Origin: a virus
Strand: one strand, 5' to 3'
IMG/VR virus record: IMGVR_UViG_3300002835_000165
Coordinates: 1 to 64,000 of that record
DNA: 64,000 nt
In this document: one piece after another, positions 1 through 64,000 of the stretch
Position numbering within the stretch: the stretch's first letter is position 1
Layout: every line of letters begins with the position of its first letter
Translations under genes and position numbers: made by a program
Notes under the pieces: generated by a model
Seen by the model: the letters and a program-made list of their open reading frames with translations, nothing else
What the model was told of the DNA's origin: nothing
The model's database searches: none

Positions 1-78
<78 letters not shown>

Positions 79-91
79 ACTTATAAAGCAT

Positions 92-730
92 ATGACAAAT
101 TTTTGGGAATATTTCAATACTGTAGCTGCACCACAGTTATCGTTTAGAAAAAATACATTTAAAAAAATGTTTGAGTATCTGGATCAATATCCAGAACCTG
201 TGGTGATTGTGGAAACTGGATGTACCAGAAAACCGGGTAATTGGGCAGGCGATGGCCAAAGTACAGTGCTATTTGATCAATATGTGTTGTCTAGAAAAGA
301 TGGATCTCAAGTACACTCAGTTGATATAGATCCAGAAGCAGTGAGAATTTGCAAAACGTTGGTCAGTGACAATGTATCTGTCAACGTTGGTGACAGTGTT
401 GCATATCTACATAAATTTGCAAGATCAAATAGTCATGTTCATTTGTTTTATCTAGACAGTTTTGATGTAGATTGGAACTATTGGTTTCCATCAGCTGCGC
501 ATCATCTTAAAGAATTGGTTGCAATACAACCAATTTTGAAATCAGACACCCTGGTAGTGGTTGATGATTGCATGCTCTCCGGAAATTTGTTACCAACTGA
601 GCCGGCCAATTATCAAGTTATTGGTACTCCACAAGTTGGCGGAAAAGGCAGACTGGTAGCAGAATATGCCAACCAAGTGGGTGCAAAACCCATGTTTTTG
701 GAGTACCAGGTCGGGTGGACTGGATTTTAG
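92..730 (+). CDS. class I SAM-dependent methyltransferase-like protein
   Basis: The 212-residue product looks like a Rossmann-type SAM methyltransferase. A glycine-containing loop after the first beta strand (VIVETGCTR, residues 38-46) is followed by GDGQST at 54-59. An acidic residue ends the second strand in SVDIDPEAV (76-84), the usual ribose contact. LFYLDSFD (118-125) and VVVDDC (155-160) fit strands 4 and 5. The substrate cannot be told; enzymes of this shape often act on sugars or small molecules, which would suit the glycan genes downstream. It starts 14 bases after the tRNA. There is no clear Shine-Dalgarno; TATAAA lies 4 bases before the ATG. A 9-bp imperfect hairpin follows the stop without a T tract. 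Confidence 0.62.
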   Translation: MTNFWEYFNTVAAPQLSFRKNTFKKMFEYLDQYPEPVVIVETGCTRKPGNWAGDGQSTVLFDQYVLSRKDGSQVHSVDIDPEAVRICKTLVSDNVSVNVGDSVAYLHKFARSNSHVHLFYLDSFDVDWNYWFPSAAHHLKELVAIQPILKSDTLVVVDDCMLSGNLLPTEPANYQVIGTPQVGGKGRLVAEYANQVGAKPMFLEYQVGWTGF

Positions 731-757
731 CTGTTGTTCTTATACAACAACTGGCAT

Positions 758-786
758 TTGACCAATAATTCCCGTTCTGCTATAAT
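758..786 (+). promoter_or_regulatory. sigma70-type promoter TTGACC-17-TATAAT
   Basis: TTGACC at 758-763 and a perfect TATAAT at 781-786 are separated by 17 bases. It lies just upstream of the 64-residue gene at 807, whose start has a good Shine-Dalgarno (AAGGAG). It implies early or middle transcription by host RNA polymerase. Confidence 0.8.
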
Positions 787-806
787 ACAGCATAAAGGAG
801 CTAAAA

Positions 807-1001
807 ATGCGTATAGTAGATGGTGAAAAACTCAATGAGTTTGAGATTATAATAGTACAAGAGTACATGGCCAAACATCATCCCGATGTGACAGATTACA
901 CCATGGCACCCGGCAATGAATGTGTATGGGTGTGGCATGGTCAAATCAACAAATATTTTATTTTCCGCAACGGAAAATTAGTCGATATACAGATTGACTA
1001 A
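807..1001 (+). CDS. small hypothetical protein
   Basis: The 64-residue product has no family I recognise. It begins MRIVDGEKLNEFE and is rich in aromatic residues in the second half (VWVWHGQ, KYFIF). The start is well supported: AAGGAG lies 7-8 bases before the ATG and a consensus promoter lies at 758-786. The last codons overlap the -35 box of the next promoter (994-999). No signal peptide or membrane segment is visible. A small early phage protein that binds a host factor is possible, but this is only a guess from size and promoter type. Confidence 0.75.
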   Translation: MRIVDGEKLNEFEIIIVQEYMAKHHPDVTDYTMAPGNECVWVWHGQINKYFIFRNGKLVDIQID

Positions 1002-1022
1002 AAAATAGTTGTCTGTTATAAT
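994..1022 (+). promoter_or_regulatory. sigma70-type promoter TTGACT-17-TATAAT
   Basis: TTGACT at 994-999 and TATAAT at 1017-1022 are separated by 17 bases. The layout is almost the same as at 758-786. The -35 box lies inside the end of the 64-residue gene. Transcription should begin near 1028-1030, which bears on the start codon of the next gene. Confidence 0.78.
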
Positions 1023-1051
1023 ACACTATGACAAAAGCAAAAGGAACTAAA

Positions 1052-2332
1052 ATGAGCACTACCACAGAAAACAAAGGCGCTAGTAAATTTGGCAATTTGC
1101 TAGGACCCACTGTTAGTTCAGAAGACAGAGATGCCAGAGAAAAACTTATCACTGCTCGTGTGGGTCTTTTGCTCAAAGCTTCGTTTTTTGGCAACTTGTC
1201 CACTCGCCTAAAACTGGTCAATGCTGATGAATGGTGCGGTACTGCTGCCACTGATGGCAGAAACTTCTATTACAACAGTCGTTTTATCCGATTGCTTAAA
1301 CCCAAAGAAGTTGAGTTCTTGTTTGGGCATGAGGTATTGCATTGTGTTTATGACCACTTTGGACGTCGAGGTGATCGAGACCCTCAATTGTACAACATTG
1401 CCAGTGACTATTGTGTCAACGCAGACTTAAAAAAACACAAAGTAGGAGAATTCATCACTTCGGTGCCCTGCTTGTATGATGAAAAGTATGAAGGCATGAG
1501 CTCAGAAGAAGTCTACGATGCCTTGTATGAGAATGCAGAAAAGATTGACATTGGCAAATTAATCGACAAATTGCTAGATGATCACATGGATGGTGACAGT
1601 GATGACGATGGTGACAGTGACAGCAACGGAGACAAGGTTCCGGGCAAAGGCCGTCCTCGACTTACCGAAGAAGAAAAACAGGCCATCCGTGACGAGATCA
1701 AAGAAGCAGTGTTGGCAGCGGCCAGTGCCGAAGCCAATGGTGCTGGCAACATTCCTTTAGGTGTGCGCAAGATTATTGAAAATCTTACTGCACCCAAAAT
1801 GAACTGGCGCGAACTGTTGCGTATGCAATTAGAAAGCACTATCAAATCCGACTACACTTGGATGCGAGCCAGTCGCAAAGGCTGGCACATGGATGCTGTC
1901 ATGCCGGGCCGCAAGCCTGACGAGCTCATTGACATTGCTATCATGATTGATGCTTCTGGTTCAATTGATGGCCAAATGCTCAAAGACTTTTTGAGTGAGA
2001 CTGCTGGCATTATGGAACAGTTCAACAGCTATAAGATACACGTGGCAACGTTTGATACCCGAGTGTACAATCCTCAACAATTTGACAGTGAGAATTTGGA
2101 CAGTATTGCCGACTACGAAGTAGACGGTGGCGGCGGTACAGACTTTGATTGTATGTACGAATATCTTAAAGAAGCAGATATTCAACCCAAGCGTCTGGTG
2201 GTATTTACAGATGGCTATCCATTTGGCAGCTGGGGCGATGAGAACTATGCTGACACTGTCTGGGTGTTGCATGGAACAACCACAATTGTTCCACCATGGG
2301 GTCAATATGCTTACTATGATGAAGAAAAATGA
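1052..2332 (+). CDS. DUF2201-type putative metallopeptidase with VWA-like domain
   Basis: The 426-residue protein has a HExxH zinc-binding motif, HEVLHCVYDH, near residue 93. A C-terminal von Willebrand A-like domain has the metal site DASGSID and the later FTDG. An acidic linker rich in D, S and G lies between. This order is that of the DUF2201 family, whose bacterial members usually work with a MoxR-type AAA ATPase; none is in this window. The role in phages is unknown. I prefer the ATG at 1052 because AAAGGA precedes it by 6 bases. The in-frame ATG at 1028 sits at the predicted transcription start and could only be used on a leaderless mRNA. The stop overlaps the next ATG by 4 bases. Confidence 0.85.
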   Translation: MSTTTENKGASKFGNLLGPTVSSEDRDAREKLITARVGLLLKASFFGNLSTRLKLVNADEWCGTAATDGRNFYYNSRFIRLLKPKEVEFLFGHEVLHCVYDHFGRRGDRDPQLYNIASDYCVNADLKKHKVGEFITSVPCLYDEKYEGMSSEEVYDALYENAEKIDIGKLIDKLLDDHMDGDSDDDGDSDSNGDKVPGKGRPRLTEEEKQAIRDEIKEAVLAAASAEANGAGNIPLGVRKIIENLTAPKMNWRELLRMQLESTIKSDYTWMRASRKGWHMDAVMPGRKPDELIDIAIMIDASGSIDGQMLKDFLSETAGIMEQFNSYKIHVATFDTRVYNPQQFDSENLDSIADYEVDGGGGTDFDCMYEYLKEADIQPKRLVVFTDGYPFGSWGDENYADTVWVLHGTTTIVPPWGQYAYYDEEK

Positions 2333-2526
2333 ACGAACGAATTAAACAACTGGCTCTGCAAGCCGGTGGCAGTCATTATCCAGAAGTTAACGCAATGCAG
2401 TTAGAAAAGTTTGCCGAGTTGATTGTGCGAGAATGTGTTGACATAGTAGAGAATCAAGGTGCTCACATGCGCTATAATCATCTGGCAGAACAAATACGTA
2501 CTCATTTTGAAATTAAAAAAAGATGA
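2329..2526 (+). CDS. small conserved phage protein
   Basis: The 65-residue protein begins MNERIKQLALQAGG and contains LEKFAELIVRECVDIV, a helix often seen in short proteins of large phages. I know no function for it. Its ATG overlaps the TGA of the metallopeptidase/VWA gene (ATGA), so translation is probably coupled. The last residues are strongly basic (EIKKR). It could be an accessory of the upstream protein, but nothing in the sequence proves that. Confidence 0.75.
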   Translation: MNERIKQLALQAGGSHYPEVNAMQLEKFAELIVRECVDIVENQGAHMRYNHLAEQIRTHFEIKKR

Positions 2527-2572
2527 AACGTTTAATTACAACAGGAAATTACTTATTTTATAGGAACAAATT

Positions 2573-3100
2573 ATGATCACACTTAAACAATGGATGCAAC
2601 TGATTGATTACCGAATCACCGAAGGCAGTGAGTACTATCTCAATGGTCAAAATCTTTTTTGCCTGACATCATGGAATGGTCAACAGGCTGATGGTGGTTA
2701 TAGTATGCAAATTGTGTTTGACCAAAAGACACAGGCAGTGTACAGTGTTGAAGCCTGCGACTATCAACGCAATCGTGCATACAGATTGAACAATCTGGAC
2801 TATGCAGATATTAAATATGATAAAACTGCTTGGGATGACACTGAATGGACGGATCTTGAAGTTGAAGATGATTTTATAGAAAAAGCATCAGCAATCATTA
2901 CCGGCAAAGACTACGATACTCGTGTGATTGTCACACTTGACTTGCCTGATGATGTGTTGTACAAAATTATGATCATGGCACACGAAGCTGACATGACACT
3001 GAATGAGTTTGTAGTTAAAATTCTCTCAGAAGTCATTAACCGGCATAAGAAAGAAGAAATTGTTGAATCAACTGTGCCAACTGCCAACTTCCTAGATTGA
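2573..3100 (+). CDS. protein with C-terminal ribbon-helix-helix-like segment
   Basis: The 175-residue product has two parts. Residues 1 to about 115 form an acidic, aromatic-rich region I cannot assign. Residues about 120-160 look like a ribbon-helix-helix fold: a short strand (RVIVTLDLP), a helix (DDVLYKIMIMAHEA), a turn (DMTLNEF), and a second helix. Such segments dimerise and bind DNA through the strand in CopG/Arc proteins. The start has AGGAAC 8 bases upstream. A strong terminator follows, so this gene ends the first transcription unit. A regulatory role is inferred from the fold only. Confidence 0.7.
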   Translation: MITLKQWMQLIDYRITEGSEYYLNGQNLFCLTSWNGQQADGGYSMQIVFDQKTQAVYSVEACDYQRNRAYRLNNLDYADIKYDKTAWDDTEWTDLEVEDDFIEKASAIITGKDYDTRVIVTLDLPDDVLYKIMIMAHEADMTLNEFVVKILSEVINRHKKEEIVESTVPTANFLD

Positions 3101-3107
3101 TTTATCC

Positions 3108-3132
3108 AAAAAGCCCGCTTACAGGGCTTTTT
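3108..3132 (+). terminator. intrinsic terminator
   Basis: AAAAAGCCC at 3108-3116 pairs with GGGCTTTTT at 3124-3132 around a 7-base loop. The stem is GC-rich at the top and ends in a T run. It closes the transcription unit 807-3100. The A/T symmetry could let it work on both strands, but only plus-strand genes reach it. Confidence 0.88.
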
Positions 3133-3166
3133 CTATGACAAAAATATTTTGCACTACACACTAACA

Positions 3167-3174
3167 AGTAAATA
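3167..3174 (+). promoter_or_regulatory. AGTAAATA element 5 bases before a start codon
   Basis: AGTAAATA lies 5 bases before the ATG at 3180, and no Shine-Dalgarno is present. The same (A/G)GTAAATA string lies 4 bases before three virion genes on the minus strand. It resembles the T4 late promoter core TATAAATA. It could be a late promoter giving a leaderless message, or an AT-rich translation signal. Confidence 0.4.
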
Positions 3175-3179
3175 TCTAC

Positions 3180-3386
3180 ATGGAAGACACAACACAACCC
3201 GTCACAATCACAATTGCAGATCTTGATGTACTAAAAAACATTGTAGATCTCGCATCATCACGCGGAGCATTTCGCGGGGCCGAACTTGCAGAAGTTGGAG
3301 CAGTTTATAACAAACTCACACAATTTTTAGAAGTAGTAGTAGAACAAGCCAAAGCAGAAGCCGGCATAATCAATCCAGGAGAATAA
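3180..3386 (+). CDS. conserved T4-type phage hypothetical protein
   Basis: The 68-residue protein contains ADLDVLKNIVDLASSRGAF followed by an acidic helix and ends PGE. From memory, similar short proteins recur in T4-type cyanophages without a known function. It begins 47 bases after a terminator and has no Shine-Dalgarno, so it is the first gene of a new unit driven by the AGTAAATA element or by an unseen promoter. One base separates its stop from the next ATG. Confidence 0.78.
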   Translation: MEDTTQPVTITIADLDVLKNIVDLASSRGAFRGAELAEVGAVYNKLTQFLEVVVEQAKAEAGIINPGE

Positions 3387-3387
3387 C

Positions 3388-4137
3388 ATGGCATTTATAA
3401 AACACGTAGGTAGAATGGGCGATCGCAAGTTATGCGTATTATTTAGACAAGTGCCCGGTGAGGATCACATGTGCTTGATTATTCATCCCGAAGTATTACC
3501 AGCACACTGGCAAGATGCCATTCAAAAGGTTATAGAAAGTGACATTGGTCAAACTGCTGATGAGTTGGCCAATGCCATGCATCGTAGCCTGTTGCCAGAC
3601 GGTCGCCCTATTTTAGAAACATTGCACAATGAACGCATGATTAAAAAAGTACGTACCTCGGATGTTATTATGACACCTACAACCAATTCAAGTATCAGAT
3701 TGGATGAGCTCAATAAGATGTTGAACGAGATGAAACAAGGTGATGATGCCATCAAACGCATGGCACAAAATGATGCTAGCCGCGGCATGGTCGAACCCGG
3801 TGTCAAACGTGCCGCCGAAGCAGCCTACAAAAAAGATCGCGCAGAAAAAGCAGATCCCAACTATGTTGCGCCACCTGTGCTCAAGGCCGGGCAGGAGGGT
3901 GCGTTAACTGATCGTGACATTGCAGCCAACATGTTGGCACAGGCCAAGGCCATGGAGATCAATGCCAAGCAGATGGTTGCCGAAGCTGCCCGTATGAAGA
4001 AAGATGCTGAACGCATGGATCCCACTGTGAATGCAAAAAATGCTAGAAAAGCACCGCCAGTAGTGGTTGCAGAAACTGCACCTGTTCCCAAAGCCCGACG
4101 TTCTAAGGCCAAAGTTGCAGATGCCACAGCTCAATGA
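3388..4137 (+). CDS. conserved T4-type phage protein with basic C-terminal tail
   Basis: The 249-residue product starts MAFIKHVGRMGDRK and carries a conserved-looking block with FRQVPGEDHMCLI and HRSLLPDGRP. From memory, related proteins occur next to small structural or assembly genes in T4-type marine phages, with no role I can name. The second half is a long alanine-, lysine- and methionine-rich helix (about residues 125-215) likely to form a coiled coil. It ends in a basic, proline/alanine-rich tail (KARRSKAKVA). AGGAG precedes the ATG by 6 bases. The 3' end overlaps the next gene by 17 bases. Confidence 0.8.
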   Translation: MAFIKHVGRMGDRKLCVLFRQVPGEDHMCLIIHPEVLPAHWQDAIQKVIESDIGQTADELANAMHRSLLPDGRPILETLHNERMIKKVRTSDVIMTPTTNSSIRLDELNKMLNEMKQGDDAIKRMAQNDASRGMVEPGVKRAAEAAYKKDRAEKADPNYVAPPVLKAGQEGALTDRDIAANMLAQAKAMEINAKQMVAEAARMKKDAERMDPTVNAKNARKAPPVVVAETAPVPKARRSKAKVADATAQ

Positions 4138-4426
4138 TGACTTTTTAAGTCAGTGGGAACACATAGTTGCTGGTGTTAATAAAACTGATGTTCCTTTGGA
4201 ATGTATTAAAAAAATCATTATTAAATTCCACGGGCGCCAGCAACAAACTATCAATTTACACACTCTTAGAAAGCAAGGGCTAGACTATGATGATATCGAA
4301 AGTCTGTTGACTAAAACTATCAACGAGCTTGACGACAAAATACGAGACATTGACTTTGTGGTTGACATATCTGCAGTAGCAGCCATGGTGCAACCAGAAA
4401 CAGATAAACTACTAAAGAAATTATGA
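4121..4426 (+). CDS. conserved small phage protein
   Basis: This 101-residue protein begins MPQLNDDFLSQWEHIV and is mostly helical. I know no function. The ATG at 4121 gives a 17-base overlap with the previous gene, in line with its neighbours. An upstream in-frame ATG at 4067 would add 18 residues inside the previous coding region and is less likely. The stop overlaps the next start as ATGA. It looks like the last member of the conserved set 3180-4426 before the accessory genes begin. Confidence 0.72.
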   Translation: MPQLNDDFLSQWEHIVAGVNKTDVPLECIKKIIIKFHGRQQQTINLHTLRKQGLDYDDIESLLTKTINELDDKIRDIDFVVDISAVAAMVQPETDKLLKKL

Positions 4427-5202
4427 AACCTACTATTTTTATATTAGGTGATAGTTGGGGGTGCGGAGAATGGACTATTAATCATAGCATTGAACATCTT
4501 GGCCTAGAACAATTTTTTAATGACGATGGATATACCGTGATTAATAAATCAAAGCCAGCAGGATCAAATAACGACTCTATTCTAATATTAGAAAACATAT
4601 TTCAAACAATGTATAAAGCAGGAGATTATATATTTTTAATATTAACTGAAGCAACTAGAAGTTTTGGCAAGAATTTTAAACATCTTAAAGATGAGCTCAA
4701 CAAACATAATGGATTGTTTGAATTACAATTGCATGTATTAAACAAAGATTTAGAAAGTTTAAATCGATTAGCTGAACAATACAATGCTACCATTCACTTG
4801 ATAGGAGGTCTTGCACCAATTCCAGATTCTATCAAACAGTTTAATAATCTTAATAATTTGGTAAAGTCTTGGCCAAAGTTACTTGTCGGCAATGCAACTT
4901 GGCCAATGTGGACAAATAAAGAAGAAATATACAAGCAGTACAAAGAGATGGATTTTGATCATTTTGGTTCTTGGGGGCAGTGGACAATAGATGATATATT
5001 AATCAATGATTGGTTAAATTTGTCTCGAGCTTTGCCATTTAGCATGGAGTTATCTGAAAAAATTATTAATCAATTATTAAAATTAGACTCTAATAGATTA
5101 ATAATTGAAAATCATCCTGTATTTCAACCAGATAAAGCACATCCTAATAGAGAAGGACACAAAATTTTATTTAATTATATAAAAGAGAACTTAGAATTAT
5201 GA
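4423..5202 (+). CDS. SGNH/GDSL hydrolase-like protein (copy 1)
   Basis: The 259-residue protein opens with a strand and ILGDSWGCGEW; G9-D10-S11 is the block I motif with the nucleophile serine. A glycine/asparagine block follows (AGSNNDS, near 46-52). A C-terminal DKAHPNREGH gives the D-x-x-H pair expected in block V. SGNH enzymes cleave or transfer esters such as O-acetyl groups on sugars. It is one of four such proteins in the window and shares the (D/S)SWGxGEW opening with the copy at 23179-23904. It overlaps both neighbours by 4 bases. No signal peptide is seen, so it probably acts in the cytoplasm. Confidence 0.68.
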   Translation: MKPTIFILGDSWGCGEWTINHSIEHLGLEQFFNDDGYTVINKSKPAGSNNDSILILENIFQTMYKAGDYIFLILTEATRSFGKNFKHLKDELNKHNGLFELQLHVLNKDLESLNRLAEQYNATIHLIGGLAPIPDSIKQFNNLNNLVKSWPKLLVGNATWPMWTNKEEIYKQYKEMDFDHFGSWGQWTIDDILINDWLNLSRALPFSMELSEKIINQLLKLDSNRLIIENHPVFQPDKAHPNREGHKILFNYIKENLEL

Positions 5203-5870
5203 ATGTAAAACTACTGTCTTACAGCCAGCCTACAGACAAATTTAGAAATATGGGCCTACAAGATGCACAAGAACTCATTGCGTACTGTGCCCGTGTCAGC
5301 AATCCTAGCAATCAACTCAATACAGAAACCAGTGAAAAACTAATTAAGTATCTAGTCAAACACCAACATTGGTCACCACTTGAAATGGTTTCGGCTTGTA
5401 TTGAAATTACAACCACAAGAGATATTGCTCGACAAATTCTTCGACATAGAAGTTTCAGCTTCCAAGAGTTCAGCCAACGCTATGCTGATCCAACAAAAGA
5501 TCTCAATTTTGTTACAAGAGAAGCAAGACTGCAGGATCCTAAGAACAGACAGAACAGTGTTGCTGTGGATGATCAACTGTTACAAAATGAATGGTACAGA
5601 GCTCAACAACGAGTTATCTATGCTGCAACACGCGAATACGAATGGGCCATTGCCAATGGCATAGCCAAAGAACAAGCTCGGGCCGTGTTACCCGAAGGTC
5701 TGATCGAAAGTAGACTGTACATGAATGGTACATTGCGTAGTTGGATACACTTTATAGAATTACGCAGTGCCAACGGAACGCAACAAGAGCATCAAGAAGT
5801 TGCAATTGCCTGTGCCAAAGTCATAGCAGAAATATTTCCAATGGCTACCGAATTAGTTGCGCACATTTGA
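5199..5870 (+). CDS. thyX: FAD-dependent thymidylate synthase ThyX
   Basis: The 223-residue protein has the family signature RHRxxSxxxxSxR as RHRSFSFQEFSQR at residues 82-94, where FAD and dUMP bind. The C-terminal block RSWIHFIELRSANGTQQEHQE corresponds to the substrate-binding arginine/glutamine region. ThyX makes dTMP from dUMP with methylene-tetrahydrofolate and reduced FAD, supplying thymidine for phage DNA. It is common in T4-type marine phages in place of ThyA. It overlaps the previous stop by 4 bases, so it is translated with the SGNH-like gene, an unrelated neighbour. Confidence 0.97.
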   Translation: MNVKLLSYSQPTDKFRNMGLQDAQELIAYCARVSNPSNQLNTETSEKLIKYLVKHQHWSPLEMVSACIEITTTRDIARQILRHRSFSFQEFSQRYADPTKDLNFVTREARLQDPKNRQNSVAVDDQLLQNEWYRAQQRVIYAATREYEWAIANGIAKEQARAVLPEGLIESRLYMNGTLRSWIHFIELRSANGTQQEHQEVAIACAKVIAEIFPMATELVAHI

Positions 5871-5885
5871 CAAGTGTGCTAAAAT
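5857..5885 (+). promoter_or_regulatory. possible extended -10 promoter
   Basis: TGC-TAAAAT (5877-5885) is an extended -10 box, with a weak -35 TTGCGC at 5857-5862 and a 17-base spacer. It overlaps the end of thyX. The next ATG (5892) lies 6 bases after the -10 box and has no Shine-Dalgarno, so a transcript from here would be leaderless. Confidence 0.4.
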
Positions 5886-5891
5886 GTAATT

Positions 5892-6227
5892 ATGGCACTA
5901 ACATCTGCAGACGGAAAATGGTCTGAACTATTTCAAGAACCATACACAAAGATTGTCAACGACAAACCTGTAAAATTTAGTGATGTCCAGGTACATTCAT
6001 TTACAATGGGCGATGTAGAGGATCCAGATTTATATGCTGGACAACCATTGATAGAGTGGCAAGAAAGTGAAGCAGGAGCCTGGGTCATGGCGCATGCAGA
6101 AGATAAACCTTACTGGGTCAGACGACCAGATCTTTACAACTATGGATTTAAATATTATATATTTGCAAGATTAACAGAGTCTGATCAGGTATATTGGCAA
6201 TTACGATGGGGCAATAAATGCAGTTAA
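5892..6227 (+). CDS. hypothetical phage protein
   Basis: The 111-residue protein is rich in tryptophan, tyrosine and acidic residues. Segments such as DPDLYAGQPLIEWQ and DKPYWVRRPDLYNYGFKYY suggest a small beta-rich domain. I do not recognise the family. It follows a possible extended -10 promoter by 6 bases and has no Shine-Dalgarno. It overlaps the next gene by 10 bases. The aromatic content is like that of carbohydrate-binding proteins, but this is weak evidence. Confidence 0.7.
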   Translation: MALTSADGKWSELFQEPYTKIVNDKPVKFSDVQVHSFTMGDVEDPDLYAGQPLIEWQESEAGAWVMAHAEDKPYWVRRPDLYNYGFKYYIFARLTESDQVYWQLRWGNKCS

Positions 6228-7213
6228 CTCAATTATCCATTGACTCACTTATGTTACCGCATGAACCGGATCGTCACTGGTATTTTGAAAAAGATTACAA
6301 TAAAGATATATTATTGATAACTGCAGGTGATAGTTGGACATGGGGCGATAGCCTTGGCGGTACCAATAGATATTATGACAACGTTGAACACAGAACCAAT
6401 CACATTTATGGGCATCTACTAGCAAAAAAACTTTCAGCTGATTTTATTAATATTGGGCTACCAGGACTTGATAATATATCGGTAATTAATCATCTGCATA
6501 AAGTTCTTTCTGAGTTAACTAAAACATACAAACAAATTTATTTGGTAGTTACGCTGACTGAGTCTGGCAGAGAATTAACTAACACTTTTTTAGATTATGA
6601 ATCTTTATACACTGATGTATTAGCCGGCGACACCTGGCCAAGGTTCAATGACATTGTCAATGGCACATATAATGAGTCTGACATGTCTTTTGCAATAAAT
6701 GAATTATCTACGGAAAATTTAGAATTTACTCATATATTACAATTGTATTTAAAAATAAAATTTGCCACCAGTGTGTTGGAACTACTAGAACTGGTTGAAC
6801 AATACTCCGTCACTGCACTAAATTCTGTTCTCAACAAATTTAGTAAACTAAATTTAAACTGTTATGTAGGTAGGAATTTTACTAGTTTTTTTAACAATAA
6901 CAAACAGTTACAGTCTGGTAATTATGTTACTCAACGCTGGGTTGACGTTATTGCAGATCACGGAAATTTAACTAAATATCCAGATCCATTATACTTAATG
7001 AGTGGCATAGCTATAGATCCAGTTACTAAATTTATCAAGCATCTACAAATTCAAAATAGTAAACTACAGTTGCTCGAGCTAATAGAACAATCACTCGAAG
7101 CGGTTAACTGGTTGACAAATTCCCCATTTAATAGTCCGCATGCTACCAAGCATCCATTGGAACAAGGGCATGAATGGTGGAGCAATTACCTATACGGAGA
7201 AATAACCAAATGA
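6218..7213 (+). CDS. SGNH hydrolase-like protein (copy 2, long form)
   Basis: The 331-residue protein contains ITAGDSWTWGDSL at about residues 34-46, with the GDS nucleophile motif. It then has NIGLPGLDNISV, a glycine block, and the VVTLTESGRE strand. HATKHPLEQGHEWW near the C-terminus supplies candidate catalytic histidines. It is longer than copies 1, 3 and 4 because of a helical insert in the middle (about 165-235). A role in adding or removing acyl groups on a sugar is inferred from the family. It overlaps the next gene as ATGA, which puts it in one translational unit with a sugar-nucleotide epimerase. Confidence 0.6.
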   Translation: MQLTQLSIDSLMLPHEPDRHWYFEKDYNKDILLITAGDSWTWGDSLGGTNRYYDNVEHRTNHIYGHLLAKKLSADFINIGLPGLDNISVINHLHKVLSELTKTYKQIYLVVTLTESGRELTNTFLDYESLYTDVLAGDTWPRFNDIVNGTYNESDMSFAINELSTENLEFTHILQLYLKIKFATSVLELLELVEQYSVTALNSVLNKFSKLNLNCYVGRNFTSFFNNNKQLQSGNYVTQRWVDVIADHGNLTKYPDPLYLMSGIAIDPVTKFIKHLQIQNSKLQLLELIEQSLEAVNWLTNSPFNSPHATKHPLEQGHEWWSNYLYGEITK

Positions 7214-8190
7214 ATATATTAGTGACAGGTGGGTGTGGTCTTATTGGTCATAATGTAGTAAATCTACTAGAAAAATTAGATCATTCAGTATCAATAATTG
7301 ACAATAAAACAAACTACGGGCTTGTTCCGCAAGATGAGTTAGATTATCTTATGGGCGAAAGGCTAAAAAAAGTTAATAGCCCGATTTACAGTGCATCCAT
7401 TGAATCTGCAGAAACTGTGGATTACGTAATAGGTAAACACAGACCGGAAATTGTTATACACATGGCCAGTTTTCCGCGACAAAAAGTTGTCAATGCTGAT
7501 CCTGCATGGGGCAGCCGAGTCATGATGGAAGGACTTATTAACATACTTGAAAGTGCTCGAAAACACCATGTGCGTAAAGTATTGTACATTTCTAGCTCAA
7601 TGGTCTACGGGGACTTCTTGGATGATGTAACAGAAAACGCTGTATGCAATCCAATTGGTCAATATGGAATTATGAAACTATCAGGAGAACACCTTGTCAA
7701 AGATTACGCCCGTCGTGGCAGTTTTAATTATACTATTATTCGCCCTAGCGCTGTATACGGACCACTTGACGTTGAAGACCGAGTGGTTGCAAAATTTATG
7801 CTCAGAGCTATGCGCGGAGAAACTCTTTATGTAAACGGCTCCAACGAAACCTTGGACTTTACCTACGTAGATGATGCAGCCGCAGGCATTGTTGAAGCAG
7901 CCGTGAGTAATAATACTGATAATAAAATATATAATATTACCAAGAGTCATAGTGTTAGTTTGAGCCAAGCTGCCAAAATGATTGTTGATATTGTAGGGTC
8001 TGGCACCATTGAACTAAGAGACAAGGATGCAGATTTTCCAAGTCGTGGTGCATTAAATATTGATGCGGCACGCAATGACTTTGGATTTGACCCCAAAGTA
8101 GATGTCAAAGAAGGATTTGAAAATTACTACACCTGGATTAAAAATTCCCTTTACTGGGCTCCAAAAGCAATACAACAATCTCAGATCTGA
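7210..8190 (+). CDS. NAD-dependent sugar-nucleotide epimerase/dehydratase (SDR)
   Basis: The protein starts MNILVTGGCGLIGHN, a GxxGxxG NAD-binding motif, and has ISSSMVYGD and YGIMK for the catalytic serine and YxxxK pair. These mark an extended short-chain dehydrogenase acting on a nucleotide-linked sugar, of the UDP-glucose epimerase type. The length of about 326 residues is normal. I chose the ATG at 7210, which overlaps the previous stop by 4 bases. An in-frame ATG at 7174 adds 12 residues not typical of the fold. The 3' end overlaps the aminotransferase gene by 89 bases, unusually long here. The two probably act in one pathway. Confidence 0.9.
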   Translation: MNILVTGGCGLIGHNVVNLLEKLDHSVSIIDNKTNYGLVPQDELDYLMGERLKKVNSPIYSASIESAETVDYVIGKHRPEIVIHMASFPRQKVVNADPAWGSRVMMEGLINILESARKHHVRKVLYISSSMVYGDFLDDVTENAVCNPIGQYGIMKLSGEHLVKDYARRGSFNYTIIRPSAVYGPLDVEDRVVAKFMLRAMRGETLYVNGSNETLDFTYVDDAAAGIVEAAVSNNTDNKIYNITKSHSVSLSQAAKMIVDIVGSGTIELRDKDADFPSRGALNIDAARNDFGFDPKVDVKEGFENYYTWIKNSLYWAPKAIQQSQI

Positions 8191-9214
8191 AATCCTCAAT
8201 GCTATAGATACTGTTCTGAGGTCTGGACAGTTGATGAATGGCAACTACACGGTTGAATTTGAATCTTGGTTGGCAAAAAAAAATAATACCAAGTATGCTA
8301 TAACTTGTCACAGTGGCACTCAGGCTTTGGAAATCATAGCCGAGTATTGCATCAAAAATTACTTGTCTAGTAATAACTCGGCTACAGTACTGTTACCTAC
8401 TCTTACCTATCAGGCCACTGCCAATGCTTTTCTACGGGCTGGTTGGAATATAGAATTCTCAGACGTTGACCGTAATGGGTTAGCTAACTATTCAAACATC
8501 TCCAAAAACAAGGTGTATGATGCCACAGTACTAGTAGGACTATACGGTGCAATTCCTCATTATACATTGACCAATAAAGTATCCACAGGACTGTTGTTGG
8601 AAGATGGTGCTCAACATTGGCTATCTACAAGAAAAATGTCAATTGCCAATGCTATGGCCATTAGTTTTGATCCAATGAAAAATTTGTCTAACTATGGCAA
8701 TGGCGGTGCAGTGCTTACTCCAGATCTCAAACTGGCAGAATTTGCTCGGGCTTGGAGAGACAATGGTAAACCCGGAAATGTTGAAACAGGAACTAATAGC
8801 CGCATGAGTGAAATAGACTGTGCTACCATGCTGGTTAAAACAAAGTACATTGACCAGTGGCAACATCAACGAGAAAAGATAGTCGATCATTGGTGCGATC
8901 GACTAAAAGATCACAATCATATTAGATGTTTAGTCAATGATCAAACTCGCTCAGGACATTGCTTTCACAAGTTTGTTATAGAAGTAGACAACGCAGATAT
9001 AGTGCAACGTAAAATTGCCTTAAAAAATATAGAAACTAAAATACACTATCGTAACCCATTGCACGAACTGCCTGCGTATCAACAGTTTGTTGGGCCCGAT
9101 ATGACAAGTGTAGCAACCATGCTCAGTCGGCGTGTGCTTTCTCTTCCACTGTATCCTGAGCTTACAGATTTAGAAATAGAATACATCATTGATCAGTTGT
9201 TAGATTCCGTTTAA
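8102..9214 (+). CDS. DegT/DnrJ/EryC1-type sugar aminotransferase
   Basis: The 370-residue protein has the family opening IPFTGLQKQYNNL (15-27) and the PLP-site pieces SGTQALE (71-77), EDGAQH (167-172) and SFDPMKNLSNYGNGGA (188-203), where K193 is the expected Schiff-base lysine. These enzymes transfer an amino group to a keto sugar on a nucleotide carrier. The SDR gene just upstream could make the keto substrate. Starting at the ATG puts 89 bases inside the SDR gene. An internal TTG at 8117 is possible, but the family core begins soon after. Its end overlaps the convergent gene 9186-10790 by 29 bases. Confidence 0.93.
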   Translation: MSKKDLKITTPGLKIPFTGLQKQYNNLRSEILNAIDTVLRSGQLMNGNYTVEFESWLAKKNNTKYAITCHSGTQALEIIAEYCIKNYLSSNNSATVLLPTLTYQATANAFLRAGWNIEFSDVDRNGLANYSNISKNKVYDATVLVGLYGAIPHYTLTNKVSTGLLLEDGAQHWLSTRKMSIANAMAISFDPMKNLSNYGNGGAVLTPDLKLAEFARAWRDNGKPGNVETGTNSRMSEIDCATMLVKTKYIDQWQHQREKIVDHWCDRLKDHNHIRCLVNDQTRSGHCFHKFVIEVDNADIVQRKIALKNIETKIHYRNPLHELPAYQQFVGPDMTSVATMLSRRVLSLPLYPELTDLEIEYIIDQLLDSV

Positions 9215-10790
9215 CAAACGCATAGCTGGCCAGCCAAGCCCAGTCATAGCTTTTTTTGAGCTCGGCAAAATCCCCGTTTACTAATTCATAAAACTCCACT
9301 GCATCTTGTGCACCTTTATGGCTCCAATGTCCATTGGCAATAGTACCAGAGTCTTCTTTTAACCAACATTTAAGTCTATATTCATTTTCTACGTTGGGCA
9401 AACTGTGTCGAAGTTTAAGTGCTTCACGAAATGCAGTTCTCCAACACACCCATGCACTTTCACAATAATAAGCAGTGCCAGACATAACAGGCACAACTTC
9501 ATGTGCTGAGTCTAGCGTGAAGTCCAATCCGACACCAGAGTTGTTTAACACTAGTTTTTTATTATAAGCAATCATTGCTTGATGTCCGTACACCAGGCCA
9601 TTCACAGGATTGGCTGCATAAAAAATATAGTGCTTGGGTTCTTGTAATCTATCTGGTTGCCAGGACCAGTCAAAGATAGATTCTACCTGTAGTTTAGCAA
9701 ACACTGCAAAAAACCAAGGTGTGTTACTGGCTGCGGCTGCTGCATGATAAGCTGCCACACGGCCGTTGACACCATTTATACGAGTAATTCTGTTGAGTTG
9801 GCTGCATGTGTCAAAGAGATGAAGCCAGTTATCTTCAGCCATGGGCTCACCGTTGCTGATAAACACAATATCTAACGGATTGTCTTTTCCAACAGTTCGA
9901 TGTGTTTTGTTTATGACTGGATAATCGTACAATTGTGTTTTTAAATGATTTTTAGCATCTCTTGGCACCAGCACTCGAGATGCTCCTGGAGTCAACGGTG
10001 TTACATCACGCACAGACTGCCGCCAAAGATTAACTGTAGGAACACCCCCACGATAATTATCAACAGTAAATTCCACCACTGGATCTTGAAAGTCATATTC
10101 CCAAACTGCTTGTACATGAGTGTCATGCGTGTGTTGTACCACAGGTACAGGGCGGCGTGGAACTTGAATATCTTCTACAAAGTGAATGGTATTGAACCAT
10201 TCTAACAACACTAAATTCTCAGTTCCTTTAAGAAAGCTAGGCACATGTATGTAAAACGTGTCTCCAAATTTTTGTTCGTTGCTGTGAAATACATGCAACA
10301 TTGCGGCCTGCCATTCACTGGGATGCCAGGTAAAATCAAAATCAGAATAATCACATACACTGCTAACTATCCAAACATACTCATCTTTCACTGTTGACAA
10401 CACACGCTTAAGAGTTCCTAGATAGTCATTTATAAATCTACTAGATCTATCAACAGTACAGTTTAATCCATTGCCGTGGTCAATTCCTATGATAGGTACA
10501 CTTTTTACACGAGGTATTTTATTATGTTTTCTGTTGACTTCACTGCTGTGTTGTTTAGGCACAAGATAAGTACCGCCATTTTCTTGATGTTGACTGGGCC
10601 ATACATGTGTTTGATCTTTTTCCCATGATACTGGCTCCCAAAGAAAATCAAAGCCTGAGTAGTCCGATAAGTAATTTATCCACCAAAAATATCTTGTACC
10701 ACTCAGAGTTATTGCATGCTCGATATCAGTGGCTGACTGCTCATGAGGAAATAAATTGGGCTTGATTCCGGAATAAAATACGTCAAACAT
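9186..10790 (-). CDS. glycosyltransferase-like protein with three internal repeats
   Basis: The 534-residue protein has three units of about 50 residues at roughly 33-79, 138-186 and 359-410. Each carries an aromatic strand, then FDxxWxP, then a histidine/phenylalanine strand and a glycine turn (FDFLWEP, FDFTWHP, FDWSWQP). From about residue 307 on (DIVFISNGEP... HAAAAASNTPWFFAVFA) it resembles the glycosyltransferase-like protein at 31239-32171, including the shared NGLVYG/NGLMYG. It is probably a GT-A type enzyme with repeated modules, but I see no clean DxD in the last unit. Its start lies 1 bp from the divergent gene at 10792 and has no visible Shine-Dalgarno. Confidence 0.6.
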   Translation of the reverse strand: MFDVFYSGIKPNLFPHEQSATDIEHAITLSGTRYFWWINYLSDYSGFDFLWEPVSWEKDQTHVWPSQHQENGGTYLVPKQHSSEVNRKHNKIPRVKSVPIIGIDHGNGLNCTVDRSSRFINDYLGTLKRVLSTVKDEYVWIVSSVCDYSDFDFTWHPSEWQAAMLHVFHSNEQKFGDTFYIHVPSFLKGTENLVLLEWFNTIHFVEDIQVPRRPVPVVQHTHDTHVQAVWEYDFQDPVVEFTVDNYRGGVPTVNLWRQSVRDVTPLTPGASRVLVPRDAKNHLKTQLYDYPVINKTHRTVGKDNPLDIVFISNGEPMAEDNWLHLFDTCSQLNRITRINGVNGRVAAYHAAAAASNTPWFFAVFAKLQVESIFDWSWQPDRLQEPKHYIFYAANPVNGLVYGHQAMIAYNKKLVLNNSGVGLDFTLDSAHEVVPVMSGTAYYCESAWVCWRTAFREALKLRHSLPNVENEYRLKCWLKEDSGTIANGHWSHKGAQDAVEFYELVNGDFAELKKSYDWAWLASYAFVKRNLTTDQ

Positions 10791-10791
10791 A

Positions 10792-11883
10792 ATGATTAGA
10801 ATAGATGAAATTTACAACAATACAATTTGGCCTTGGCTAAAGAAAAATAAGCCTGGTACTAGATTATTTTTTTGTGACCCTCCTGGTAGTGCCAATCCAG
10901 ACAGTCTATTTAATCTTGGGGTTGTTAGCATTGTAGAAAATGACTATGTATTTTTGCATGATCAAGAACCTGTGCATTTAGATTTACACAACTCTTTATT
11001 TCAAAAAGTTTTGATTCGAAATCGTGATATAACTCCAGAACCAATTGGACACATAATTGTCAGTGAACAAGGTGAATTTGTCGAGAAACTGTGTGCAACT
11101 TATGGATGGAGTAGTCATTATTATTTTTATCATGGGTGGGCTTGTAAAGATTGGTTCAGGGGGTATGATAAAACATTCCTAATACCACGTGCTCGTGATC
11201 GTGCACCAACAAAAACTTTTATAAGTCCCAATCGCATTATTGCCGGAAAACGTGATCATCGTGTGTTGTTTTTGTATAATGTATTCAAATATAATTTAGA
11301 AAACAACTGGATATCTGCGCCACGCACATGTGTATACGAAAATATAGATATTTCAGTAGTAGCTAAAAAGTATAATAACATATATCCTGACATAGAGCAA
11401 ATGTTTCGGACAGCAGACTTACCTAAACTATTTCCGGGGGAAGAAACCCAACAAATGACCAGTTGTTGGTTGACTAACTTTGATGAGGCAGCAGATAGTT
11501 TGGTGTATGTACCAACAGAAACAGTGTATTTTGGTCAACGATTGCATATAACAGAAAAAACATTCAAGGCTATTGCACTAGAAATGCCGTTTGTGTTAGT
11601 AGCACCTGCACATAGTTTACGCTATATGAGAAGTTACGGGTTTCAAACTTTTCAAGGAATTTTTGACGAAAGCTATGATGAAGAAACCAACGATATTAAG
11701 AGAATTGAAAAAGTTACACAATTACTTAAAGATTTAAACAGTCTATCTATTAAAGAACGACAACAAATACATCGTGCTTGTGTGCCAATAGTGGAACATA
11801 ACTTTGAACATTTTTATGGCACAGGATTTGAAAACATATTATGGAAAGAGTTAATGGAGATGTTTAATGAGTTTACAGTTTAA
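10792..11883 (+). CDS. glycosyltransferase-like protein, TEKT family (copy 1)
   Basis: The 363-residue protein has a C-terminal block LHITEKTFKAIALEMPFVLV, then GFQTFQGIFDESYDEETND with a basic residue soon after. The same block occurs in the proteins at 23908-24966 and 29375-30343. A glutamate/lysine pair before a PF(V/I) strand recalls the nucleotide-sugar site of GT-B glycosyltransferases such as GT10 fucosyltransferases (VTEK). That is a resemblance only. A role in transferring a sugar made by the neighbouring enzymes is plausible. The gene starts 1 bp from a divergent gene, without a Shine-Dalgarno, and overlaps the next gene by 17 bases. Confidence 0.6.
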   Translation: MIRIDEIYNNTIWPWLKKNKPGTRLFFCDPPGSANPDSLFNLGVVSIVENDYVFLHDQEPVHLDLHNSLFQKVLIRNRDITPEPIGHIIVSEQGEFVEKLCATYGWSSHYYFYHGWACKDWFRGYDKTFLIPRARDRAPTKTFISPNRIIAGKRDHRVLFLYNVFKYNLENNWISAPRTCVYENIDISVVAKKYNNIYPDIEQMFRTADLPKLFPGEETQQMTSCWLTNFDEAADSLVYVPTETVYFGQRLHITEKTFKAIALEMPFVLVAPAHSLRYMRSYGFQTFQGIFDESYDEETNDIKRIEKVTQLLKDLNSLSIKERQQIHRACVPIVEHNFEHFYGTGFENILWKELMEMFNEFTV

Positions 11884-12064
11884 TTTTGTAGCTGATCGTA
11901 TTCTTAACGACAAAATAAAACACACATTACAACAAATACAACAAGATCCACACGGCGTGTTTCTGCGCTGCTGTGATGACATACTGCACACCTGGCAGTT
12001 ATATCAATCCACAAAACTGGACAGATTAAATACTTTACTACGGAACTTACATGAACAAAATTAA
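11867..12064 (+). CDS. small hypothetical protein
   Basis: This 65-residue, mostly helical protein begins MSLQFNFVADRIL and contains CCDDILHTWQLYQ. I do not recognise it. Support comes from context: it overlaps the previous gene by 17 bases and the amidinotransferase gene by 14 bases, as expected for a translated member of the run 10792-13780. It may be a partner of the amidinotransferase, but there is no direct evidence. Confidence 0.6.
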   Translation: MSLQFNFVADRILNDKIKHTLQQIQQDPHGVFLRCCDDILHTWQLYQSTKLDRLNTLLRNLHEQN

Positions 12065-13079
12065 CTCCTACACCAGCTGGCAACCTCTTGAAGAGGTCAT
12101 TGTAGGTCGCGCCTACCCACCCGATTACTTTGATTTTATTGACAATCCGCAAGTGCGTAATCAACTGCAACAGATTCTCCACGAAACTGAAGAGGATCTC
12201 GACGGCCTGCAAAAAACCATTGAGAAGTATGGGGCTCAAGTACATCGCCCCAGCTTGCCCTGGAAAGACGCATTTGTTTGGCGTCAAACTGAAGGAGGAG
12301 GAGGTGTTCCGCTGCCGCCACTGACGCCACGAGATTGGCAAATCACCCTGGGTGATAAACTGTTGCGTGTGATCAACGTAGAAGAACTAGATAACATCTG
12401 TGCTGAATTTGGCGATCAAGTTGTTAATCCACACAAGAGTCGTTGGGACAAAGACTGTATCCTAAATGGTGCCAGTGCCAGTTGTATTGTGCGTGTGGGG
12501 CGCGATGTGTTCTTTGACAACTCAGATTTCTTGCGGCCTGATCAGACTCGTTGGATTGTGGACAACATGCTGGGTGAAGGCTATCGCATTCACGAAGCTG
12601 TAACCGACGGACATGGCGATGCTGTGTTTGCTATTCTTAAACCTGGTGTTATATTATCAAGCAAACACGATATGCATTTGCATCTGGCTGAAGACTTTCC
12701 GGGTTGGGAAGTCTTAAAAATTTGGGACTCTAGTATATGGGCTGCCATGGAAGTTGGAAAGTTTAAATATGATGCAAATCCGGGTGCTTGGTATGTGCAA
12801 GGACAAACTCCTACACCTGAATTTACTCAGTTTGTAGACACTTATCTTAATAAATGGACTGGCTTTGTTGCCGAAACTGTGTTTGATGTCAACTGTCTGG
12901 TGCTAGATGAAAGTCATGTCATATTCAGTGCGTACAATAAAAATGTTTTTGATTTTTGCCATCGCCATCATATTGAACCTATCATTTGCGAATTAAGACA
13001 CAGTTATTTTTGGGATGGCGGAATAAGTTGTTGCACACAGGATCTGCGTCGACGCGGTGGATTAGAAACATACCTATGA
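12051..13079 (+). CDS. amidinotransferase (glycine amidinotransferase-like)
   Basis: The 342-residue protein has the family opening SWQPLEEVIVGR (about 9-20), a histidine/aspartate block TDGHGDAVF near 182-190, and a C-terminal ISCCTQDLRR with the nucleophile cysteine. This is the pentein fold of arginine:glycine amidinotransferases. They move the amidino group of arginine onto an amine through a cysteine adduct. Related genes occur in T4-type marine phages. The acceptor is unknown; an amino sugar made by the DegT enzyme at 8102-9214 would fit. A loop EGGGGVPLPPL lies near residue 81. It overlaps the next start by 4 bases. Confidence 0.9.
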   Translation: MNKINSYTSWQPLEEVIVGRAYPPDYFDFIDNPQVRNQLQQILHETEEDLDGLQKTIEKYGAQVHRPSLPWKDAFVWRQTEGGGGVPLPPLTPRDWQITLGDKLLRVINVEELDNICAEFGDQVVNPHKSRWDKDCILNGASASCIVRVGRDVFFDNSDFLRPDQTRWIVDNMLGEGYRIHEAVTDGHGDAVFAILKPGVILSSKHDMHLHLAEDFPGWEVLKIWDSSIWAAMEVGKFKYDANPGAWYVQGQTPTPEFTQFVDTYLNKWTGFVAETVFDVNCLVLDESHVIFSAYNKNVFDFCHRHHIEPIICELRHSYFWDGGISCCTQDLRRRGGLETYL

Positions 13080-13780
13080 AGGCACTGATTTTAGGTTGCA
13101 GCCATGCTGCTGGTGCAGAGATGTACCAGGACACTAGCATTACCATAGACAATCCTGGATCATTTGGTTGGTTAAACAGTTATCCTGTTTCAGTAGCTCG
13201 ACGATTAGGTTATGAGCCAATGAACTATGCCATATCTGGAGGCAGCAATGATGCAATGTTCAGAATTTTTATTGAACAATTAAAAAATTTAACCACCAAT
13301 GATGTAGTTATAGCCTGCTGGACTGGCTGTTCTCGAACTGAACTATGGCACGATATTGATAAATGTTGGTTACCAATGTCTATGGGCAGGCAGCATTGGA
13401 CTCGATATAAATCTAGTACCTATGCGTTGTCAGGAGATAATGACGGCGGTAAAATATCTTTTGAAGAGGAATATTTGGCGTATGCTGATGAATGGAATAA
13501 ATTCCATCTCAACCAGCAAGCAAGCAACCAGAATAAATTAAAAAATATCCTGGCACTAAATGCACTAGCAACACAACACGGAATACGAGTGATCAATATC
13601 AACAGCTTTCATCCTGTTGAGTATACTGATAGAGTTAATTGGGCAATTGATACAGATTTTTGTGCTTGGTGTGAGACTAATAAGTATCCGCACACAGACT
13701 GGGGTCATTATTTTTTAGCGGCTCACCAGGCTTTTGCAGATCAAGTAGTTGCCTGGCTACAAGTTAACTGCAAACCTTAA
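13076..13780 (+). CDS. SGNH hydrolase-like protein (copy 3)
   Basis: The 234-residue protein starts MKALILGCSHAAGAEM; the GDS motif is replaced by G-C-S. Then come ISGGSNDAMFR (glycine/asparagine block) and a strand VIACWTGCSRTE. YPHTDWGHYF near the end offers the aspartate and histidine. Activity as an esterase or acyltransferase is likely but unproven given the altered block I. I chose the ATG at 13076, which overlaps the amidinotransferase stop by 4 bases. A longer frame from 12986 lies within that gene. Its end overlaps the convergent carbamoyltransferase by 17 bases. Confidence 0.62.
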   Translation: MKALILGCSHAAGAEMYQDTSITIDNPGSFGWLNSYPVSVARRLGYEPMNYAISGGSNDAMFRIFIEQLKNLTTNDVVIACWTGCSRTELWHDIDKCWLPMSMGRQHWTRYKSSTYALSGDNDGGKISFEEEYLAYADEWNKFHLNQQASNQNKLKNILALNALATQHGIRVININSFHPVEYTDRVNWAIDTDFCAWCETNKYPHTDWGHYFLAAHQAFADQVVAWLQVNCKP

Positions 13781-15263
13781 CGCCGTATAGTTGTTCAAAT
13801 CGATCTGCATCTGCACGATCATTTACCATGGGTTCTCCACGTATGTTTAGACTTGTGTTTAACAACATAGGACAGCCTGTTGCCTTGTACCAGGCTTCTA
13901 GTAGTTGTCTAATTCCAGACCCGTCTGCAGGTACTGTTTGCACCCTACTAGTGCCGTCCCTATGAACAATAGCAGGAAATATGTGAGGATGCCTACAACG
14001 AGCAATCACCTGCATGTATCTACTGTCTAGAAATCCGCGTGGCATATCAAAATACATATCAACATGTTCCTCTAGAATTACAGGCGCAAACGGTCTAAAT
14101 TGCTGTCGTCTTTTAATATCATTCACACGTTCTTTTATGTCTGGTCCACGAGGGTCTGCCAATAATGATCTATTACCCAGAGCCCTGGGCCCAAATTCAG
14201 CACGTCCACTGGCCACACCCACAATTTTATCACGTAGAAGACAATCCACAATGTTGTTGACAGGATAATCACCAGGAATATCTGTGCCCAGATAGGCATT
14301 GGGCCAATGTATCTGTTTCCTGTATGCCAGTGCCGCTGCACCCAGACTACTGCCAGCGTCGCCAGGATTAGGCATAATCCAAATATTGTCAAAAAACTTC
14401 CCCAAATTACGATTAGCACTACAGTTAAGAGCAACTCCTCCCATATAGACCAAATTGTTAGACCAGTTAAAGTCACTGGCTCTACGCATGACACTGTTGA
14501 TTAGTCGCTCTGCAATGGCCTGTGCTCCGGCAGCAATATCAAATTCTTCTAGATCCTGCAGATATTTACTGTCAATGCCTGTGTGTAGATTGTCACGGAA
14601 GAGTATCTGATCTGAATCTTTTACTAAAGCATGCATGCCAACAGCTTTTGTGGCATCTCCATACGCAGCCATGCCCATCAAAATGTATTCTTCATCCAGT
14701 GGTCGCAACCCAACACTGGCGGTGGCCGCCGAATAGAACAGTCCAATTGAATGTGGATAACGTTGTGTCCAGAGCCTCTTATATGTTGCGTGACCATGCT
14801 TATTATATTCCGCACCCCAAATTGATATGGTATCTAGTTCGCCAATTGCATCAATTACAACCACTGTGGCCCTGTTATAGGGACTGGATTGGAATCCTGC
14901 GGCGGCGTGACTATGATGATGGGACATATATTTTCTAGGGCATTGTAATAGTTGCTGCCGATGAACAGTGTCAGATAGATGTTTACGCAAATACTGATCC
15001 AAAGTAAAGTTGCCAAAATCAAATGCTTCTTCATACTGTCCTGAATATAGTTGTTGTAATTTTTTGATCCAAGGGCGTTCATAATAGGCAATCAGATCAG
15101 GATTGCCGTGACTTAGTGCATCTGCAACAAGTGAATCATTTATATGGGCATCATTTTTAATCTTACTGTAGCGTTCTGCATGTCCAGCAAATAAAATGGT
15201 CCCATTATCAATCAGCGACACTGACGCATCATGAAACCCAGCACTTATACCTAATACTTTCAT
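13764..15263 (-). CDS. NodU/TobZ-type O-carbamoyltransferase
   Basis: The 499-residue protein has the N-terminal actin-like ATPase-fold signature GISAGFHDASVSLIDNG (5-21), the metal-binding HHHSHAA (about 114-120), and the C-terminal YrdC-like block with GRAEFGPRALGNRSLLADPR and RFRPFAPV. These enzymes make carbamoyl-adenylate from carbamoyl phosphate and ATP and move the carbamoyl group to a hydroxyl of a sugar or antibiotic. Well-known substrates are Nod factors, tobramycin and cephamycin. The C-terminus after LLNTSLNIRGEPM is a little shorter than in many relatives. The ATG overlaps the stop of the upstream 33-codon gene (ATGA). Its end overlaps the SGNH-like gene on the other strand. Confidence 0.95.
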   Translation of the reverse strand: MKVLGISAGFHDASVSLIDNGTILFAGHAERYSKIKNDAHINDSLVADALSHGNPDLIAYYERPWIKKLQQLYSGQYEEAFDFGNFTLDQYLRKHLSDTVHRQQLLQCPRKYMSHHHSHAAAGFQSSPYNRATVVVIDAIGELDTISIWGAEYNKHGHATYKRLWTQRYPHSIGLFYSAATASVGLRPLDEEYILMGMAAYGDATKAVGMHALVKDSDQILFRDNLHTGIDSKYLQDLEEFDIAAGAQAIAERLINSVMRRASDFNWSNNLVYMGGVALNCSANRNLGKFFDNIWIMPNPGDAGSSLGAAALAYRKQIHWPNAYLGTDIPGDYPVNNIVDCLLRDKIVGVASGRAEFGPRALGNRSLLADPRGPDIKERVNDIKRRQQFRPFAPVILEEHVDMYFDMPRGFLDSRYMQVIARCRHPHIFPAIVHRDGTSRVQTVPADGSGIRQLLEAWYKATGCPMLLNTSLNIRGEPMVNDRADADRFEQLYGVKVCS

Positions 15264-15361
15264 TTGTAAATAAACGGATCTCTTTTGCGCAATTCTTTTA
15301 ATTTTTTACGATACCGTATTTCAAGACGCACACGGGCTATTAAATTTTTTAACCAATTCAT
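15260..15361 (-). CDS. 33-residue basic mini-protein
   Basis: A short frame reads MNWLKNLIARVRLEIRYRKK and ends LKELRKRDPFIYK. Its start has AAAGGA 6 bases upstream, and its stop overlaps the carbamoyltransferase ATG as ATGA. The product is an amphipathic, strongly basic helix. From memory, short proteins ending RKRDPFIY recur in marine T4-type phages, but I cannot verify this here. It could bind nucleic acid or a partner protein, or mainly serve to couple translation of the carbamoyltransferase. Confidence 0.72.
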   Translation of the reverse strand: MNWLKNLIARVRLEIRYRKKLKELRKRDPFIYK

Positions 15362-15371
15362 TGTAATTCCT

Positions 15372-16436
15372 TTATATTTTTGAACTATGATTGTAACCAG
15401 GTGTCAAACATGCAATTTGTTTTTGATAATAGTCAGGGTCACTCCATGTATAATCATAAGTTGCAGACACTCCATTGGCTTCTATCTTGTATATATCTAA
15501 ATGTTTACTTAACATTGACAAAATTTGTTTGAAATCAGTAGTTCCAAAACTATTTTGTAAATCAACTTGCCCCACTGGATGATATCCATAATTGTATTGT
15601 GAGTCTTCTGGATCAAATCCTTGTTTTACTAGCCACTCTTTAAACTTGTCTATTTCTTTTTTGTGCCAATAATGCGTACCGTAAACAACATCCTGGCCCC
15701 ATTCAATGTCAAATTCTCCAGAATAATAACGTAGATGCGTTATAGCATCACACACAGATTGATCAATGTCTACACCTTGTTCGTCTCTGTAAACCTCATA
15801 AAGAGTTTTGCCGATCTGTGTCCAGTGCAAATATACTTCGCCAAATTTTCTATCGTATCTAGTTTCATCAAAGGTTGTTTTATATTCATTTGGAAAATTA
15901 ATTCGAGCAGCATTCAAAAATGTAGTGATTTGACTAGAGCGTACCCAGTCTGGATTTGTTACTTTTTTACGTTGTGATAATATCAAACTTTCTGCTTCGT
16001 GGCATAGAAGATTTAATTGTCTAATAGCAAATTTTGTAGTGTAATCTGCACGTTTATACCAATCACTTAGTTCCCAAACTGTACCTTGTAAATGTTCAAA
16101 ATGATTGTGCAGTTGATTCATTAGGTCTTGATTAGGATCAAGACCTGTGCGTAATGAGTCAGGAGAAAAAATTTCTTTGATAGTGTATTTGCCTGCAAAA
16201 AAACAATTAATGGTATTTTTAGCCCAGGTCAGTTCTTTGCAAATATAATCTAAATCTCGTGAGCTATCTGGAAATCCTAAAAAACAAAAATTCTTTTCTA
16301 AATATTTGTTTCGTTTTAGTAAATCTTGCAATGCATGATACCAACGCAGACCCATTGGTGAATCGTTGACTACAATAGTGTAGTCAACTGTGTCTGTTTT
16401 ATCTAACGGGTTTCTTAATACTACTTTAACTTTCAA
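15372..16436 (-). CDS. hypothetical protein next to radical SAM genes
   Basis: The product of about 354 residues has no family I recognise. The N-terminal part contains VNDSPMGLRWYHALQDLL and FCFLGFPDSSRDL; the middle is helical; the C-terminal part is rich in tyrosine and aspartate (EDSQYNYGYHPVGQ). I propose the TTG at 16436 as start: the protein then opens MKVKVVLRNPL, GGTGG lies 7 bases upstream, and overlap with the radical SAM gene is 11 bases. The ATG at 16472 would overlap 47 bases. Its position directly after three radical SAM genes suggests that it acts with them, perhaps as substrate carrier or partner. Confidence 0.7.
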   Translation of the reverse strand: MKVKVVLRNPLDKTDTVDYTIVVNDSPMGLRWYHALQDLLKRNKYLEKNFCFLGFPDSSRDLDYICKELTWAKNTINCFFAGKYTIKEIFSPDSLRTGLDPNQDLMNQLHNHFEHLQGTVWELSDWYKRADYTTKFAIRQLNLLCHEAESLILSQRKKVTNPDWVRSSQITTFLNAARINFPNEYKTTFDETRYDRKFGEVYLHWTQIGKTLYEVYRDEQGVDIDQSVCDAITHLRYYSGEFDIEWGQDVVYGTHYWHKKEIDKFKEWLVKQGFDPEDSQYNYGYHPVGQVDLQNSFGTTDFKQILSMLSKHLDIYKIEANGVSATYDYTWSDPDYYQKQIACLTPGYNHSSKI

Positions 16437-17724
16437 TTTGCATCCACCATTTAAGTACATCAGACCGGGCACTGAGTATGTCTGTCATTGTTGTTGATTG
16501 GGTTCTAATCTGTTCTAATTTTAACACACGAGCTTTACCTTGTGCAATAGCAGATTGATATTCTTCGGGCCATTGTTCTTCAAATGTGGGTCTTGTTTTT
16601 AACTGTAGTAGCATACTGCGCATTGTACCAGTTGAATGGTCTACTAGTTCATCTATCCACGGATCCAACAACTTTCTGGGCAATGCCAATGGACTCATCA
16701 CAATATCAGGGCTAAAACTAAACACCACTTTGGTCAGTAGCTCTACTTCTAATTGTTGTGATAATGTTTGCATGTTGTTGACTTCAAACATTCCTGGTAA
16801 AGTAAGAGTAAAATCAAGACGCATGTTCCTACTGTTGTGCTTGTACGCAAGTCCTTTGTTGAAATTTTGCAAGAACTGTTGATAATCAAGTCCTGTTCGT
16901 ATGTATTCTCCTACTACTCCGGTGCCATCAAGACTTGCACATACTTGCCAATCTCGCAAATTGGCCAATATGTCACTGAACAAATTAATCCCGCGATAAT
17001 CAATGCGGCTGAGATTTGTGTTGTATCTAGCGTAGACATTTTTTCCATCACCCAGTTCTATAATGCGTTTCATATACCGCCAATGTTGTTCATACATCAA
17101 CGGTTCGCCACCAACCCAATACACTTCTTCTACACGATGTTCTTCTACTGCTTGACTAAATTCTAACTCAATTTGGCTATCTTGAAATTTACTTATTTTA
17201 TTTCTTACATCAGGAATCATCCAATTATTTTTTGTATTGGTCCAGTCAATCATGTCATGCTGACGTTGTTCGCTTTCCCATGAACTGCTTAACATATCTC
17301 CGCACATGCGACATTTAAAGTTGCAAAGATTACTAAATCTATAATCCCAGCTGACTGGTTTTACTGATGTTGATCCGTCAGGAAGAGTAGCAGACATGAC
17401 ATCTACATATTTGTGGCCAAAGAGTTGATTAAAATAACTGCGATAGACATTTGTATTTAATAGCTTGTTGTTGCATACATCACATTCGGGCAATGTTTCC
17501 CCGGCCATCATACGACGACGAACTGACTTCATGTGTTCACTATTCCAATGTTCTTCTAAAGTACTAGGAGTATAATTACCGGTACCCGGACCAGTATCTA
17601 TATACTGTGTGAAACTTTGTGCATTTTCTCGTGAGGCACAACACATGCGTCGTTCAGTCTGCGGACTGAGATATGTGTGCGTCCACGGTGCCATGCACAA
17701 GGTGTCAGGTTTTGGTGTATTCAA
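16426..17724 (-). CDS. radical SAM protein with N-terminal twitch/SPASM-like domain (copy 1)
   Basis: The 432-residue protein has the radical SAM cluster motif CNFKCRMC at residues 134-141 (CxxxCxxC) and GGEPLM near 206. Before the core lies an extra cysteine set, C10 (CMAPW), C28-C29, C81 and C84, which resembles a SPASM/twitch auxiliary iron-sulphur site but at the N-terminus. Such N-twitch proteins use S-adenosylmethionine to make radicals; substrates are unknown. The start appears to be a TTG overlapping the upstream gene by 20 bases. It groups with the next two genes (CNxKCRxC). They may act as a set or on related substrates. Confidence 0.9.
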   Translation of the reverse strand: MNTPKPDTLCMAPWTHTYLSPQTERRMCCASRENAQSFTQYIDTGPGTGNYTPSTLEEHWNSEHMKSVRRRMMAGETLPECDVCNNKLLNTNVYRSYFNQLFGHKYVDVMSATLPDGSTSVKPVSWDYRFSNLCNFKCRMCGDMLSSSWESEQRQHDMIDWTNTKNNWMIPDVRNKISKFQDSQIELEFSQAVEEHRVEEVYWVGGEPLMYEQHWRYMKRIIELGDGKNVYARYNTNLSRIDYRGINLFSDILANLRDWQVCASLDGTGVVGEYIRTGLDYQQFLQNFNKGLAYKHNSRNMRLDFTLTLPGMFEVNNMQTLSQQLEVELLTKVVFSFSPDIVMSPLALPRKLLDPWIDELVDHSTGTMRSMLLQLKTRPTFEEQWPEEYQSAIAQGKARVLKLEQIRTQSTTMTDILSARSDVLKWWMQIES

Positions 17725-18916
17725 TTAATTCTGCCAATTCTGGAGCCACTGTGGCCAAGTTCTGATTCCGTTTGCGATCTAGATCACGCACTTTCATACG
17801 CAATATAAATCCATCAGAGTCAGCACCACCATTCATAAATTCAATTATGTTGTCAAATTCCCCGCGCCACTTGACAGGAACATCACATGTGCGTAAATGA
17901 TCTGCAATGGCTGCTTTGGCCATCGCGGGCAGTGTAGCAATTGAGAAATACCATGCATCGTGCATCATGTTCCAGTACACAAAATCAAAGGCCTGCTGGT
18001 TGATCCATTGTGCCAGTTGATCAATATAGCGCACATTAAACACATTCACAGTGGCACAGCATTGTAACTGAATGTTAGGATAGTCTTCTCTTAGTAAACG
18101 GAAACGATCAATATTGAACACCACGTCTGACCATACCGCGTTGGTGCGCTGATATTCAAATCTTGCGCCTAGGTCATCAATTGAAAATGCTATTTCCACA
18201 GTTTTAAAATGTTTCCAAATTTCAACGGCTTCTTCAGGGTAGTGTGTGCCATTTGTATTATAATGTATTTCAACTTGATGTGCAATACCACGATCCACGA
18301 TGCCCTGTAGCATTTGGAAATGCTCTCGAATCATAAATGGCTCGCCGCCAGTGAATTCAATATAGCGTATATCATTTAAATGCTGATCAATTTCTCCCCA
18401 AAACTGAGTATTATCTCTAGGCCAAGCACCTGCTTGTAACATTTGATATGCAAAACTGGACTTTTTTTCTTCCGTGGGCAATTGTGCCAGTTCTTCTGTG
18501 GCAAATTGGCTTGAACTCCATGATCCGCATATACGACATTTTAGGTTGCAGATGTTGCCCAGTTTAAGATCCAGGAACATCACGGGCTTGGAATCGGCAG
18601 TCCAGTCTGACGTGATGCCCATGTGTTTCATTCTGTCCAAGGTGTGCATACGCTTGCTAGTGCGTCCTGCACGTTCTTCATTCCAGCACTTGCGGCATGT
18701 CTGTGGTTTTTCACCTGCTAGAAATTGTTCACGCAATGTGCGCATGTGTGTGCTGTTTTGTATGTCAGCAAAGTCAGCAGTCATTAAACTGAACTTTTCA
18801 TTGTTGTTGTCAACAATTTCGTCGTCGGCCAAGCAACAAGGACGCACTGTACCAACAGGACTGGCTTCTAAGCTGATCCAGGGCAATACACAGAATTTAT
18901 CGTGTGGAATATTCAT
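17705..18916 (-). CDS. radical SAM protein with N-terminal twitch/SPASM-like domain (copy 2)
   Basis: The 403-residue protein shows CNLKCRIC at 123-130 and the SAM-binding GGEPFM near 195. The N-terminal cysteines are C9 (CVLPW), C27-C28, C74 and C77, in the same spacing pattern as the neighbours. Between them is a helix with MRTLREQFLAGEKP that matches the SPASM-like layout of the other copies. The ATG overlaps the stop of the upstream copy by 4 bases, so three radical SAM proteins are made from one message. Its identity to copies 1 and 3 is clearly partial, so they are old paralogs, not a recent duplication. Confidence 0.9.
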   Translation of the reverse strand: MNIPHDKFCVLPWISLEASPVGTVRPCCLADDEIVDNNNEKFSLMTADFADIQNSTHMRTLREQFLAGEKPQTCRKCWNEERAGRTSKRMHTLDRMKHMGITSDWTADSKPVMFLDLKLGNICNLKCRICGSWSSSQFATEELAQLPTEEKKSSFAYQMLQAGAWPRDNTQFWGEIDQHLNDIRYIEFTGGEPFMIREHFQMLQGIVDRGIAHQVEIHYNTNGTHYPEEAVEIWKHFKTVEIAFSIDDLGARFEYQRTNAVWSDVVFNIDRFRLLREDYPNIQLQCCATVNVFNVRYIDQLAQWINQQAFDFVYWNMMHDAWYFSIATLPAMAKAAIADHLRTCDVPVKWRGEFDNIIEFMNGGADSDGFILRMKVRDLDRKRNQNLATVAPELAELIEYTKT

Positions 18917-20172
18917 TTCAGAGCCTTCAATTCTGGTATCACGTCCAGAATGTTTTCTTTTCTGATCTCATCTAGTTCATGTGTTTTGCGCCAGAATGTA
19001 TCTATTAGCTGTGTGTTATCTGTGGCATTCATAAAAGTAATTGCACTTTCAAATCCCTGCGTTGCGCGACCCAAGTGATCTTGTGGACGAAGCCATTCAA
19101 TATGTTGTGTCCATTTTGCTTGTAACTGTGCTTTGTAGTCAGACGGTGCAATATCAATCCTGTAGTGTAGCGGATCTTGTAGTATGTTTACATTGAGGTC
19201 TTGTGCGCGGATTAGACCTTGTTCTACCCAGGCACGATGAAACTCTGACAGATGCCATGCATTCATGATGCTTAGTGTAGGCGAGATGTAAAAATCCACA
19301 TCTGGACATACGGCCAGCATGTCTTGACGATTCTGGCGCACCACTGCCCAGTCTGTGCCTTTGCGTATGTATTCTGCACGGGCACCCATGTCATCTAAAC
19401 TTGCGCCCACTGCCACTGATTTAAACTTTTTCCAATATTCAAACACCGAGCGCCCTTTTAAGTCAGTATGTGTGAAGTTTGTGTTGTATATTAAACGCAC
19501 CTCAAACCGGCCTCGCCGTACCAATTCATCTAAGATACGATAATGTTCATCCATCAGCAACGGTTCGCCACCGGCAAAATATATCTGTTCCACATAATCC
19601 AAATGTGGTTCCAGTTGTTCCCACATGTCTGTTTCTGTACGGCCAGCATAGTTAAGAACAGTATTGCGTTCTTTCCACTCTGAGCCAGCAAGTTTTGCTT
19701 GATCTTGATACCATTGACTGCTGAAAATATGCCCACAGCTACGACATTTAAGATTACATAAGTTTGAGAAACGTATGTCCCAATAAGTCATTTCAAATGG
19801 ATTCTCCGCCAGCTTCTTTATGTGATGCCCATGATGCTTGTTTGCACTCTTGCGGCCCGAAAAGAAACCTGATTCTTCCTGTTCATAACAGCGTGTGCAG
19901 GCAGCATGAGGAGTTTCGCTTAACATGTGCGCACGTAACTTCTGCATGGGCTCTCCGCGCCATATTTCTTCTAGCGTATTTGTTCTACAGTTGCCCATAA
20001 CACCTGGCTTCATTTCAGCATGACAGCAAGGATATGCTTCGCCTGTGGGATAAGCATGTAAATGAATCCAAGGATACATGCAGAAGGTTTTTGAGTCCTG
20101 TAAAAGAAACTGTTCGCGAACAGTGAGTTCGGTGGTTCGGACTAGATCTGTTGAATTATATCGGTATGTCAT
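18913..20172 (-). CDS. radical SAM protein with N-terminal twitch/SPASM-like domain (copy 3)
   Basis: The 419-residue protein shows CNLKCRSC at 139-146, with auxiliary cysteines C31 (CMYPW), C49-C50, C92 and C95. A histidine-rich stretch NKHHGHH (111-117) lies between the two parts and is not in the other copies. GGEPLL follows near 216. The first 28 residues are an extra N-terminal arm. The ATG overlaps the TctC-like gene stop by 4 bases. Like the other copies it should sit in the cytoplasm, while its upstream neighbour is predicted to be periplasmic. Confidence 0.9.
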   Translation of the reverse strand: MTYRYNSTDLVRTTELTVREQFLLQDSKTFCMYPWIHLHAYPTGEAYPCCHAEMKPGVMGNCRTNTLEEIWRGEPMQKLRAHMLSETPHAACTRCYEQEESGFFSGRKSANKHHGHHIKKLAENPFEMTYWDIRFSNLCNLKCRSCGHIFSSQWYQDQAKLAGSEWKERNTVLNYAGRTETDMWEQLEPHLDYVEQIYFAGGEPLLMDEHYRILDELVRRGRFEVRLIYNTNFTHTDLKGRSVFEYWKKFKSVAVGASLDDMGARAEYIRKGTDWAVVRQNRQDMLAVCPDVDFYISPTLSIMNAWHLSEFHRAWVEQGLIRAQDLNVNILQDPLHYRIDIAPSDYKAQLQAKWTQHIEWLRPQDHLGRATQGFESAITFMNATDNTQLIDTFWRKTHELDEIRKENILDVIPELKALK

Positions 20173-21044
20173 CGTGATTGATTAATTTCTTTTCTATATT
20201 TTTCTTGCAATCTTTTAACTTGTGCAACAGATTTAGCATAGAATTCTTCTGCCGAGATGTCGGGGATTTTTACCCCAGACAAGTTAAAAATTTCACTGTA
20301 TCCAACAGCTCGTTGTGCATCATTTAACACAGTTGCTATTGCTTGACGCTGTGTGGCCGTCATTGATCTATGTGCCACAATGATGTTGAACACATACGGC
20401 GCATCAATACCTATTTCATGCAGAGTTTGAACACTGGGTGCCTGCGGCAGTCTAGTGGGACAGGATGCCGCAAATGCTTGCAACTTGGCATTTTTGGTTT
20501 TTAGTGTTTGATATGATTCGTAACGATCAATTACCATAAAAATTCCATTGTTGCCGGCCATGTTTACCAAGGCATCGTTGTTGCTTTTGAACACTATATA
20601 TCTAACGCTAAAGCCATATTTCTCGCCTAGTGCCAGGGCTGTTAAATGTGTGGCATTACCAATACCCACTCCGCCCACAGTCATTTCTTTTTGATCCGTA
20701 ATGCTACCATTTGTGATCACTGTCCAGCAAGCATCGCCCAGAGCATGAACAGGCACATAGTCCGACTCTAAGATCTTACCTGCGGCTACATTTTCTACAA
20801 AGGCCGGAGCAATAACGGCCAGGCTGGTTGCATCCAATGCTTGTAGAGCAATCATTTGGTTGCCGCCGGGCTTGAATTCCAGCACAAAAGAATAAGTGTG
20901 TTGCGATTTGTTGGCCTGATTAATGATTTTAAACATAGCAGGAGTGGCCGAATGCGACGGAGCATATGGAGAATATATCTTGACTACATCTGCTAATGCC
21001 GCAGTATTTAACAGTAGTACAAATAATGTACCTAGTATTTTCAC
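20169..21044 (-). CDS. TctC/Bug-type periplasmic solute-binding protein
   Basis: The product of about 291 residues starts with a signal peptide: MKILGTLFVLLLNTAALA then D, with ALA as cleavage site. The mature part follows the tripartite tricarboxylate transporter receptor (TctC/Bug) pattern: an opening strand VKIYSPYAP, FKPGGNQM at the carboxylate-binding loop, TVGGVGIGNATHL at the second loop, and a late block TLHEIGIDAP...VAHRSMTATQR. In bacteria these proteins bind carboxylates and deliver them to TctAB or to sensors. I chose the GTG at 21044 because it overlaps the previous stop (GTGA) and makes a proper signal peptide; a TTG at 21059 adds five residues. No TctA or TctB gene is present. 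Confidence 0.85.
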   Translation of the reverse strand: MKILGTLFVLLLNTAALADVVKIYSPYAPSHSATPAMFKIINQANKSQHTYSFVLEFKPGGNQMIALQALDATSLAVIAPAFVENVAAGKILESDYVPVHALGDACWTVITNGSITDQKEMTVGGVGIGNATHLTALALGEKYGFSVRYIVFKSNNDALVNMAGNNGIFMVIDRYESYQTLKTKNAKLQAFAASCPTRLPQAPSVQTLHEIGIDAPYVFNIIVAHRSMTATQRQAIATVLNDAQRAVGYSEIFNLSGVKIPDISAEEFYAKSVAQVKRLQEKYRKEINQSR

Positions 21045-22369
21045 AATGAGTCGTACCAATCTTTTAATTCGGGGAACGTGGAACCGAAGTCTTTTTCACG
21101 ACGCTGATCGTATTGTGTGTAAAATTGTTTAAAATCTTGTTGAAGCACAGTTAATTTGGCCGATTCGGCATGCGGAGTTTTAACTACATCAAGATAGTCA
21201 ATTAATCGTTGTATATGATTATGCTCGTGTTCATGTAAAAACTCTCCGTCATTTTGATACAACCACTGTTCAAGACAGGTTTTATATTGTTCACGCATGT
21301 TGTTTGGCAACACCAATGGCGATTGAAAGCTGGGAAAACGTAATATATTTAAAGTAAAACTAATTGCATCTCTTCCATATTCAATTTTCCAATTGTGTAT
21401 GCAAGAAAGCAAACTATCCAAGCTATCTAAACACAGCGCATTGATTGTGCACATGACATGAATACTGCGGAATTTTCCAGAATCAAGTAACCGTTCTACA
21501 TTGTTGACCCAATCATCCCACACAAGTCCATCACGAATATATTCAGACTGTAGGCTTGTTGACTCGTTACTGGTATATAAATCAACTTCGACTCCATCAA
21601 TGGCCTCAAGCAAACGATCTATGTCAACATCAGTGCCTAGATTGCTGTTGATGGCCAGACGTGTTTTGCTACGTCCTTTGTTGGCTTTAAACCATTCAAT
21701 CAGTTTCCATGTCTCTGCACTCATCAACGGTTCACCGCCGGTTATTCTGAGCTCTTGAAGAGTTTTGTGAAGATCAGTTTCCCACCACTTAAAAAATGCT
21801 TCAACGTATGGATTGATTTCACCAAAACGGTATAGTTGACTGCCGTCGTGAGTGTGAGTAAAGTGATTGCGGCCATCGGACACCAAATTGGTATAGGCGC
21901 CGTGTTTTTTAATGTCATTGACCCATGTGCTACTGAAAGCAGGGTTGCAATAACTACAAGCAAATTGGCAAGTACGATCAAACGCAATTTCAAGCGTTTT
22001 GAGATCAAAGTCTTCCCTAGCAGGTGTTCTGAATGCACGGTTGAGTTCCTCTATAGGGTAAATTTTACTTTTATACACACGGTCGCTAATATTATCTCTG
22101 CCAATGTCTTCTATCTTCCAGCAGTATTCACACCCGCTGGGACGTTCACCTCGTTGCATCTGCTCACGTTCCATTTTTTTCTTCTGCGTGTTGTGCAATG
22201 CACTAGGATTGCGTTTAATGTCGTCAACATCTATAGCATGTGGCAGTGGGTGGTGACAACTGGTGGTCTGTCCTGAACCCAACCATATAGTGGCATTGTA
22301 CCATTTGGCCGCACAGAAGCTGGCACTTTTGGTGTCTAGTACTTGTTGTTTAAATTCTATGTCATTCAT
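21041..22369 (-). CDS. radical SAM protein, CxxACSYC subgroup (copy 4)
   Basis: The 442-residue protein has the cluster motif CQFACSYC at 134-141 and ITGGEPLM near 220. The N-terminal cysteines are C19 (CAAKW), C38, C80 and C83. A shared block NPSALHN...KKMEREQM...ERPSGCEYCW links it to the gene at 27966-29378 and sets both apart from copies 1-3. The histidine pair SCHHPLPH is also kept in outline (CYHPPLH). It is probably an SAM-radical enzyme with an auxiliary cluster; the substrate is unknown. It overlaps the TctC-like gene by 4 bases and the upstream gene by 8. Confidence 0.9.
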   Translation of the reverse strand: MNDIEFKQQVLDTKSASFCAAKWYNATIWLGSGQTTSCHHPLPHAIDVDDIKRNPSALHNTQKKKMEREQMQRGERPSGCEYCWKIEDIGRDNISDRVYKSKIYPIEELNRAFRTPAREDFDLKTLEIAFDRTCQFACSYCNPAFSSTWVNDIKKHGAYTNLVSDGRNHFTHTHDGSQLYRFGEINPYVEAFFKWWETDLHKTLQELRITGGEPLMSAETWKLIEWFKANKGRSKTRLAINSNLGTDVDIDRLLEAIDGVEVDLYTSNESTSLQSEYIRDGLVWDDWVNNVERLLDSGKFRSIHVMCTINALCLDSLDSLLSCIHNWKIEYGRDAISFTLNILRFPSFQSPLVLPNNMREQYKTCLEQWLYQNDGEFLHEHEHNHIQRLIDYLDVVKTPHAESAKLTVLQQDFKQFYTQYDQRREKDFGSTFPELKDWYDSL

Positions 22370-23009
22370 TTAATAATTTATCCGTTGCTGTTTTCCATGA
22401 TTGCCAAAGTTTAACAACTAATGCCAAATCTAGATCTAGATCTAGTTTTCGAGACAGTTGATGTATTACATCAACATAGCTGTCTTTTTCTAACATGTGT
22501 TCCCAGTTAATAATGTTTGCTTGATAATCAGTCTGTAATTTATCAAAAGTCTCTAATTCGGTCTGTTCAAGTTGATACACACTATCTAAATCTAGTCTCT
22601 TTATCTTAGCCAGATATTTAATTAGTTCAACACTACTGGGTTGATATTTGATAAAAATTAATTGTTCCCACGAATTTACATTATCCCACAAGAGTTTTCT
22701 GTCTGACTCAAATTTAAACATTGCTGGATGGAAATGATCAATCAACCAAAGATTACTATTTTCGTAGTTAACAAAATCCTGTAGACCAGTATGGTACCAA
22801 ATTTTTAATGCGTTTTCTGTACTGGGCCAGTCCGCTGAATTCCAATTATTATACAATAAAAATCTCTGTTGAGCGGATAATTTTAAGTAGGGTTGGTGCT
22901 GACTATATTCCGCCGGCAAATATGCTACAGTTTTTTCACTCAGTGACAAAGTCCTAGATAGAAGATTTCCACCAGATCCTTGAACATATACAATAGCTGC
23001 TTTTAACAA
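22362..23009 (-). CDS. hypothetical protein with glycine-loop N-terminus
   Basis: The 215-residue protein opens MLKAAIVYVQGSGGNLLSRT, a strand-loop-helix that resembles a sulfotransferase or kinase phosphate loop but lacks the GKS/T of a true Walker A. The rest is helical with many aromatics. A sulfotransferase fold is possible but not shown. The start is probably TTG at 23009, with AAGGG 5 bases upstream. The 3' part carries three copies of ATCTAG in a row (22428-22445) that encode alternating leucine and aspartate. It overlaps the radical SAM gene by 8 bases. Confidence 0.65.
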   Translation of the reverse strand: MLKAAIVYVQGSGGNLLSRTLSLSEKTVAYLPAEYSQHQPYLKLSAQQRFLLYNNWNSADWPSTENALKIWYHTGLQDFVNYENSNLWLIDHFHPAMFKFESDRKLLWDNVNSWEQLIFIKYQPSSVELIKYLAKIKRLDLDSVYQLEQTELETFDKLQTDYQANIINWEHMLEKDSYVDVIHQLSRKLDLDLDLALVVKLWQSWKTATDKLLNE

Positions 23010-23017
23010 TTATGCCC

Positions 23018-23083
23018 TTAATAAAACTCTTTTCTAACTTTTACTTGCATTTCTGCAAGGTGTTGTTGATTGTACTCACACAC
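23018..23083 (-). CDS. possible 21-codon mini-gene or read-through tail
   Basis: From GTG at 23083 a frame encodes a short charged peptide containing EYNQQHLAEMQVKVRKEF. It is in the same frame as the 28-codon gene just upstream, separated from it by a TAA (23096-23098) and four sense codons. The stop TAA lies directly before the AAGGG of the next gene. No Shine-Dalgarno precedes the GTG. It may be the broken second half of one 50-codon gene. Confidence 0.3.
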   Translation of the reverse strand: MCEYNQQHLAEMQVKVRKEFY

Positions 23084-23095
23084 ATTATAACATTC

Positions 23096-23182
23096 TTAGA
23101 GAAATTTTGCAAGATCTTGTTGACATAAATCTTCGACTACTGCGGCAATTTGTTCTAATATTAATTTATAGTCATTGATCAT
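23096..23182 (-). CDS. 28-residue mini-protein
   Basis: The frame begins MINDYKLILEQIAAVVEDL and ends QQDLAKFL. Its ATG overlaps the stop of the SGNH-like gene 23179-23904 as ATGA, the commonest junction in this genome, which supports translation. The product is an acidic amphipathic helix. There is no known family. It could be an assembly or regulatory peptide, or the first half of a gene split by the TAA at 23096-23098. Confidence 0.5.
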   Translation of the reverse strand: MINDYKLILEQIAAVVEDLCQQDLAKFL

Positions 23183-23904
23183 ATCATTTTTATTATTCGT
23201 TGCGCTAATTGTTTAAAGTATTCACTTGAAGGATGACAGTTGTCTGGAAACAACAAACTTTTAACTGTTAACTCCTGTATTATTTTTGCTTTATCTAATT
23301 GATCTATATTATTAATAATAAACTCTTTTTGATCAACACCATAATGATCTAATATTCTTTTAAATTTATCCCATGATCTAATAAAAAAAGTATTTTTTGG
23401 TGGAATAAAATTTAACTCTAGTAGTTCTGCCAGCCAACAGTGTATTATATGTTGTGCAAAAGAAAATTGGGCAATTACGGGGTTAACTGGACTCTGCCCT
23501 CCAATCACAATAAACGGTATATTGTATTCATCTGCAATTGTTTGTGCATATTTGTAATTCTCAAAATCTAGATAATCCAATCCGACATCGAAATTGCTTA
23601 TATCAAAATTTGGAAAATGTCGTTGACCTTCTTCAGGATCGTTTATAAGAATTTCTTCTACGTCTCTTATTGACTCTGTCTGAAACCAAATTATATAATC
23701 ATAGTCTGAATTTTCTTTGAGGGTCCAGTATGCATGTCTTAATTGGCCAAAATTACTGCCGCCACCGGCGGATATATTTGTAACTGTGTGCCCAAGTTGA
23801 GTCAAGTGATAATCTAATCCAGTGTTGGGTATTGATTCAAACTTACCACTTTTTATGGTCCATTCTCCCATGCCCCAACTACTACCCAATATAAAAAATT
23901 TCAT
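23179..23904 (-). CDS. SGNH hydrolase-like protein (copy 4)
   Basis: The 241-residue protein opens MKFFILGSSWGMGEWT and is clearly related to the protein at 4423-5202 (ILGDSWGCGEWT). The aspartate of the GDS motif is replaced by serine, so the motif is G-S-S. SAGGGSNFGQ and the C-terminal DNCHPSSEYF give the other conserved blocks, with the aspartate and histidine in place. The changed block I may mean lowered or altered activity. Only 3 bases separate it from the upstream TEKT-family gene. No signal peptide is present. Confidence 0.62.
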   Translation of the reverse strand: MKFFILGSSWGMGEWTIKSGKFESIPNTGLDYHLTQLGHTVTNISAGGGSNFGQLRHAYWTLKENSDYDYIIWFQTESIRDVEEILINDPEEGQRHFPNFDISNFDVGLDYLDFENYKYAQTIADEYNIPFIVIGGQSPVNPVIAQFSFAQHIIHCWLAELLELNFIPPKNTFFIRSWDKFKRILDHYGVDQKEFIINNIDQLDKAKIIQELTVKSLLFPDNCHPSSEYFKQLAQRIIKMI

Positions 23905-23907
23905 AGG

Positions 23908-24966
23908 CTATTCAAATAGATGTTCCGTTTTGTATTTTTGCTCTTGGGCATACTCAAAAAATCTATTTCTATTATGTACTAAATCGGGCAGCATATCAGA
24001 GTATATTTTAATTATTTCTTTTTTGTCTAGTGTTGTAAGGTATCGTATAACAGCAATGATAGAATCATGAACTTCATACTCTGGTATATTTTCTAATTCT
24101 ACACCGTCAAAATAATGATTGAAGGTTCGAAAACCTTGACGACGTAGCCAATCATATATGGTAGTTTGTCCATTTATTATAAATGGTCGCATTCCAATGA
24201 TCGGCTTTAGTGTTTTTTCTGTAGGAAACACTGTATCCCATGGGAAGAATTCTGTCTCACTAACAACATTTAAAAAATGCTGTTGCCATATGGTCAAGTC
24301 TCCGAGACTACAAAAATCAGCAGGCACACTGCCAAATGTTTTGACCATTGGAAACCTGTTGTTGTTAGTAGGATCGGTGCTGTCATTGAGTGTATAATAT
24401 TTGTCGGTGTCCAATCCTTGGGAAACGTCATAGTGTAATTCTGGTTTTCCTAAAGAGATTATTCCGTATTTTTCTAAGTTATGTTCGTGCAATTTTTCTA
24501 CCAACTTGATCCTGAATGGTTTAGGTTTTCTGTTGTAGTTTACATATAAAAACTTTAAATCTTTTAGTTCTAATTCATCTTGTGTGTATTCTGGAAATTC
24601 TTCTTGGCATACTATCGAATGAGTATTAAATGAACAGCGGCCATCAAATGCAACACCTATATAAAAAATTTTTTCTAAACACAATGCCTGCTCTACCTCT
24701 TTAATTTGATCAGGCAGTATTGTGATAGGATCGATAATACCAGTCCAAAATAAATTATCAAATTTTTTGTTGTTAGCTATTAGTTTTTGAATCAACGACC
24801 ATGATTGATTATCAAACTGAGGCCCTATCCAAGTGGTGTTTATTATTAAATTGTTAGAACTTGGAAAGTTATTGTTTATTTGTTTTTTTACAGAATTAAA
24901 AATACGGTGTTCCTGTAACCCAAACGGCACAGTTTTGGCAAAGAATTCTCCTATAATTGTTATCAT
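23908..24966 (-). CDS. glycosyltransferase-like protein, TEKT family (copy 2)
   Basis: The 352-residue protein carries the family block FPTEKTLKPIIGMRPFIING followed by LRRQGFRTFNHYFDG near the C-terminus. The same lysine, proline and GF(R/Q)TF positions occur in the proteins at 10792-11883 and 29375-30343. The N-terminal half has nothing I can identify. The ATG at 24966 overlaps the Fcl stop by 4 bases. A longer frame from 25065 would lie inside the fcl gene. Its place right after the GDP-6-deoxysugar genes suggests that it uses their product, possibly as a fucosyl-type transferase. That is inference. Confidence 0.6.
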   Translation of the reverse strand: MITIIGEFFAKTVPFGLQEHRIFNSVKKQINNNFPSSNNLIINTTWIGPQFDNQSWSLIQKLIANNKKFDNLFWTGIIDPITILPDQIKEVEQALCLEKIFYIGVAFDGRCSFNTHSIVCQEEFPEYTQDELELKDLKFLYVNYNRKPKPFRIKLVEKLHEHNLEKYGIISLGKPELHYDVSQGLDTDKYYTLNDSTDPTNNNRFPMVKTFGSVPADFCSLGDLTIWQQHFLNVVSETEFFPWDTVFPTEKTLKPIIGMRPFIINGQTTIYDWLRRQGFRTFNHYFDGVELENIPEYEVHDSIIAVIRYLTTLDKKEIIKIYSDMLPDLVHNRNRFFEYAQEQKYKTEHLFE

Positions 24967-25913
24967 AGTGTTTCTAAATATGCCTTGTATGTGTGTTGCA
25001 ATCCGTCTGTTAATGACACAGAAGGCTGCCAGCCTAGCGAAAGTAGTTTGCTGTTGTTGGTGCATTTACGCATAGTTCCGTCAGGCTTGGTTGTATCAAA
25101 TTCAATGTTGCCAGTGAATCCAACCACTGATGCCACCGTCTGTGCCATTTCTTTGATTGTAATATCAACTCCTTGACTGAGATTAATAAAGTTTCTCATT
25201 GGTTCGGTAACAGAATCCCATTGTTGTTTTTCAAGATTCATAACGGTTATACAACCATTGGCCATGTCTTCTGAATATAAAAATTCACGACGTGGCGTGC
25301 CAGTGCCCCAAATTTTAACTGTTGGACTATTTTGAATTTTTGCATTGTGAAAATTTTGTATCATTCCAGCGGTCACATGCCCATTAACAGGATCATAATT
25401 ATCCCCAGGGCCATACACATTACACGGCAACACTGTTCTGTAATCTCTATTGTATTGTCTATTATAGCTTTCGCACATCTTTAATGCAGCAATTTTGGCA
25501 ACAGCATAGGGTTCGTTGGTTGATTCGAGATATCCTGAGAGTAACGCTGTTTCTTTTATCGGTTGCTCAGTTACTCGTGGGTAGATACAAGTGGATCCAA
25601 TCATTAAAAATTTTTGTATATTGTTTACATGCGCGGCATTGATAACATTGGTTTGCATTATTAAATTTTTATAGATAAATTCAGCCGGGTAATTATTGTT
25701 GGCCATTACTCCGCCAACCTTGGCAGCGGCAAAATAAACTTGATCAATTGGTGTTGATTTAAAAAATTTATTCACCGCATGTTGATCAGTCAAATCTAAT
25801 TCGCTGTGGGTTCTAGTAATAATATCCACTGGATGAACTCCATGCATTAACAACATCTTCACAATGGTAGATCCAACCAATCCACGATGTCCAGCAACAT
25901 AAATTTTAGTCAT
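24963..25913 (-). CDS. fcl: GDP-L-fucose synthase (GDP-4-keto-6-deoxymannose epimerase/reductase)
   Basis: The 316-residue protein has the NADPH motif AGHRGLVGS (7-15), AAAKVGGV (62-69) and NYPAEFIY (74-81). The catalytic residues known from E. coli GMER occur at the same numbers: S107, C109, Y136, K140 and H179. C109 and H179 do the two epimerisations and Y136/K140 the reduction, so a bifunctional enzyme giving GDP-L-fucose, or a heptose analogue, is likely. The gene lies in a run gmd-like, kinase, fcl with overlaps of 4 and 8 bases. It acts in the cytoplasm. Confidence 0.95.
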   Translation of the reverse strand: MTKIYVAGHRGLVGSTIVKMLLMHGVHPVDIITRTHSELDLTDQHAVNKFFKSTPIDQVYFAAAKVGGVMANNNYPAEFIYKNLIMQTNVINAAHVNNIQKFLMIGSTCIYPRVTEQPIKETALLSGYLESTNEPYAVAKIAALKMCESYNRQYNRDYRTVLPCNVYGPGDNYDPVNGHVTAGMIQNFHNAKIQNSPTVKIWGTGTPRREFLYSEDMANGCITVMNLEKQQWDSVTEPMRNFINLSQGVDITIKEMAQTVASVVGFTGNIEFDTTKPDGTMRKCTNNSKLLSLGWQPSVSLTDGLQHTYKAYLETL

Positions 25914-26907
25914 AGTGTTTCTCTCTGTCTTGATAGTCGCAGTAAATTAACTGGCTTCCTAGATATTCAAAATCGACAGGAACTTCTTTTAGATTTAATG
26001 CATCTGTTACTTGTTTTTGCTGCTCCGGAGGAGTTAGAAATAAAACAAATCCGCCACCGCCGGCACCCAATAATTTGGCTCCAACTGCACCATTGGCCAG
26101 TCCAGATTGTATAATGGCATCAATTTTATCATTTGTTATTGATTTTTCTATAGATTTTTTAATCTGCCATTCTTCATTTAATAACTTTGAAAAGGAATTT
26201 ATATCATTTGCAAACAACATGTTCAGAGCCTCAGATGTCAATGACATCATGTCTTTTAATAAAATTGTTTTATTTTTAATATTTGATATTGTTTTTTCTG
26301 CAATGTCGGCTGAGTTTCTTAGATCTTCTGTAAAAAATATTTGAACCCAAGATTCCAAAGAATCCAATGTGGATTTATTAATAGGTAAAGGATGACACAT
26401 AAAGTCAGACTGCCCACCAAATTCTATTTTGTTAAATCCACCAAAACTGGCTGCCACTTGATCCTGCGATCCTACACTTTCTTTTAATATATTTTGTTCT
26501 AAATGTATTGCCCCTAATGCTAGTTCTCTTTTGGTTCTTTGTTGGTTGCGTAAAGCAGCCAATCCGTGCAGTAAAGATACTGTAAAGCTGGAACTAGATC
26601 CGACTCCGGATCTATTCGGAAGATCGCCGTGATGTGTGATATCAACGCCTTCGGTAATTTTCATATATTTTATTGCTTCGCGTATAACAGGAATTTGTAT
26701 TTGATCCACCGAATTGACTTCTTCTTTTTCATAGTATCGAATACGATATTTGTAATCAAAGATTTCTGGCAGTTTTCTAATTACTAGAAAAGAATATTTG
26801 TTTATAGTAGTTGACAGCACTATTCCATTATTCTCTTGGTACCAGGCTGGATAATCAGTGCCGCCGCCAAAGAAAGAAATTCTATAAGGTGTTCTAACAA
26901 TAATCAT
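25906..26907 (-). CDS. GHMP-family sugar kinase (heptose-7-phosphate kinase-like)
   Basis: The 333-residue protein opens IVRTPYRISFFGGGTDYPAW, the GHMP substrate loop seen in D-glycero-D-manno-heptose 7-phosphate kinases. PNRSGVGSSSSFTV (97-110) is the ATP loop, and GAKLLGAGGGGFVLF near 275 is motif 3. Relatives phosphorylate the anomeric position of heptose 7-phosphate or fucose. It lies between the GMD- and Fcl-like genes with overlaps of 4 and 8 bases. Such a trio exists in bacterial GDP-6-deoxyheptose pathways. If the sugar were plain fucose made from GDP-mannose, no kinase would be needed, so the kinase hints at a heptose or a salvage route. Confidence 0.88.
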   Translation of the reverse strand: MIIVRTPYRISFFGGGTDYPAWYQENNGIVLSTTINKYSFLVIRKLPEIFDYKYRIRYYEKEEVNSVDQIQIPVIREAIKYMKITEGVDITHHGDLPNRSGVGSSSSFTVSLLHGLAALRNQQRTKRELALGAIHLEQNILKESVGSQDQVAASFGGFNKIEFGGQSDFMCHPLPINKSTLDSLESWVQIFFTEDLRNSADIAEKTISNIKNKTILLKDMMSLTSEALNMLFANDINSFSKLLNEEWQIKKSIEKSITNDKIDAIIQSGLANGAVGAKLLGAGGGGFVLFLTPPEQQKQVTDALNLKEVPVDFEYLGSQLIYCDYQDREKHYD

Positions 26908-27917
26908 CTTACTAAAAACTTTCCTTTATGTGTCATTACTTGTTCTCTCCAGTAATCAAGCAGATCACGCATGGTTTGTTCAAATGATATCTCAGGTTGC
27001 CAGCCAGTGTGTAGGGTGAATTTATTTGTGTTTGGCACCTGCAGGTCTGCGTCAATTGGCCGTATTCTGTCAGGATCTACTTCAATTTTTATCTTGTCTT
27101 TTGCAGTTGACATGTTGATTAATGTATGTAGAATGTCTTCCACTGTGCAGGAATATGTTCCACCTATATTATAGTATTCTCCTGGAATAGGATTTATTGT
27201 AACCAACATATAATAAGCTCTTACTGCATCTCTAACATCAGCAACTGTTCTGAGGCTTTTTAAATTTCCAACCTTTACAACTGGATCAATATATCCTGCT
27301 TCAATCAAAGCAATTTGTTTAGCAAAAGATGATTCGGCAAATACATCACCACGCCGTGGACCGGTGTGCGTAAACATTCGTGTGGTCATTATATTCATCT
27401 TATATGCTTCTGCGTAAAATCTACCCAATAGGTCTGTGCCTGTTTTAGATATAGCATAAGGACTGGCTGGATGAAACAAACATTCTTCATCAATTGGTAG
27501 TTTATCTTTACTGACTCTACCAAATACTTCAGACGATGCACACACATGCACAATACAATCAGGTTTGTTTTTTTTAATTGCCTCTAATAATCGTGCTGTG
27601 CCCAAAACATTGGTATTGAGCGTATCTACCGGAGAAGTGAAACTGGTCAGTGGAAAACTTTGTGCTGCTAGGTGGAATACATAATCTGGCATAGCAGTCT
27701 TGATAGCCAAATCCAAAGAGTTATCATCATTCAGATCGCCATAGATAAGTTTTACACGACATTTGTTGTTGATCGGGTCGATTAAATTCTTTATGTTTTC
27801 TAACGGACTTCTCCATCTGGTTAGACCAATGATGTTCCAATTGGTATTTTCATACAAAAAATCCGCCAGGTGCGATCCTACCATGCCTGTGATACCAGTG
27901 ATGAGAGCAGTTTTCAT
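26904..27917 (-). CDS. gmd: GDP-mannose 4,6-dehydratase-like SDR
   Basis: The 337-residue protein has TGITGMVGSH (NADP motif, 7-16), FHLAAQSF (81-88), the serine/glutamate pair in ASSEVFG (127-133), and Y154/K158 in SPYAISK. The stretch FTHTGPRRGDVFAES is typical of GDP-mannose dehydratases and their 6-deoxyheptose relatives. The enzyme removes water to give a 4-keto-6-deoxy GDP sugar, the substrate of Fcl. Mannose and manno-heptose cannot be told apart by eye. The ATG overlaps the stop of the 21-codon gene upstream (ATGA). Confidence 0.9.
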   Translation of the reverse strand: MKTALITGITGMVGSHLADFLYENTNWNIIGLTRWRSPLENIKNLIDPINNKCRVKLIYGDLNDDNSLDLAIKTAMPDYVFHLAAQSFPLTSFTSPVDTLNTNVLGTARLLEAIKKNKPDCIVHVCASSEVFGRVSKDKLPIDEECLFHPASPYAISKTGTDLLGRFYAEAYKMNIMTTRMFTHTGPRRGDVFAESSFAKQIALIEAGYIDPVVKVGNLKSLRTVADVRDAVRAYYMLVTINPIPGEYYNIGGTYSCTVEDILHTLINMSTAKDKIKIEVDPDRIRPIDADLQVPNTNKFTLHTGWQPEISFEQTMRDLLDYWREQVMTHKGKFLVR

Positions 27918-27979
27918 TTATGTTTCCGTACATCTTCTACTATGCTACCGCTGTTAAATTTAATTTTAATTTTTGGCAT
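27914..27979 (-). CDS. 21-residue mini-protein between radical SAM and gmd genes
   Basis: The frame encodes MPKIKIKFNSGSIVEDVRKH plus a final lysine. Its ATG lies inside the last codons of the radical SAM gene 27966-29378 (14-base overlap). Its stop overlaps the gmd ATG as ATGA. Both junctions fit translational coupling. The peptide looks like a short beta hairpin with a basic end. It may only pass ribosomes on to gmd, or be a small partner or peptide substrate of the radical SAM enzyme; the last idea is speculative. Confidence 0.6.
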   Translation of the reverse strand: MPKIKIKFNSGSIVEDVRKHK

Positions 27980-29378
27980 AATATTGGCACTCCTTCCACC
28001 ATGACGACATTTCAGGAAATATAGTTAAAAAATCTGTGCCATGTCTGCGATCAGCTTCACTGAAAAAACGATAGAAGTCTGCTTTGTTACGTTGCAAGTA
28101 TGCCGTATCTAATTGCTGCCCATCCCTCATCCAAGCAATATCTCTGTCTAATCGTTGCAGTTCGTAGTCTTTAAATCCGTGAAATGGGTCATCTTCAGTT
28201 TCAATTTGACCTAGCATGCATCCCCACAGATGTTCCAGTTGATCTGCATAGCTTTCTGGCAACAATTGCAAACTCTGCCATGTGGGTTGTCTTAGTAACG
28301 GGGTATCAAACCATACTCGTTGATATGTTTTACTGTAGATTTTTCTTAGGCCAAGAATACCAGCCATGAGTTTAGAAAAGCCTGTAACACTTAGATTATT
28401 CATAGTTATAATAAATGTTATGCTATTGCGCCCTGGTATTTCTGTTAAAAATTGATTTACACGATCCCATAAGAGATCAAAATCTAATCCATGCCGAATA
28501 TATTCTGCTTGCTCTGCCCACGAGTCAAGGCTAACGTACTGCATAAAGTGCTCAATTTTTTCGCCTTCGCATAATTGTTTAACTGATTCTTTATACTTTT
28601 GCCATAGACTTTCCTCCACTGAAAAGTTACTGGTAACATTCAAATGCAGATCTGATTTGGGATTTGCCAACACATAGTCAAACACACGATATGTATTTTT
28701 GTCCATTAGAGGCTCACCGCCTGTCATACGGAAATGTCTAAGTTCTGGATACAGTGTAGGCCACCAACGCCAGAACGCTTCTACATACGGATTGTGTTCT
28801 TTTACAGGTATAGGACGATTGCGCCCTGTAAAATGCTTAGGATCATTATGAGTAGTACTAGTAGGATATCCACCAAATCTGTTAACTTCGGACTGCCACG
28901 ATGAGCTAAATTGTGGGCTACAATAACTGCATGCCAGATTACAAGCATGATTAAAATTGACTTCAACATAGCTTGGCACAACATCTTCGTCTCCTGAAGA
29001 GTGTTTGATCTTTTCAAAGTCAACTGCGGCCCAGGGCTCCCCAGATCTGTAATGACGATCACTGAGTTTGTCATTATCTTCCATGTTCCAACAATAACTG
29101 CATTCGGTAGGCCGCTCTTGTTTTAGCATGATCTTGCGTTGTGCTTTTTTGTGCTCGGTGTTATGCAATGCTGATGGATTGGATGCGATTGCTGTTGGAT
29201 CCATTGAATGTAATGGTGGATGGTAGCAACTATTATTAAGTCCAGTTGTGAGATGCAAACTGACCTGTTTCCATTTGGCCAAGCATAGTGCAGGTCCTAG
29301 CTCTTCTTTCATTTGTTCTGCAGAACTTAGAAATTTTGATTTAGAGTCTGTTACAACTTTGTTGCCTTTGTTTGTCAT
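27966..29378 (-). CDS. radical SAM protein, CxxACSYC subgroup (copy 5)
   Basis: The 470-residue protein has CNLACSYC at 146-153 and MTGGEPLM near 229. The N-terminal cysteines are C32 (CLAKW), C51, C93 and C96. The block NPSALHN...KAQRKIML...ERPTECSYCW matches the gene at 21041-22369, and HNPYVEAFWRWW matches NPYVEAFFKWW there. The two are clear paralogs. A segment TTHNDPKHFTGRN between core parts aligns with a histidine-containing loop (NHFTHTHDG) in copy 4 and may bind substrate. It overlaps the upstream gene by 4 bases. Confidence 0.9.
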   Translation of the reverse strand: MTNKGNKVVTDSKSKFLSSAEQMKEELGPALCLAKWKQVSLHLTTGLNNSCYHPPLHSMDPTAIASNPSALHNTEHKKAQRKIMLKQERPTECSYCWNMEDNDKLSDRHYRSGEPWAAVDFEKIKHSSGDEDVVPSYVEVNFNHACNLACSYCSPQFSSSWQSEVNRFGGYPTSTTHNDPKHFTGRNRPIPVKEHNPYVEAFWRWWPTLYPELRHFRMTGGEPLMDKNTYRVFDYVLANPKSDLHLNVTSNFSVEESLWQKYKESVKQLCEGEKIEHFMQYVSLDSWAEQAEYIRHGLDFDLLWDRVNQFLTEIPGRNSITFIITMNNLSVTGFSKLMAGILGLRKIYSKTYQRVWFDTPLLRQPTWQSLQLLPESYADQLEHLWGCMLGQIETEDDPFHGFKDYELQRLDRDIAWMRDGQQLDTAYLQRNKADFYRFFSEADRRHGTDFLTIFPEMSSWWKECQYYAKN

Positions 29379-30343
29379 ATAGCAGTAATATTTGTTTGGT
29401 AAGTTTGATCGTGTAATAAATTATAATTGCAATCAAGGATATCTTGCATATCCCAATACATGCGTTCTAGTTCACTAGCAGGTTTTTTGGCAATTTCATC
29501 AATCAAATTCAAAATTCTGACATATCGATCTCGTCCTTCGTATCCGTCATATTCTTCAGACCAAAAATCACTAAAGGTCCTGAATCCCATCTGTTTAAGA
29601 TACAAAAGATAATTACAAGAAGCAAATACTATAAATGGTTTTTTCAGCCACATAGGTCGTACAGTTTTTTCTGTTACATAAAACGTATTTCCAAGTGAAT
29701 GACTTTCACTGACTACGTCGATTAATATGTCTTGATAGATTGTTTTAAGTATAGTGTCCACATTTTCGTCAACTATAAATTTTTTAATAAGAGTAAGATC
29801 TTCTTTGCCGTTGGACCAAATTGGCATATCTGGTATCATGCTAGTTGCATTTTTTACGGATTGTATATCATATGACAATAGTTTATCAAGTTCAAAATGA
29901 TAAATTGTCTCTGTGCTATTAACAAAAGAAGAAAAATGCACCAATGAAGCTGCCGGATGAGTACAGTACAAGTGAGATGCTAATCCTAGTCTGCTGGCGG
30001 TAGGTCTATGATAAAATGCTAAAAAGACTTTTTTTTGATTCCAAGAATGATACTCAGCATCAACGTTCCATTTTTGTTTGAGCCACGATGTTCTAAAATC
30101 AAATTGTATAATATTGTACTTGCTATGTTTTTCTAAACAATTTTCTGTGTAAATATCAACTTGTTCAAAACTGAAATGTTCTAATAATTTATAAATTCCC
30201 AGAGTTTCAAGACAGATGGCTTCTGGATTTATAACTAAGGAAATATGCTTGTGTTGATTTTTAACCAAGTAACCAATTAGTTCTTGAAAGTTCCAAAGTT
30301 TATCATTGGTTCCGTGAATTATAAATGTTTGATTTTTTTCCAT
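29375..30343 (-). CDS. glycosyltransferase-like protein, TEKT family (copy 3)
   Basis: The 322-residue protein has LGNTFYVTEKTVRPMWLKKP near residue 225 followed by GFRTFSDFWSEEYDG. This is the family block shared with 10792-11883 and 23908-24966. The order of an acidic residue, FYVTEK and a proline recalls GT10 fucosyltransferases, whose VTEK motif binds GDP-fucose. A GDP-fucose-type donor is made by genes 24963-27917. The N-terminal half has no motif I know. It overlaps the SDR gene upstream by 25 bases and the radical SAM gene by 4. Confidence 0.58.
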   Translation of the reverse strand: MEKNQTFIIHGTNDKLWNFQELIGYLVKNQHKHISLVINPEAICLETLGIYKLLEHFSFEQVDIYTENCLEKHSKYNIIQFDFRTSWLKQKWNVDAEYHSWNQKKVFLAFYHRPTASRLGLASHLYCTHPAASLVHFSSFVNSTETIYHFELDKLLSYDIQSVKNATSMIPDMPIWSNGKEDLTLIKKFIVDENVDTILKTIYQDILIDVVSESHSLGNTFYVTEKTVRPMWLKKPFIVFASCNYLLYLKQMGFRTFSDFWSEEYDGYEGRDRYVRILNLIDEIAKKPASELERMYWDMQDILDCNYNLLHDQTYQTNITAI

Positions 30344-31242
30344 ATCTCGATAGTTTTGTCTAATCCTTCATCTAACGATACTTTTGGTTTCCACCCAGTG
30401 AACTGTGTTAACTTTTCTTCGCTGCTGTTTAAGACCCAGATTTCACCAGGGCGTTTGGGCTTTGTGTTCCAGCTAATAGTGCCGTTCCAGTTGAGTTTTT
30501 TAGCAATAAGTTTAGCATACGCATCAATACTAATAGCATTGTTGGGTCCTACAGTAAAAATATTATTTGATATTTGATCAAATTGGTCGATCATAATTTC
30601 CCATGCATCTAATAGATCCGTAATAAAAATAAAATTTCTGTAGGGTTCTTGGTAGCCTAAATTACATTGGTCTGAGTTATCTAGCATTTGTGTAATAATT
30701 TGTTCGGTTACAAAAAAATTATTGTCATGGCGACCATAAGCGTTGGTTTGTCGAACTATTACATATTGTAGTCCACAACTGCGATGTGCATATTCAATAT
30801 ATTTTTCGCAACCAAACTTTGCTACAGCGTAAGGTGCATTAGGGTTGGGTATAGTTGTATCCGGATCAAACGTCGGAATACTGTCCGGTATGTTGCCATT
30901 TTTAACTAAGTCGCTAACTGGTTGCCAACCATATACTTCCATAGTGCTAGCAAAAATTAATTTTGGAATCTTTTTACATTGTAGCATAGATTCAATTAAA
31001 TTAACGGTTCCTACATAATTGATTTCAGAAAACTCTACCTGTTCATAAAAACTTTGTTCTACTTCTGTTCTGGCTGCTAGATGTATTACTAAATCAGGAT
31101 TGAATGATTGAACTTCTTTGTTAACTGTTTTGTGATCTCTTAGATCACTTTTTAAACAATATATTTCAAATTTGTCCTTTAGTCTAGACAACATGTGTTG
31201 TCCAATAAACCCACTACTGCCTGTGATTAATAATTTTTTCAT
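30319..31242 (-). CDS. NAD-dependent sugar-nucleotide epimerase/reductase (SDR)
   Basis: The 307-residue protein opens MKKLLITGSSGFIGQHM with the GxxGxxG motif, then VIHLAARTEV, FASTMEVYG (catalytic serine/threonine region) and PYAVAK (YxxxK). WNTKPKRPGEIWVLNSS and GWKPKVSLDEGL at the C-terminus are typical of dTDP- or GDP-hexose SDRs, which change C3-C6 of nucleotide sugars. It is the fourth SDR in the window. The exact step is not readable. The start overlaps the glycosyltransferase-like gene by 4 bases. Confidence 0.88.
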   Translation of the reverse strand: MKKLLITGSSGFIGQHMLSRLKDKFEIYCLKSDLRDHKTVNKEVQSFNPDLVIHLAARTEVEQSFYEQVEFSEINYVGTVNLIESMLQCKKIPKLIFASTMEVYGWQPVSDLVKNGNIPDSIPTFDPDTTIPNPNAPYAVAKFGCEKYIEYAHRSCGLQYVIVRQTNAYGRHDNNFFVTEQIITQMLDNSDQCNLGYQEPYRNFIFITDLLDAWEIMIDQFDQISNNIFTVGPNNAISIDAYAKLIAKKLNWNGTISWNTKPKRPGEIWVLNSSEEKLTQFTGWKPKVSLDEGLDKTIEIWKKIKHL

Positions 31243-32171
31243 TTCCGCCCTTCCTGATTACGAATTACATCGATTTCTCGAATCATAACACCTCGATTGT
31301 GCCAATTTGATCTGTAATGATGTTTAAAAAACGCACTTTCTTTTGCTAACATCATGTTGATAGGCAAATCCAATTGCGTGATTAAATCTTCTGCTACTCT
31401 GCCTGCCAATAATTCTGGATCACTGTCTTTGACTGTGTCCCATAACGTTGTTAGCTCATCAAAATTTTGTACAGTTCTATAGTCCCACTGTGGAGTAATC
31501 ATGGTCATGTATGTGCCCATTCTAGCACCAGCAATAGCCCATATACCGTACTCAACATCGCGGCCTACATTGTGCCAAATAGTTAGATGATCTAAATTTC
31601 TACTATGCACACGGTCTTTGAATTCAGTGATGTCTGGGCGTTTTCCTCGATCCAAACACATCTTTACACCTTCACGAAATCCTGCTCTCCAGGCATGATA
31701 AGCAGATCCATTGGGATATGTTATGCTATAGCAGTCATGCATGGCCCAATACAGTGGATCAAAACAAAATTCAACTTCAGTTTCAGCTCGGCCGTCGGTG
31801 GCTTCGTGAGTTTGCATGTTGTTAACAAATGTTTTTGTCCAGGAACTTAATCCACCATTGCCATACATAAGACCGTTGATGTGATTTTGTGCTCGCCAGC
31901 GAAATACTGCAGACTCCCATTGCTCATCTGGCAACGCTAATGTCAAGTTGAAAAACTTTTCGTCTGGCATATTATCGCCATCAATCAAAATAAATCTTTC
32001 TGTGTCACTGACATCTGCAGCAGCTTTATGAGCTGCGTCTGACCCTTTAACACTGTCAACACGTTTGGCCCACGGAATCATATTGCGAATTTTAACCCAA
32101 AATTCTTCGCGTTGTGGTTCGTCATATGAAAGATAAATGCAGTCTAAATCTGCTATGTCAACTTGTTTCAT
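31239..32171 (-). CDS. glycosyltransferase-like protein (GT-A type)
   Basis: The 310-residue protein has DCIYLSYDEP (10-19), then an alanine/histidine helix, then FILIDGDNMPDEKFF, where D-x-D would bind the metal and nucleotide sugar. NGLMYGNGGLSSW and the later AYHAWRAGFREGVKMC have counterparts in the C-terminal half of the protein at 9186-10790 (NGLVYG, VCWRTAFREALKL), so the two are paralogs. Such proteins are frequent in T4-type marine phages. The acceptor is unknown. It overlaps the next gene upstream by 14 bases. Confidence 0.72.
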   Translation of the reverse strand: MKQVDIADLDCIYLSYDEPQREEFWVKIRNMIPWAKRVDSVKGSDAAHKAAADVSDTERFILIDGDNMPDEKFFNLTLALPDEQWESAVFRWRAQNHINGLMYGNGGLSSWTKTFVNNMQTHEATDGRAETEVEFCFDPLYWAMHDCYSITYPNGSAYHAWRAGFREGVKMCLDRGKRPDITEFKDRVHSRNLDHLTIWHNVGRDVEYGIWAIAGARMGTYMTMITPQWDYRTVQNFDELTTLWDTVKDSDPELLAGRVAEDLITQLDLPINMMLAKESAFFKHHYRSNWHNRGVMIREIDVIRNQEGRK

Positions 32172-32502
32172 CTGTGGTTTTCACCTTCCAATATTGTTTA
32201 TTTGATTCTGTAGTTATTACTGCAACATCTCTAGGATCACATGCTTGTCCTTGATCTGCGGGCACTAATTTCAATACTCTGCTGGTTTTTATATGATACA
32301 GTTGACCATCAATGACTTTGACTCTTGGGGAACTGGCTGCAAATGTTTCTTGGTCAATCTCTATGTAATTACCTGGAACATCTTCCATGCTATAAAATAA
32401 TAGATATCCTTGCTCATCATGGTACAATCTATAAAATGGAAGGATTGGAGGAGTTGCTGGTATTGCCCAGGCGGCCCAAAAGTTTTCTGTAGTTTCATTC
32501 AT
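32158..32502 (-). CDS. conserved small T4-type phage protein
   Basis: The 114-residue protein has FYRLYHDEQGYLLFYSMEDV and NYIEIDQETFA. From memory, this pattern recurs in short proteins of T4-type cyanophages and other large phages. The function is unknown. It looks beta-rich without membrane segments. It overlaps the gene upstream by 8 bases and the glycosyltransferase-like gene by 14. It marks the return from accessory sugar genes to conserved phage genes. Confidence 0.75.
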   Translation of the reverse strand: MNETTENFWAAWAIPATPPILPFYRLYHDEQGYLLFYSMEDVPGNYIEIDQETFAASSPRVKVIDGQLYHIKTSRVLKLVPADQGQACDPRDVAVITTESNKQYWKVKTTDETS

Positions 32503-32779
32503 CTTTGGGTTTCAATCCGTTGCTGTGTTTGTCATTAGGGGTGTCAACATCTTGAAACAACCGTTTTTCTTGTTGGGTTAATTCTTTAAGAGTTTTACGA
32601 GGATTACTGCACATTACACATTTTGGATTGCCGCAGTTCATTGCGTGATGTTTGACAAACTTGTGAGGTTCTTCAACAGGTATTCCAAATTCTTTAGCAA
32701 TCTTTGTTTGTTTTTTTATAGCGTTTTCATCTTTTTGTAGTCGTTTGGAATGTTTAATTTTGTCTTGTTCTTTACTCAT
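32495..32779 (-). CDS. small protein with CxxxxCxxC zinc-like motif
   Basis: The 94-residue protein has a lysine-rich N-terminal helix, then HKFVKHHAMNCGNPKCVMCS and NPRK, then LTQQEKRLFQDVD. Three cysteines in CGNPKCVMC with histidines nearby could bind zinc. From memory, the HAMNCGNPxCxxCxNPR pattern is widespread in phages and some bacteria, without a defined role. Nucleic-acid binding is plausible. It overlaps both neighbours by 8 bases. Confidence 0.75.
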   Translation of the reverse strand: MSKEQDKIKHSKRLQKDENAIKKQTKIAKEFGIPVEEPHKFVKHHAMNCGNPKCVMCSNPRKTLKELTQQEKRLFQDVDTPNDKHSNGLKPKDE

Positions 32780-33515
32780 TCATTCTCCAATCTTTGACGT
32801 GATAATGGAACAACCCCCATTGGGCTACGGTATTTACTCTAAGGCCTGGACGAGTGTTTTCCCAAACTAATTCTTGAGTCCAATTGCTAGTGGCAATTGA
32901 ATTTATGTGCTTTTTCATGTGCACAATAGTTGGACCTAAACCCACCGGCAATGTCACTCGCTCTGGCCCCATGACAATTGCTGCCATGGCATACACTACA
33001 TCTGTACTGGCTTCTTCATCGGGCATCTTTAATAGTTTTTTATACATAGCCCAATTTGTAAAAATAGTCTGCACTAGATTAAAAAATTCTTTAGCAGTTT
33101 GACTTACCCGCCAGTATGTGATGGCATTGTATACGTCTGGAAGATTGTTGTGGTCAAATATTTTTCTATAATGTCTTGACTTGGCAGGACGATCATAAAA
33201 ATCTCTAGCACCTTGACTGATCACAACATCTCGATTTTCAAACAATGTCCACCAGTGGTCTATCGGACCGGCCGCAATCATGTCAGCTTCGAGTTTTATT
33301 GTTTGTCGATACGGACTTGCTTGAAATACCTGACAATCATTGACGTATCCACCAAGGTCACCGTGTGGTAACTGATCTTTGGTCAGTATTGTTATATTTG
33401 CATCTGGATGCCATGTTCTGATACTGTCTGCCAGTTGTTCTGCACATTGCACATAGTCAACTGAATCAGTGTTTACGGCCGGAATCAAATAGCCACGTTC
33501 ATGTGTTATTAGCAA
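32772..33515 (-). CDS. glycosyltransferase-like protein (GT-A type, acidic site)
   Basis: The 247-residue protein has PYRQTIKLEADMIAAGPIDH, where E-A-D replaces the usual D-x-D, and an N-terminal strand TDSVDYVQCAEQLADSI. It resembles its upstream neighbour (33499-34299) in plan. DEEASTDVVYAMAAIV fits the later acidic helix of GT-A folds. The start is probably TTG at 33515, because AGGAG lies 7 bases upstream; an ATG at 33502 is in another frame. It overlaps the neighbour by 17 bases. The substrate is unknown. Confidence 0.68.
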   Translation of the reverse strand: MLITHERGYLIPAVNTDSVDYVQCAEQLADSIRTWHPDANITILTKDQLPHGDLGGYVNDCQVFQASPYRQTIKLEADMIAAGPIDHWWTLFENRDVVISQGARDFYDRPAKSRHYRKIFDHNNLPDVYNAITYWRVSQTAKEFFNLVQTIFTNWAMYKKLLKMPDEEASTDVVYAMAAIVMGPERVTLPVGLGPTIVHMKKHINSIATSNWTQELVWENTRPGLRVNTVAQWGLFHYHVKDWRMNE

Positions 33516-34299
33516 TTATGGCTCCTAAATGTTGTTTGCCCATGGCATGAAAATCATTTGTTAATTGTATCCAACGTGTTTTTTTGTCTGCGGTGGTAAA
33601 ATCCACACGGTATGAGTCTTGTGTAATGTGTGTTAGGCGATTGTCCGGAGTCACTGTGGCCAATTGCCACGGTATGGCCGGAATACGTAATGTGTGGCCA
33701 TCAACAATATTCAAAGCAATGCTGAGTGCATGATCATTGCGATAAGTGGGTTTTAGAATTCCGTATAAATTTCTGTAGTGATTCCAGTTGTCTCTAACCA
33801 TTTGCATAGATTCAAAAATTAATTCTGCAGTCTTACTTCGTTGAAATAGCATGACAGTTGCCCAACTCATTGGCATTTGATGCAGTCCAAAAAAGTTATT
33901 GTCGTCGAATGGTTGTAGCCCGGTGACATCGTAGGCCCAACGATGACAAAGAAAATCTTGATCTATAGCTAATAACCGTGACAGTTGATTGCTTGCTACC
34001 ACATAGTCTGCATCCAACACCAGTGTTTGATCCCATGGTGACAGCTCGTATGCATTGGATCTATTGCCATTGTACCAAGTGACAGTGGCATCAATGTCAG
34101 CAAACCAACGTGAATTTTGACTCTCAGTGGCTGCATAAACCACCTGTTCAAAGTTGTATTCAGCCGGCACTGGCAGATCAGTCACAACGCACACAGGTAA
34201 TTTTAAATGTCTACGAATATTTTTTGCTGACCATGCAGCCATGGCCAAATAATCAATATGCTCATTGTTGTAGGCAAAAATTAATACTCCGGTAGTCAT
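33499..34299 (-). CDS. glycosyltransferase-like protein with DxD
   Basis: The 266-residue protein begins MTTGVLIFAYNNEHIDYLAM. DQTLVLDADYVVASNQ near residue 90 is a D-A-D motif, and NDHALSIALNIVDGH is a later acidic helix. These fit a GT-A glycosyltransferase. Similar genes lie near small conserved genes in T4-type marine phages. With its paralog downstream it may glycosylate a virion protein or DNA base. Its ATG overlaps the TGA of the upstream gene (ATGA). Confidence 0.78.
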   Translation of the reverse strand: MTTGVLIFAYNNEHIDYLAMAAWSAKNIRRHLKLPVCVVTDLPVPAEYNFEQVVYAATESQNSRWFADIDATVTWYNGNRSNAYELSPWDQTLVLDADYVVASNQLSRLLAIDQDFLCHRWAYDVTGLQPFDDNNFFGLHQMPMSWATVMLFQRSKTAELIFESMQMVRDNWNHYRNLYGILKPTYRNDHALSIALNIVDGHTLRIPAIPWQLATVTPDNRLTHITQDSYRVDFTTADKKTRWIQLTNDFHAMGKQHLGAIIANNT

Positions 34300-34604
34300 C
34301 TATTTTTATTAATTTCTGTGTACTCTACCAACCATGCGTTCATCTGTTCCTGCCATCGTTGTGCTGCCGCAAGTTCCAGCTCATCCACATTGATTTGTAT
34401 TGGCGTTTCATACAGGTCCAAAATTACAGCAGAGCTACGATCTGGACACGCAGCCAACAAGCACAGTAGCTCGGGGCCAGCCTGCCAAAGACCTCCAGCA
34501 TAAGCAAACGTCATTTTGGCTTGGTATTTTTCTTTTAGTACCCGTCTTGCAACCGCATGATCAAAACGGGCTCGACTGTGTGCAATTAATTCATCAGTAT
34601 TCAT
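34296..34604 (-). CDS. conserved small T4-type phage protein, operon-first
   Basis: The 102-residue protein contains ARFDHAVARRVLKEKYQAKM, ILDLYETPIQIN and AAQRWQEQMNAWLVEY. From memory, related short proteins occur in T4-type cyanophages; no role is known. It is the first gene of the long minus-strand unit 34604 to 9186 or part of it. A TATAAT lies only 6 bases before the ATG and there is no Shine-Dalgarno, so the message may be leaderless. A hairpin just upstream separates it from the virion genes. Confidence 0.78.
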   Translation of the reverse strand: MNTDELIAHSRARFDHAVARRVLKEKYQAKMTFAYAGGLWQAGPELLCLLAACPDRSSAVILDLYETPIQINVDELELAAAQRWQEQMNAWLVEYTEINKNR

Positions 34605-34610
34605 GTGTTA

Positions 34611-34639
34611 ATTATACATTAAATTTGGTCAATAGTAAA
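34611..34639 (-). promoter_or_regulatory. sigma70-type promoter TTTACT-17-TATAAT
   Basis: On the minus strand TTTACT (34639-34634) and a perfect TATAAT (34616-34611) are 17 bases apart. The ATG of the gene at 34604 comes 6 bases after the -10 box. The -35 box overlaps the base of the hairpin at 34637-34657, so termination and initiation are packed together. Confidence 0.6.
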
Positions 34640-34657
34640 GGGCCCGAAGGCCCTTTT
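34637..34657 (-). terminator. hairpin terminator after the virion gene block
   Basis: AAAGGGCC and GGCCCTTT pair around a 4-base loop. Read on the minus strand the loop is TTCG closed by C-G, a very stable tetraloop, placed 22 bases after the last virion gene. The T run after it is short (TTTACTATT), so termination may be partial. Confidence 0.75.
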
Positions 34658-34678
34658 GGTAATACTAGACTTTGGATG

Positions 34679-35662
34679 TTATGACACTGTGGCAGCAACT
34701 GTTGGGGTTCCCCAAGTATTACTTAGGTATGTTGTTTCAGGTGGGTAGTATGTACACAATGTTGTTGGTGCAGTTCCAAATGTAGCGCCAGTAGGAGCAG
34801 TACCGCCAGTAATCACTGCAGAAACAGCAGTTCCGTCATCAAACCATGTTGTGGTATAAGTCAACACTGCGCCACTGATGCTGGCATTGATTTGAACATA
34901 ATTGGCAGCATAAGCTGCTCCAGAGTCAAATTGTTTGTAGATGGTGGTTGGTGAGCCAGTCAATGCATACACACCTGTTGAAGTTGCTAGTGTGGTTGGT
35001 GTGCCTGAGCCACCAAATTTAGTGGTTCCAGTGTAAGATGAACCAGCAATAGTTTTAGATGCAGCTGCACCAGTTTGCACAATTCTTCCCACTACTCCGT
35101 TGGCAGTGCCATTGCCAACAAAAGCATTCCATGCTGTGTCTTCATTGGTGCCAGTTGATGTTTTACCAAATTGTAATTGAACATAGCCACCCGCATTGAA
35201 GAAACTGTACAGTGCAGTGGTATTTGCAAAAGTAACTGTGTGTGTGAAAGTTAGGGTCCAAGCAGTGCCGCCGGATCCAGTACTGGTAGTTTTGGCTGTT
35301 GTTCCGGTCCATCCTGTGAACTGACTGCCAACTGCATAAGCGTTATTTTGATTGGTGTTTAGATTTGTTATGTCAGTGTTAATATTGGACAATATACTAA
35401 TGGTATCGCCTGCCGTTGGATTGGTTCTACTAGTTATTGACGTGCCTTGATGATTGGCTGTTGCAGCAATGGTGTTGTTGAGAGTGGCCCATTGTGTGGC
35501 AGTGACTGTGGCTGCGGCACTGACCGTAGCAATGTTTCCTTGTCCATACCCGCTAGTGCTTGTTGCAGTGCCCCACACAGCATTTATGTTTGCACCTGAT
35601 GTTGTGCTGGCAAAGCCATTATAATCAGTTGCTTGTATTAATCCGCCTGATGAATATGTCAT
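34679..35662 (-). CDS. virion structural protein, tail-fibre-like
   Basis: The 327-residue protein is very rich in threonine, serine, alanine and glycine. It opens MTYSSGGLIQATDYNGF and has ATVTATQWATLNN. From memory, such sequences occur in small tail or fibre proteins of T4-type cyanophages. Long stretches such as TAKTTSTGSGGTAWTLTF suggest beta structure exposed on the particle. AGGA precedes the ATG by 7 bases. It is the last gene of the virion block, followed by the hairpin at 34637. A receptor-binding or fibre-tip role is inferred. Confidence 0.78.
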   Translation of the reverse strand: MTYSSGGLIQATDYNGFASTTSGANINAVWGTATSTSGYGQGNIATVSAAATVTATQWATLNNTIAATANHQGTSITSRTNPTAGDTISILSNINTDITNLNTNQNNAYAVGSQFTGWTGTTAKTTSTGSGGTAWTLTFTHTVTFANTTALYSFFNAGGYVQLQFGKTSTGTNEDTAWNAFVGNGTANGVVGRIVQTGAAASKTIAGSSYTGTTKFGGSGTPTTLATSTGVYALTGSPTTIYKQFDSGAAYAANYVQINASISGAVLTYTTTWFDDGTAVSAVITGGTAPTGATFGTAPTTLCTYYPPETTYLSNTWGTPTVAATVS

Positions 35663-35674
35663 TTTTAAATCCTG

Positions 35675-36955
35675 TTATGTTATTGTGACTATGGCTTCTA
35701 CCATGCCTTCGCCTGCATCTAATTTATCTTGTAACGCACGTCCAATTACATTAAATGCAGTTGCTTCCCCAGATTGAGCAGCTCTGGCCCGGCCGTTGCC
35801 AGCAGACACCAGTCGATCGCCTTTGTGTATGACGCCAACAGATTTGACTGGAACTCTTCCAGTCATTGCCACAGGCGGGTGAGTGATATCAGTACCAGCA
35901 CGGCCGTTCATTAAATAGGCTGCATGAGTGCTTATGACACCAAACACAGTTTCACTTAGATCCTGTGCGGCCATGGTAATTTCTTCATTGCCGCCTAGTT
36001 CCACCACTGTGCCTGCTTCGTATGCTGAGTCTGCGGCAAAACGTTCTGCCATGTCAGCATAGTTAGCATTAATTTGATTGCCACTGATAACACCGGTGCT
36101 GCCATTGATTGACATCACTGTGGTTGGAGTTCCGCCTTGGTTAACATTAAAGTTAATGTTACCATTTGAAGTTTGGTTGGCCACAGTAATTGCAGTTCCA
36201 GCAACTGTAACCCTAAAATCACTGTTGATTCCCACTGCCAATCCTGAATTGTTTAGCACACTCAGTGTGCCTGTTGTGCTGGTATTTGCATCCGCTCGCA
36301 AAAACGAACTACTTGCTAAACTGTTTAGTGCTTGAGCATTAGTAGCAGTACCTTGGAACAAAGGAACATTGGCACCCACCAGAGTGGCCAATGTAATACC
36401 AGGACGGATGGTTGTAAATCCACTAATGGCAACTTGAGGTGTAAATGTTGCGTCTTGGCTCACAATACCCACGATGTTGTTGTTAGTATAAAGTTCAATG
36501 CACTGGTGAGCTACACTGGTGTTATCTACAATGGTAGCAGGAATTGCACCTGTTATACCCTGTCCGGCTGTGAATTGTGGGCCAACCAGTAACCAAGCAG
36601 TACTAGTCCAAACATTAAGTTGTTGATTGGTAGTATCAAACCATAAATCACCAGTGCTGTTGCTGCTAGGTGCAGTTGTGCTAGCAGTGGCTGCACTGAT
36701 AGTTTTAAAAACTGTGCCGTTGTATACTTTAAGTAGGCCTGCGGTGGAATCAAACCAAAGTTGTCCTTGTAACGGTGCACTAGGAGCAGTAGTGTTTGAC
36801 CCAGATTCTAATAGGCGTATAATGTCGTCATTTAAAAATTGACCATACCCAGCATAATTTTTACCTACTAGTGTCATTGAACTAGCGGTATTAATGGTGC
36901 CATCTGCTATGGTAGCAAATACCGCGCCATCGGTTAAAGTTATTGTATACGACAT
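35675..36955 (-). CDS. tail fibre protein with C-terminal autoprocessing-like domain
   Basis: The 426-residue protein has two repeats of the type PLQGQLWFDSTAGLLKVYNG and STGDLWFDTTNQQLNVWTS (about 62-120), common in phage fibre shafts. A C-terminal domain begins NYADMAERFAADSAYEAGTV and includes HPPVAMTGRVPVKSVG. From memory, the last part resembles the peptidase-G2/fibre C-terminal domain of cyanophage fibres; whether it cleaves itself cannot be seen. Two TAAATA elements lie upstream (36960-36967 and 37004-37011). Confidence 0.82.
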   Translation of the reverse strand: MSYTITLTDGAVFATIADGTINTASSMTLVGKNYAGYGQFLNDDIIRLLESGSNTTAPSAPLQGQLWFDSTAGLLKVYNGTVFKTISAATASTTAPSSNSTGDLWFDTTNQQLNVWTSTAWLLVGPQFTAGQGITGAIPATIVDNTSVAHQCIELYTNNNIVGIVSQDATFTPQVAISGFTTIRPGITLATLVGANVPLFQGTATNAQALNSLASSSFLRADANTSTTGTLSVLNNSGLAVGINSDFRVTVAGTAITVANQTSNGNINFNVNQGGTPTTVMSINGSTGVISGNQINANYADMAERFAADSAYEAGTVVELGGNEEITMAAQDLSETVFGVISTHAAYLMNGRAGTDITHPPVAMTGRVPVKSVGVIHKGDRLVSAGNGRARAAQSGEATAFNVIGRALQDKLDAGEGMVEAIVTIT

Positions 36956-36959
36956 CTTT

Positions 36960-36967
36960 TATTTACT
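36960..36967 (-). promoter_or_regulatory. AGTAAATA element 4 bases before the fibre gene
   Basis: On the minus strand AGTAAATA ends 4 bases before the ATG at 36955. It has the same spacing as the elements at 37766-37773 and 55937-55944. GGAG is also present slightly upstream (CGGAGTAAATA), so here it may only be part of the ribosome site. Confidence 0.38.
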
Positions 36968-37003
36968 CCGTCATTGTGTATTTAGTGCGTGTTAATGTAC
37001 ACA

Positions 37004-37011
37004 TATTTATG
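37004..37011 (-). promoter_or_regulatory. T4-type late promoter candidate CATAAATA
   Basis: CATAAATA on the minus strand lies 48 bases before the fibre gene ATG and overlaps the last codons of the gene 37007-37615. It differs by one base from the T4 late consensus TATAAATA and is identical to the element before the gp6-like gene (55531-55538). Confidence 0.5.
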
Positions 37012-37615
37012 CTGCACTCAGGTTGGTCAAGGTTTGGATGCGCAAAGTATAGTCAATTTGTATTTGACGATTTAAACTTTTTTGCACTGGGTGAAATATA
37101 ACATGCGTGATCAACAACAAATTAGTAGAACTACCAAACCAACATTTTAATCCCAATTCATCAAACACATATTCACCGTTGAAATTGGTGCTGTTGTCAA
37201 AGGCCTGTTGTCCTGCAGGCTCACCGTAGTCCAACAAACAAGTCACTACTATGTCAGTGTACACATTACCAGATGTGTGCAGCACTGTTATGTAGTTGTT
37301 GGCAGGATCTAGGTTTGCAGCTGAATTATTGTCAACCACTTTGTAATAAGTTTCATTGTATAAATCTGCATTTTGACCAGTGGTGTTGGGTGGCAAATAG
37401 GTAATAACACCAGTGGGATCCACTGCGCTGCCACCATTACCAAAAGCCATTTGATAGATGTATCCAAGATTTTTGTCGCTCAGCATCTGTGCCATACAGA
37501 TGCTGATATTTTCGTAGTGAATTGCATTTTTTTTATCAAGTAAAATTTCCCCAGTTTTGGGGTCGTGAATCTTGACAAATCCTTCTATTTTGGCCAGTCC
37601 AGGTTGAATAATCAT
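37007..37615 (-). CDS. conserved virion structural protein
   Basis: The 202-residue protein opens MIIQPGLAKIEGFVKIHDPK and has LLDKKNAIHYENIS and QMAFGNGGSAVDP. From memory, this pattern occurs in a structural protein of T4-type cyanophages. The opening EGFVKIHDPKTGE is repeated in the short gene just upstream (37612-37761). Its ATG overlaps that gene's stop as ATGA. It probably belongs to the tail or fibre attachment, judging by its neighbours. Confidence 0.8.
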   Translation of the reverse strand: MIIQPGLAKIEGFVKIHDPKTGEILLDKKNAIHYENISICMAQMLSDKNLGYIYQMAFGNGGSAVDPTGVITYLPPNTTGQNADLYNETYYKVVDNNSAANLDPANNYITVLHTSGNVYTDIVVTCLLDYGEPAGQQAFDNSTNFNGEYVFDELGLKCWFGSSTNLLLITHVIFHPVQKSLNRQIQIDYTLRIQTLTNLSAA

Positions 37616-37761
37616 GCTCGTTTCTCCACAAATTTTTCTTTTGTGTTTGGATCAAAAATCCTTACAAAACCTTCAACCGAAATACTTCCTGTTTCGTCAG
37701 GTCGTTTGGTTGTAGTTTTAACCTCTGGCACGGGTTGTTTTGTCGTTTTATTTTCAGTCAT
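37612..37761 (-). CDS. 49-residue partial paralog of the next gene
   Basis: The protein has a threonine/proline/lysine-rich leader (TTKQPVPEVKTTTKRPDE) and then VEGFVRIFDPNTKEKFVEKR, which aligns with the first third of the module in the 202-residue neighbour (IEGFVKIHDPKTGEILLDKK). It stops exactly where the relatives continue NAIHYEN. I use the ATG at 37761. A longer frame from 37836 would lie inside the giant gene. GGTAAATA sits 4 bases before the ATG, and AAGG 10 bases before it. Confidence 0.68.
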   Translation of the reverse strand: MTENKTTKQPVPEVKTTTKRPDETGSISVEGFVRIFDPNTKEKFVEKRA

Positions 37762-37765
37762 GATA

Positions 37766-37773
37766 TATTTACC
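37766..37773 (-). promoter_or_regulatory. GGTAAATA element 4 bases before a start codon
   Basis: The minus-strand GGTAAATA lies 4 bases before the ATG at 37761, right after the stop of the giant gene (37778). AAGG overlaps its first bases, so a Shine-Dalgarno role with long spacing is also possible. Confidence 0.38.
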
Positions 37774-37777
37774 TTGA

Positions 37778-40700
37778 TCAAAGTCCACGCAGGAATCTTG
37801 CTGCCGCGGTTTCAGTTTCTTGTAGTGGTTCACCATTGCTAGGAGTTCCTGCTCCGGGTGCGTACCAGGTCAATGCTCTACGTACCAAAATATCTACTTC
37901 TACACCAGCTGGTGGTGCAGTGGCGAATTCTACCGTGACAGGGTTGTCAGCAGTTATAACATATCCAGAAGTTTGCAATGTTCCGCCAATGTACACTTGC
38001 ACTGCTTCTTCCATTGTTGTACTGTCCATGTTGCCAACATCAATGTTGTCGGCCACGTATACTGTGGTTGACCCGTCGCCTAGTGCGCTGTCGACAACCA
38101 CATAGTTTTGATACTCTGCTGATAGTAAATTTCCAGGACCAATATTGTATACTGTGGCTCCTACTGTGTGTGATGCGTTGGCAGTTCCAGCAGTTCCTCT
38201 CAACAAACTACTGACTGTGTTGTTTGTGGTGTTTCTCTCACGATACATAATACGTTCACCATCGATGGTCAGTGCACCCCAAACATTGTCTGCCAAGTTT
38301 GGTTCAATAAGAGCTGCGGCATCTGCCACATAAATTACATCGTCGGTCATGGACACCGGTTGTACCAATGTGGTTGTGGTATTTGCTGTTATTCTATAGG
38401 TAGCTTGTATACCGCGCATGTCTTGGAATATGCGGAAGGCCATAGCAGCTGGTACAGAAAATTGCGCAAAGCTTGTGACTGCCAGCACTGCTATTGTGCT
38501 AATAGGTGGGCCAGGTATTATTATCTTAGATCCGTCAACAATGTAACCATTGCCGTTGATCAAGAAACTGCCATTCAGTGTTACCAGTATTCGTTCTGGA
38601 TCTAATATTTCTCTTCCAGTGTCAAATATATTTGTTTGTATTTGAATGCCACTGGATTGATCAAATAGTCCTGGGTCAGCCGACGGAGGCCCAGGTGGGT
38701 TGTCAAAATCAGTTGAATCAAATGCTTGACTAACTAACACGCCTTCGGTTATCGGGCCTACCCAGACCTGTGTTAATAATCGTTGTTCAGACGTGTCGTT
38801 CCAGGTTATGATTTCAATGGTGTCTCCAACTTGAGGGCTTAACCCTTCACTTGGCAAGAACGTTAGTTGATTGCCAGATATAGAGTACTGAGCGTCAGTG
38901 CTGATAGAAATCAACACAACTGTGCCCGATGTGGCAGGATTGGTTAATGTTATGGTACGCAGCGATGACGGGTCCCAGGCGTCAACAACATAGTCAACAT
39001 TTTGAGTTAACAATTGGCTATTTTCGTATACCGACACATCAGCATCAGCAATACTTTCTTGGCTGTATCCTCCGCGGTCTGGCAGATAGTATTCCAAACT
39101 TGAGCCGTCACTGACATAGTCAACACTAGAATACGGACGAGCGCGAACTCCGTTTCGCATGACTATTAAATTAACTGGATTTGTACCTTGCAAGCTGTTG
39201 GTCAGTGTATAAGTCAACACTGCTGAATTGGTAATTACAAAAGTTTGAATTACAGGCAGACTCCAGCTGTATGTTGGGCCACTGGCTGCATACCCAAGAC
39301 AGGTTAGATTGATCCTGTCAGTGGCACCATAAGTGGTTGCAAAAGTTATTTGAGTTTTATTAGCAGCATAGGAGACATAGGTATAATCAACTCCAGGCTG
39401 CAACGGACCATTTTCGCTGTTATAGATAACAAATCCACTGATGGCACTGTAAGGAAAAGGTATAATTATTGTGTTACCAATATTGGACCCAATGTAGGTG
39501 TCACTCATCAGTTGGTTGCCGCCACCAGTGGCCACAACTGAAAGTTGTATCACATCGCCTGCAGTGACAGCCTGTGTCACAGTCAATGTGTAATTAACCC
39601 AATCATAAGAACTTGGTTGGAGACCCACGCCAGTGGTTATATTCCAGGCCAGTACTACCATTGGGTACGGTAACAAATCTCCAAAGTACAGTGCAGGACT
39701 TGCCGGATCATAGGTATATCTTTTTACAATCAACGGGAATCCATGACCTCTACTAAGCCAATCTGCTCCAGGTGTTGTGTAAACTCTAAAATCTAAGGTG
39801 TCAAATTCTGCACCTGGTACCAGTTCTTCTGGTGCATGACTACTGTAGGGACTAATATAGGCACCGCCCGATACATTTATATCAGTTGGCCGTGTGCCAA
39901 GATATATGTCAAGATAAGAACTACTGTACTCAGTATCAAGTATAGAAGGATCGTAGGTTATAAATCCGCCCGGACTTACAAAAAAATTATCAAATGGGTT
40001 GATATCAAAATTACCAACATCAAACCCTGTGTTTTGATTATAGGTTGGTGCAGTGACTTGAACTCCAGGGTAATCAATACCGTTGATCAACAACGGCAAA
40101 CTCAACCCGGGTTGATCTGGACCCGGTGTATAAAATCCCTGAGTACGATTTACACCACTTAGCGAGTCAGCACTTACCAATGTCCAATCAGAAGGTAAAA
40201 AGCTAGCAGATGATTGTGTGGTGTTGGCACTCCAGACCACATTCACATAGCGCACCTGTGTGCCTTGAGTATAAACAACATTGGGTTGCCATTCTACTAT
40301 AGAGCTTTGATATTCATATCTATCATATTTTATCACTGTACGGATTGATCTGACAAGATCATTGGCCATTTGTGCAACACAGATGGCTCCAGATCCCACT
40401 GCGGATGTCAATACAATCTGTGCAGTGGTACTGTATCCAGCTCCGGGAGTAATAATATTAATAGCAGTTACTTGTCCAGCACCATTGACTGTTGCAGTCA
40501 TTGTGGCTGGCGTTACACAGGTACCAGTCACTGTCACAGTTGGCGGATTGTTATAACTATACCCTGATCCGCCGTTGACAACAATAACATCTTGAATTTC
40601 TAATAGATAGTTGTTGTACCATTGATTCCAAGGAAATTGCAACCAGACGGCAGCATTAGATGCAGCATCACTGTTGAAATTTTCTGTGGTGCTAAGGGCG

Positions 40701-43700
40701 CTGGTATACGGAGTCAATACCGGACTTACAAATTGTGGAATTTGTAAATCAGTGTTCCAGTAAGCTGGTACATCATAGTCAGTTAAAGATCCAGCATAGG
40801 TATCTGTACCATCATAGATAAGGTTAAAGTTAAGTATCTGTGTGTGATATGGTTTGACTTCTTGGATATAATCTTCTACAAATGTTTGATTTTCAGGTTG
40901 GTACAATTGATAAGGCAACAACGCCTGTAATCTATGATCTACATTGATAAAACTGGTTTTTATTAGCCATTCTGGTGCAGTAAATTCACTGTAGATAAAG
41001 TTAAACATCAAAATCAATGATTGATTTCGTTCTATCAAGAGATCATCAATGTAAATTTCTTGATTTAGTGCACGAATAATCTGACGAGTTTCTATCACTG
41101 GTTCTTGATCAAAGTATTGAGCATCAAACACTTCGGCGTCAAACCCGTATGGTCCCAGAGCATAGTTCCATAATTTTGCACTGAATTCAATGGTGCCATC
41201 TTGCAATGCAACTCGATCCCATCCTGTTGCAGTTCTATTATAAATTTCAAATTTGCCTTGACTGTTGGCAGAAACTTTTACACTAGTGCCTATAGGCGCA
41301 GTTTGTAAGGTCAATGTGCTGAGGTCTGAATAATTGGCAACAGTTGCCACTATCTGTGTTGAACTATTGTATCCTGGTAGATACCAGTTGATATAGTTCC
41401 AGTACAAGGTAGTGTCATAATTTTGTATACGTGTAAGATTCAGAACTCGTTGACCCAGTATGCTACCTTGAGCAACTTCATAAATTGTCCATAGTCCTTG
41501 TTGACTTGAATCAGAATCTACTAGATACAAATATCCCAGCGGAACTTGTGCAAGATTTTGATACCTTAGTGTTTCAAGATTAGGCACTTCAAAATTCCAA
41601 GCTCCTGTGTTGGGCGCAGGTTTTGGTTCTGAACTATTGAGCAAATTAAAACTGCGAATCTCACTGATAGGATACTGCGCCAGTACATTGTTAGCACGAG
41701 TCAAGTAGTTTTGTAGTGCCGTAAATCTATCGATAAACATGCTTTGGCGCGGCCGGAATTGAACTCCATACTGTTGGCCAGGGCTCAACATTGGGTCTGG
41801 TACAAGATTACCCAGCACATCTACACCACAAAAACTGTCTAGTAATTTTCGATATAGATTAGCATTTAAAAAACTATCTGCTTGACCGTCGGCTATAAAT
41901 GCATATTCAGCATGAACATCACCTGAAGTAGCTTGACGATCGAAGCCAACATGTAGTATGGTATCTTGTGCTGATAATAAACTACCTGCATTGTAAATTG
42001 CCACAGTGCTGGCATTTAATCCAGCTATGTAAGGTATGCCGCTGCCAATGGGATTCAAAATATAACTGGCAATACCAGTTGTACTTAAAGTTTTGCCCAC
42101 TGCGGTGTTTATTGTTGCGATTCCTCGTACCCAGAAATAGTAATATGTCTCAAAAATTCCATTATTATCAACCGTGGTTGCAACAGTATAACTGATTGTA
42201 CTCAACGGAGTACCTGGACCTGCATAATTTGCAGGTGTTACTAAACTTTCTATCCATTGATAAACGTCTACATTACTACCCGGAAACACTTGTCCCCAAC
42301 GTTTGCTGGCATACACAATGTCGTCTTGGCTGGGGTTAATAAATCTAACACGGTTGGTATCCCACCAAATTTCGCCCACATGCGCTGATCCCCAGCTGGT
42401 TCCTACATTATGTACAGAACCTTGATTGTAATTTGCAGGATCTACTGCACCAATGTAATCAATGTTTTGGCGAGCTGCTCCTAATATTTTTCCTTGCAGT
42501 GGATCAATGAAATCATAATATGTTTGTGTGCTGTTTAACAATTTGTCGTAGCTGTAAACAGTATTTAAAAGATTTGTATCAACCACTGGTTCTTGAAAAT
42601 ACGTTGGAGTCCAAGCCAATGAGCCAGTGGGATTATTAAACACATATGCTTCGCCATAATTTACACTGCTGTCTCCAAGATCGCTGCCAGGAGCTCCTAT
42701 TAACAAACGATTACTGATATAATTTACAGCAGTACCAAATTGGTCACCGGTTGCTAATTGTGTGCTGTACACTTGTTGTCCAAACACAAATGCTCCAGGA
42801 TTTGTCAATGACACAAATGCAGCAGACGTGCCGGACAAATAGTCATATGTATACACTACTCCACTGTTGACAATAGGGTTAAAAAAAGTTGTGCTTCTGT
42901 CATCGAAATAGGTAGAGCCGCCGTCAAATATTTCTCTTTCATAAACATTACCATTGGGTGCTCCAACTACAATATTGATTGCATCAGAATTTACACCAAT
43001 GCTAGAACCAAATTGTGCGTAGTCTGTTGGATTTGGACTTAAAATATCTTGCGCCCAAACATAGAGATTAAATCCAATTGTGTCAAATGCAGAGTTTACT
43101 AGGCCCGGAAACACACTGAGTTTGTTGAAAGGCGAAACAGATGTTGCGTTTATTACTGATATTGTTATTCTTCCAGACACTACAATAATTGCTGAGTTTG
43201 CACCCGGAGCAGTGACAAATATTATTTGTTGAGTAGTATTGTTGTAGGTATAATCTACACCGGCTGTTTGCAATGTTGAGTTGACATAGACCACTGTGGT
43301 GTACGATTCAGCAGCTGAATAAATGGATCCTACGTTGTATATTTTAGTAGTGCCATCGCCAACAAACTCCACATTGGGTGTCAATGTTGCAGCTGCATTT
43401 GGCACATTGGCAGCATTTATTGCATCCACCAGACCTGCTAGATTGTTGTCAGGAGCAACAGGCACTGCTACTTCAATGTCATTGACTCTAATGGTGTCCC
43501 CGGCAATCAATGTAGGATTGGCCACAGTTGATGTAATTACTCCGTATATTCTAGTCTGATTGGCAAATCGCGCAACAGCGCCGGATTGCACTACTCCGGA
43601 CTGACTGCTCAATGGACTACCAACATACACACTGCAATTATTAGGACATATAGTAACTGCATATCCAAATGCTGATTGTGCTGCTGGAATATTTGCTGTA

Positions 43701-46700
43701 ATTTTTTCAACCAGTTGGAACTGGTTGGTTTCAATTGTTAATATATCACCAATGGTCAATGTTAGGTCAGTATTCAATATGATATTGCTGCCACTCACTG
43801 TGTACTGCCCATTGATGTATTGAGCAGTATTGGTCAAGTACGTGTTGTTCAACAACACTGCAACAGGATCAGTGTATGTGCCTGGTATTACGTATGTGGT
43901 TTGGGCAGCATTGGTTATTTGGTAGCTTACAGAACTACGATTGTACACGTACACTGATCCGGCCAGTTGAACCGTGCCAGTTGGGGTATTGGCACTGTCG
44001 TTGATAGTGCCTACCAACAATTGTCGGCCATCAGTGGAGGTATCCAAACTAGATCCAAATATTGCGTCTGCGCCAAGACCATTGACAGTAATTGAATTGA
44101 TATATTGCCAATATGTGCTGGCGGAAACTGCAATGTCTGCTCCTGCTGGAGGTATAGTGTTAAATTCTAACAGACCAAAATCCAACGAACTATCACTATT
44201 GAAATCATAATCAAGATGCGGTCTTTGCAATACACCATTGACTGTGACTGTGAATGAGTAAATGTCAGACACTGTGTTTAAATATTCAACTAGTGCAAAG
44301 CCGTTGTTTGTAGTGACACCGCTGCCAGCAAAACTAAATGCAGTAATTGCACCGGCTTGAACTTCGGTCACTGTTATAACCAAATTGTTTGCACCTGATC
44401 CATTGGGACAAATTTGAGTATAATCAATGGTCAAGGTATCATTGACCGCATATCCAGTGCCTGCAGTGGTTATTGTGGGGTTGTAAACGCCGCGAGTGTT
44501 TACCACTGTGAATGCAGCTCCTACACCAGTGCCACTGGTTGAATTTTGCTCAATGTTAAAATAATCTTGACGATCAATCTGCGCTGCTTGTCTACGTCGC
44601 AGTGTTATTGGTTGACCAGCAGCTGGTGCAGTAAAAAATTGCACTACGTTTGCATTGATATAATAATTAATGCCCTCGATTGCAATTAAATTATTTACAA
44701 TCACCAGCAACTGATTTGGATATGTTGGATCAATTGTGATTGATTCTGACCAGTTAAACGATGATGTAGTGCCATTGCTAGTGTATGTCACTGATTGTAC
44801 TGGCACATCAACTCTGCCGTAGGCATACACTGCATCAGCCCCAGGTGCACTGATATACATCCAACGCTCGTCAAAACTTATTGCTACTGCTGATCCAAAT
44901 CGTGTAGGACCAAAGTTTTGATCTGGTGCAACCAACAGTTGTGTTTGTAAATAACTATTGGAGCCAGGAACTTGATACAAAGTGGTTGCATAGCCAGCAT
45001 TGCCGTTGCTGGCGCTGGCGCCAGCAATAGCCCAATTGTTGTTGCCAAATTTAGCACTGTTACCATATCCTGCAGTGCCTGTGGCATTGAGTGTCAGTAA
45101 TATATTATCAACATAAGGAACTATGTTATTTTGACGGTATGTATAAATTGCGCCTGCACCAGACAGGGCCTGGGGTGCACCGACCAGTGCACTCTGATGA
45201 TTTGTGGTTTGACTAACACTGGTACCAAACAAAGAATCAGTAAACAAGGTAAAAGGTGTAAGTGTGTCAGCAATGTTGAACGGCGCAGTTTTTTCCAACA
45301 CTTCCCAATGGCCAAACCCGTCGTTGTCAACCCAGACCTTTGCACCCGAAACAAGGTCATTGACAAAAGGCAAATTATTAATATCACTTGCTTGAGCAAC
45401 TCTTGTGCTTTGTAGATAAAATACCAATCCTGTGCCTGTGATTTGACTTTGATTGGTATTGGTAAATGCAAATGCAACCACTAGTGTGGTGGGTGTTGGC
45501 ACACTTAATACTCGGTAAACTCCATTGACTCCGTCATTAAAATATCTTATAATAATAACATCGCCCACTGATCGCCCATGAGTACCAGTGAATTGAGCTA
45601 CACTAGTTCCATTTAAATTGTTGCTCAACAACGTCATGGAACTTGGAATTTGAATGCACTTAAAAATGCCCCAATCATAGCTGTTAACTTGTGCTACCCA
45701 AATAATTGTTCCATTGCCGATTGTATCAATGTTAGCATTGATGGCTTCTGGATCATTGAGATTGAATACTGTTATATCTACATCGTCAACATTAACATAG
45801 CCTGCAGATGGTAATGCTGTGTCAAGATTTGTACCGTATGTTGTAGGCAAAATATTAACAGTAGGTATAGCGTAACTTTCACTCCAGAGATTGCTTAGAA
45901 ATATTGTTTGATCAGCTTGGCTTGATTGACCTGGTTGTATGATTTGTACTGTGCTAGGATTGGCAGTTAACAGTGCCTGATTGAGATTTAGTTCGAACCA
46001 ACTACGATTGGCATTAGCGCCATAGGTTCCTATTAGTATTCCCCAATTTTCGTATATGTTGTACTGTCCAGTTTCTCTTCTAAGATTGGCCTGAGTAAAT
46101 AATTCTGCACTTAATCTAGTACCTTTACTGGCAATAAAGTTTTGATAAAGCTGTATTTGACTAACATCATCAAGATCAAGGTCAACCATGTATTGACGTG
46201 GTCTAAATCCAGTGAGACCAAATGCCAGTAAATCATTGTCACTGGCCAAATTGGCATCATAGATATTATAGCTATTGGCTTGTTGATCAGCTTTGTTGGC
46301 AATGTTAGGCAACAGACCTTGAGCGATCATAGCATAATCACTCTTGACCCAATTGGCATAGTCAAAAGTTGTACTAGGTTGAATTATATTCAACGCACTC
46401 CAATAGGTGTTTTTATAAATTACTATTTCACCCTTGGTGTATTTTACACTAGGTTGCCATTGATCAACATTGTTTTGATTTAGTACAAATCCCTGCGCAT
46501 TTAAAGTGCCATCCCAGTCACTGCTGATACTGGCCTTCCAGGCCATACGACTTTGTCGTTCTGCGGTTATGGGATTATATATTAAATCGTTAAAAATACT
46601 AACATTGTCCAACACAGCCATATTTTCATAATTGGTAAATTTTAAATCCAGATATGAAATAGTTTGATTCGTGGCAGATGATATGGTAAATGTATCTCCG

Positions 46701-49700
46701 TATCGTTGTACGATCAAATCGCGCGATTTGATCGACTGTTTGTTTTGATCAGTCAACTGATTTTCTGGAGTCAAACTTGTGACTGCTGCCACAACTGCTC
46801 CGGGCTTGTATGCAGTTATTTTACTGGCACCAGGATTCAAATTAATAATTGTGCCTGGAGCCCAGCCTTGTTGGCTCCAGTATAAAAATTCTTGAGCCAT
46901 CTGTGCCCAGTTAAGGGTGTAACCATTTTGTACTCCGTCAAATACCAACCCTTGGCTGGTTAAAAATACACCATAACTTAAAATAAAATCCACAACAATT
47001 GTAGCGTTAGAGAAATTGTATCCATAAGGTATATTAACTATATTATTGGTATACTGTGCAGGAACTATTACATCAGTGCCACCGGCACTGATGGTTTGTG
47101 TTGTTCCATTGGTAGCACTGGCCACAATTGGAAAATATGGTTGAACATTACTGTATCCATACACAGTGAACCCTGATTCTAATTGTTGAATTATTAGCGA
47201 GCTGTACACAATCTCACCAAAAGGTTGATTGGCATATAGTAATAAATTCCAACTTTCCGGTGGCAACAACAAACTAGAATTTTGGCTGTCTGGACTAGAC
47301 TTTTCCAAATAGATATTAGCATACTGTTTGTCTGTAAACGCAGCCATTCTATAACAAAGTCTCACATCAAGATTGGCCAAATCTCTAGTTAGTGCCGAAG
47401 ATGAATTAATACCAAGTTGTTGATTATAATCAATAATCCAATTTATGTAACTGGCCTTGCTGACTCCGTTGCCATAAACTTGAATTTCATTGGCATTGAT
47501 TCTATAACGATCATTGTAGAGATATTGTTCAAATTCCGCATTGTAGCGATACAGGTCTCTGTCCACAAACAAACTAAAAAATTCAGCCGGGCGTGTTAAC
47601 GCTAGCAATCGCATGACTGCAAACGGATAACTTGAACTAGCCCACCATGAAGCTTCAGTTGGACCGCCATCGCCGACTACCCAACTTTTACGCCAAGCAT
47701 TGGGATTATACAATCCCACTACGCTTTGTAATGGACTTAGTAATTCACCTTGCGAGTCCACCGGGATCACTGTGGTCAATCCAGGACGTACATAACGAGG
47801 ATCAATATAAGGTGCAATAGGATCTGCTATGTATCCGGCTTCAAGATCGCCCCATAATACCAGGTTATCACTGGTGTACGGCACAGGACCATAACGTGCA
47901 GTCCACCAGGCAGGTTGCTCTGAGAATCCCAGCATTTCCCATGGTGTTAGATTAGGACTTGTGGTATCGTAAAAATAACGATAGATACCTCGCCAGGCGC
48001 CCAACAACGGTTCTTCGTTGAGTTTGTTACCAGACACACTGTAGTTGTAGGTAAACGGGTTTGTTGCAATATAGTTTTGTGTTTTATAGTCTACTTTGTT
48101 TTGGCCTACCCAAGTTAAAAAACTTTCACTGAGTATTTGTGTTATCTGCGCCTGTGTGTAATCCGTGGTTCTAAAAAATCCTGGCACAACATCTTCGGCA
48201 ACCAACGGTACTGGATTACCATCATTTTTAAGATTGTCATAAATTCGTTTTTCAAATTCTAACAAGATTTCATCTCTGAAATCACCAAAACTTATTGTTA
48301 TACTACCATCATGTCCTTGTATAACCAGAACAGGATTTAAATAGTCAGGATTATAAAAGATTTCAGGCTTGAATTTAGGATACAAGCCCAATTTGGTTGG
48401 TGTGTTGGGTACAAAATTTCCAACAGTATCACTGTATTCATTGATTGTGACAACATCGCCTACGCTCAATGGTACTGTTATGGTCAACACAGGACTATCA
48501 ACACTCACTATGTAATCATAGTTGCGCACCAATAACACATCATTGAGGTATACTAATAATCCCAAGTAGTTAGATTCAGTAAAATTGTAAGTTTGTGAAG
48601 TGTTGAATACTGATGTTGTTATTTGTGATACTGTTGTGGAGTTTGAAATAAACGTGGTGCCAGTTGGCAACATGTCACTCCAATAGAACGGACTTAAATT
48701 TGTTCTGCCAACAGTGATTTGTGCAATTGCAGAATCTAATATTTCTGGAATGGTCATTGTTCCGTAATCGTTACTGATCACAGTGTTTAACAATAAAGAT
48801 TTAAATTTAATGTATTCTCGGCTGTTAAAATCCAAACTAGCAAATACATCATAGTTGGGATCTCGCATAAAATAGCCGGCCAACGTGAGCGGCGAACTTT
48901 GTTGCAGTATCTGTAAACCGTAAGGGATCAAGTTGCCCAGGTCTCTGGTATTGTTTGCACCAATGACTGGCCCTTGCAAGCCAATAAGATTTTGAGCAAT
49001 GGTACTGTAATGATTGCGAATAGTGCCCAGCGTAAATTGTGTGCTGTTGCCGTTTAATGGATTGTTTTCTAAATTCATAGGAACTTGGAAAAATCCATTT
49101 GTACTGACCTGATCACTGAGCACTTGAATTTCAATCAAGTCTCCAGGTGCATACTCGGTCAACCATGTGATTGTGGTTGTGTTGGTTCCTATAGAGACTC
49201 TATAGTTGTAAGATTCTTGAAAAGTAGCATTGATAAAAACTTGTACTGCAGGAACCACTGTGCCAGTACTGACTGCAATATCCAGTAGTGAAGGCGATCC
49301 ATCATAGACAAATTGAAATTGTTGTCTAATTTGACTTTGGGTTATTCCATTTTGCCATCCAATTTCTCGGTCGTACAGCAATCGGGTACTGTACTGCCTT
49401 ACAAATCCGGAACTTAATGGCACAGTCTGCCCAACAGTATTCAATGTGTAGGTGAATGAATCAGCATAGAAATTGTTATCAAAAACAATATCACCAATGT
49501 TGGTCAAACTCAGATAGGTTAACGGAAATCCTAAATATAAATCTAACGGACCAGATCCCACTGCATAACTGAACAATGAACTGCCTAGAAAGTTTGAACT
49601 GGAGTATTTGACTCTGTCACCAAAACTTATTCCATCAGCATCATAAATGTCAAATTGAGGAGGTTGATTGACATTGAGTTTTTGTTGTTCTTCCGCCCAA

Positions 49701-52099
49701 TTAACACCGTCATATCTGAAACTTTGACCCTGTAACGTGTTACCATTTAAACACAACACACTTTGATCAAGCAATGCTGGACTATCAGCAGCAGGAATTA
49801 AACTAATCAATGGCTGTGAAATCAATGGTGGCACGGTATCAGGAATAATAAAACTAACCTGATATATTGTTCGCCGAACAACAGGATCTATATCAGCAGC
49901 AAAAACAACTCTGTCACCGCTGACTAACTCATAACCATCAGTGCCAAAACCAATGCTGCCGTTGACTGTTCTTAGTGCATCTGTTTGTGTGAAATCAATA
50001 ATGTTAACCGGTGGTTTGCCTTGTGTTCCAAAATTAAACAATCGAGTTCCAGCACGGAATTCTAATATAGGTCGGCGAGCACGAAAATTGTTATCTAACA
50101 CAGGAACAGTATTGTTGTAAGCAGCCGACGCATTGATAACATCAATTTGAACCCAACGATTGCTACGAGACCATGGGTTTAAATCTCCACTGGCTCGATT
50201 TATTGTCAAATAGTCCGGAGTCAACGGGCCGTTCAATGCAGAGTCACTGTTGATCAATGCATATTGTGCTTCAACATATGGTTCCGGTGTTACAAAATTG
50301 GTTACTGGCAACAATTGAATTGCAGTCCCAACTCCTTCTATATAATATTCATTATTTGAATAACTGGCCGGAGCCGTAGTACCACGGAATATTACTTTCA
50401 TACCATTGGTGAATGTTACTCCATTGGGACTTGTATAGGTTTTTTGTCCAATGATAGTATCAATATCCAATGTAGAAACACCCGTTTGATCAATTAATCG
50501 AATTTGACCAAAAATATTAGGATCCGTGCCATCTTGATACCATAGTACACTACGTGCTGCAGTCAACAATGGAATTTGTTCAAAATACCCATCGACATCT
50601 TTATACCACTGTGTGCTGGCCCATTGGTTGCCAAACAAAATAGTAAATTTATCTAATTCTGGCACAGTTGCAACACTGGTCAATGACAGATAGACCTGGC
50701 CACCCGAATCAGTTTGATACTGAATTCTCCAGACACTGTATTGTTCTTCTGGATTGGTAATAAAAGTAGTGTTATCAAACGGCAAACTATCAAAGCTGCC
50801 TGGTTGTCCGTTTTGACCAGTGACCAACGGATCAAAAAAACTTGTTATTTCCCAACCTTGAGTTGCAGTAAAAACAATGGTGCGACCATTTAAATTTGTT
50901 ATGCCATCTATCCCATTGGGATTGGCTGTGTAAAATGCATCAAGAAATTGATTATTGACTTGATTGAATTGTAAGGTTGTTGTTATAAGATCAACTGTGC
51001 CGTTGTTGAGTGGGATAGCAGGTAAATTATAATAAAAACTTTGTGCGTCACTGAGGGGTACATCAAATGTAATAGTTCCGAGATCAATACCATTATTGGT
51101 TACTCCAAGTATAGTTCTACTACTGATGTTAGGAGTTGCAGGGATACGTCCATTGATTCCAGGATCAGTTTGAATCCAGAAATCATTGCCAGTTCCTGCA
51201 GTTGCGTCAATTATGTTAAATTGCCCACGTAGATTAAACTCCACTGGATTGCAATAAAATAATACATCTGGAGCATCTTGGGGCACTGTGAATATAATTT
51301 GTCCGTCACTGGCTCCGTTGTTTATGACTCCATTGGAATAGACATTGACCGGGCCCAGGCTGGCAATAGTTTTAATAAAAAAAGGAAAAGCGCCAGTCAA
51401 TGACAGATTAAAATAGTATGTATTTCCTCGAACCAAAGTCAGACTGGGATTTGATTCTTGATTGATCACATATGCACTTGTGCCACTATTGGTCACACGA
51501 TATGTGATTGTTTCAGTGGTATTTTGTGCCACATTAAATGTATAGTTGCCGCCCTTGACCAAAGTTAGTACTGGATTGTTGCCTGCATACCCACTAAAAG
51601 TATAGACTCCATTTGCACGAGTCACAGTGAAACTGTCGGTAACAGGTACTCCAGTGGCACTCACATCAACTGCCATTGGTCCATTGGGCAACCAAAAATA
51701 TTGTGCGTAGTTTACAAATTTATCAAAATCAACAAAAGGATCCCAGGTGTAGTAATCACTGGTATAAAGATAATCTGCATTGTTGGTGATTCCACCTTGC
51801 AGAGTCAATGCATCAGTTATGCCTGGATAAGTTATGACATCAACAATTTTTTTAGCATCAACTGGATCAATTTGAACCACGCCAGGTTCTAACTGATAAT
51901 CATTGCGACTTTTTGTAGGTTCAATCACATACTGGTCATTGGCATTGACCCCGGGTCCAACTCGTTGTCCTATAAACCCTTGTGATTTTTTAAATTTAGG
52001 TTCTTGAACCAGTTGGTCAAGAGTGGCTGCTAAAAATTGCTTGTTAACCGGTGTTTGAAATATTTCTGGTAAAAAATCAACTGTGCGAACTGTGGCCAT
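37778..52099 (-). CDS. giant 4,773-residue virion protein with beta-propeller and repeated beta modules
   Basis: The reading frame is open for 14.3 kb. The start (FLPEIFQTPVNKQFLAATLD) and the end (ETAAARFLRGL) recall large structural proteins of T4-type marine phages. Seven FG-GAP-like units of the form FGxxV...LLVGAP...AYVY lie at about residues 2285-3150, as expected for an integrin-type seven-blade propeller. At least eleven modules of the type VxVNGxxQxxGxDYxxxxxxIxFxxAPxxGDxI are spread from about 950 to the C-terminus, several inserted between blades. GGSGYxxxPxVxV repeats occur near 3850. It overlaps the gp6-like gene as TAATG with GGAG upstream. A tail-fibre or host-adhesion role is inferred. 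Confidence 0.9.
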   Translation of the reverse strand: MATVRTVDFLPEIFQTPVNKQFLAATLDQLVQEPKFKKSQGFIGQRVGPGVNANDQYVIEPTKSRNDYQLEPGVVQIDPVDAKKIVDVITYPGITDALTLQGGITNNADYLYTSDYYTWDPFVDFDKFVNYAQYFWLPNGPMAVDVSATGVPVTDSFTVTRANGVYTFSGYAGNNPVLTLVKGGNYTFNVAQNTTETITYRVTNSGTSAYVINQESNPSLTLVRGNTYYFNLSLTGAFPFFIKTIASLGPVNVYSNGVINNGASDGQIIFTVPQDAPDVLFYCNPVEFNLRGQFNIIDATAGTGNDFWIQTDPGINGRIPATPNISSRTILGVTNNGIDLGTITFDVPLSDAQSFYYNLPAIPLNNGTVDLITTTLQFNQVNNQFLDAFYTANPNGIDGITNLNGRTIVFTATQGWEITSFFDPLVTGQNGQPGSFDSLPFDNTTFITNPEEQYSVWRIQYQTDSGGQVYLSLTSVATVPELDKFTILFGNQWASTQWYKDVDGYFEQIPLLTAARSVLWYQDGTDPNIFGQIRLIDQTGVSTLDIDTIIGQKTYTSPNGVTFTNGMKVIFRGTTAPASYSNNEYYIEGVGTAIQLLPVTNFVTPEPYVEAQYALINSDSALNGPLTPDYLTINRASGDLNPWSRSNRWVQIDVINASAAYNNTVPVLDNNFRARRPILEFRAGTRLFNFGTQGKPPVNIIDFTQTDALRTVNGSIGFGTDGYELVSGDRVVFAADIDPVVRRTIYQVSFIIPDTVPPLISQPLISLIPAADSPALLDQSVLCLNGNTLQGQSFRYDGVNWAEEQQKLNVNQPPQFDIYDADGISFGDRVKYSSSNFLGSSLFSYAVGSGPLDLYLGFPLTYLSLTNIGDIVFDNNFYADSFTYTLNTVGQTVPLSSGFVRQYSTRLLYDREIGWQNGITQSQIRQQFQFVYDGSPSLLDIAVSTGTVVPAVQVFINATFQESYNYRVSIGTNTTTITWLTEYAPGDLIEIQVLSDQVSTNGFFQVPMNLENNPLNGNSTQFTLGTIRNHYSTIAQNLIGLQGPVIGANNTRDLGNLIPYGLQILQQSSPLTLAGYFMRDPNYDVFASLDFNSREYIKFKSLLLNTVISNDYGTMTIPEILDSAIAQITVGRTNLSPFYWSDMLPTGTTFISNSTTVSQITTSVFNTSQTYNFTESNYLGLLVYLNDVLLVRNYDYIVSVDSPVLTITVPLSVGDVVTINEYSDTVGNFVPNTPTKLGLYPKFKPEIFYNPDYLNPVLVIQGHDGSITISFGDFRDEILLEFEKRIYDNLKNDGNPVPLVAEDVVPGFFRTTDYTQAQITQILSESFLTWVGQNKVDYKTQNYIATNPFTYNYSVSGNKLNEEPLLGAWRGIYRYFYDTTSPNLTPWEMLGFSEQPAWWTARYGPVPYTSDNLVLWGDLEAGYIADPIAPYIDPRYVRPGLTTVIPVDSQGELLSPLQSVVGLYNPNAWRKSWVVGDGGPTEASWWASSSYPFAVMRLLALTRPAEFFSLFVDRDLYRYNAEFEQYLYNDRYRINANEIQVYGNGVSKASYINWIIDYNQQLGINSSSALTRDLANLDVRLCYRMAAFTDKQYANIYLEKSSPDSQNSSLLLPPESWNLLLYANQPFGEIVYSSLIIQQLESGFTVYGYSNVQPYFPIVASATNGTTQTISAGGTDVIVPAQYTNNIVNIPYGYNFSNATIVVDFILSYGVFLTSQGLVFDGVQNGYTLNWAQMAQEFLYWSQQGWAPGTIINLNPGASKITAYKPGAVVAAVTSLTPENQLTDQNKQSIKSRDLIVQRYGDTFTISSATNQTISYLDLKFTNYENMAVLDNVSIFNDLIYNPITAERQSRMAWKASISSDWDGTLNAQGFVLNQNNVDQWQPSVKYTKGEIVIYKNTYWSALNIIQPSTTFDYANWVKSDYAMIAQGLLPNIANKADQQANSYNIYDANLASDNDLLAFGLTGFRPRQYMVDLDLDDVSQIQLYQNFIASKGTRLSAELFTQANLRRETGQYNIYENWGILIGTYGANANRSWFELNLNQALLTANPSTVQIIQPGQSSQADQTIFLSNLWSESYAIPTVNILPTTYGTNLDTALPSAGYVNVDDVDITVFNLNDPEAINANIDTIGNGTIIWVAQVNSYDWGIFKCIQIPSSMTLLSNNLNGTSVAQFTGTHGRSVGDVIIIRYFNDGVNGVYRVLSVPTPTTLVVAFAFTNTNQSQITGTGLVFYLQSTRVAQASDINNLPFVNDLVSGAKVWVDNDGFGHWEVLEKTAPFNIADTLTPFTLFTDSLFGTSVSQTTNHQSALVGAPQALSGAGAIYTYRQNNIVPYVDNILLTLNATGTAGYGNSAKFGNNNWAIAGASASNGNAGYATTLYQVPGSNSYLQTQLLVAPDQNFGPTRFGSAVAISFDERWMYISAPGADAVYAYGRVDVPVQSVTYTSNGTTSSFNWSESITIDPTYPNQLLVIVNNLIAIEGINYYINANVVQFFTAPAAGQPITLRRRQAAQIDRQDYFNIEQNSTSGTGVGAAFTVVNTRGVYNPTITTAGTGYAVNDTLTIDYTQICPNGSGANNLVITVTEVQAGAITAFSFAGSGVTTNNGFALVEYLNTVSDIYSFTVTVNGVLQRPHLDYDFNSDSSLDFGLLEFNTIPPAGADIAVSASTYWQYINSITVNGLGADAIFGSSLDTSTDGRQLLVGTINDSANTPTGTVQLAGSVYVYNRSSVSYQITNAAQTTYVIPGTYTDPVAVLLNNTYLTNTAQYINGQYTVSGSNIILNTDLTLTIGDILTIETNQFQLVEKITANIPAAQSAFGYAVTICPNNCSVYVGSPLSSQSGVVQSGAVARFANQTRIYGVITSTVANPTLIAGDTIRVNDIEVAVPVAPDNNLAGLVDAINAANVPNAAATLTPNVEFVGDGTTKIYNVGSIYSAAESYTTVVYVNSTLQTAGVDYTYNNTTQQIIFVTAPGANSAIIVVSGRITISVINATSVSPFNKLSVFPGLVNSAFDTIGFNLYVWAQDILSPNPTDYAQFGSSIGVNSDAINIVVGAPNGNVYEREIFDGGSTYFDDRSTTFFNPIVNSGVVYTYDYLSGTSAAFVSLTNPGAFVFGQQVYSTQLATGDQFGTAVNYISNRLLIGAPGSDLGDSSVNYGEAYVFNNPTGSLAWTPTYFQEPVVDTNLLNTVYSYDKLLNSTQTYYDFIDPLQGKILGAARQNIDYIGAVDPANYNQGSVHNVGTSWGSAHVGEIWWDTNRVRFINPSQDDIVYASKRWGQVFPGSNVDVYQWIESLVTPANYAGPGTPLSTISYTVATTVDNNGIFETYYYFWVRGIATINTAVGKTLSTTGIASYILNPIGSGIPYIAGLNASTVAIYNAGSLLSAQDTILHVGFDRQATSGDVHAEYAFIADGQADSFLNANLYRKLLDSFCGVDVLGNLVPDPMLSPGQQYGVQFRPRQSMFIDRFTALQNYLTRANNVLAQYPISEIRSFNLLNSSEPKPAPNTGAWNFEVPNLETLRYQNLAQVPLGYLYLVDSDSSQQGLWTIYEVAQGSILGQRVLNLTRIQNYDTTLYWNYINWYLPGYNSSTQIVATVANYSDLSTLTLQTAPIGTSVKVSANSQGKFEIYNRTATGWDRVALQDGTIEFSAKLWNYALGPYGFDAEVFDAQYFDQEPVIETRQIIRALNQEIYIDDLLIERNQSLILMFNFIYSEFTAPEWLIKTSFINVDHRLQALLPYQLYQPENQTFVEDYIQEVKPYHTQILNFNLIYDGTDTYAGSLTDYDVPAYWNTDLQIPQFVSPVLTPYTSALSTTENFNSDAASNAAVWLQFPWNQWYNNYLLEIQDVIVVNGGSGYSYNNPPTVTVTGTCVTPATMTATVNGAGQVTAINIITPGAGYSTTAQIVLTSAVGSGAICVAQMANDLVRSIRTVIKYDRYEYQSSIVEWQPNVVYTQGTQVRYVNVVWSANTTQSSASFLPSDWTLVSADSLSGVNRTQGFYTPGPDQPGLSLPLLINGIDYPGVQVTAPTYNQNTGFDVGNFDINPFDNFFVSPGGFITYDPSILDTEYSSSYLDIYLGTRPTDINVSGGAYISPYSSHAPEELVPGAEFDTLDFRVYTTPGADWLSRGHGFPLIVKRYTYDPASPALYFGDLLPYPMVVLAWNITTGVGLQPSSYDWVNYTLTVTQAVTAGDVIQLSVVATGGGNQLMSDTYIGSNIGNTIIIPFPYSAISGFVIYNSENGPLQPGVDYTYVSYAANKTQITFATTYGATDRINLTCLGYAASGPTYSWSLPVIQTFVITNSAVLTYTLTNSLQGTNPVNLIVMRNGVRARPYSSVDYVSDGSSLEYYLPDRGGYSQESIADADVSVYENSQLLTQNVDYVVDAWDPSSLRTITLTNPATSGTVVLISISTDAQYSISGNQLTFLPSEGLSPQVGDTIEIITWNDTSEQRLLTQVWVGPITEGVLVSQAFDSTDFDNPPGPPSADPGLFDQSSGIQIQTNIFDTGREILDPERILVTLNGSFLINGNGYIVDGSKIIIPGPPISTIAVLAVTSFAQFSVPAAMAFRIFQDMRGIQATYRITANTTTTLVQPVSMTDDVIYVADAAALIEPNLADNVWGALTIDGERIMYRERNTTNNTVSSLLRGTAGTANASHTVGATVYNIGPGNLLSAEYQNYVVVDSALGDGSTTVYVADNIDVGNMDSTTMEEAVQVYIGGTLQTSGYVITADNPVTVEFATAPPAGVEVDILVRRALTWYAPGAGTPSNGEPLQETETAAARFLRGL
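46711..46734. repeat. 24-bp perfect palindrome inside the giant gene
   Basis: CGATCAAATCGC is followed directly by its reverse complement, giving a perfect 24-bp inverted repeat without spacer. It contains two GATC sites and lies in the coding region near residue 1790 of the giant protein. The flanking bases do not extend it. Confidence 0.9.
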
Positions 52100-55000
52100 T
52101 AAATTACTCCGCTGCCAGGAGCAGTTTGTAAGTTTGTACTGGTCAATGCAGTTATGACCTGTATGTCGTTAACAGTGGCACCATTCACAAAAATTTGATT
52201 AGGTGCACATCTGATTTCGTATAAATCGCCAAAACTCTTTTGTGGATTTAAAGGAACCAGCACAACAGAACTAACTATGTCGCCTATCTGTTGATGTATG
52301 TATGCAGCCAGTTCTGAAAAATAAAATGTTTGTCCAAAATCCCAAACTGCTATGTCAAAATATGCGTTCATATTGGCCACAACAAGATTTTTTATTTCAC
52401 TGGTGCTGGCAGTGCTTTGTGTAGATTGTATGACTTTTATTGTGGCTCGCAAAGCTGGTGCGGCCTTGCTGCCAAACAATGGCTGAAACTGCACAGAATT
52501 TAATATCATATTATCTGATATCATTTTGTAATCTTGTAGTCCAACGTATGCAGTTGTGAGATCATCAATGGTGGGTGCCAATGGTAACGGCACTGTTCCT
52601 GTGGAATCGCGTAACCAATTTGTATAAGCAGTGTAATAAGAATTGGTTACAATATAGATATCAATGATATTTGTTGATCCAGGATCTATTCTATTGGTCA
52701 ATGGACTGTTGTGTCTATATTGAAAGTACAAACTTTGTCTACCAGTATACGCAATATAAGTTGAATTGACAGTTAGTATGGTGTCGCCTGCAGAGTTTAC
52801 TGCAAGGGTATAGAACACCTGATCTTGATAGGCATAAAACACTTGACCAAGATTGTACTGTGCTATGGCCAATTCAATTGCTCCCAACGTAGCATAGTCA
52901 CTGTTAACTGTTCCTGATGCAACCAACAAGTATCGTTGAAGATTATCAAAGTCCACTGTTTGTTGCAAAAAAACTAATTTGTGATTTGCGTTAACATTAG
53001 GGGCCACGATATCATTGAAAAAGTCAGGGTTTATGGGTATCAAATCACCCGGTGTTGTAGCAAAACTAACCAACACCTGAAAGTCGTCAACCAATCCATC
53101 GCTGAGCACAGGTTGATCTATAATGGTCAACACATTATCACCTGCCAATGGGAAATTGCTGTCAGGTTGACTGTTAACTTTTAATACATTGACAAAATCT
53201 CTGATCACAGTTCCGGTGCGCGAGTCATAAATTGGTTGATTGGTATAGAAGAAAAATCTTGTGTCTATAACACTGCCAAAATAATAATCTAAACTTCTTG
53301 ACACCACTGTGTAATTGGCCAAGCCCGACGCAGTAGTGGTAACTTGTATCAACCACGAAGCGTCGCTATTTGTACCAGCAGTGCTTTGTTGATTGGTCAA
53401 ACTAAATGCAGCATTTGTTGCAAGATTGTTAGCAGTTATAACATACCAAGTGGCAGTTATATTATTGTAACCAATGCCAAAATTTTGATTCAAATAAATT
53501 TGATTTACAATATTTTGTTGAACACTCACAGGAATATCAGTTACAAACACTGGAATAACTTGTGTGGGTATTGCACCAGTGGGTACAAAATTATTCAACA
53601 CAACAGGGCCCACACCCGACGGCAAATTGCCAAATCCACTGGCAGTTCCACTTAGATAAACTGCGGTAGGGCTTGCCCATATTACTAACTTATCGCCGGC
53701 CAGCCCAGGGATGCCAGCTACCAATTGATTGTCTGAATTAAAATAATATCCAGTGGGAGGAACAAATTTAACAAGACTGCCTTCGGTTATGTACTTGGCA
53801 TTGTTGCTGGCATAGGTGCCAATGGGCACCGGAGTGCCTGCAGCATTTTGAAAATATCCAGTGGTTTCGTTTGTAATTACTGTGCTTTGACGCCATGTAT
53901 AATTTAGCACGGACAAATCTGGTCTTGTAAAATTAGCGTAATAAAATTGTTGTAGACCAGCTTTGATCAACAAAGGATTAATTTGATTGTAGAGCACGTC
54001 CGAAATGTCCGGAATGGTTAGCCAGGAAAATTGGAATGCCGGCAAAGTGTTGGCTTCGTACAAAGCACCATCAGCGGCAAAAATATTAGTGCTAGAATAT
54101 TTTCCTGTACCATCCACAAGATCAAGATATCGACTGGTGCCAATGGATGCACGATTCAATGCTTTACTTTTTAAAATACTATTGTATTGAGTAAATGGAA
54201 AATTGTTGTAATCTTCTCCATTGACCATACGATTTTGTGTGTAATACTGTGCAGGAGCTCGTTGTTTAATTTGCTCCAGAGTTTCTCGAGCCTGAGCGTT
54301 GGTCACTGGGCTGGTAATTCCACAAGTAAAAGTTATAGTTTCAATTTGATTTGTGCGACTAACGTAACTAATTGGTATGCTAACACTTTGCATTTCTTCT
54401 GGATTGATAATGTAAGTTAATCCATTGCTCGACCGTACATACGTGCGAAATGTTCCCACTGGTATAGTGCTAAAAACTCCATCGCCAAAGTTTAATATAA
54501 TTTGATCGTTGGTGGCACTGGTTATACTATAGATGTCTCTTGTGCCCGGCGTCAGTTGTTCAACTGCTGCCGCGTATACACTCTGTACAAACTGCCAGTA
54601 ACTGGTTATATTGCCAACGTTATCCAATTGATACAACCAAACGTCAGTGTTATTAATGCCTTCAATATTGATATTGACTTGGCGATTGCTGATGCGTTCT
54701 GGCAAGTTAAAATCTTGATTTTGCAACACGCCTTGTTTGAAATAAAAGAAAAATCCTGTGTTGGCACTGCTAAATCCCAGTTGATCATTTCTAAACAACA
54801 TATTAAATTGTCCGTTAGGCAGCGGTGGTGGCTCGTAGATATATGTTTGACCTGAGCTGGTTGCGCTCACTGCCTCGAATGGCATGTTGATTCCGTCGAT
54901 GGTTGCAGTGTATGGAATCACAGGAAGAAAACCTGGCACTAGATTTACAGTGTACTCTTGAGTATCCACTCCAAGAATAACTTGGTCGTTCCCTGGTTTG

Positions 55001-55512
55001 CCAAAGCGTTGTGTGTTTACTAACGCAGAATTGATAATACTGGTGAATTGTTCTTGCCAGTTGAGATTGCTAGGATCAGCCCAGTTAACTGTGATGTTGG
55101 CAAGATTGACTCCGTTATAATCAGTGACATTTTCTGTTGTTTTTACGCTGAAGACTTTGAGGTAGCCAGATGATTCAGTGTTGCGCAAAGGAGTATAACT
55201 GACCAAGTTGGCCAATTTAACCACGCTGTCTCGTCTTTCAGCAGTGTCTAAATAGTTTTCACGTGTGTTTAGATCAGACCTGAATGCAAGACTTTGCCCC
55301 ATAAAGGCCATGACATCCAACAAGGCAATGAATTCTGATGATTCAATGTAGTCATTGAATGTTTCTGGATAGTATAATCGCAGATAATCTACAAAACTTT
55401 TGCGTAGTGTTTCAAAATCGTAACTTTGAAAGTCAGCTTCTCGGTAAGTTTGATAGATTCGTTTCCAATCTTCAACACCAAAAATTACTGTCTGTCTTGT
55501 GGTTGTTGCCAT
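52099..55512 (-). CDS. baseplate wedge protein, T4 gp6-like
   Basis: The 1,137-residue protein has the N-terminal block YPETFNDYIESSEFIALLDV, then MGQSLAFRSDLNTRENYLDT and VKLANLVSYTPLRN, which is the signature of T4 gp6. It is longer than T4 gp6 (about 660 residues). The extra length lies in the middle and C-terminal part, as in marine relatives. gp6 forms the inner ring of the baseplate with gp7, gp25 and gp53. A CATAAATA element and AGGAAGAG lie upstream. Its stop overlaps the giant gene as TAATG. Confidence 0.93.
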   Translation of the reverse strand: MATTTRQTVIFGVEDWKRIYQTYREADFQSYDFETLRKSFVDYLRLYYPETFNDYIESSEFIALLDVMAFMGQSLAFRSDLNTRENYLDTAERRDSVVKLANLVSYTPLRNTESSGYLKVFSVKTTENVTDYNGVNLANITVNWADPSNLNWQEQFTSIINSALVNTQRFGKPGNDQVILGVDTQEYTVNLVPGFLPVIPYTATIDGINMPFEAVSATSSGQTYIYEPPPLPNGQFNMLFRNDQLGFSSANTGFFFYFKQGVLQNQDFNLPERISNRQVNINIEGINNTDVWLYQLDNVGNITSYWQFVQSVYAAAVEQLTPGTRDIYSITSATNDQIILNFGDGVFSTIPVGTFRTYVRSSNGLTYIINPEEMQSVSIPISYVSRTNQIETITFTCGITSPVTNAQARETLEQIKQRAPAQYYTQNRMVNGEDYNNFPFTQYNSILKSKALNRASIGTSRYLDLVDGTGKYSSTNIFAADGALYEANTLPAFQFSWLTIPDISDVLYNQINPLLIKAGLQQFYYANFTRPDLSVLNYTWRQSTVITNETTGYFQNAAGTPVPIGTYASNNAKYITEGSLVKFVPPTGYYFNSDNQLVAGIPGLAGDKLVIWASPTAVYLSGTASGFGNLPSGVGPVVLNNFVPTGAIPTQVIPVFVTDIPVSVQQNIVNQIYLNQNFGIGYNNITATWYVITANNLATNAAFSLTNQQSTAGTNSDASWLIQVTTTASGLANYTVVSRSLDYYFGSVIDTRFFFYTNQPIYDSRTGTVIRDFVNVLKVNSQPDSNFPLAGDNVLTIIDQPVLSDGLVDDFQVLVSFATTPGDLIPINPDFFNDIVAPNVNANHKLVFLQQTVDFDNLQRYLLVASGTVNSDYATLGAIELAIAQYNLGQVFYAYQDQVFYTLAVNSAGDTILTVNSTYIAYTGRQSLYFQYRHNSPLTNRIDPGSTNIIDIYIVTNSYYTAYTNWLRDSTGTVPLPLAPTIDDLTTAYVGLQDYKMISDNMILNSVQFQPLFGSKAAPALRATIKVIQSTQSTASTSEIKNLVVANMNAYFDIAVWDFGQTFYFSELAAYIHQQIGDIVSSVVLVPLNPQKSFGDLYEIRCAPNQIFVNGATVNDIQVITALTSTNLQTAPGSGVI

Positions 55513-55530
55513 GTCTCTTCCTATTCTTAT

Positions 55531-55538
55531 TATTTATG
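55531..55538 (-). promoter_or_regulatory. T4-type late promoter candidate CATAAATA
   Basis: CATAAATA on the minus strand lies 18 bases before the gp6-like ATG, in the short gap after the gp25-like gene. One base differs from T4 TATAAATA. The spacing leaves room for a short leader with the Shine-Dalgarno AGGAAGAG, as expected for a late promoter. Confidence 0.6.
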
Positions 55539-55557
55539 GAAAAAATAAACTGCGTAG

Positions 55558-55932
55558 TTAAACGTAGGTAGCAACCCCGACACCCTGGTCAAAGAATATA
55601 CTCAGTAGTTTGGCATCTTGTCCAGCAACTGTTGCCAGTGCAAGTTGTATTAATAAACCGTTTTGTTGCGGAAACACTTGTAGAGAGCTCACATACACTC
55701 TGGGATCACCTGACACAACTCTTTGGATCTCGTTGTATACACTGGCCAGAGTTTCTTGTGTTTGATTTTCAAACAAGTTGTTCCAAAGTGTAGTGCCGTA
55801 TCCTGGACGTCCCACTAGTTGTCCTTGACGTATGTTAAACGCATTTAAAAGATCAATTTTGATCAAGTCAAAATCAACCACAGTAAATTTTTTATACTGA
55901 TTGATAGTGTTAAATCCAATGAATGTGGCCAT
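55558..55932 (-). CDS. baseplate wedge protein, gp25-like
   Basis: The 124-residue protein has the GPW/gp25 core: VDFDLIKIDLLNAFNIRQGQ, then GRPGYGTTLWNNLFE (the arginine/glycine loop), a helix ETLASVYNEIQRVV, and beta strands. This small wedge protein is conserved from T4 to type VI secretion (TssE) and links the wedge to the sheath. It lies next to gp6, as in T4-type phages. No Shine-Dalgarno is seen; GGTAAATA lies 4 bases before the ATG. Confidence 0.93.
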   Translation of the reverse strand: MATFIGFNTINQYKKFTVVDFDLIKIDLLNAFNIRQGQLVGRPGYGTTLWNNLFENQTQETLASVYNEIQRVVSGDPRVYVSSLQVFPQQNGLLIQLALATVAGQDAKLLSIFFDQGVGVATYV

Positions 55933-55936
55933 GTTG

Positions 55937-55944
55937 TATTTACC
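55937..55944 (-). promoter_or_regulatory. GGTAAATA element 4 bases before the gp25-like gene
   Basis: On the minus strand GGTAAATA ends 4 bases before the ATG at 55932, and no purine-rich ribosome site is present. The element is identical to that at 37766-37773, including spacing. It may be a late promoter giving a leaderless message. Confidence 0.42.
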
Positions 55945-55984
55945 GTGGCAAATTAGAGGTTGTCATGCGGCAGTGCTGTATGCA

Positions 55985-58213
55985 TCAATTTGGTCCAGAT
56001 ATATCAATAGATTGTCCACCTAAAACTGCTTGAGTTGGCAAATTAGATTTAGCCAATACATTCTGAGCTTGCAATATATTTGTTGCTGGCGCCAATGCTC
56101 GACGAGATGGGTATCCATAGACTGGCGCAGGAATTTTATTACTGCCTAAGATTTTTGAAACCGCCACATCTACTATGGCACGATTGACAGTATTGCTAAA
56201 TCCTGCTGCTTGTCTAGTTTGTCCGGCCAAGCCACCACCGCCCAGGAGGCCGCCCATGATTACTCCTAGTCCCGGTATTCTGGCCACTGTTCTCAATGCG
56301 CTCAAGGAACTACTGCTCAGTAAACTACTTCCTCCAAGCAATCCAGTGATACTGCGTATCACACCAGGATTTGCAAGAGCACTTAGGCCACCAGTGGACA
56401 GTGCCCTGGCCACCTGTAATCCAGTCTGTACAGCATTAACAGTAGATTGGCTTATTCCTAATCTGTTTGCAGCTAATCCTATGCCAACTTGTGCCAGCCC
56501 TGAATAATTGAAATTTCCAGCGGTTATCCTGTCAACTGCATTATTAATGTTAGTTCCAGCACTGTTAACAAAGCTTGTTACATTGTTAATGCCCGACTCT
56601 ATTATTTCGCCAGTGTTGCTTGAAGACAACACAGTGCTGGGATCAGCCAGTGTACTGGCAAAATCAGATGATTTTGCCAATGTGGCAATTTGATTGATAC
56701 TGGTAGTGCCGTTTATTAATCCTGTTACTGTGGAAGAAACTCCTCTTATTACACTATTTGTAGCTTGATTTATAGCGTTGTTTACATAAGTTCGTGCTAG
56801 TCTTGATGCTGGGTTGCTGCCTAAAGTTTGAGTGATATAATTATTCACTGCTAAAGTACCAAATTTACTAGCAGTGGATACCAATGCCGCCGTGGTGCCG
56901 GTGACTATACTATTGACTCGACTAGTATTATCTGACACTATGGAATAAGCGCCAGTGTTTAGATTGTCAATGGCGCCGCTGGCCAATGTGTCAGTCACTG
57001 CAACTGCGGCAGATGTCAGTGCAACTATTGGAAAGTTTGACAAAGAAGATTGCACCACTCCAGGAACAGCTAGTGCAGAATTAATTGCTAAACTCACTGC
57101 TGATACTTGTTGTAAACCAGTTTGTGTATATATTTGTCCTTGGCTGATTGAAGGTTGCGTCACTGGTGGTTGTATCACTCCTGTTGCTGTTAACCCGCTG
57201 TAGGCATTTTGCATCAGTGTGGTTTGAGCAATATTTTGTACCAATGGACTTGCCAACAAGTTATTTAATGAGTTGATGCCATCTTTGCCAGTCCATACTC
57301 CAGGAGCATCCAACACTTGTACAAAATTTCCTGCAGTTCTTTTTGTGTAATTTGGGCCAATTTTACCAACAAACGGAACATACATTGTCCAAGTAAAAGT
57401 ATGTCCTGTGCTAAAAAATCCATAGTATTGATAAGTGCCTGGTATACCATGTTGGGTGAAAATAGGTAGAATAGTGCCATTGCCGTCGAAAGTAAACGGC
57501 CCTCCTTGAGTGAATCCATTGGGATTTGAACTCCCAATGGATTGCCAACTAAAAGTAGTGTTTGGTACACCTGTCACATCATAATGAACCAACGTGTTTA
57601 TAGGAAAGTCAGTTGGACCGGTTATGCTTTCGTTACCATTAGTTATAAATTCACTGATACCAGGCTTAAGATAGCCGGACTGTTCCAGTTGTTGCGCAGT
57701 AAATCCGTATTGGCCAACGCCGGCACCACTGGCACCAGCACCTGGTACTGTTATTGTGTTTGCAGGTTGGTTAACAAAATTTATAATCTGTGCCTGTACC
57801 GCTTGCACCTGAGCAGAACTCAGTGGTCCAATAGCAGGAGCATTGAGATTGCTGCCATTGTTGTATCCAGTGCTGTCTGACACAATGCCTATGACATTTC
57901 CAGCGTTTACAGGGTTTGATAACGCAGTGTTAATTGATGATGGCAATGTTGCAGAAATTACCGGAAGCCCAGATATCACTGACAACACTGCAATATCATC
58001 TACTCCGGCACTGCCGCGATCTAAACGACTTAGTTGAAATTTTGTTGATTGTGCAAACGCACTGGTAAGAGTTTGCCCTGGCGCATATCCTACTAGACTA
58101 CCTGCTGCCACTTGCGAATAAAATACCGAGTCGGCTTGCCCCTGAGTGGTTCCTGCAGGAGCTCTAAGAGTAAAGTTATCTCCCGAAGCCAGTGTGTATT
58201 TAAATATAGACAT
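55985..58213 (-). CDS. large virion structural protein, baseplate region
   Basis: The 742-residue protein opens MSIFKYTLASGDNFTLRAPA and has FTAQQLEQSGYLKPGISEFI near 175-195. From memory, such proteins accompany the gp5-like hub in marine T4-type phages. The N-terminal 90 residues look like a small beta domain. A middle part with TFSWQSIG...YQYYGFFSTG is beta-rich. The C-terminal 350 residues are low in complexity, rich in alanine, serine, asparagine and glycine (GGLLGGGGLAGQ). Its place suggests baseplate hub or cap. The ATG overlaps the gp5-like stop by 1 base (TAATG). Confidence 0.75.
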   Translation of the reverse strand: MSIFKYTLASGDNFTLRAPAGTTQGQADSVFYSQVAAGSLVGYAPGQTLTSAFAQSTKFQLSRLDRGSAGVDDIAVLSVISGLPVISATLPSSINTALSNPVNAGNVIGIVSDSTGYNNGSNLNAPAIGPLSSAQVQAVQAQIINFVNQPANTITVPGAGASGAGVGQYGFTAQQLEQSGYLKPGISEFITNGNESITGPTDFPINTLVHYDVTGVPNTTFSWQSIGSSNPNGFTQGGPFTFDGNGTILPIFTQHGIPGTYQYYGFFSTGHTFTWTMYVPFVGKIGPNYTKRTAGNFVQVLDAPGVWTGKDGINSLNNLLASPLVQNIAQTTLMQNAYSGLTATGVIQPPVTQPSISQGQIYTQTGLQQVSAVSLAINSALAVPGVVQSSLSNFPIVALTSAAVAVTDTLASGAIDNLNTGAYSIVSDNTSRVNSIVTGTTAALVSTASKFGTLAVNNYITQTLGSNPASRLARTYVNNAINQATNSVIRGVSSTVTGLINGTTSINQIATLAKSSDFASTLADPSTVLSSSNTGEIIESGINNVTSFVNSAGTNINNAVDRITAGNFNYSGLAQVGIGLAANRLGISQSTVNAVQTGLQVARALSTGGLSALANPGVIRSITGLLGGSSLLSSSSLSALRTVARIPGLGVIMGGLLGGGGLAGQTRQAAGFSNTVNRAIVDVAVSKILGSNKIPAPVYGYPSRRALAPATNILQAQNVLAKSNLPTQAVLGGQSIDISGPN

Positions 58214-59787
58214 TATGGAAAGTTTGTCCCAGAATCTGTATTAAACTGATCAATGGCATCAGTGGCCACTGATGTCACAGTGTCAGTGGCAGTTATACTG
58301 ATATCAGCCGGCATGGTAGGAGCACCAGGAGGAGAAGTTGGTTGTGCAGTTCCTAAATTTACGCTGGCTTGCACTCCTTGATTGTGGTAAGGCCAAGGTT
58401 CATGCGTGGGTGCTCTGGTCACTGCACTGGTTAGACCTGCCGGGTCCACGGTCCAGCCCGAGGAGGCGTTAAATTTCACATCTGGTTGTATGTAGTTTGT
58501 TATACCAGTGGGCGCACTGACAGGCAGTGTAGGGCCACCATTCAAGAATATGAGTCCGCCTGACAAACTCAATGTTGCTCCTGCACTCCAACTGCCTAAA
58601 TTACTGCTAATAGCCAAACTGGTTCCTGCTTTAATTCCCATACTTTTTGTGGCATACATGGTGATACTACCTTTGTTGGCAAAATTCATATTGCCATCGC
58701 TTTGAATAGCAGTTGAACCTTTGCTTTTGATATTTACAATTCCGCCAGCGTACATGTTTATGTCTTGATCTGCATGAAAATTCAATGTACCTTGTGTACG
58801 TAAGTTTATACTGTTGGTTGAAAATACATCTAGTGTGCCTTCTTGACCAAGTTCGACCCAGGTCTGACCATTGGCATGACAGATATAAAAAGCATTGCCA
58901 TCATCACTCATGGTGATCTGATGACCTTTGGCAGTGCGAATCCGTACAAGATTATTGCTGCCGTTTACATCGCCATCGTCCATTACAAAAGTGTGACCTC
59001 CACGTCGACCAATCACATTAACATCTTGCGGTGTCAATTGTGCAGCTGTGTCTCCAGCATCAGCGTCATCTATTCCGCCTTGATAAATTGCACGGCCCGG
59101 AGTTGAAATGCCGTAACAGTTGCTAGGGCTTTCTCGTTGACTACTTGATGCAATAGGCCCACGCACAGGATCATTGATCAGTCCTTGTTGAAACAGGGTG
59201 GCAGCCACATAACTGTGCACAGGTTTATTTTGTTTCCAAAATTGTGGACTATCACCAATGGCAGTGTTGTCAGCATTTATTTCAGTAACTGGCAAACTAG
59301 CAGATCCATTGAAATAACTGGCCTGTGTGTCATTTTGTGTGGTGGCTTGTGCAGCTGGTGCACTTCCAATGGCAGGAATCATGTGATTAATACCAGGCTC
59401 TGGAATACAACCTATGTAATAGCCTTTACTGGGATCTCCTTCCACAAACACACACAATACACTGACTCCAATGTCCGGTGGTGTAAACCACATGCCGTAA
59501 CTTTGTTGATTTCCAGGAGTGTATCCGCCAACTCCAGCACTGGTTCCGGACTTAGGAGTTAGTCCGTAGAAAGGTGGACAATAACTAACTGTTCGCCATG
59601 AATTTGGATTGTCTGGCGTGCCAGAGGCAAATTGCTCAATGTATACCTGTAGTCTTCCTTGGCGGGTTGGATCGATATTATTTTTGACCATTCCAATGTA
59701 CGGCCCAAATTCAGCAGGCATGCCTCCGCGGTCAAATTTAAAATTACTTGCTCTGCCTGTACTTCGTGGTAGATTTTCTCCTGCCAT
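58213..59787 (-). CDS. baseplate hub/spike protein, gp5/VgrG-like, no lysozyme domain
   Basis: The 524-residue protein has an N-terminal OB-fold domain: YIGMVKNNIDPTRQGRLQVY, then GMWFTPPDIGVSVLCVFVEG and GYYIGCIPEPGINHMI. After a linker comes RRGGHTFVMDDGD...VRIRTAKGHQITMSDDG and a repeated ladder (INLRTQGTLNF, INMYAGGIVNI, MNFANKGSITM), as in the triple beta-helix of gp5 and VgrG. T4 gp5 has a lysozyme between these parts; here the linker holds no such domain. The spike would pierce the outer membrane without cutting the wall. A separate lysozyme, if any, lies outside the window. Confidence 0.9.
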   Translation of the reverse strand: MAGENLPRSTGRASNFKFDRGGMPAEFGPYIGMVKNNIDPTRQGRLQVYIEQFASGTPDNPNSWRTVSYCPPFYGLTPKSGTSAGVGGYTPGNQQSYGMWFTPPDIGVSVLCVFVEGDPSKGYYIGCIPEPGINHMIPAIGSAPAAQATTQNDTQASYFNGSASLPVTEINADNTAIGDSPQFWKQNKPVHSYVAATLFQQGLINDPVRGPIASSSQRESPSNCYGISTPGRAIYQGGIDDADAGDTAAQLTPQDVNVIGRRGGHTFVMDDGDVNGSNNLVRIRTAKGHQITMSDDGNAFYICHANGQTWVELGQEGTLDVFSTNSINLRTQGTLNFHADQDINMYAGGIVNIKSKGSTAIQSDGNMNFANKGSITMYATKSMGIKAGTSLAISSNLGSWSAGATLSLSGGLIFLNGGPTLPVSAPTGITNYIQPDVKFNASSGWTVDPAGLTSAVTRAPTHEPWPYHNQGVQASVNLGTAQPTSPPGAPTMPADISITATDTVTSVATDAIDQFNTDSGTNFP

Positions 59788-61466
59788 TATGCTTCCCTAT
59801 TCATGAATTGTGATGTTTGATCTGCGTTGTCGTATCCAACTGTTTGATCCAGTGGAGTATTGCCGTTGGTAGAATTTATATCGCCGTTGCTGGTTGGTGC
59901 AGTAGGTGGTGTTGCTGGCTGCGGAGCAGGATTACTTGGTGATACTTGACTTGTTGAGTCTGGACTGGGGTTGATCCCTAGGTCAACTCTGCGTGGATCA
60001 ATTGCAGCAAATGCACTGGAACCTGCTCCGCTGCCAGTTCCAGTTCTTGCTAGGTCAACCCTGCGTGGATCAACTGCAGCAAATGCACTTGAACTTTGAC
60101 CTCCTCCAGCATTACGACCCTCAGCATCAGCTGCTGCTTGACTCTGTCCATTTTTGTTAAATTCAATCAGAGCCCGACCATCTATCTCTTGTTCAAATCT
60201 GCCGCGATTAAATGTACTTTTGCATTTGATTGCAGTGTATGTTACATTTTCCAATGGCTGGCCGTACTTGTTGTTTTGAATGTCTACGGTACCGGTGCTG
60301 AGATTATAATCAGAAGGTCTATTCCAACTGATGTCAAATACAACTTGTTGACTGTCATAATTTATGCTACCGTCAGCATTGAAAGGACGAAAATCAAATT
60401 GAGTGACTGATCCAATGCCAGGCCCTACTTCTCCTTGTTGCAACCATGCAGGATCTCCTACAATTTTAAGCCGGCATTTGGCTTGGTCTGTAGGGCTGTA
60501 TAAAAAATCTGCCAGATTGCTGCCTGGCTCTGAAACATAGTTGGGATTGCCGCCTTGGGTTTGCACTGCACTGGTAGGCATATAAGTTCTACGAAATTGA
60601 TCTCTAAAATCACTAGTTACATTTTGTTTGAGATCAGCTCCAATACCACTTATGACTATTCTATAAAGATTGTTATACTCTTGCGCAAAATCTAGTATTT
60701 GTGTGTTTAATCCAGTGAACCAATAGTTATAGCTTTTATGACTTCCTCGATATCTACTGTCTGGAAAATATTGACTGGCAGCTTGATTTATGGCATAAGG
60801 ACTTATAACATATCTTAGTTGATAGGCAAAATCATGTCTGATATGATCGTAGCCCAGTGGTGTAGCTTGCACTGAAATTTTATACCATGCGGTGCTAGCA
60901 GTAGATGAAGGATTTGCTTTACTTTGCCCGTCATCATCTATCACTGTTGATTGTTGATTGCTTATATAGGTACTACTGCGCATGACTTGATCAATTAGTT
61001 GTACTATTTGTGTGCCAGCAGTGACTTGCCAACCTTGACTATTGTAGTCAATAAAGTTGGTTGATGGATTTAACACACTGGCTGCAGTGTTGTTGTTTTG
61101 CATGGCAGTGTTTTCAGAATTCACTTCGCCGGGTTTTTTTAATCCACTGGCAGCCAAGTCTTGTGGTGCAAATTCTATAATATACTGATCTGCAATTTCT
61201 TGTTTGCGGTCTCGAACTAACTTTGCTTGATTTTGATTCAATGCATCAACTAGACTAGAATAAACCGCATTGGTTTTGGCTTGTGCAGCAGGCGCCTTGG
61301 GAGGAGACAAAGATGGATCAACAAAAGTTGGATTAACAAATCCTCGACCAGCTCCTGCATTGCTAATCTGAGTTGCCCCAGATGTTTGACCTTGCCGAGC
61401 AATGGTAGGGTTACCAAATGCTGCTCCGCCGCCGTTGTTGCCAAAAAAATTATTACTTGTTACCAT
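59787..61466 (-). CDS. virion structural protein, baseplate hub region
   Basis: The 559-residue protein has IADQYIIEFAPQDLAASGLK near 90 and a core with IVQLIDQVMRSSTYISNQQ and LGYDHIRHDFAYQLRYVISP. From memory, this belongs to a conserved structural protein of marine T4-type phages and could stand in for the gp27 hub; that is unproven. The N-terminus has GAGRGFVNP (about 38-46), also found at the C-terminus of the gene upstream. A late region holds two copies of SSAFAAxDPRRVDL. The C-terminal tail is disordered (Q, P, S, T). It overlaps the next gene as TAATG. Confidence 0.75.
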   Translation of the reverse strand: MVTSNNFFGNNGGGAAFGNPTIARQGQTSGATQISNAGAGRGFVNPTFVDPSLSPPKAPAAQAKTNAVYSSLVDALNQNQAKLVRDRKQEIADQYIIEFAPQDLAASGLKKPGEVNSENTAMQNNNTAASVLNPSTNFIDYNSQGWQVTAGTQIVQLIDQVMRSSTYISNQQSTVIDDDGQSKANPSSTASTAWYKISVQATPLGYDHIRHDFAYQLRYVISPYAINQAASQYFPDSRYRGSHKSYNYWFTGLNTQILDFAQEYNNLYRIVISGIGADLKQNVTSDFRDQFRRTYMPTSAVQTQGGNPNYVSEPGSNLADFLYSPTDQAKCRLKIVGDPAWLQQGEVGPGIGSVTQFDFRPFNADGSINYDSQQVVFDISWNRPSDYNLSTGTVDIQNNKYGQPLENVTYTAIKCKSTFNRGRFEQEIDGRALIEFNKNGQSQAAADAEGRNAGGGQSSSAFAAVDPRRVDLARTGTGSGAGSSAFAAIDPRRVDLGINPSPDSTSQVSPSNPAPQPATPPTAPTSNGDINSTNGNTPLDQTVGYDNADQTSQFMNREA

Positions 61467-61481
61467 AGGATTTAAAAATAA

Positions 61482-62933
61482 TTAAAAATCAATTCCTATA
61501 ACAGATTCGCTACCATTGGTGCTGTTGACATAGGAAGGATTGGTATCACCTACCAATGGAGGATTGACAAATCCTCTGCCTGCACCTGCTGATGGCGGAG
61601 TAGGGTTGGTTATTCTGGCACCGGGATCTGCGGTATTGGTTTGAGTGCTGATTCCAGTACCTGACAGCAATTGTCCCACTGTGGTTCCTGCTAGATTAAA
61701 GTTAAACGGGATACTGCCGCGATCAGTACCAAGATTATAATTCTGTGCTTGTGGCTTGCCGGTTAATTCATATTCAATTTGTTTATTGGCCATTCTATAT
61801 TTTAAATTTGTTATAATAAATGGATAATATTTTTCTATCACTGCTGTAGGATCAGTTGCGGCACGGCCGCCATTGGGGCCATAAGAACCTGTAGCAGGTG
61901 CAACCAAATTGCCTTGTTGGTCATATCCATAAAAATGTATGACCATACAGTAATGTGCCATTGGGTAATTGGGATTTTGAATAGACGTGGTAGCATTGGT
62001 ATTGACTGTTGTTGCGGTAGAGGTTGTCTGAGGTTGTTTGTACAACGTAGTTACTGCGTTGTACAAGTTATTGATTAAAGTAATGCCATTGGGCTCAACA
62101 ATTTTAAATTTTATATCAGTGGCACTATGACACAACCCTGTACCTCCCAATGGAACTAATGTAGTAATTTCTAAATCATCCATGTAGAAATCATAGGGAA
62201 AAAATTGGCTACGTCCTCCCATGCTAGAAGATGTTTGTTCACTATTTTCAAAAGACTGTGTAGGAGTAGCCGCAGCACCGCCGCTCTGCATCAATAACAT
62301 CCACAACGATGAATTTTTTGATCCTGTTTGAAAAATACTATATTGTTCTGGTGTTAGCAAGTACCACGACAGTGCATAGGTATAACTGGCATATCGATCC
62401 AATTGATTTTGTTGTGTGACGATTTGTCCAGCAAATGTTTGTGTTAACACCTGTTGTGTTCCTGCAGGAGCATTGGTAGCCCCCGGATTGTCATCGCTTT
62501 GGTTAGCCAAATTGTTGACCCCTGATCCAGACCCTGCTCCAGGAAGTTGCCCTGCAGCAAAAAATTGCCCAACACCACTGTTAGGTCCTGCTTGACTACC
62601 GTCTTGATTTAAAATGCCAAATGTTCCACTGCCCAGTGTACCAACTGGAGCAGTCAAATTAGGGTTGTACGGAGGAGTAGCCTGCGTCTGGGTTATAGAT
62701 TTTAAAGGAGCATTTGTTCCTGCTTCATCAGTGGCTGATATTGTTTGCCCATTGACCACCGTGGTATTTGAAGCAGCAGGAGTAGCAGTAGGAGTTCCAG
62801 CTGGTATAATTCTGCCGTCTAATGTCAGCACAGTACCAGGTTGATTGGGGTCTTGATTTAAAGCACCGTCATCTTTGGCAGTCTGCTGAACACTTGCTAT
62901 AACTCCAGAACTGGCGATAGGTGGTTGCGACAT
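61482..62933 (-). CDS. virion structural protein, baseplate region
   Basis: The 483-residue protein has a long disordered N-terminal part rich in T, A, G and Q, including poly-linker runs such as TPAASNTTVVNGQT. A folded region with YASYTYALSWYLLTPEQYSI follows, then FFPYDFYMDDLEITTLVPLG and ITLINNLYNAVTTLYKQ. It ends with GAGRGFVNPPLVGD and a short tail. From memory, similar proteins lie in the same place in marine T4-type phages. Interaction with the next protein through the shared motif is plausible. One base separates its ATG from the gp53-like stop. A 10-bp hairpin lies at 62038-62066. Confidence 0.75.
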   Translation of the reverse strand: MSQPPIASSGVIASVQQTAKDDGALNQDPNQPGTVLTLDGRIIPAGTPTATPAASNTTVVNGQTISATDEAGTNAPLKSITQTQATPPYNPNLTAPVGTLGSGTFGILNQDGSQAGPNSGVGQFFAAGQLPGAGSGSGVNNLANQSDDNPGATNAPAGTQQVLTQTFAGQIVTQQNQLDRYASYTYALSWYLLTPEQYSIFQTGSKNSSLWMLLMQSGGAAATPTQSFENSEQTSSSMGGRSQFFPYDFYMDDLEITTLVPLGGTGLCHSATDIKFKIVEPNGITLINNLYNAVTTLYKQPQTTSTATTVNTNATTSIQNPNYPMAHYCMVIHFYGYDQQGNLVAPATGSYGPNGGRAATDPTAVIEKYYPFIITNLKYRMANKQIEYELTGKPQAQNYNLGTDRGSIPFNFNLAGTTVGQLLSGTGISTQTNTADPGARITNPTPPSAGAGRGFVNPPLVGDTNPSYVNSTNGSESVIGIDF

Positions 62934-62934
62934 G

Positions 62935-63234
62935 TTAGAATCCCAATGCTGACTTTAGTGTAGCAAGTTTTGGCAAATATATAGCAACACCAGCGGCAAA
63001 ATCCAATGGTGGCGCCTGTAATGTATTGGGGTTTCTTTGATAAAACACCCACCACAATCGTGAATCTTTGTACAAATCAAATGCTAGTAAATCTGGTCGG
63101 TATTGATAAGTCAAATTTAGTTTGAACAATATATCATCTGGTTGTTTGGGTATGGGACGATTGATCATAGTATCTAAGAAAAACTGACTATACCCAGTGA
63201 GATAATAAGGACTAGTTGAATCGTATGAAGCCAT
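62935..63234 (-). CDS. baseplate wedge protein, gp53/LysM-like
   Basis: The 99-residue protein has YQYRPDLLAFDLYKDSRLWW, VFYQRNPNTL and then GVAIYLPKL, the order of a LysM-like domain as in T4 gp53 and tail protein X. gp53 clamps the wedges together in the baseplate. The N-terminal part is short compared with T4 gp53 (about 196 residues). The ATG overlaps the stop of the gene upstream as TAATG. The fold match is clear; the exact T4 counterpart is inferred. Confidence 0.83.
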   Translation of the reverse strand: MASYDSTSPYYLTGYSQFFLDTMINRPIPKQPDDILFKLNLTYQYRPDLLAFDLYKDSRLWWVFYQRNPNTLQAPPLDFAAGVAIYLPKLATLKSALGF

Positions 63235-64000
63235 TACCAGTATCCTCCATTTAACAATGATCCACTGGCAAAATCTTGCATGTTAAAATTTTGACTTACT
63301 TGTTGACGACTTTGTATAGGCAGTAAAGTTATTGTCATTTCTAATTTAGTTGGCACATAGGTAGGTGAGTTTAATAAATCTGCAGTGTTTGGCGCAGGAT
63401 TTGGTGTGGCAGTGGCACCAGCTGGTAGCCCATTATTGGCCAATCTATCGCTGCTGGTTGACCCGTTTGTGGGAATTGTGCTTTGATTTATTTGTTGATT
63501 TTGTTGATTGGTTCCAAGATTGCTGTTGCTCAGTGCCCGGATATAGTCTACATCTGATGGTAAATTATAAGCAAAACTACTTACCACACAGGGATGTTGT
63601 GCAAACTGATAAGACCCTAGTCCGGTTAAAAATACCAATGGTGGCGGTGATCCTCGTAGACTGTCATTGGCCCCGTAAAACATTTTTGTCACTGAACGGA
63701 AAAAATGTATTACTGCCAGCAGATAGTTTGCTTCATTGGTGTTCTGAGCAGTAAACGTAGCTCGCATGCTTACTGCATCCACATAGCTGTTTTGATAAAA
63801 ATATCCTCGATAGTTCGAATGTGTTAAATCATAGTTGCTATAGTTGGCTCGATACGCAGTATCTATTGACGGAGTGTAGGGAAATATAACACCGCCTGTG
63901 CCTTTGTTGCTGGACAATGGTTGCAGTATCCCAGGATTGCTAGAATTGTACAAATATTTGGCATTGGGCGCCAGACTTAGCTTGACTCGCCAATCTCCAT
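63234..64000 (-). CDS. virion structural protein, 5' end outside the window
   Basis: The frame is open to the right edge. It encodes DWRVKLSLAPNAKYLYNSSN upstream of the first in-window start-like codon (TTG, 63953), so that codon is not the true start and the gene continues beyond 64000. The visible part of about 254 residues has VIFPYTPSIDTAYRANYSNY, FTAQNTNEANYLLAVIHFF and FLTGLGSYQFAQHPCVVSS. From memory, this pattern marks a conserved structural protein next to gp53 in marine T4-type phages, perhaps a tube or hub component. The C-terminal part is rich in asparagine and proline. Confidence 0.85.
   Translation of the reverse strand, partial: GDWRVKLSLAPNAKYLYNSSNPGILQPLSSNKGTGGVIFPYTPSIDTAYRANYSNYDLTHSNYRGYFYQNSYVDAVSMRATFTAQNTNEANYLLAVIHFFRSVTKMFYGANDSLRGSPPPLVFLTGLGSYQFAQHPCVVSSFAYNLPSDVDYIRALSNSNLGTNQQNQQINQSTIPTNGSTSSDRLANNGLPAGATATPNPAPNTADLLNSPTYVPTKLEMTITLLPIQSRQQVSQNFNMQDFASGSLLNGGYW

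Follow-up and report, generated by a model that had tools for sequence, protein, structure and literature searches.

The five radical SAM enzymes encoded in the window, the whole 64,000-nucleotide stretch of viral DNA analyzed here, belong to a gene block that is retained in other phage loci with the same content and order. The five genes keep their cluster cysteines, are under purifying selection, and are associated with an O-carbamoyltransferase in phages as well as in bacteria. We consider the balance to be about even that these enzymes, denoted rSAM A–E, constitute the core of a conserved, tail-linked pathway for glycan tailoring, in which they would catalyze five C–H reactions on a putative sugar substrate.

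A sequence-only reading of this DNA had described five N-twitch radical SAM genes, and all five open reading frames were found at the positions it gave, on the minus strand: rSAM A at 27966–29378, B at 21041–22369, C at 18913–20172, D at 17705–18916, and E at 16426–17724. Their scores against NCBIfam NF033640 (N_Twi_rSAM; curated cut-off of 170 bits) were determined to be 295, 298, 399, 333, and 291 bits, respectively, with most of the profile covered, which bears out the family assignment. All other NCBIfam families listed for the five proteins (for one of them, the best 25 of 31) scored below 30 bits and below their own cut-offs. A viperin-type enzyme was rejected on the scores of 18–29 bits with NF038283 (prokaryotic viperin), for which the cut-off is 180 bits. 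The two motif subgroups noted earlier are present as well: E, D, and C, which are consecutive, carry CNFKCRMC, CNLKCRIC, and CNLKCRSC, respectively, and B and A carry CQFACSYC and CNLACSYC. The identity to C is 32% for D, 26% for E, 21% for B, and 20% for A. Within the window, 20 of 31 adjacent gene pairs overlap.

Each of the five proteins has the CxxxCxxC core and, ahead of it, a four-cysteine N-terminal twitch set of the form C-x17/18-C...C-x2-C. BtrN (4m7t) matches this region with its C-terminal twitch domain at E = 2e-9 (profile positions 10–83), and the proposal of an N-terminal auxiliary cluster is therefore correct at the sequence level. Retention of the cluster cysteines was likewise found to extend to both sets in 309 of 309 complete copies (at least 350 residues, away from contig ends) from loci selected by gene F, the neighbor of E (the best 80 of at least 553 matching stretches). 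BtrN, BlsE, and DesII are radical SAM enzymes that act on sugars or cyclitols. The AlphaFold model of rSAM C has a pLDDT of 91.7, and the top tie of the structural comparison includes BlsE and DesII; by analogy, this tie and the BtrN-like twitch domain point to sugar- or cyclitol-acting enzymes. The fold itself cannot decide between a sugar and a peptide, because the peptide-acting anSME and SkfB share the top tie.

SPASM/twitch enzymes modify peptides, and the targets of A–E could instead be residues in the neighboring tail proteins or in a small conserved protein, with F as the partner or recognition protein. The tie with anSME and SkfB is in keeping with such a role, as are the Pfam matches of PF13186 (SPASM domain) at the N-termini of E, D, and C and the location of the block directly behind the tail genes in the same run. 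However, the general Pfam and NCBIfam scans of A–E list no RRE-type domain or precursor peptide, the exchangeable neighbors include sugar and tailoring enzymes, and the bacterial relatives often lie near a carbamoyltransferase, one of them in a polysaccharide locus. We consider peptide maturation to be unlikely.

The conservation of the block was determined in two samples of uncultivated phage loci, the F-anchored loci introduced above and loci selected by gene C (the best 80 of 205 matching stretches), which share two contigs when names are compared by eye. In the F-anchored sample, the thresholds were 150 bits for A and B, 250 bits for C, and 200 bits for D and E. Among those loci with enough flank (best 80 of at least 553), E was found in 74 of 74, D in 72 of 73, C in 67 of 68, and B in 63 of 64. 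A and B occur together in all 76 of the C-anchored loci (best 80 of 205) that extend 5.5 kb or more beyond C on its upstream side. The conserved order is A-(c5)-B-C-D-E-F-carbamoyltransferase, in one co-directional run behind the tail genes. Exchangeable sugar-nucleotide and tailoring genes sit between the block genes, and the insertions include an FkbM methyltransferase, AMP-ligases, a relative of Trp-halogenase, and sugar-nucleotide enzymes. By this co-occurrence, the gene set is a conserved unit in other phage loci rather than a scatter of single genes.

Gene F (15372–16472, minus strand), a conserved phage gene, lies immediately after E, and its product is a putative partner of the radical enzymes. 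This open reading frame, of up to 366 codons, is the 354-residue unknown that had been suspected of belonging to the system, and its presence in all 62 of the C-anchored loci whose flank is long enough (best 80 of 205) supports that suspicion. No match to F was found in Pfam, NCBIfam, or PHROG at E ≤ 0.1, nor any PDB fold at E ≤ 0.001, and all of its BFVD matches at E ≤ 0.001 are to uncharacterized phage proteins. F shows a weak resemblance to a cyclophilin-like barrel; the best Z was 7.6 with an rmsd of 3.6 over 142 residues, which is under the trustworthy level, and the cyclophilins gave a Z of about 7. Searches of PDB sequences with F, c5, and the conserved open reading frames at 31–34 kb led nowhere.

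The core also contains a NodU-type O-carbamoyltransferase (13764–15263, minus strand; PF16861, E = 4e-48; PF02543, E = 2e-32). Carbam_trans_N and Carbam_trans_C both exceed the cut-off, at 113.7 and 163.5 bits, respectively. The score for the NCBIfam NodU equivalog is 138.7 bits against a cut-off of 1000, and thus the protein is a member of the family and not NodU itself. It was found in 64 of 66 F-anchored loci (best 80 of at least 553) and in 57 of 57 C-anchored loci (best 80 of 205). A conserved 534-residue protein (9186–10790, minus strand), present in 62 of 64 F-anchored loci (best 80 of at least 553), gave no significant family match in the Pfam, NCBIfam, and PHROG scans and resembles the product of 31239–32171 in a weak profile cross-match. 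The adjacent gene (10792–11883, plus strand; 47 of 64 loci in the same sample) belongs to a phage superfamily, recognized by cross-matching profiles, that also includes c5, c13, c16, c19, and the genes at 23908–25065 and 29375–30343. The amidinotransferase-like gene (12051–13079, plus strand) had no match in Pfam or NCBIfam and is 23% identical (E = 2e-12) to a "possible glycine amidinotransferase" of Campylobacter phage CP220. It is found in 41 of 53 C-anchored loci (best 80 of 205) versus 11 of 64 in the wider F-anchored set (best 80 of at least 553), and was rejected as a core gene and classed as accessory, although it recurs in CP220.

The sugar-nucleotide cassette between A and B (24963–27917, minus strand; Pfam and NCBIfam) encodes GDP-mannose-dehydratase-like and GDP-fucose-synthase-like proteins and a GHMP sugar kinase that is best described as HddA-like, with all NCBIfam scores below the equivalog cut-offs. 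It is variable: of the loci compared, just two have it at 35% identity or more, the window and the contig L007, whose C protein is identical to that of the window. The periplasmic protein suggested as a member of the system, a TctC-like solute-binding protein (20169–21059, minus strand; PF03401, 40 bits), was rejected as a partner and is not core. A TctC-like gene is found in 11 of 80 loci, in 10 of them at other positions; its insertion between B and C is specific to this strain, being shared by the window and L007 alone. Three open reading frames with DxD-type motifs (31239–32171, 32772–33515, and 33499–34299, minus strand) are conserved in 73 of 75, 69 of 75, and 59 of 67 C-anchored loci with enough flank, respectively (best 80 of 205). 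On these motifs, seen by eye, they are perhaps glycosyltransferases. None of them matches Pfam, NCBIfam, or PDB sequences significantly, and profile comparison found no homology with the glycosyltransferase-like proteins of CP220 and Vibrio phage K566; 32772–33515 matches a PHROG family of unknown function (E = 8e-8). The genes at 34679–36955 head the same run as the block, in observed synteny. The gene at 35675–36955 (minus strand) encodes a virion or tail-fiber-like protein (PHROG virion structural, scaffolding, and tail-fiber families), and its neighbor (34679–35662, minus strand), with no significant PHROG match, has a putative virion role by position.

The source record of the window has 65,519 bases and is probably a fragment, because the records of relatives reach 374 kb. 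The count of five copies therefore holds for the window and falls short for its longer relatives, eight of which, listed in full, have 6–10 places over the NF033640 cut-off. At E ≤ 0.001, a level that also picks up other radical SAM proteins, 41 of 41 IMG/VR records with gene C (the records of 41 of the 80 C-anchored loci, best 80 of 205) have at least five matches and a maximum of 17, counted as places and not as genes (each of two open frames in G002 is counted at two places). At this level all 14 control genomes have a match, and none has one over the NF033640 cut-off.

The medians of dN/dS for A–E are 0.07–0.12; for each gene they come from 22–53 of the 600 pairs that were sampled, with all others outside 0.1 < dS < 1.5. 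Residues that are invariant within, and specific to, each orthologue were found in A–E after a length filter of 0.7–1.4 of the median and, for A and B, in loci with exactly two A/B genes. A single expansion of A–E inside the phage group was rejected: the one-clade tree gave p = 1.2e-50 in the AU test, with 59 rows left after 52 of the earlier 111, the longest branches among them, had been dropped. A–E are not one phage-made expansion. In the trees, B pairs with A, and in the 59-row tree C joins L106–L109, all of which are Bacteroidota. These results fit the earlier suggestion that the five enzymes have five different roles.

Of the 14 records that reach 280 kb, 12 encode A-type Fe–S carriers; none was found in 3 of 11 and 9 of 18 records, K566 and two records of 280 kb or more among them. 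Such carriers could speak for enzymes that raise host fitness or serve host Fe–S metabolism, as proposed for Campylobacter phages (PMC2853527) and for ocean T4-like phages (PMC5332604). They can equally be read as a supply for the radical enzymes, and a fixed order of five diverged genes with F and the carbamoyltransferase would be unexpected for loose auxiliary genes. An auxiliary metabolic role is, in our judgment, very improbable.

The link to the carbamoyltransferase extends to bacteria. Of 16 bacterial genomes with N-twitch genes, 8 have a carbamoyltransferase no more than 7 kb away from such a gene; uniform placement would predict 0.30, and the genomes are not all independent. All 16 were selected with a single peptide pattern, some have relatives within the set, and they represent 19 of 21 loci (L110/L120, L117/L122, and L119/L126 are pairs by record name; L121, a phage, and L125, a partial locus, were left out). 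The carbamoyltransferase rows used were 17 of 21, two short pieces over the cut-off and two rows under it having been dropped. Four of the eight genomes without the link have no carbamoyltransferase match at all. Overall, the family is present in 12 of the 16 genomes versus 3 of 14 controls. The one clear polysaccharide locus among the bacterial links, L108, has the order N-twitch, carbamoyltransferase, GDSL, glycosyltransferase, epimerase, UDPG/GDP-mannose dehydrogenase, and GT2-like, with small or unassigned open reading frames interspersed.

Searches of deposited phages covered C, B, F, the carbamoyltransferase, the amidinotransferase, and the baseplate protein. The marine single-cell virus AG-345-D19, for which the literature search found no host, carries, within a single 8-kb contig, an amidinotransferase, a carbamoyltransferase, and a match to the N-twitch family. 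In K566, the N-twitch genes are interleaved with two family-8 glycosyltransferases, and PagP (by annotation) and LpxC lie a few kilobases away. Relatives of the carbamoyltransferase abound in cyanophages: of the 134 phage records that match, 98 are from Synechococcus phages. Both this abundance and the PagP and LpxC genes would suit the same sugar chemistry directed at the host, with the product on its LPS or capsule, where it would block superinfection, and not on the virion. The placement of the block behind the tail genes and its conservation with them fit virion assembly at least equally well, and we regard remodeling of the host surface as improbable.

In the preferred glycan-tailoring pathway, each of A–E would form a 5'-deoxyadenosyl radical from SAM with the help of a [4Fe-4S] cluster, and this radical would take a hydrogen from a sugar or from a residue linked to one, with the N-terminal twitch cluster passing or accepting an electron. 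The five fixed reactions might be oxidation, epimerization, deoxygenation, or rearrangement steps of one pathway, in which F and the O-carbamoyltransferase would also act, and the exchangeable cassettes around this core would alter the sugar or attach further groups. Most likely, the product would decorate the phage's own tail, the surface of the infected cell being the second choice. The T4 late promoter word, TATAAATA, was found 0 times in the window against 4.7 expected, and thus we infer late expression from position alone; the virion as the target is likewise presumptive.

It is doubtful, though conceivable, that a clade of uncultivated jumbo myophages makes an unusual carbamoylated tail glycan by means of the five fixed N-twitch enzymes, F as a new protein family, phage Fe–S carriers, and exchangeable cassettes. 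If so, this would be a radical-chemistry counterpart, carried by viruses, of the diversification of host glycan loci, and the pathway would be shared in part with Bdellovibrionota and Bacteroidota. With the product on the tail, the radical enzymes would belong to virion maturation. With F and the carbamoyltransferase, the fixed five-gene set makes what was a curiosity into a pathway that can be defined, for which there are named genes, a predicted product class, and bacterial relatives.

Phages with many radical SAM genes are already in print, without an explanation in the parts consulted (PMC2853527, PMC5332604, PMC12390700), and were termed "highly unusual" in 2010 (PMC2853527) and again in 2025 (PMC12390700). 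Our literature search found no paper that joins "N-terminal twitch" with radical SAM. Campylobacter phages CP220 and CPt10 are reported to have 11–12 radical SAM genes per genome and cassettes of five with a glycine amidinotransferase, and their authors infer the exchange of whole cassettes, whereas A–E are fixed (PMC2853527). The five clustered radical SAM genes and an amidinotransferase homologous to that of the window are shared features. The CP220 cluster, compared over positions 60001–109000, likewise has genes annotated with nucleotide-sugar-transferase domains, and a possible baseplate lysozyme and a PAAR gene lie just ahead of it. However, three of its six annotated radical SAM genes match the N-twitch profile, at 29–34 bits and without an N-terminal CxxC, and membership in the same subfamily was rejected.

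The T4-like ocean genome TARA_ERS488813_N000010, compared by its published description, resembles the relatives of the window in having many radical SAM genes (12) and an A-type carrier (PMC5332604). Aeromonas giant phage 332-Vera, also compared by description, has, like the window, radical SAM genes among structural genes, eight of them in a cluster of baseplate, portal, and tail-fiber genes, but belongs to the Chimallinviridae (phiKZ-like), another virion lineage (PMC12390700). Among characterized enzymes, BtrN shares the twitch sequence of A–E, in BtrN at the C-terminus and in A–E at the N-terminus, and BlsE and DesII share the top structural tie, as do peptide-acting enzymes. The NF033640 family has the same N-terminal cysteine set and CxxxCxxC core, and its model description gives no reaction name; relative to that family, the phages show a particular arrangement, with five fixed orthologues in one block and more copies at other places in the genome.

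All five of the minus-strand genes A (27966-29378), B (21041-22369), C (18913-20172), D (17705-18916), and E (16426-17724) passed the N_Twi_rSAM model (NF033640; cut-off, 170 bits), and the first ~70 residues matched the twitch domain of BtrN (38-sequence profile, E = 2e-9). The sequence-only reading of five N-twitch radical SAM genes is therefore correct and goes beyond chance. A–E were the only matches to NF033640 in the whole virus record of 65,519 bp, most of which is the window and which is probably itself a fragment. From 63 kb to 13.8 kb, all 32 main ORFs (a hand-picked set) lie on the same strand, and 20 of the 31 neighboring pairs overlap. The baseplate wedge protein (52099-55512) is ~34% identical to its counterpart in phages 121Q, PBECO4, and GAP32. 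Upstream of the virion-like genes is an ORF of 4773 residues (37778-52099), of which a tested 740-residue part gave no significant PHROG match. The word TATAAATA, that of the T4 late promoter, was absent from positions 1-64000 (0 found, 4.7 expected), and this phage lineage may use a different late signal.

The ORFs surrounding gene C were clustered in 80 IMG/VR loci, the best 80 of 205 matching stretches. The usual order opens with a pair of virion-like proteins, then a few ORFs that are small or of DxD type, then a variable stretch. It continues with A, c5 (a conserved phage protein), B, C, D, E, F (a second conserved phage protein; 15372-16472 in the window), and a carbamoyltransferase (13764-15263), followed by genes on the opposite strand. 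Among these best 80 loci, those with enough flank contained D in 79/79, E in 70/70, F in 62/62, the carbamoyltransferase in 57/57, and c5 in 74/77. The window is without c5 and carries a GDP-sugar cassette in that stretch. Since the loci had been selected by C, the count was repeated with F as the anchor, using the best 80 of at least 553 matching stretches. Within these 80, E was present in 74/74, D in 72/73, C in 67/68, B in 63/64, the carbamoyltransferase in 64/66, and the 534-residue protein encoded at 9186-10790 in 62/64, with an amidinotransferase in only 11/64; gene A was left out because the flanks were too short. The genes thus form a conserved unit in these loci rather than occurring singly.

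At least five NF033640 matches at E ≤ 0.001 were found in all 41 of the other gene-C records tested. Control genomes also matched at this threshold (14/14), and none of the 14 exceeded the cut-off. The eight fully listed gene-C records have 6–10 places over the cut-off and 10–17 at E ≤ 0.001, and the 14 records with a length of 280 kb or more (6 C-anchored and 8 F-anchored) all have 9–15 places at E ≤ 0.001. Shorter proteins lacking a CxxC before the core account for most of the weaker matches.

The seven cluster cysteines are invariant in the C-anchored copies of A and B (75/75 for both), C (81/81), D (80/80), and E (73/73); every one of the five proteins also has one or more further invariant cysteines of its own in this set. 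The core and N-terminal cysteines were also retained in 309/309 complete copies from the F-anchored set (best 80 of at least 553), so the retention first noted in the window holds in its relatives. The median dN/dS values for A–E were 0.073–0.122. The structure of C modeled from a 43-sequence alignment (pLDDT 91.7) has a radical SAM fold, for which BlsE, DesII, anSME, and SkfB were tied as the closest known structures (Z = 12.7–12.8). The closest viral structure match to F was A0A6J5T9P3 (TM 0.74 by query), a 768-residue uncultured-phage protein about twice the length of F.

In phylogenetic trees, A, B, C, D, and E each form a single clade across phages. A and B share a group with phage cassette genes and C one with Bacteroidota proteins; D is found among Bdellovibrionota and phage sequences, and the placement of E is unsure. 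A single clade of A–E was rejected (p-AU = 1.2e-50), and the set was therefore assembled rather than simply multiplied. The initial description of the five as paralogous is correct for the superfamily but misleading for the phage.

The genes between or beside the core include those for epimerases/dehydratases, a sugar kinase, a DegT aminotransferase, an FkbM methyltransferase, AMP-ligases, and a tryptophan-halogenase relative. The last (L011:18475-19719; PF04820, 306 bits), with relatives in loci L012, L014, and L015, is an exchangeable gene in the glycan-like region of the phages. Some flanking proteins appear SGNH-like by eye; the phage ones gave no clear SGNH match in the libraries. In bacteria, the carbamoyltransferase link recurs in 8 of 16 genomes versus 0.30 expected, and in locus L108 it sits within a polysaccharide locus.

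Several relatives were observed outside the phage loci. A single Bdellovibrionales genome (G056, locus L123) has 37 NF033640 matches at E ≤ 0.001; its contig C275 by itself carries a carbamoyltransferase together with nine places scoring over the cut-off, which may represent either a large prophage or a pathway of the bacterium. In a Rhodocyclales genome, an N-twitch sequence lies within a 1637-residue open frame (L124:6809-11719); this may be a fusion protein, in which case it could point to the function of a partner. NZDU01000006.1 (L121:1-11204), whose title reads Candidatus Pacearchaeota archaeon, has matches to D, E, the carbamoyltransferase, and the 9186-10790 protein; it is a fragment of phage DNA that was probably binned as archaeal by mistake. 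The single-cell-derived Marine virus AG-345-D19 (L227; MH319727.1) has an amidinotransferase, a carbamoyltransferase (47% identical to that of the window), and an N-twitch match within 8 kb, and its sorted cell could name the host for a relative.

Our reading of the module is glycan tailoring, for which we infer activity, substrate, and placement alike. Five radical C–H reactions and one carbamoylation would act on a shared sugar or oligosaccharide, with F as a putative further step or partner. The minus-strand tail region leads directly into A–E, and the virion tail is the most likely site for the product; placement on the host surface instead is the less probable alternative. Fe–S supply may be aided by phage-encoded A-type carriers, which were found in 8/11 and 9/18 records in two samples and in 12 of the 14 records that are 280 kb or longer.

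Among 50,697 deposited phage records, the only relatives of C at E ≤ 1e-10 were in Vibrio phages K566 and K567, and no relatives of B or F were found. K566 has six NF033640 matches, its N-twitch genes being interleaved with two family-8 glycosyltransferases. A literature search, with most subscription journals outside its coverage, found no description of the module, of F, or of the module function. For Campylobacter phages CP220 and CPt10, Timms et al. described 11–12 radical SAM genes, which they termed highly unusual (2010; PMC2853527). Two later reports describe 12 radical SAM genes and an Fe–S carrier in the T4-like ocean genome TARA_ERS488813_N000010 (2017; PMC5332604) and eight radical SAM genes in a structural cluster of Aeromonas phage 332-Vera (PQ474292; 2025; PMC12390700). 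The functional mix of CP220 is similar to that of the module, but its radical SAM genes are of other subfamilies. Many radical SAM genes per phage were thus already known; the present analysis adds a module that is defined and conserved, together with the link of that module to a carbamoyltransferase.
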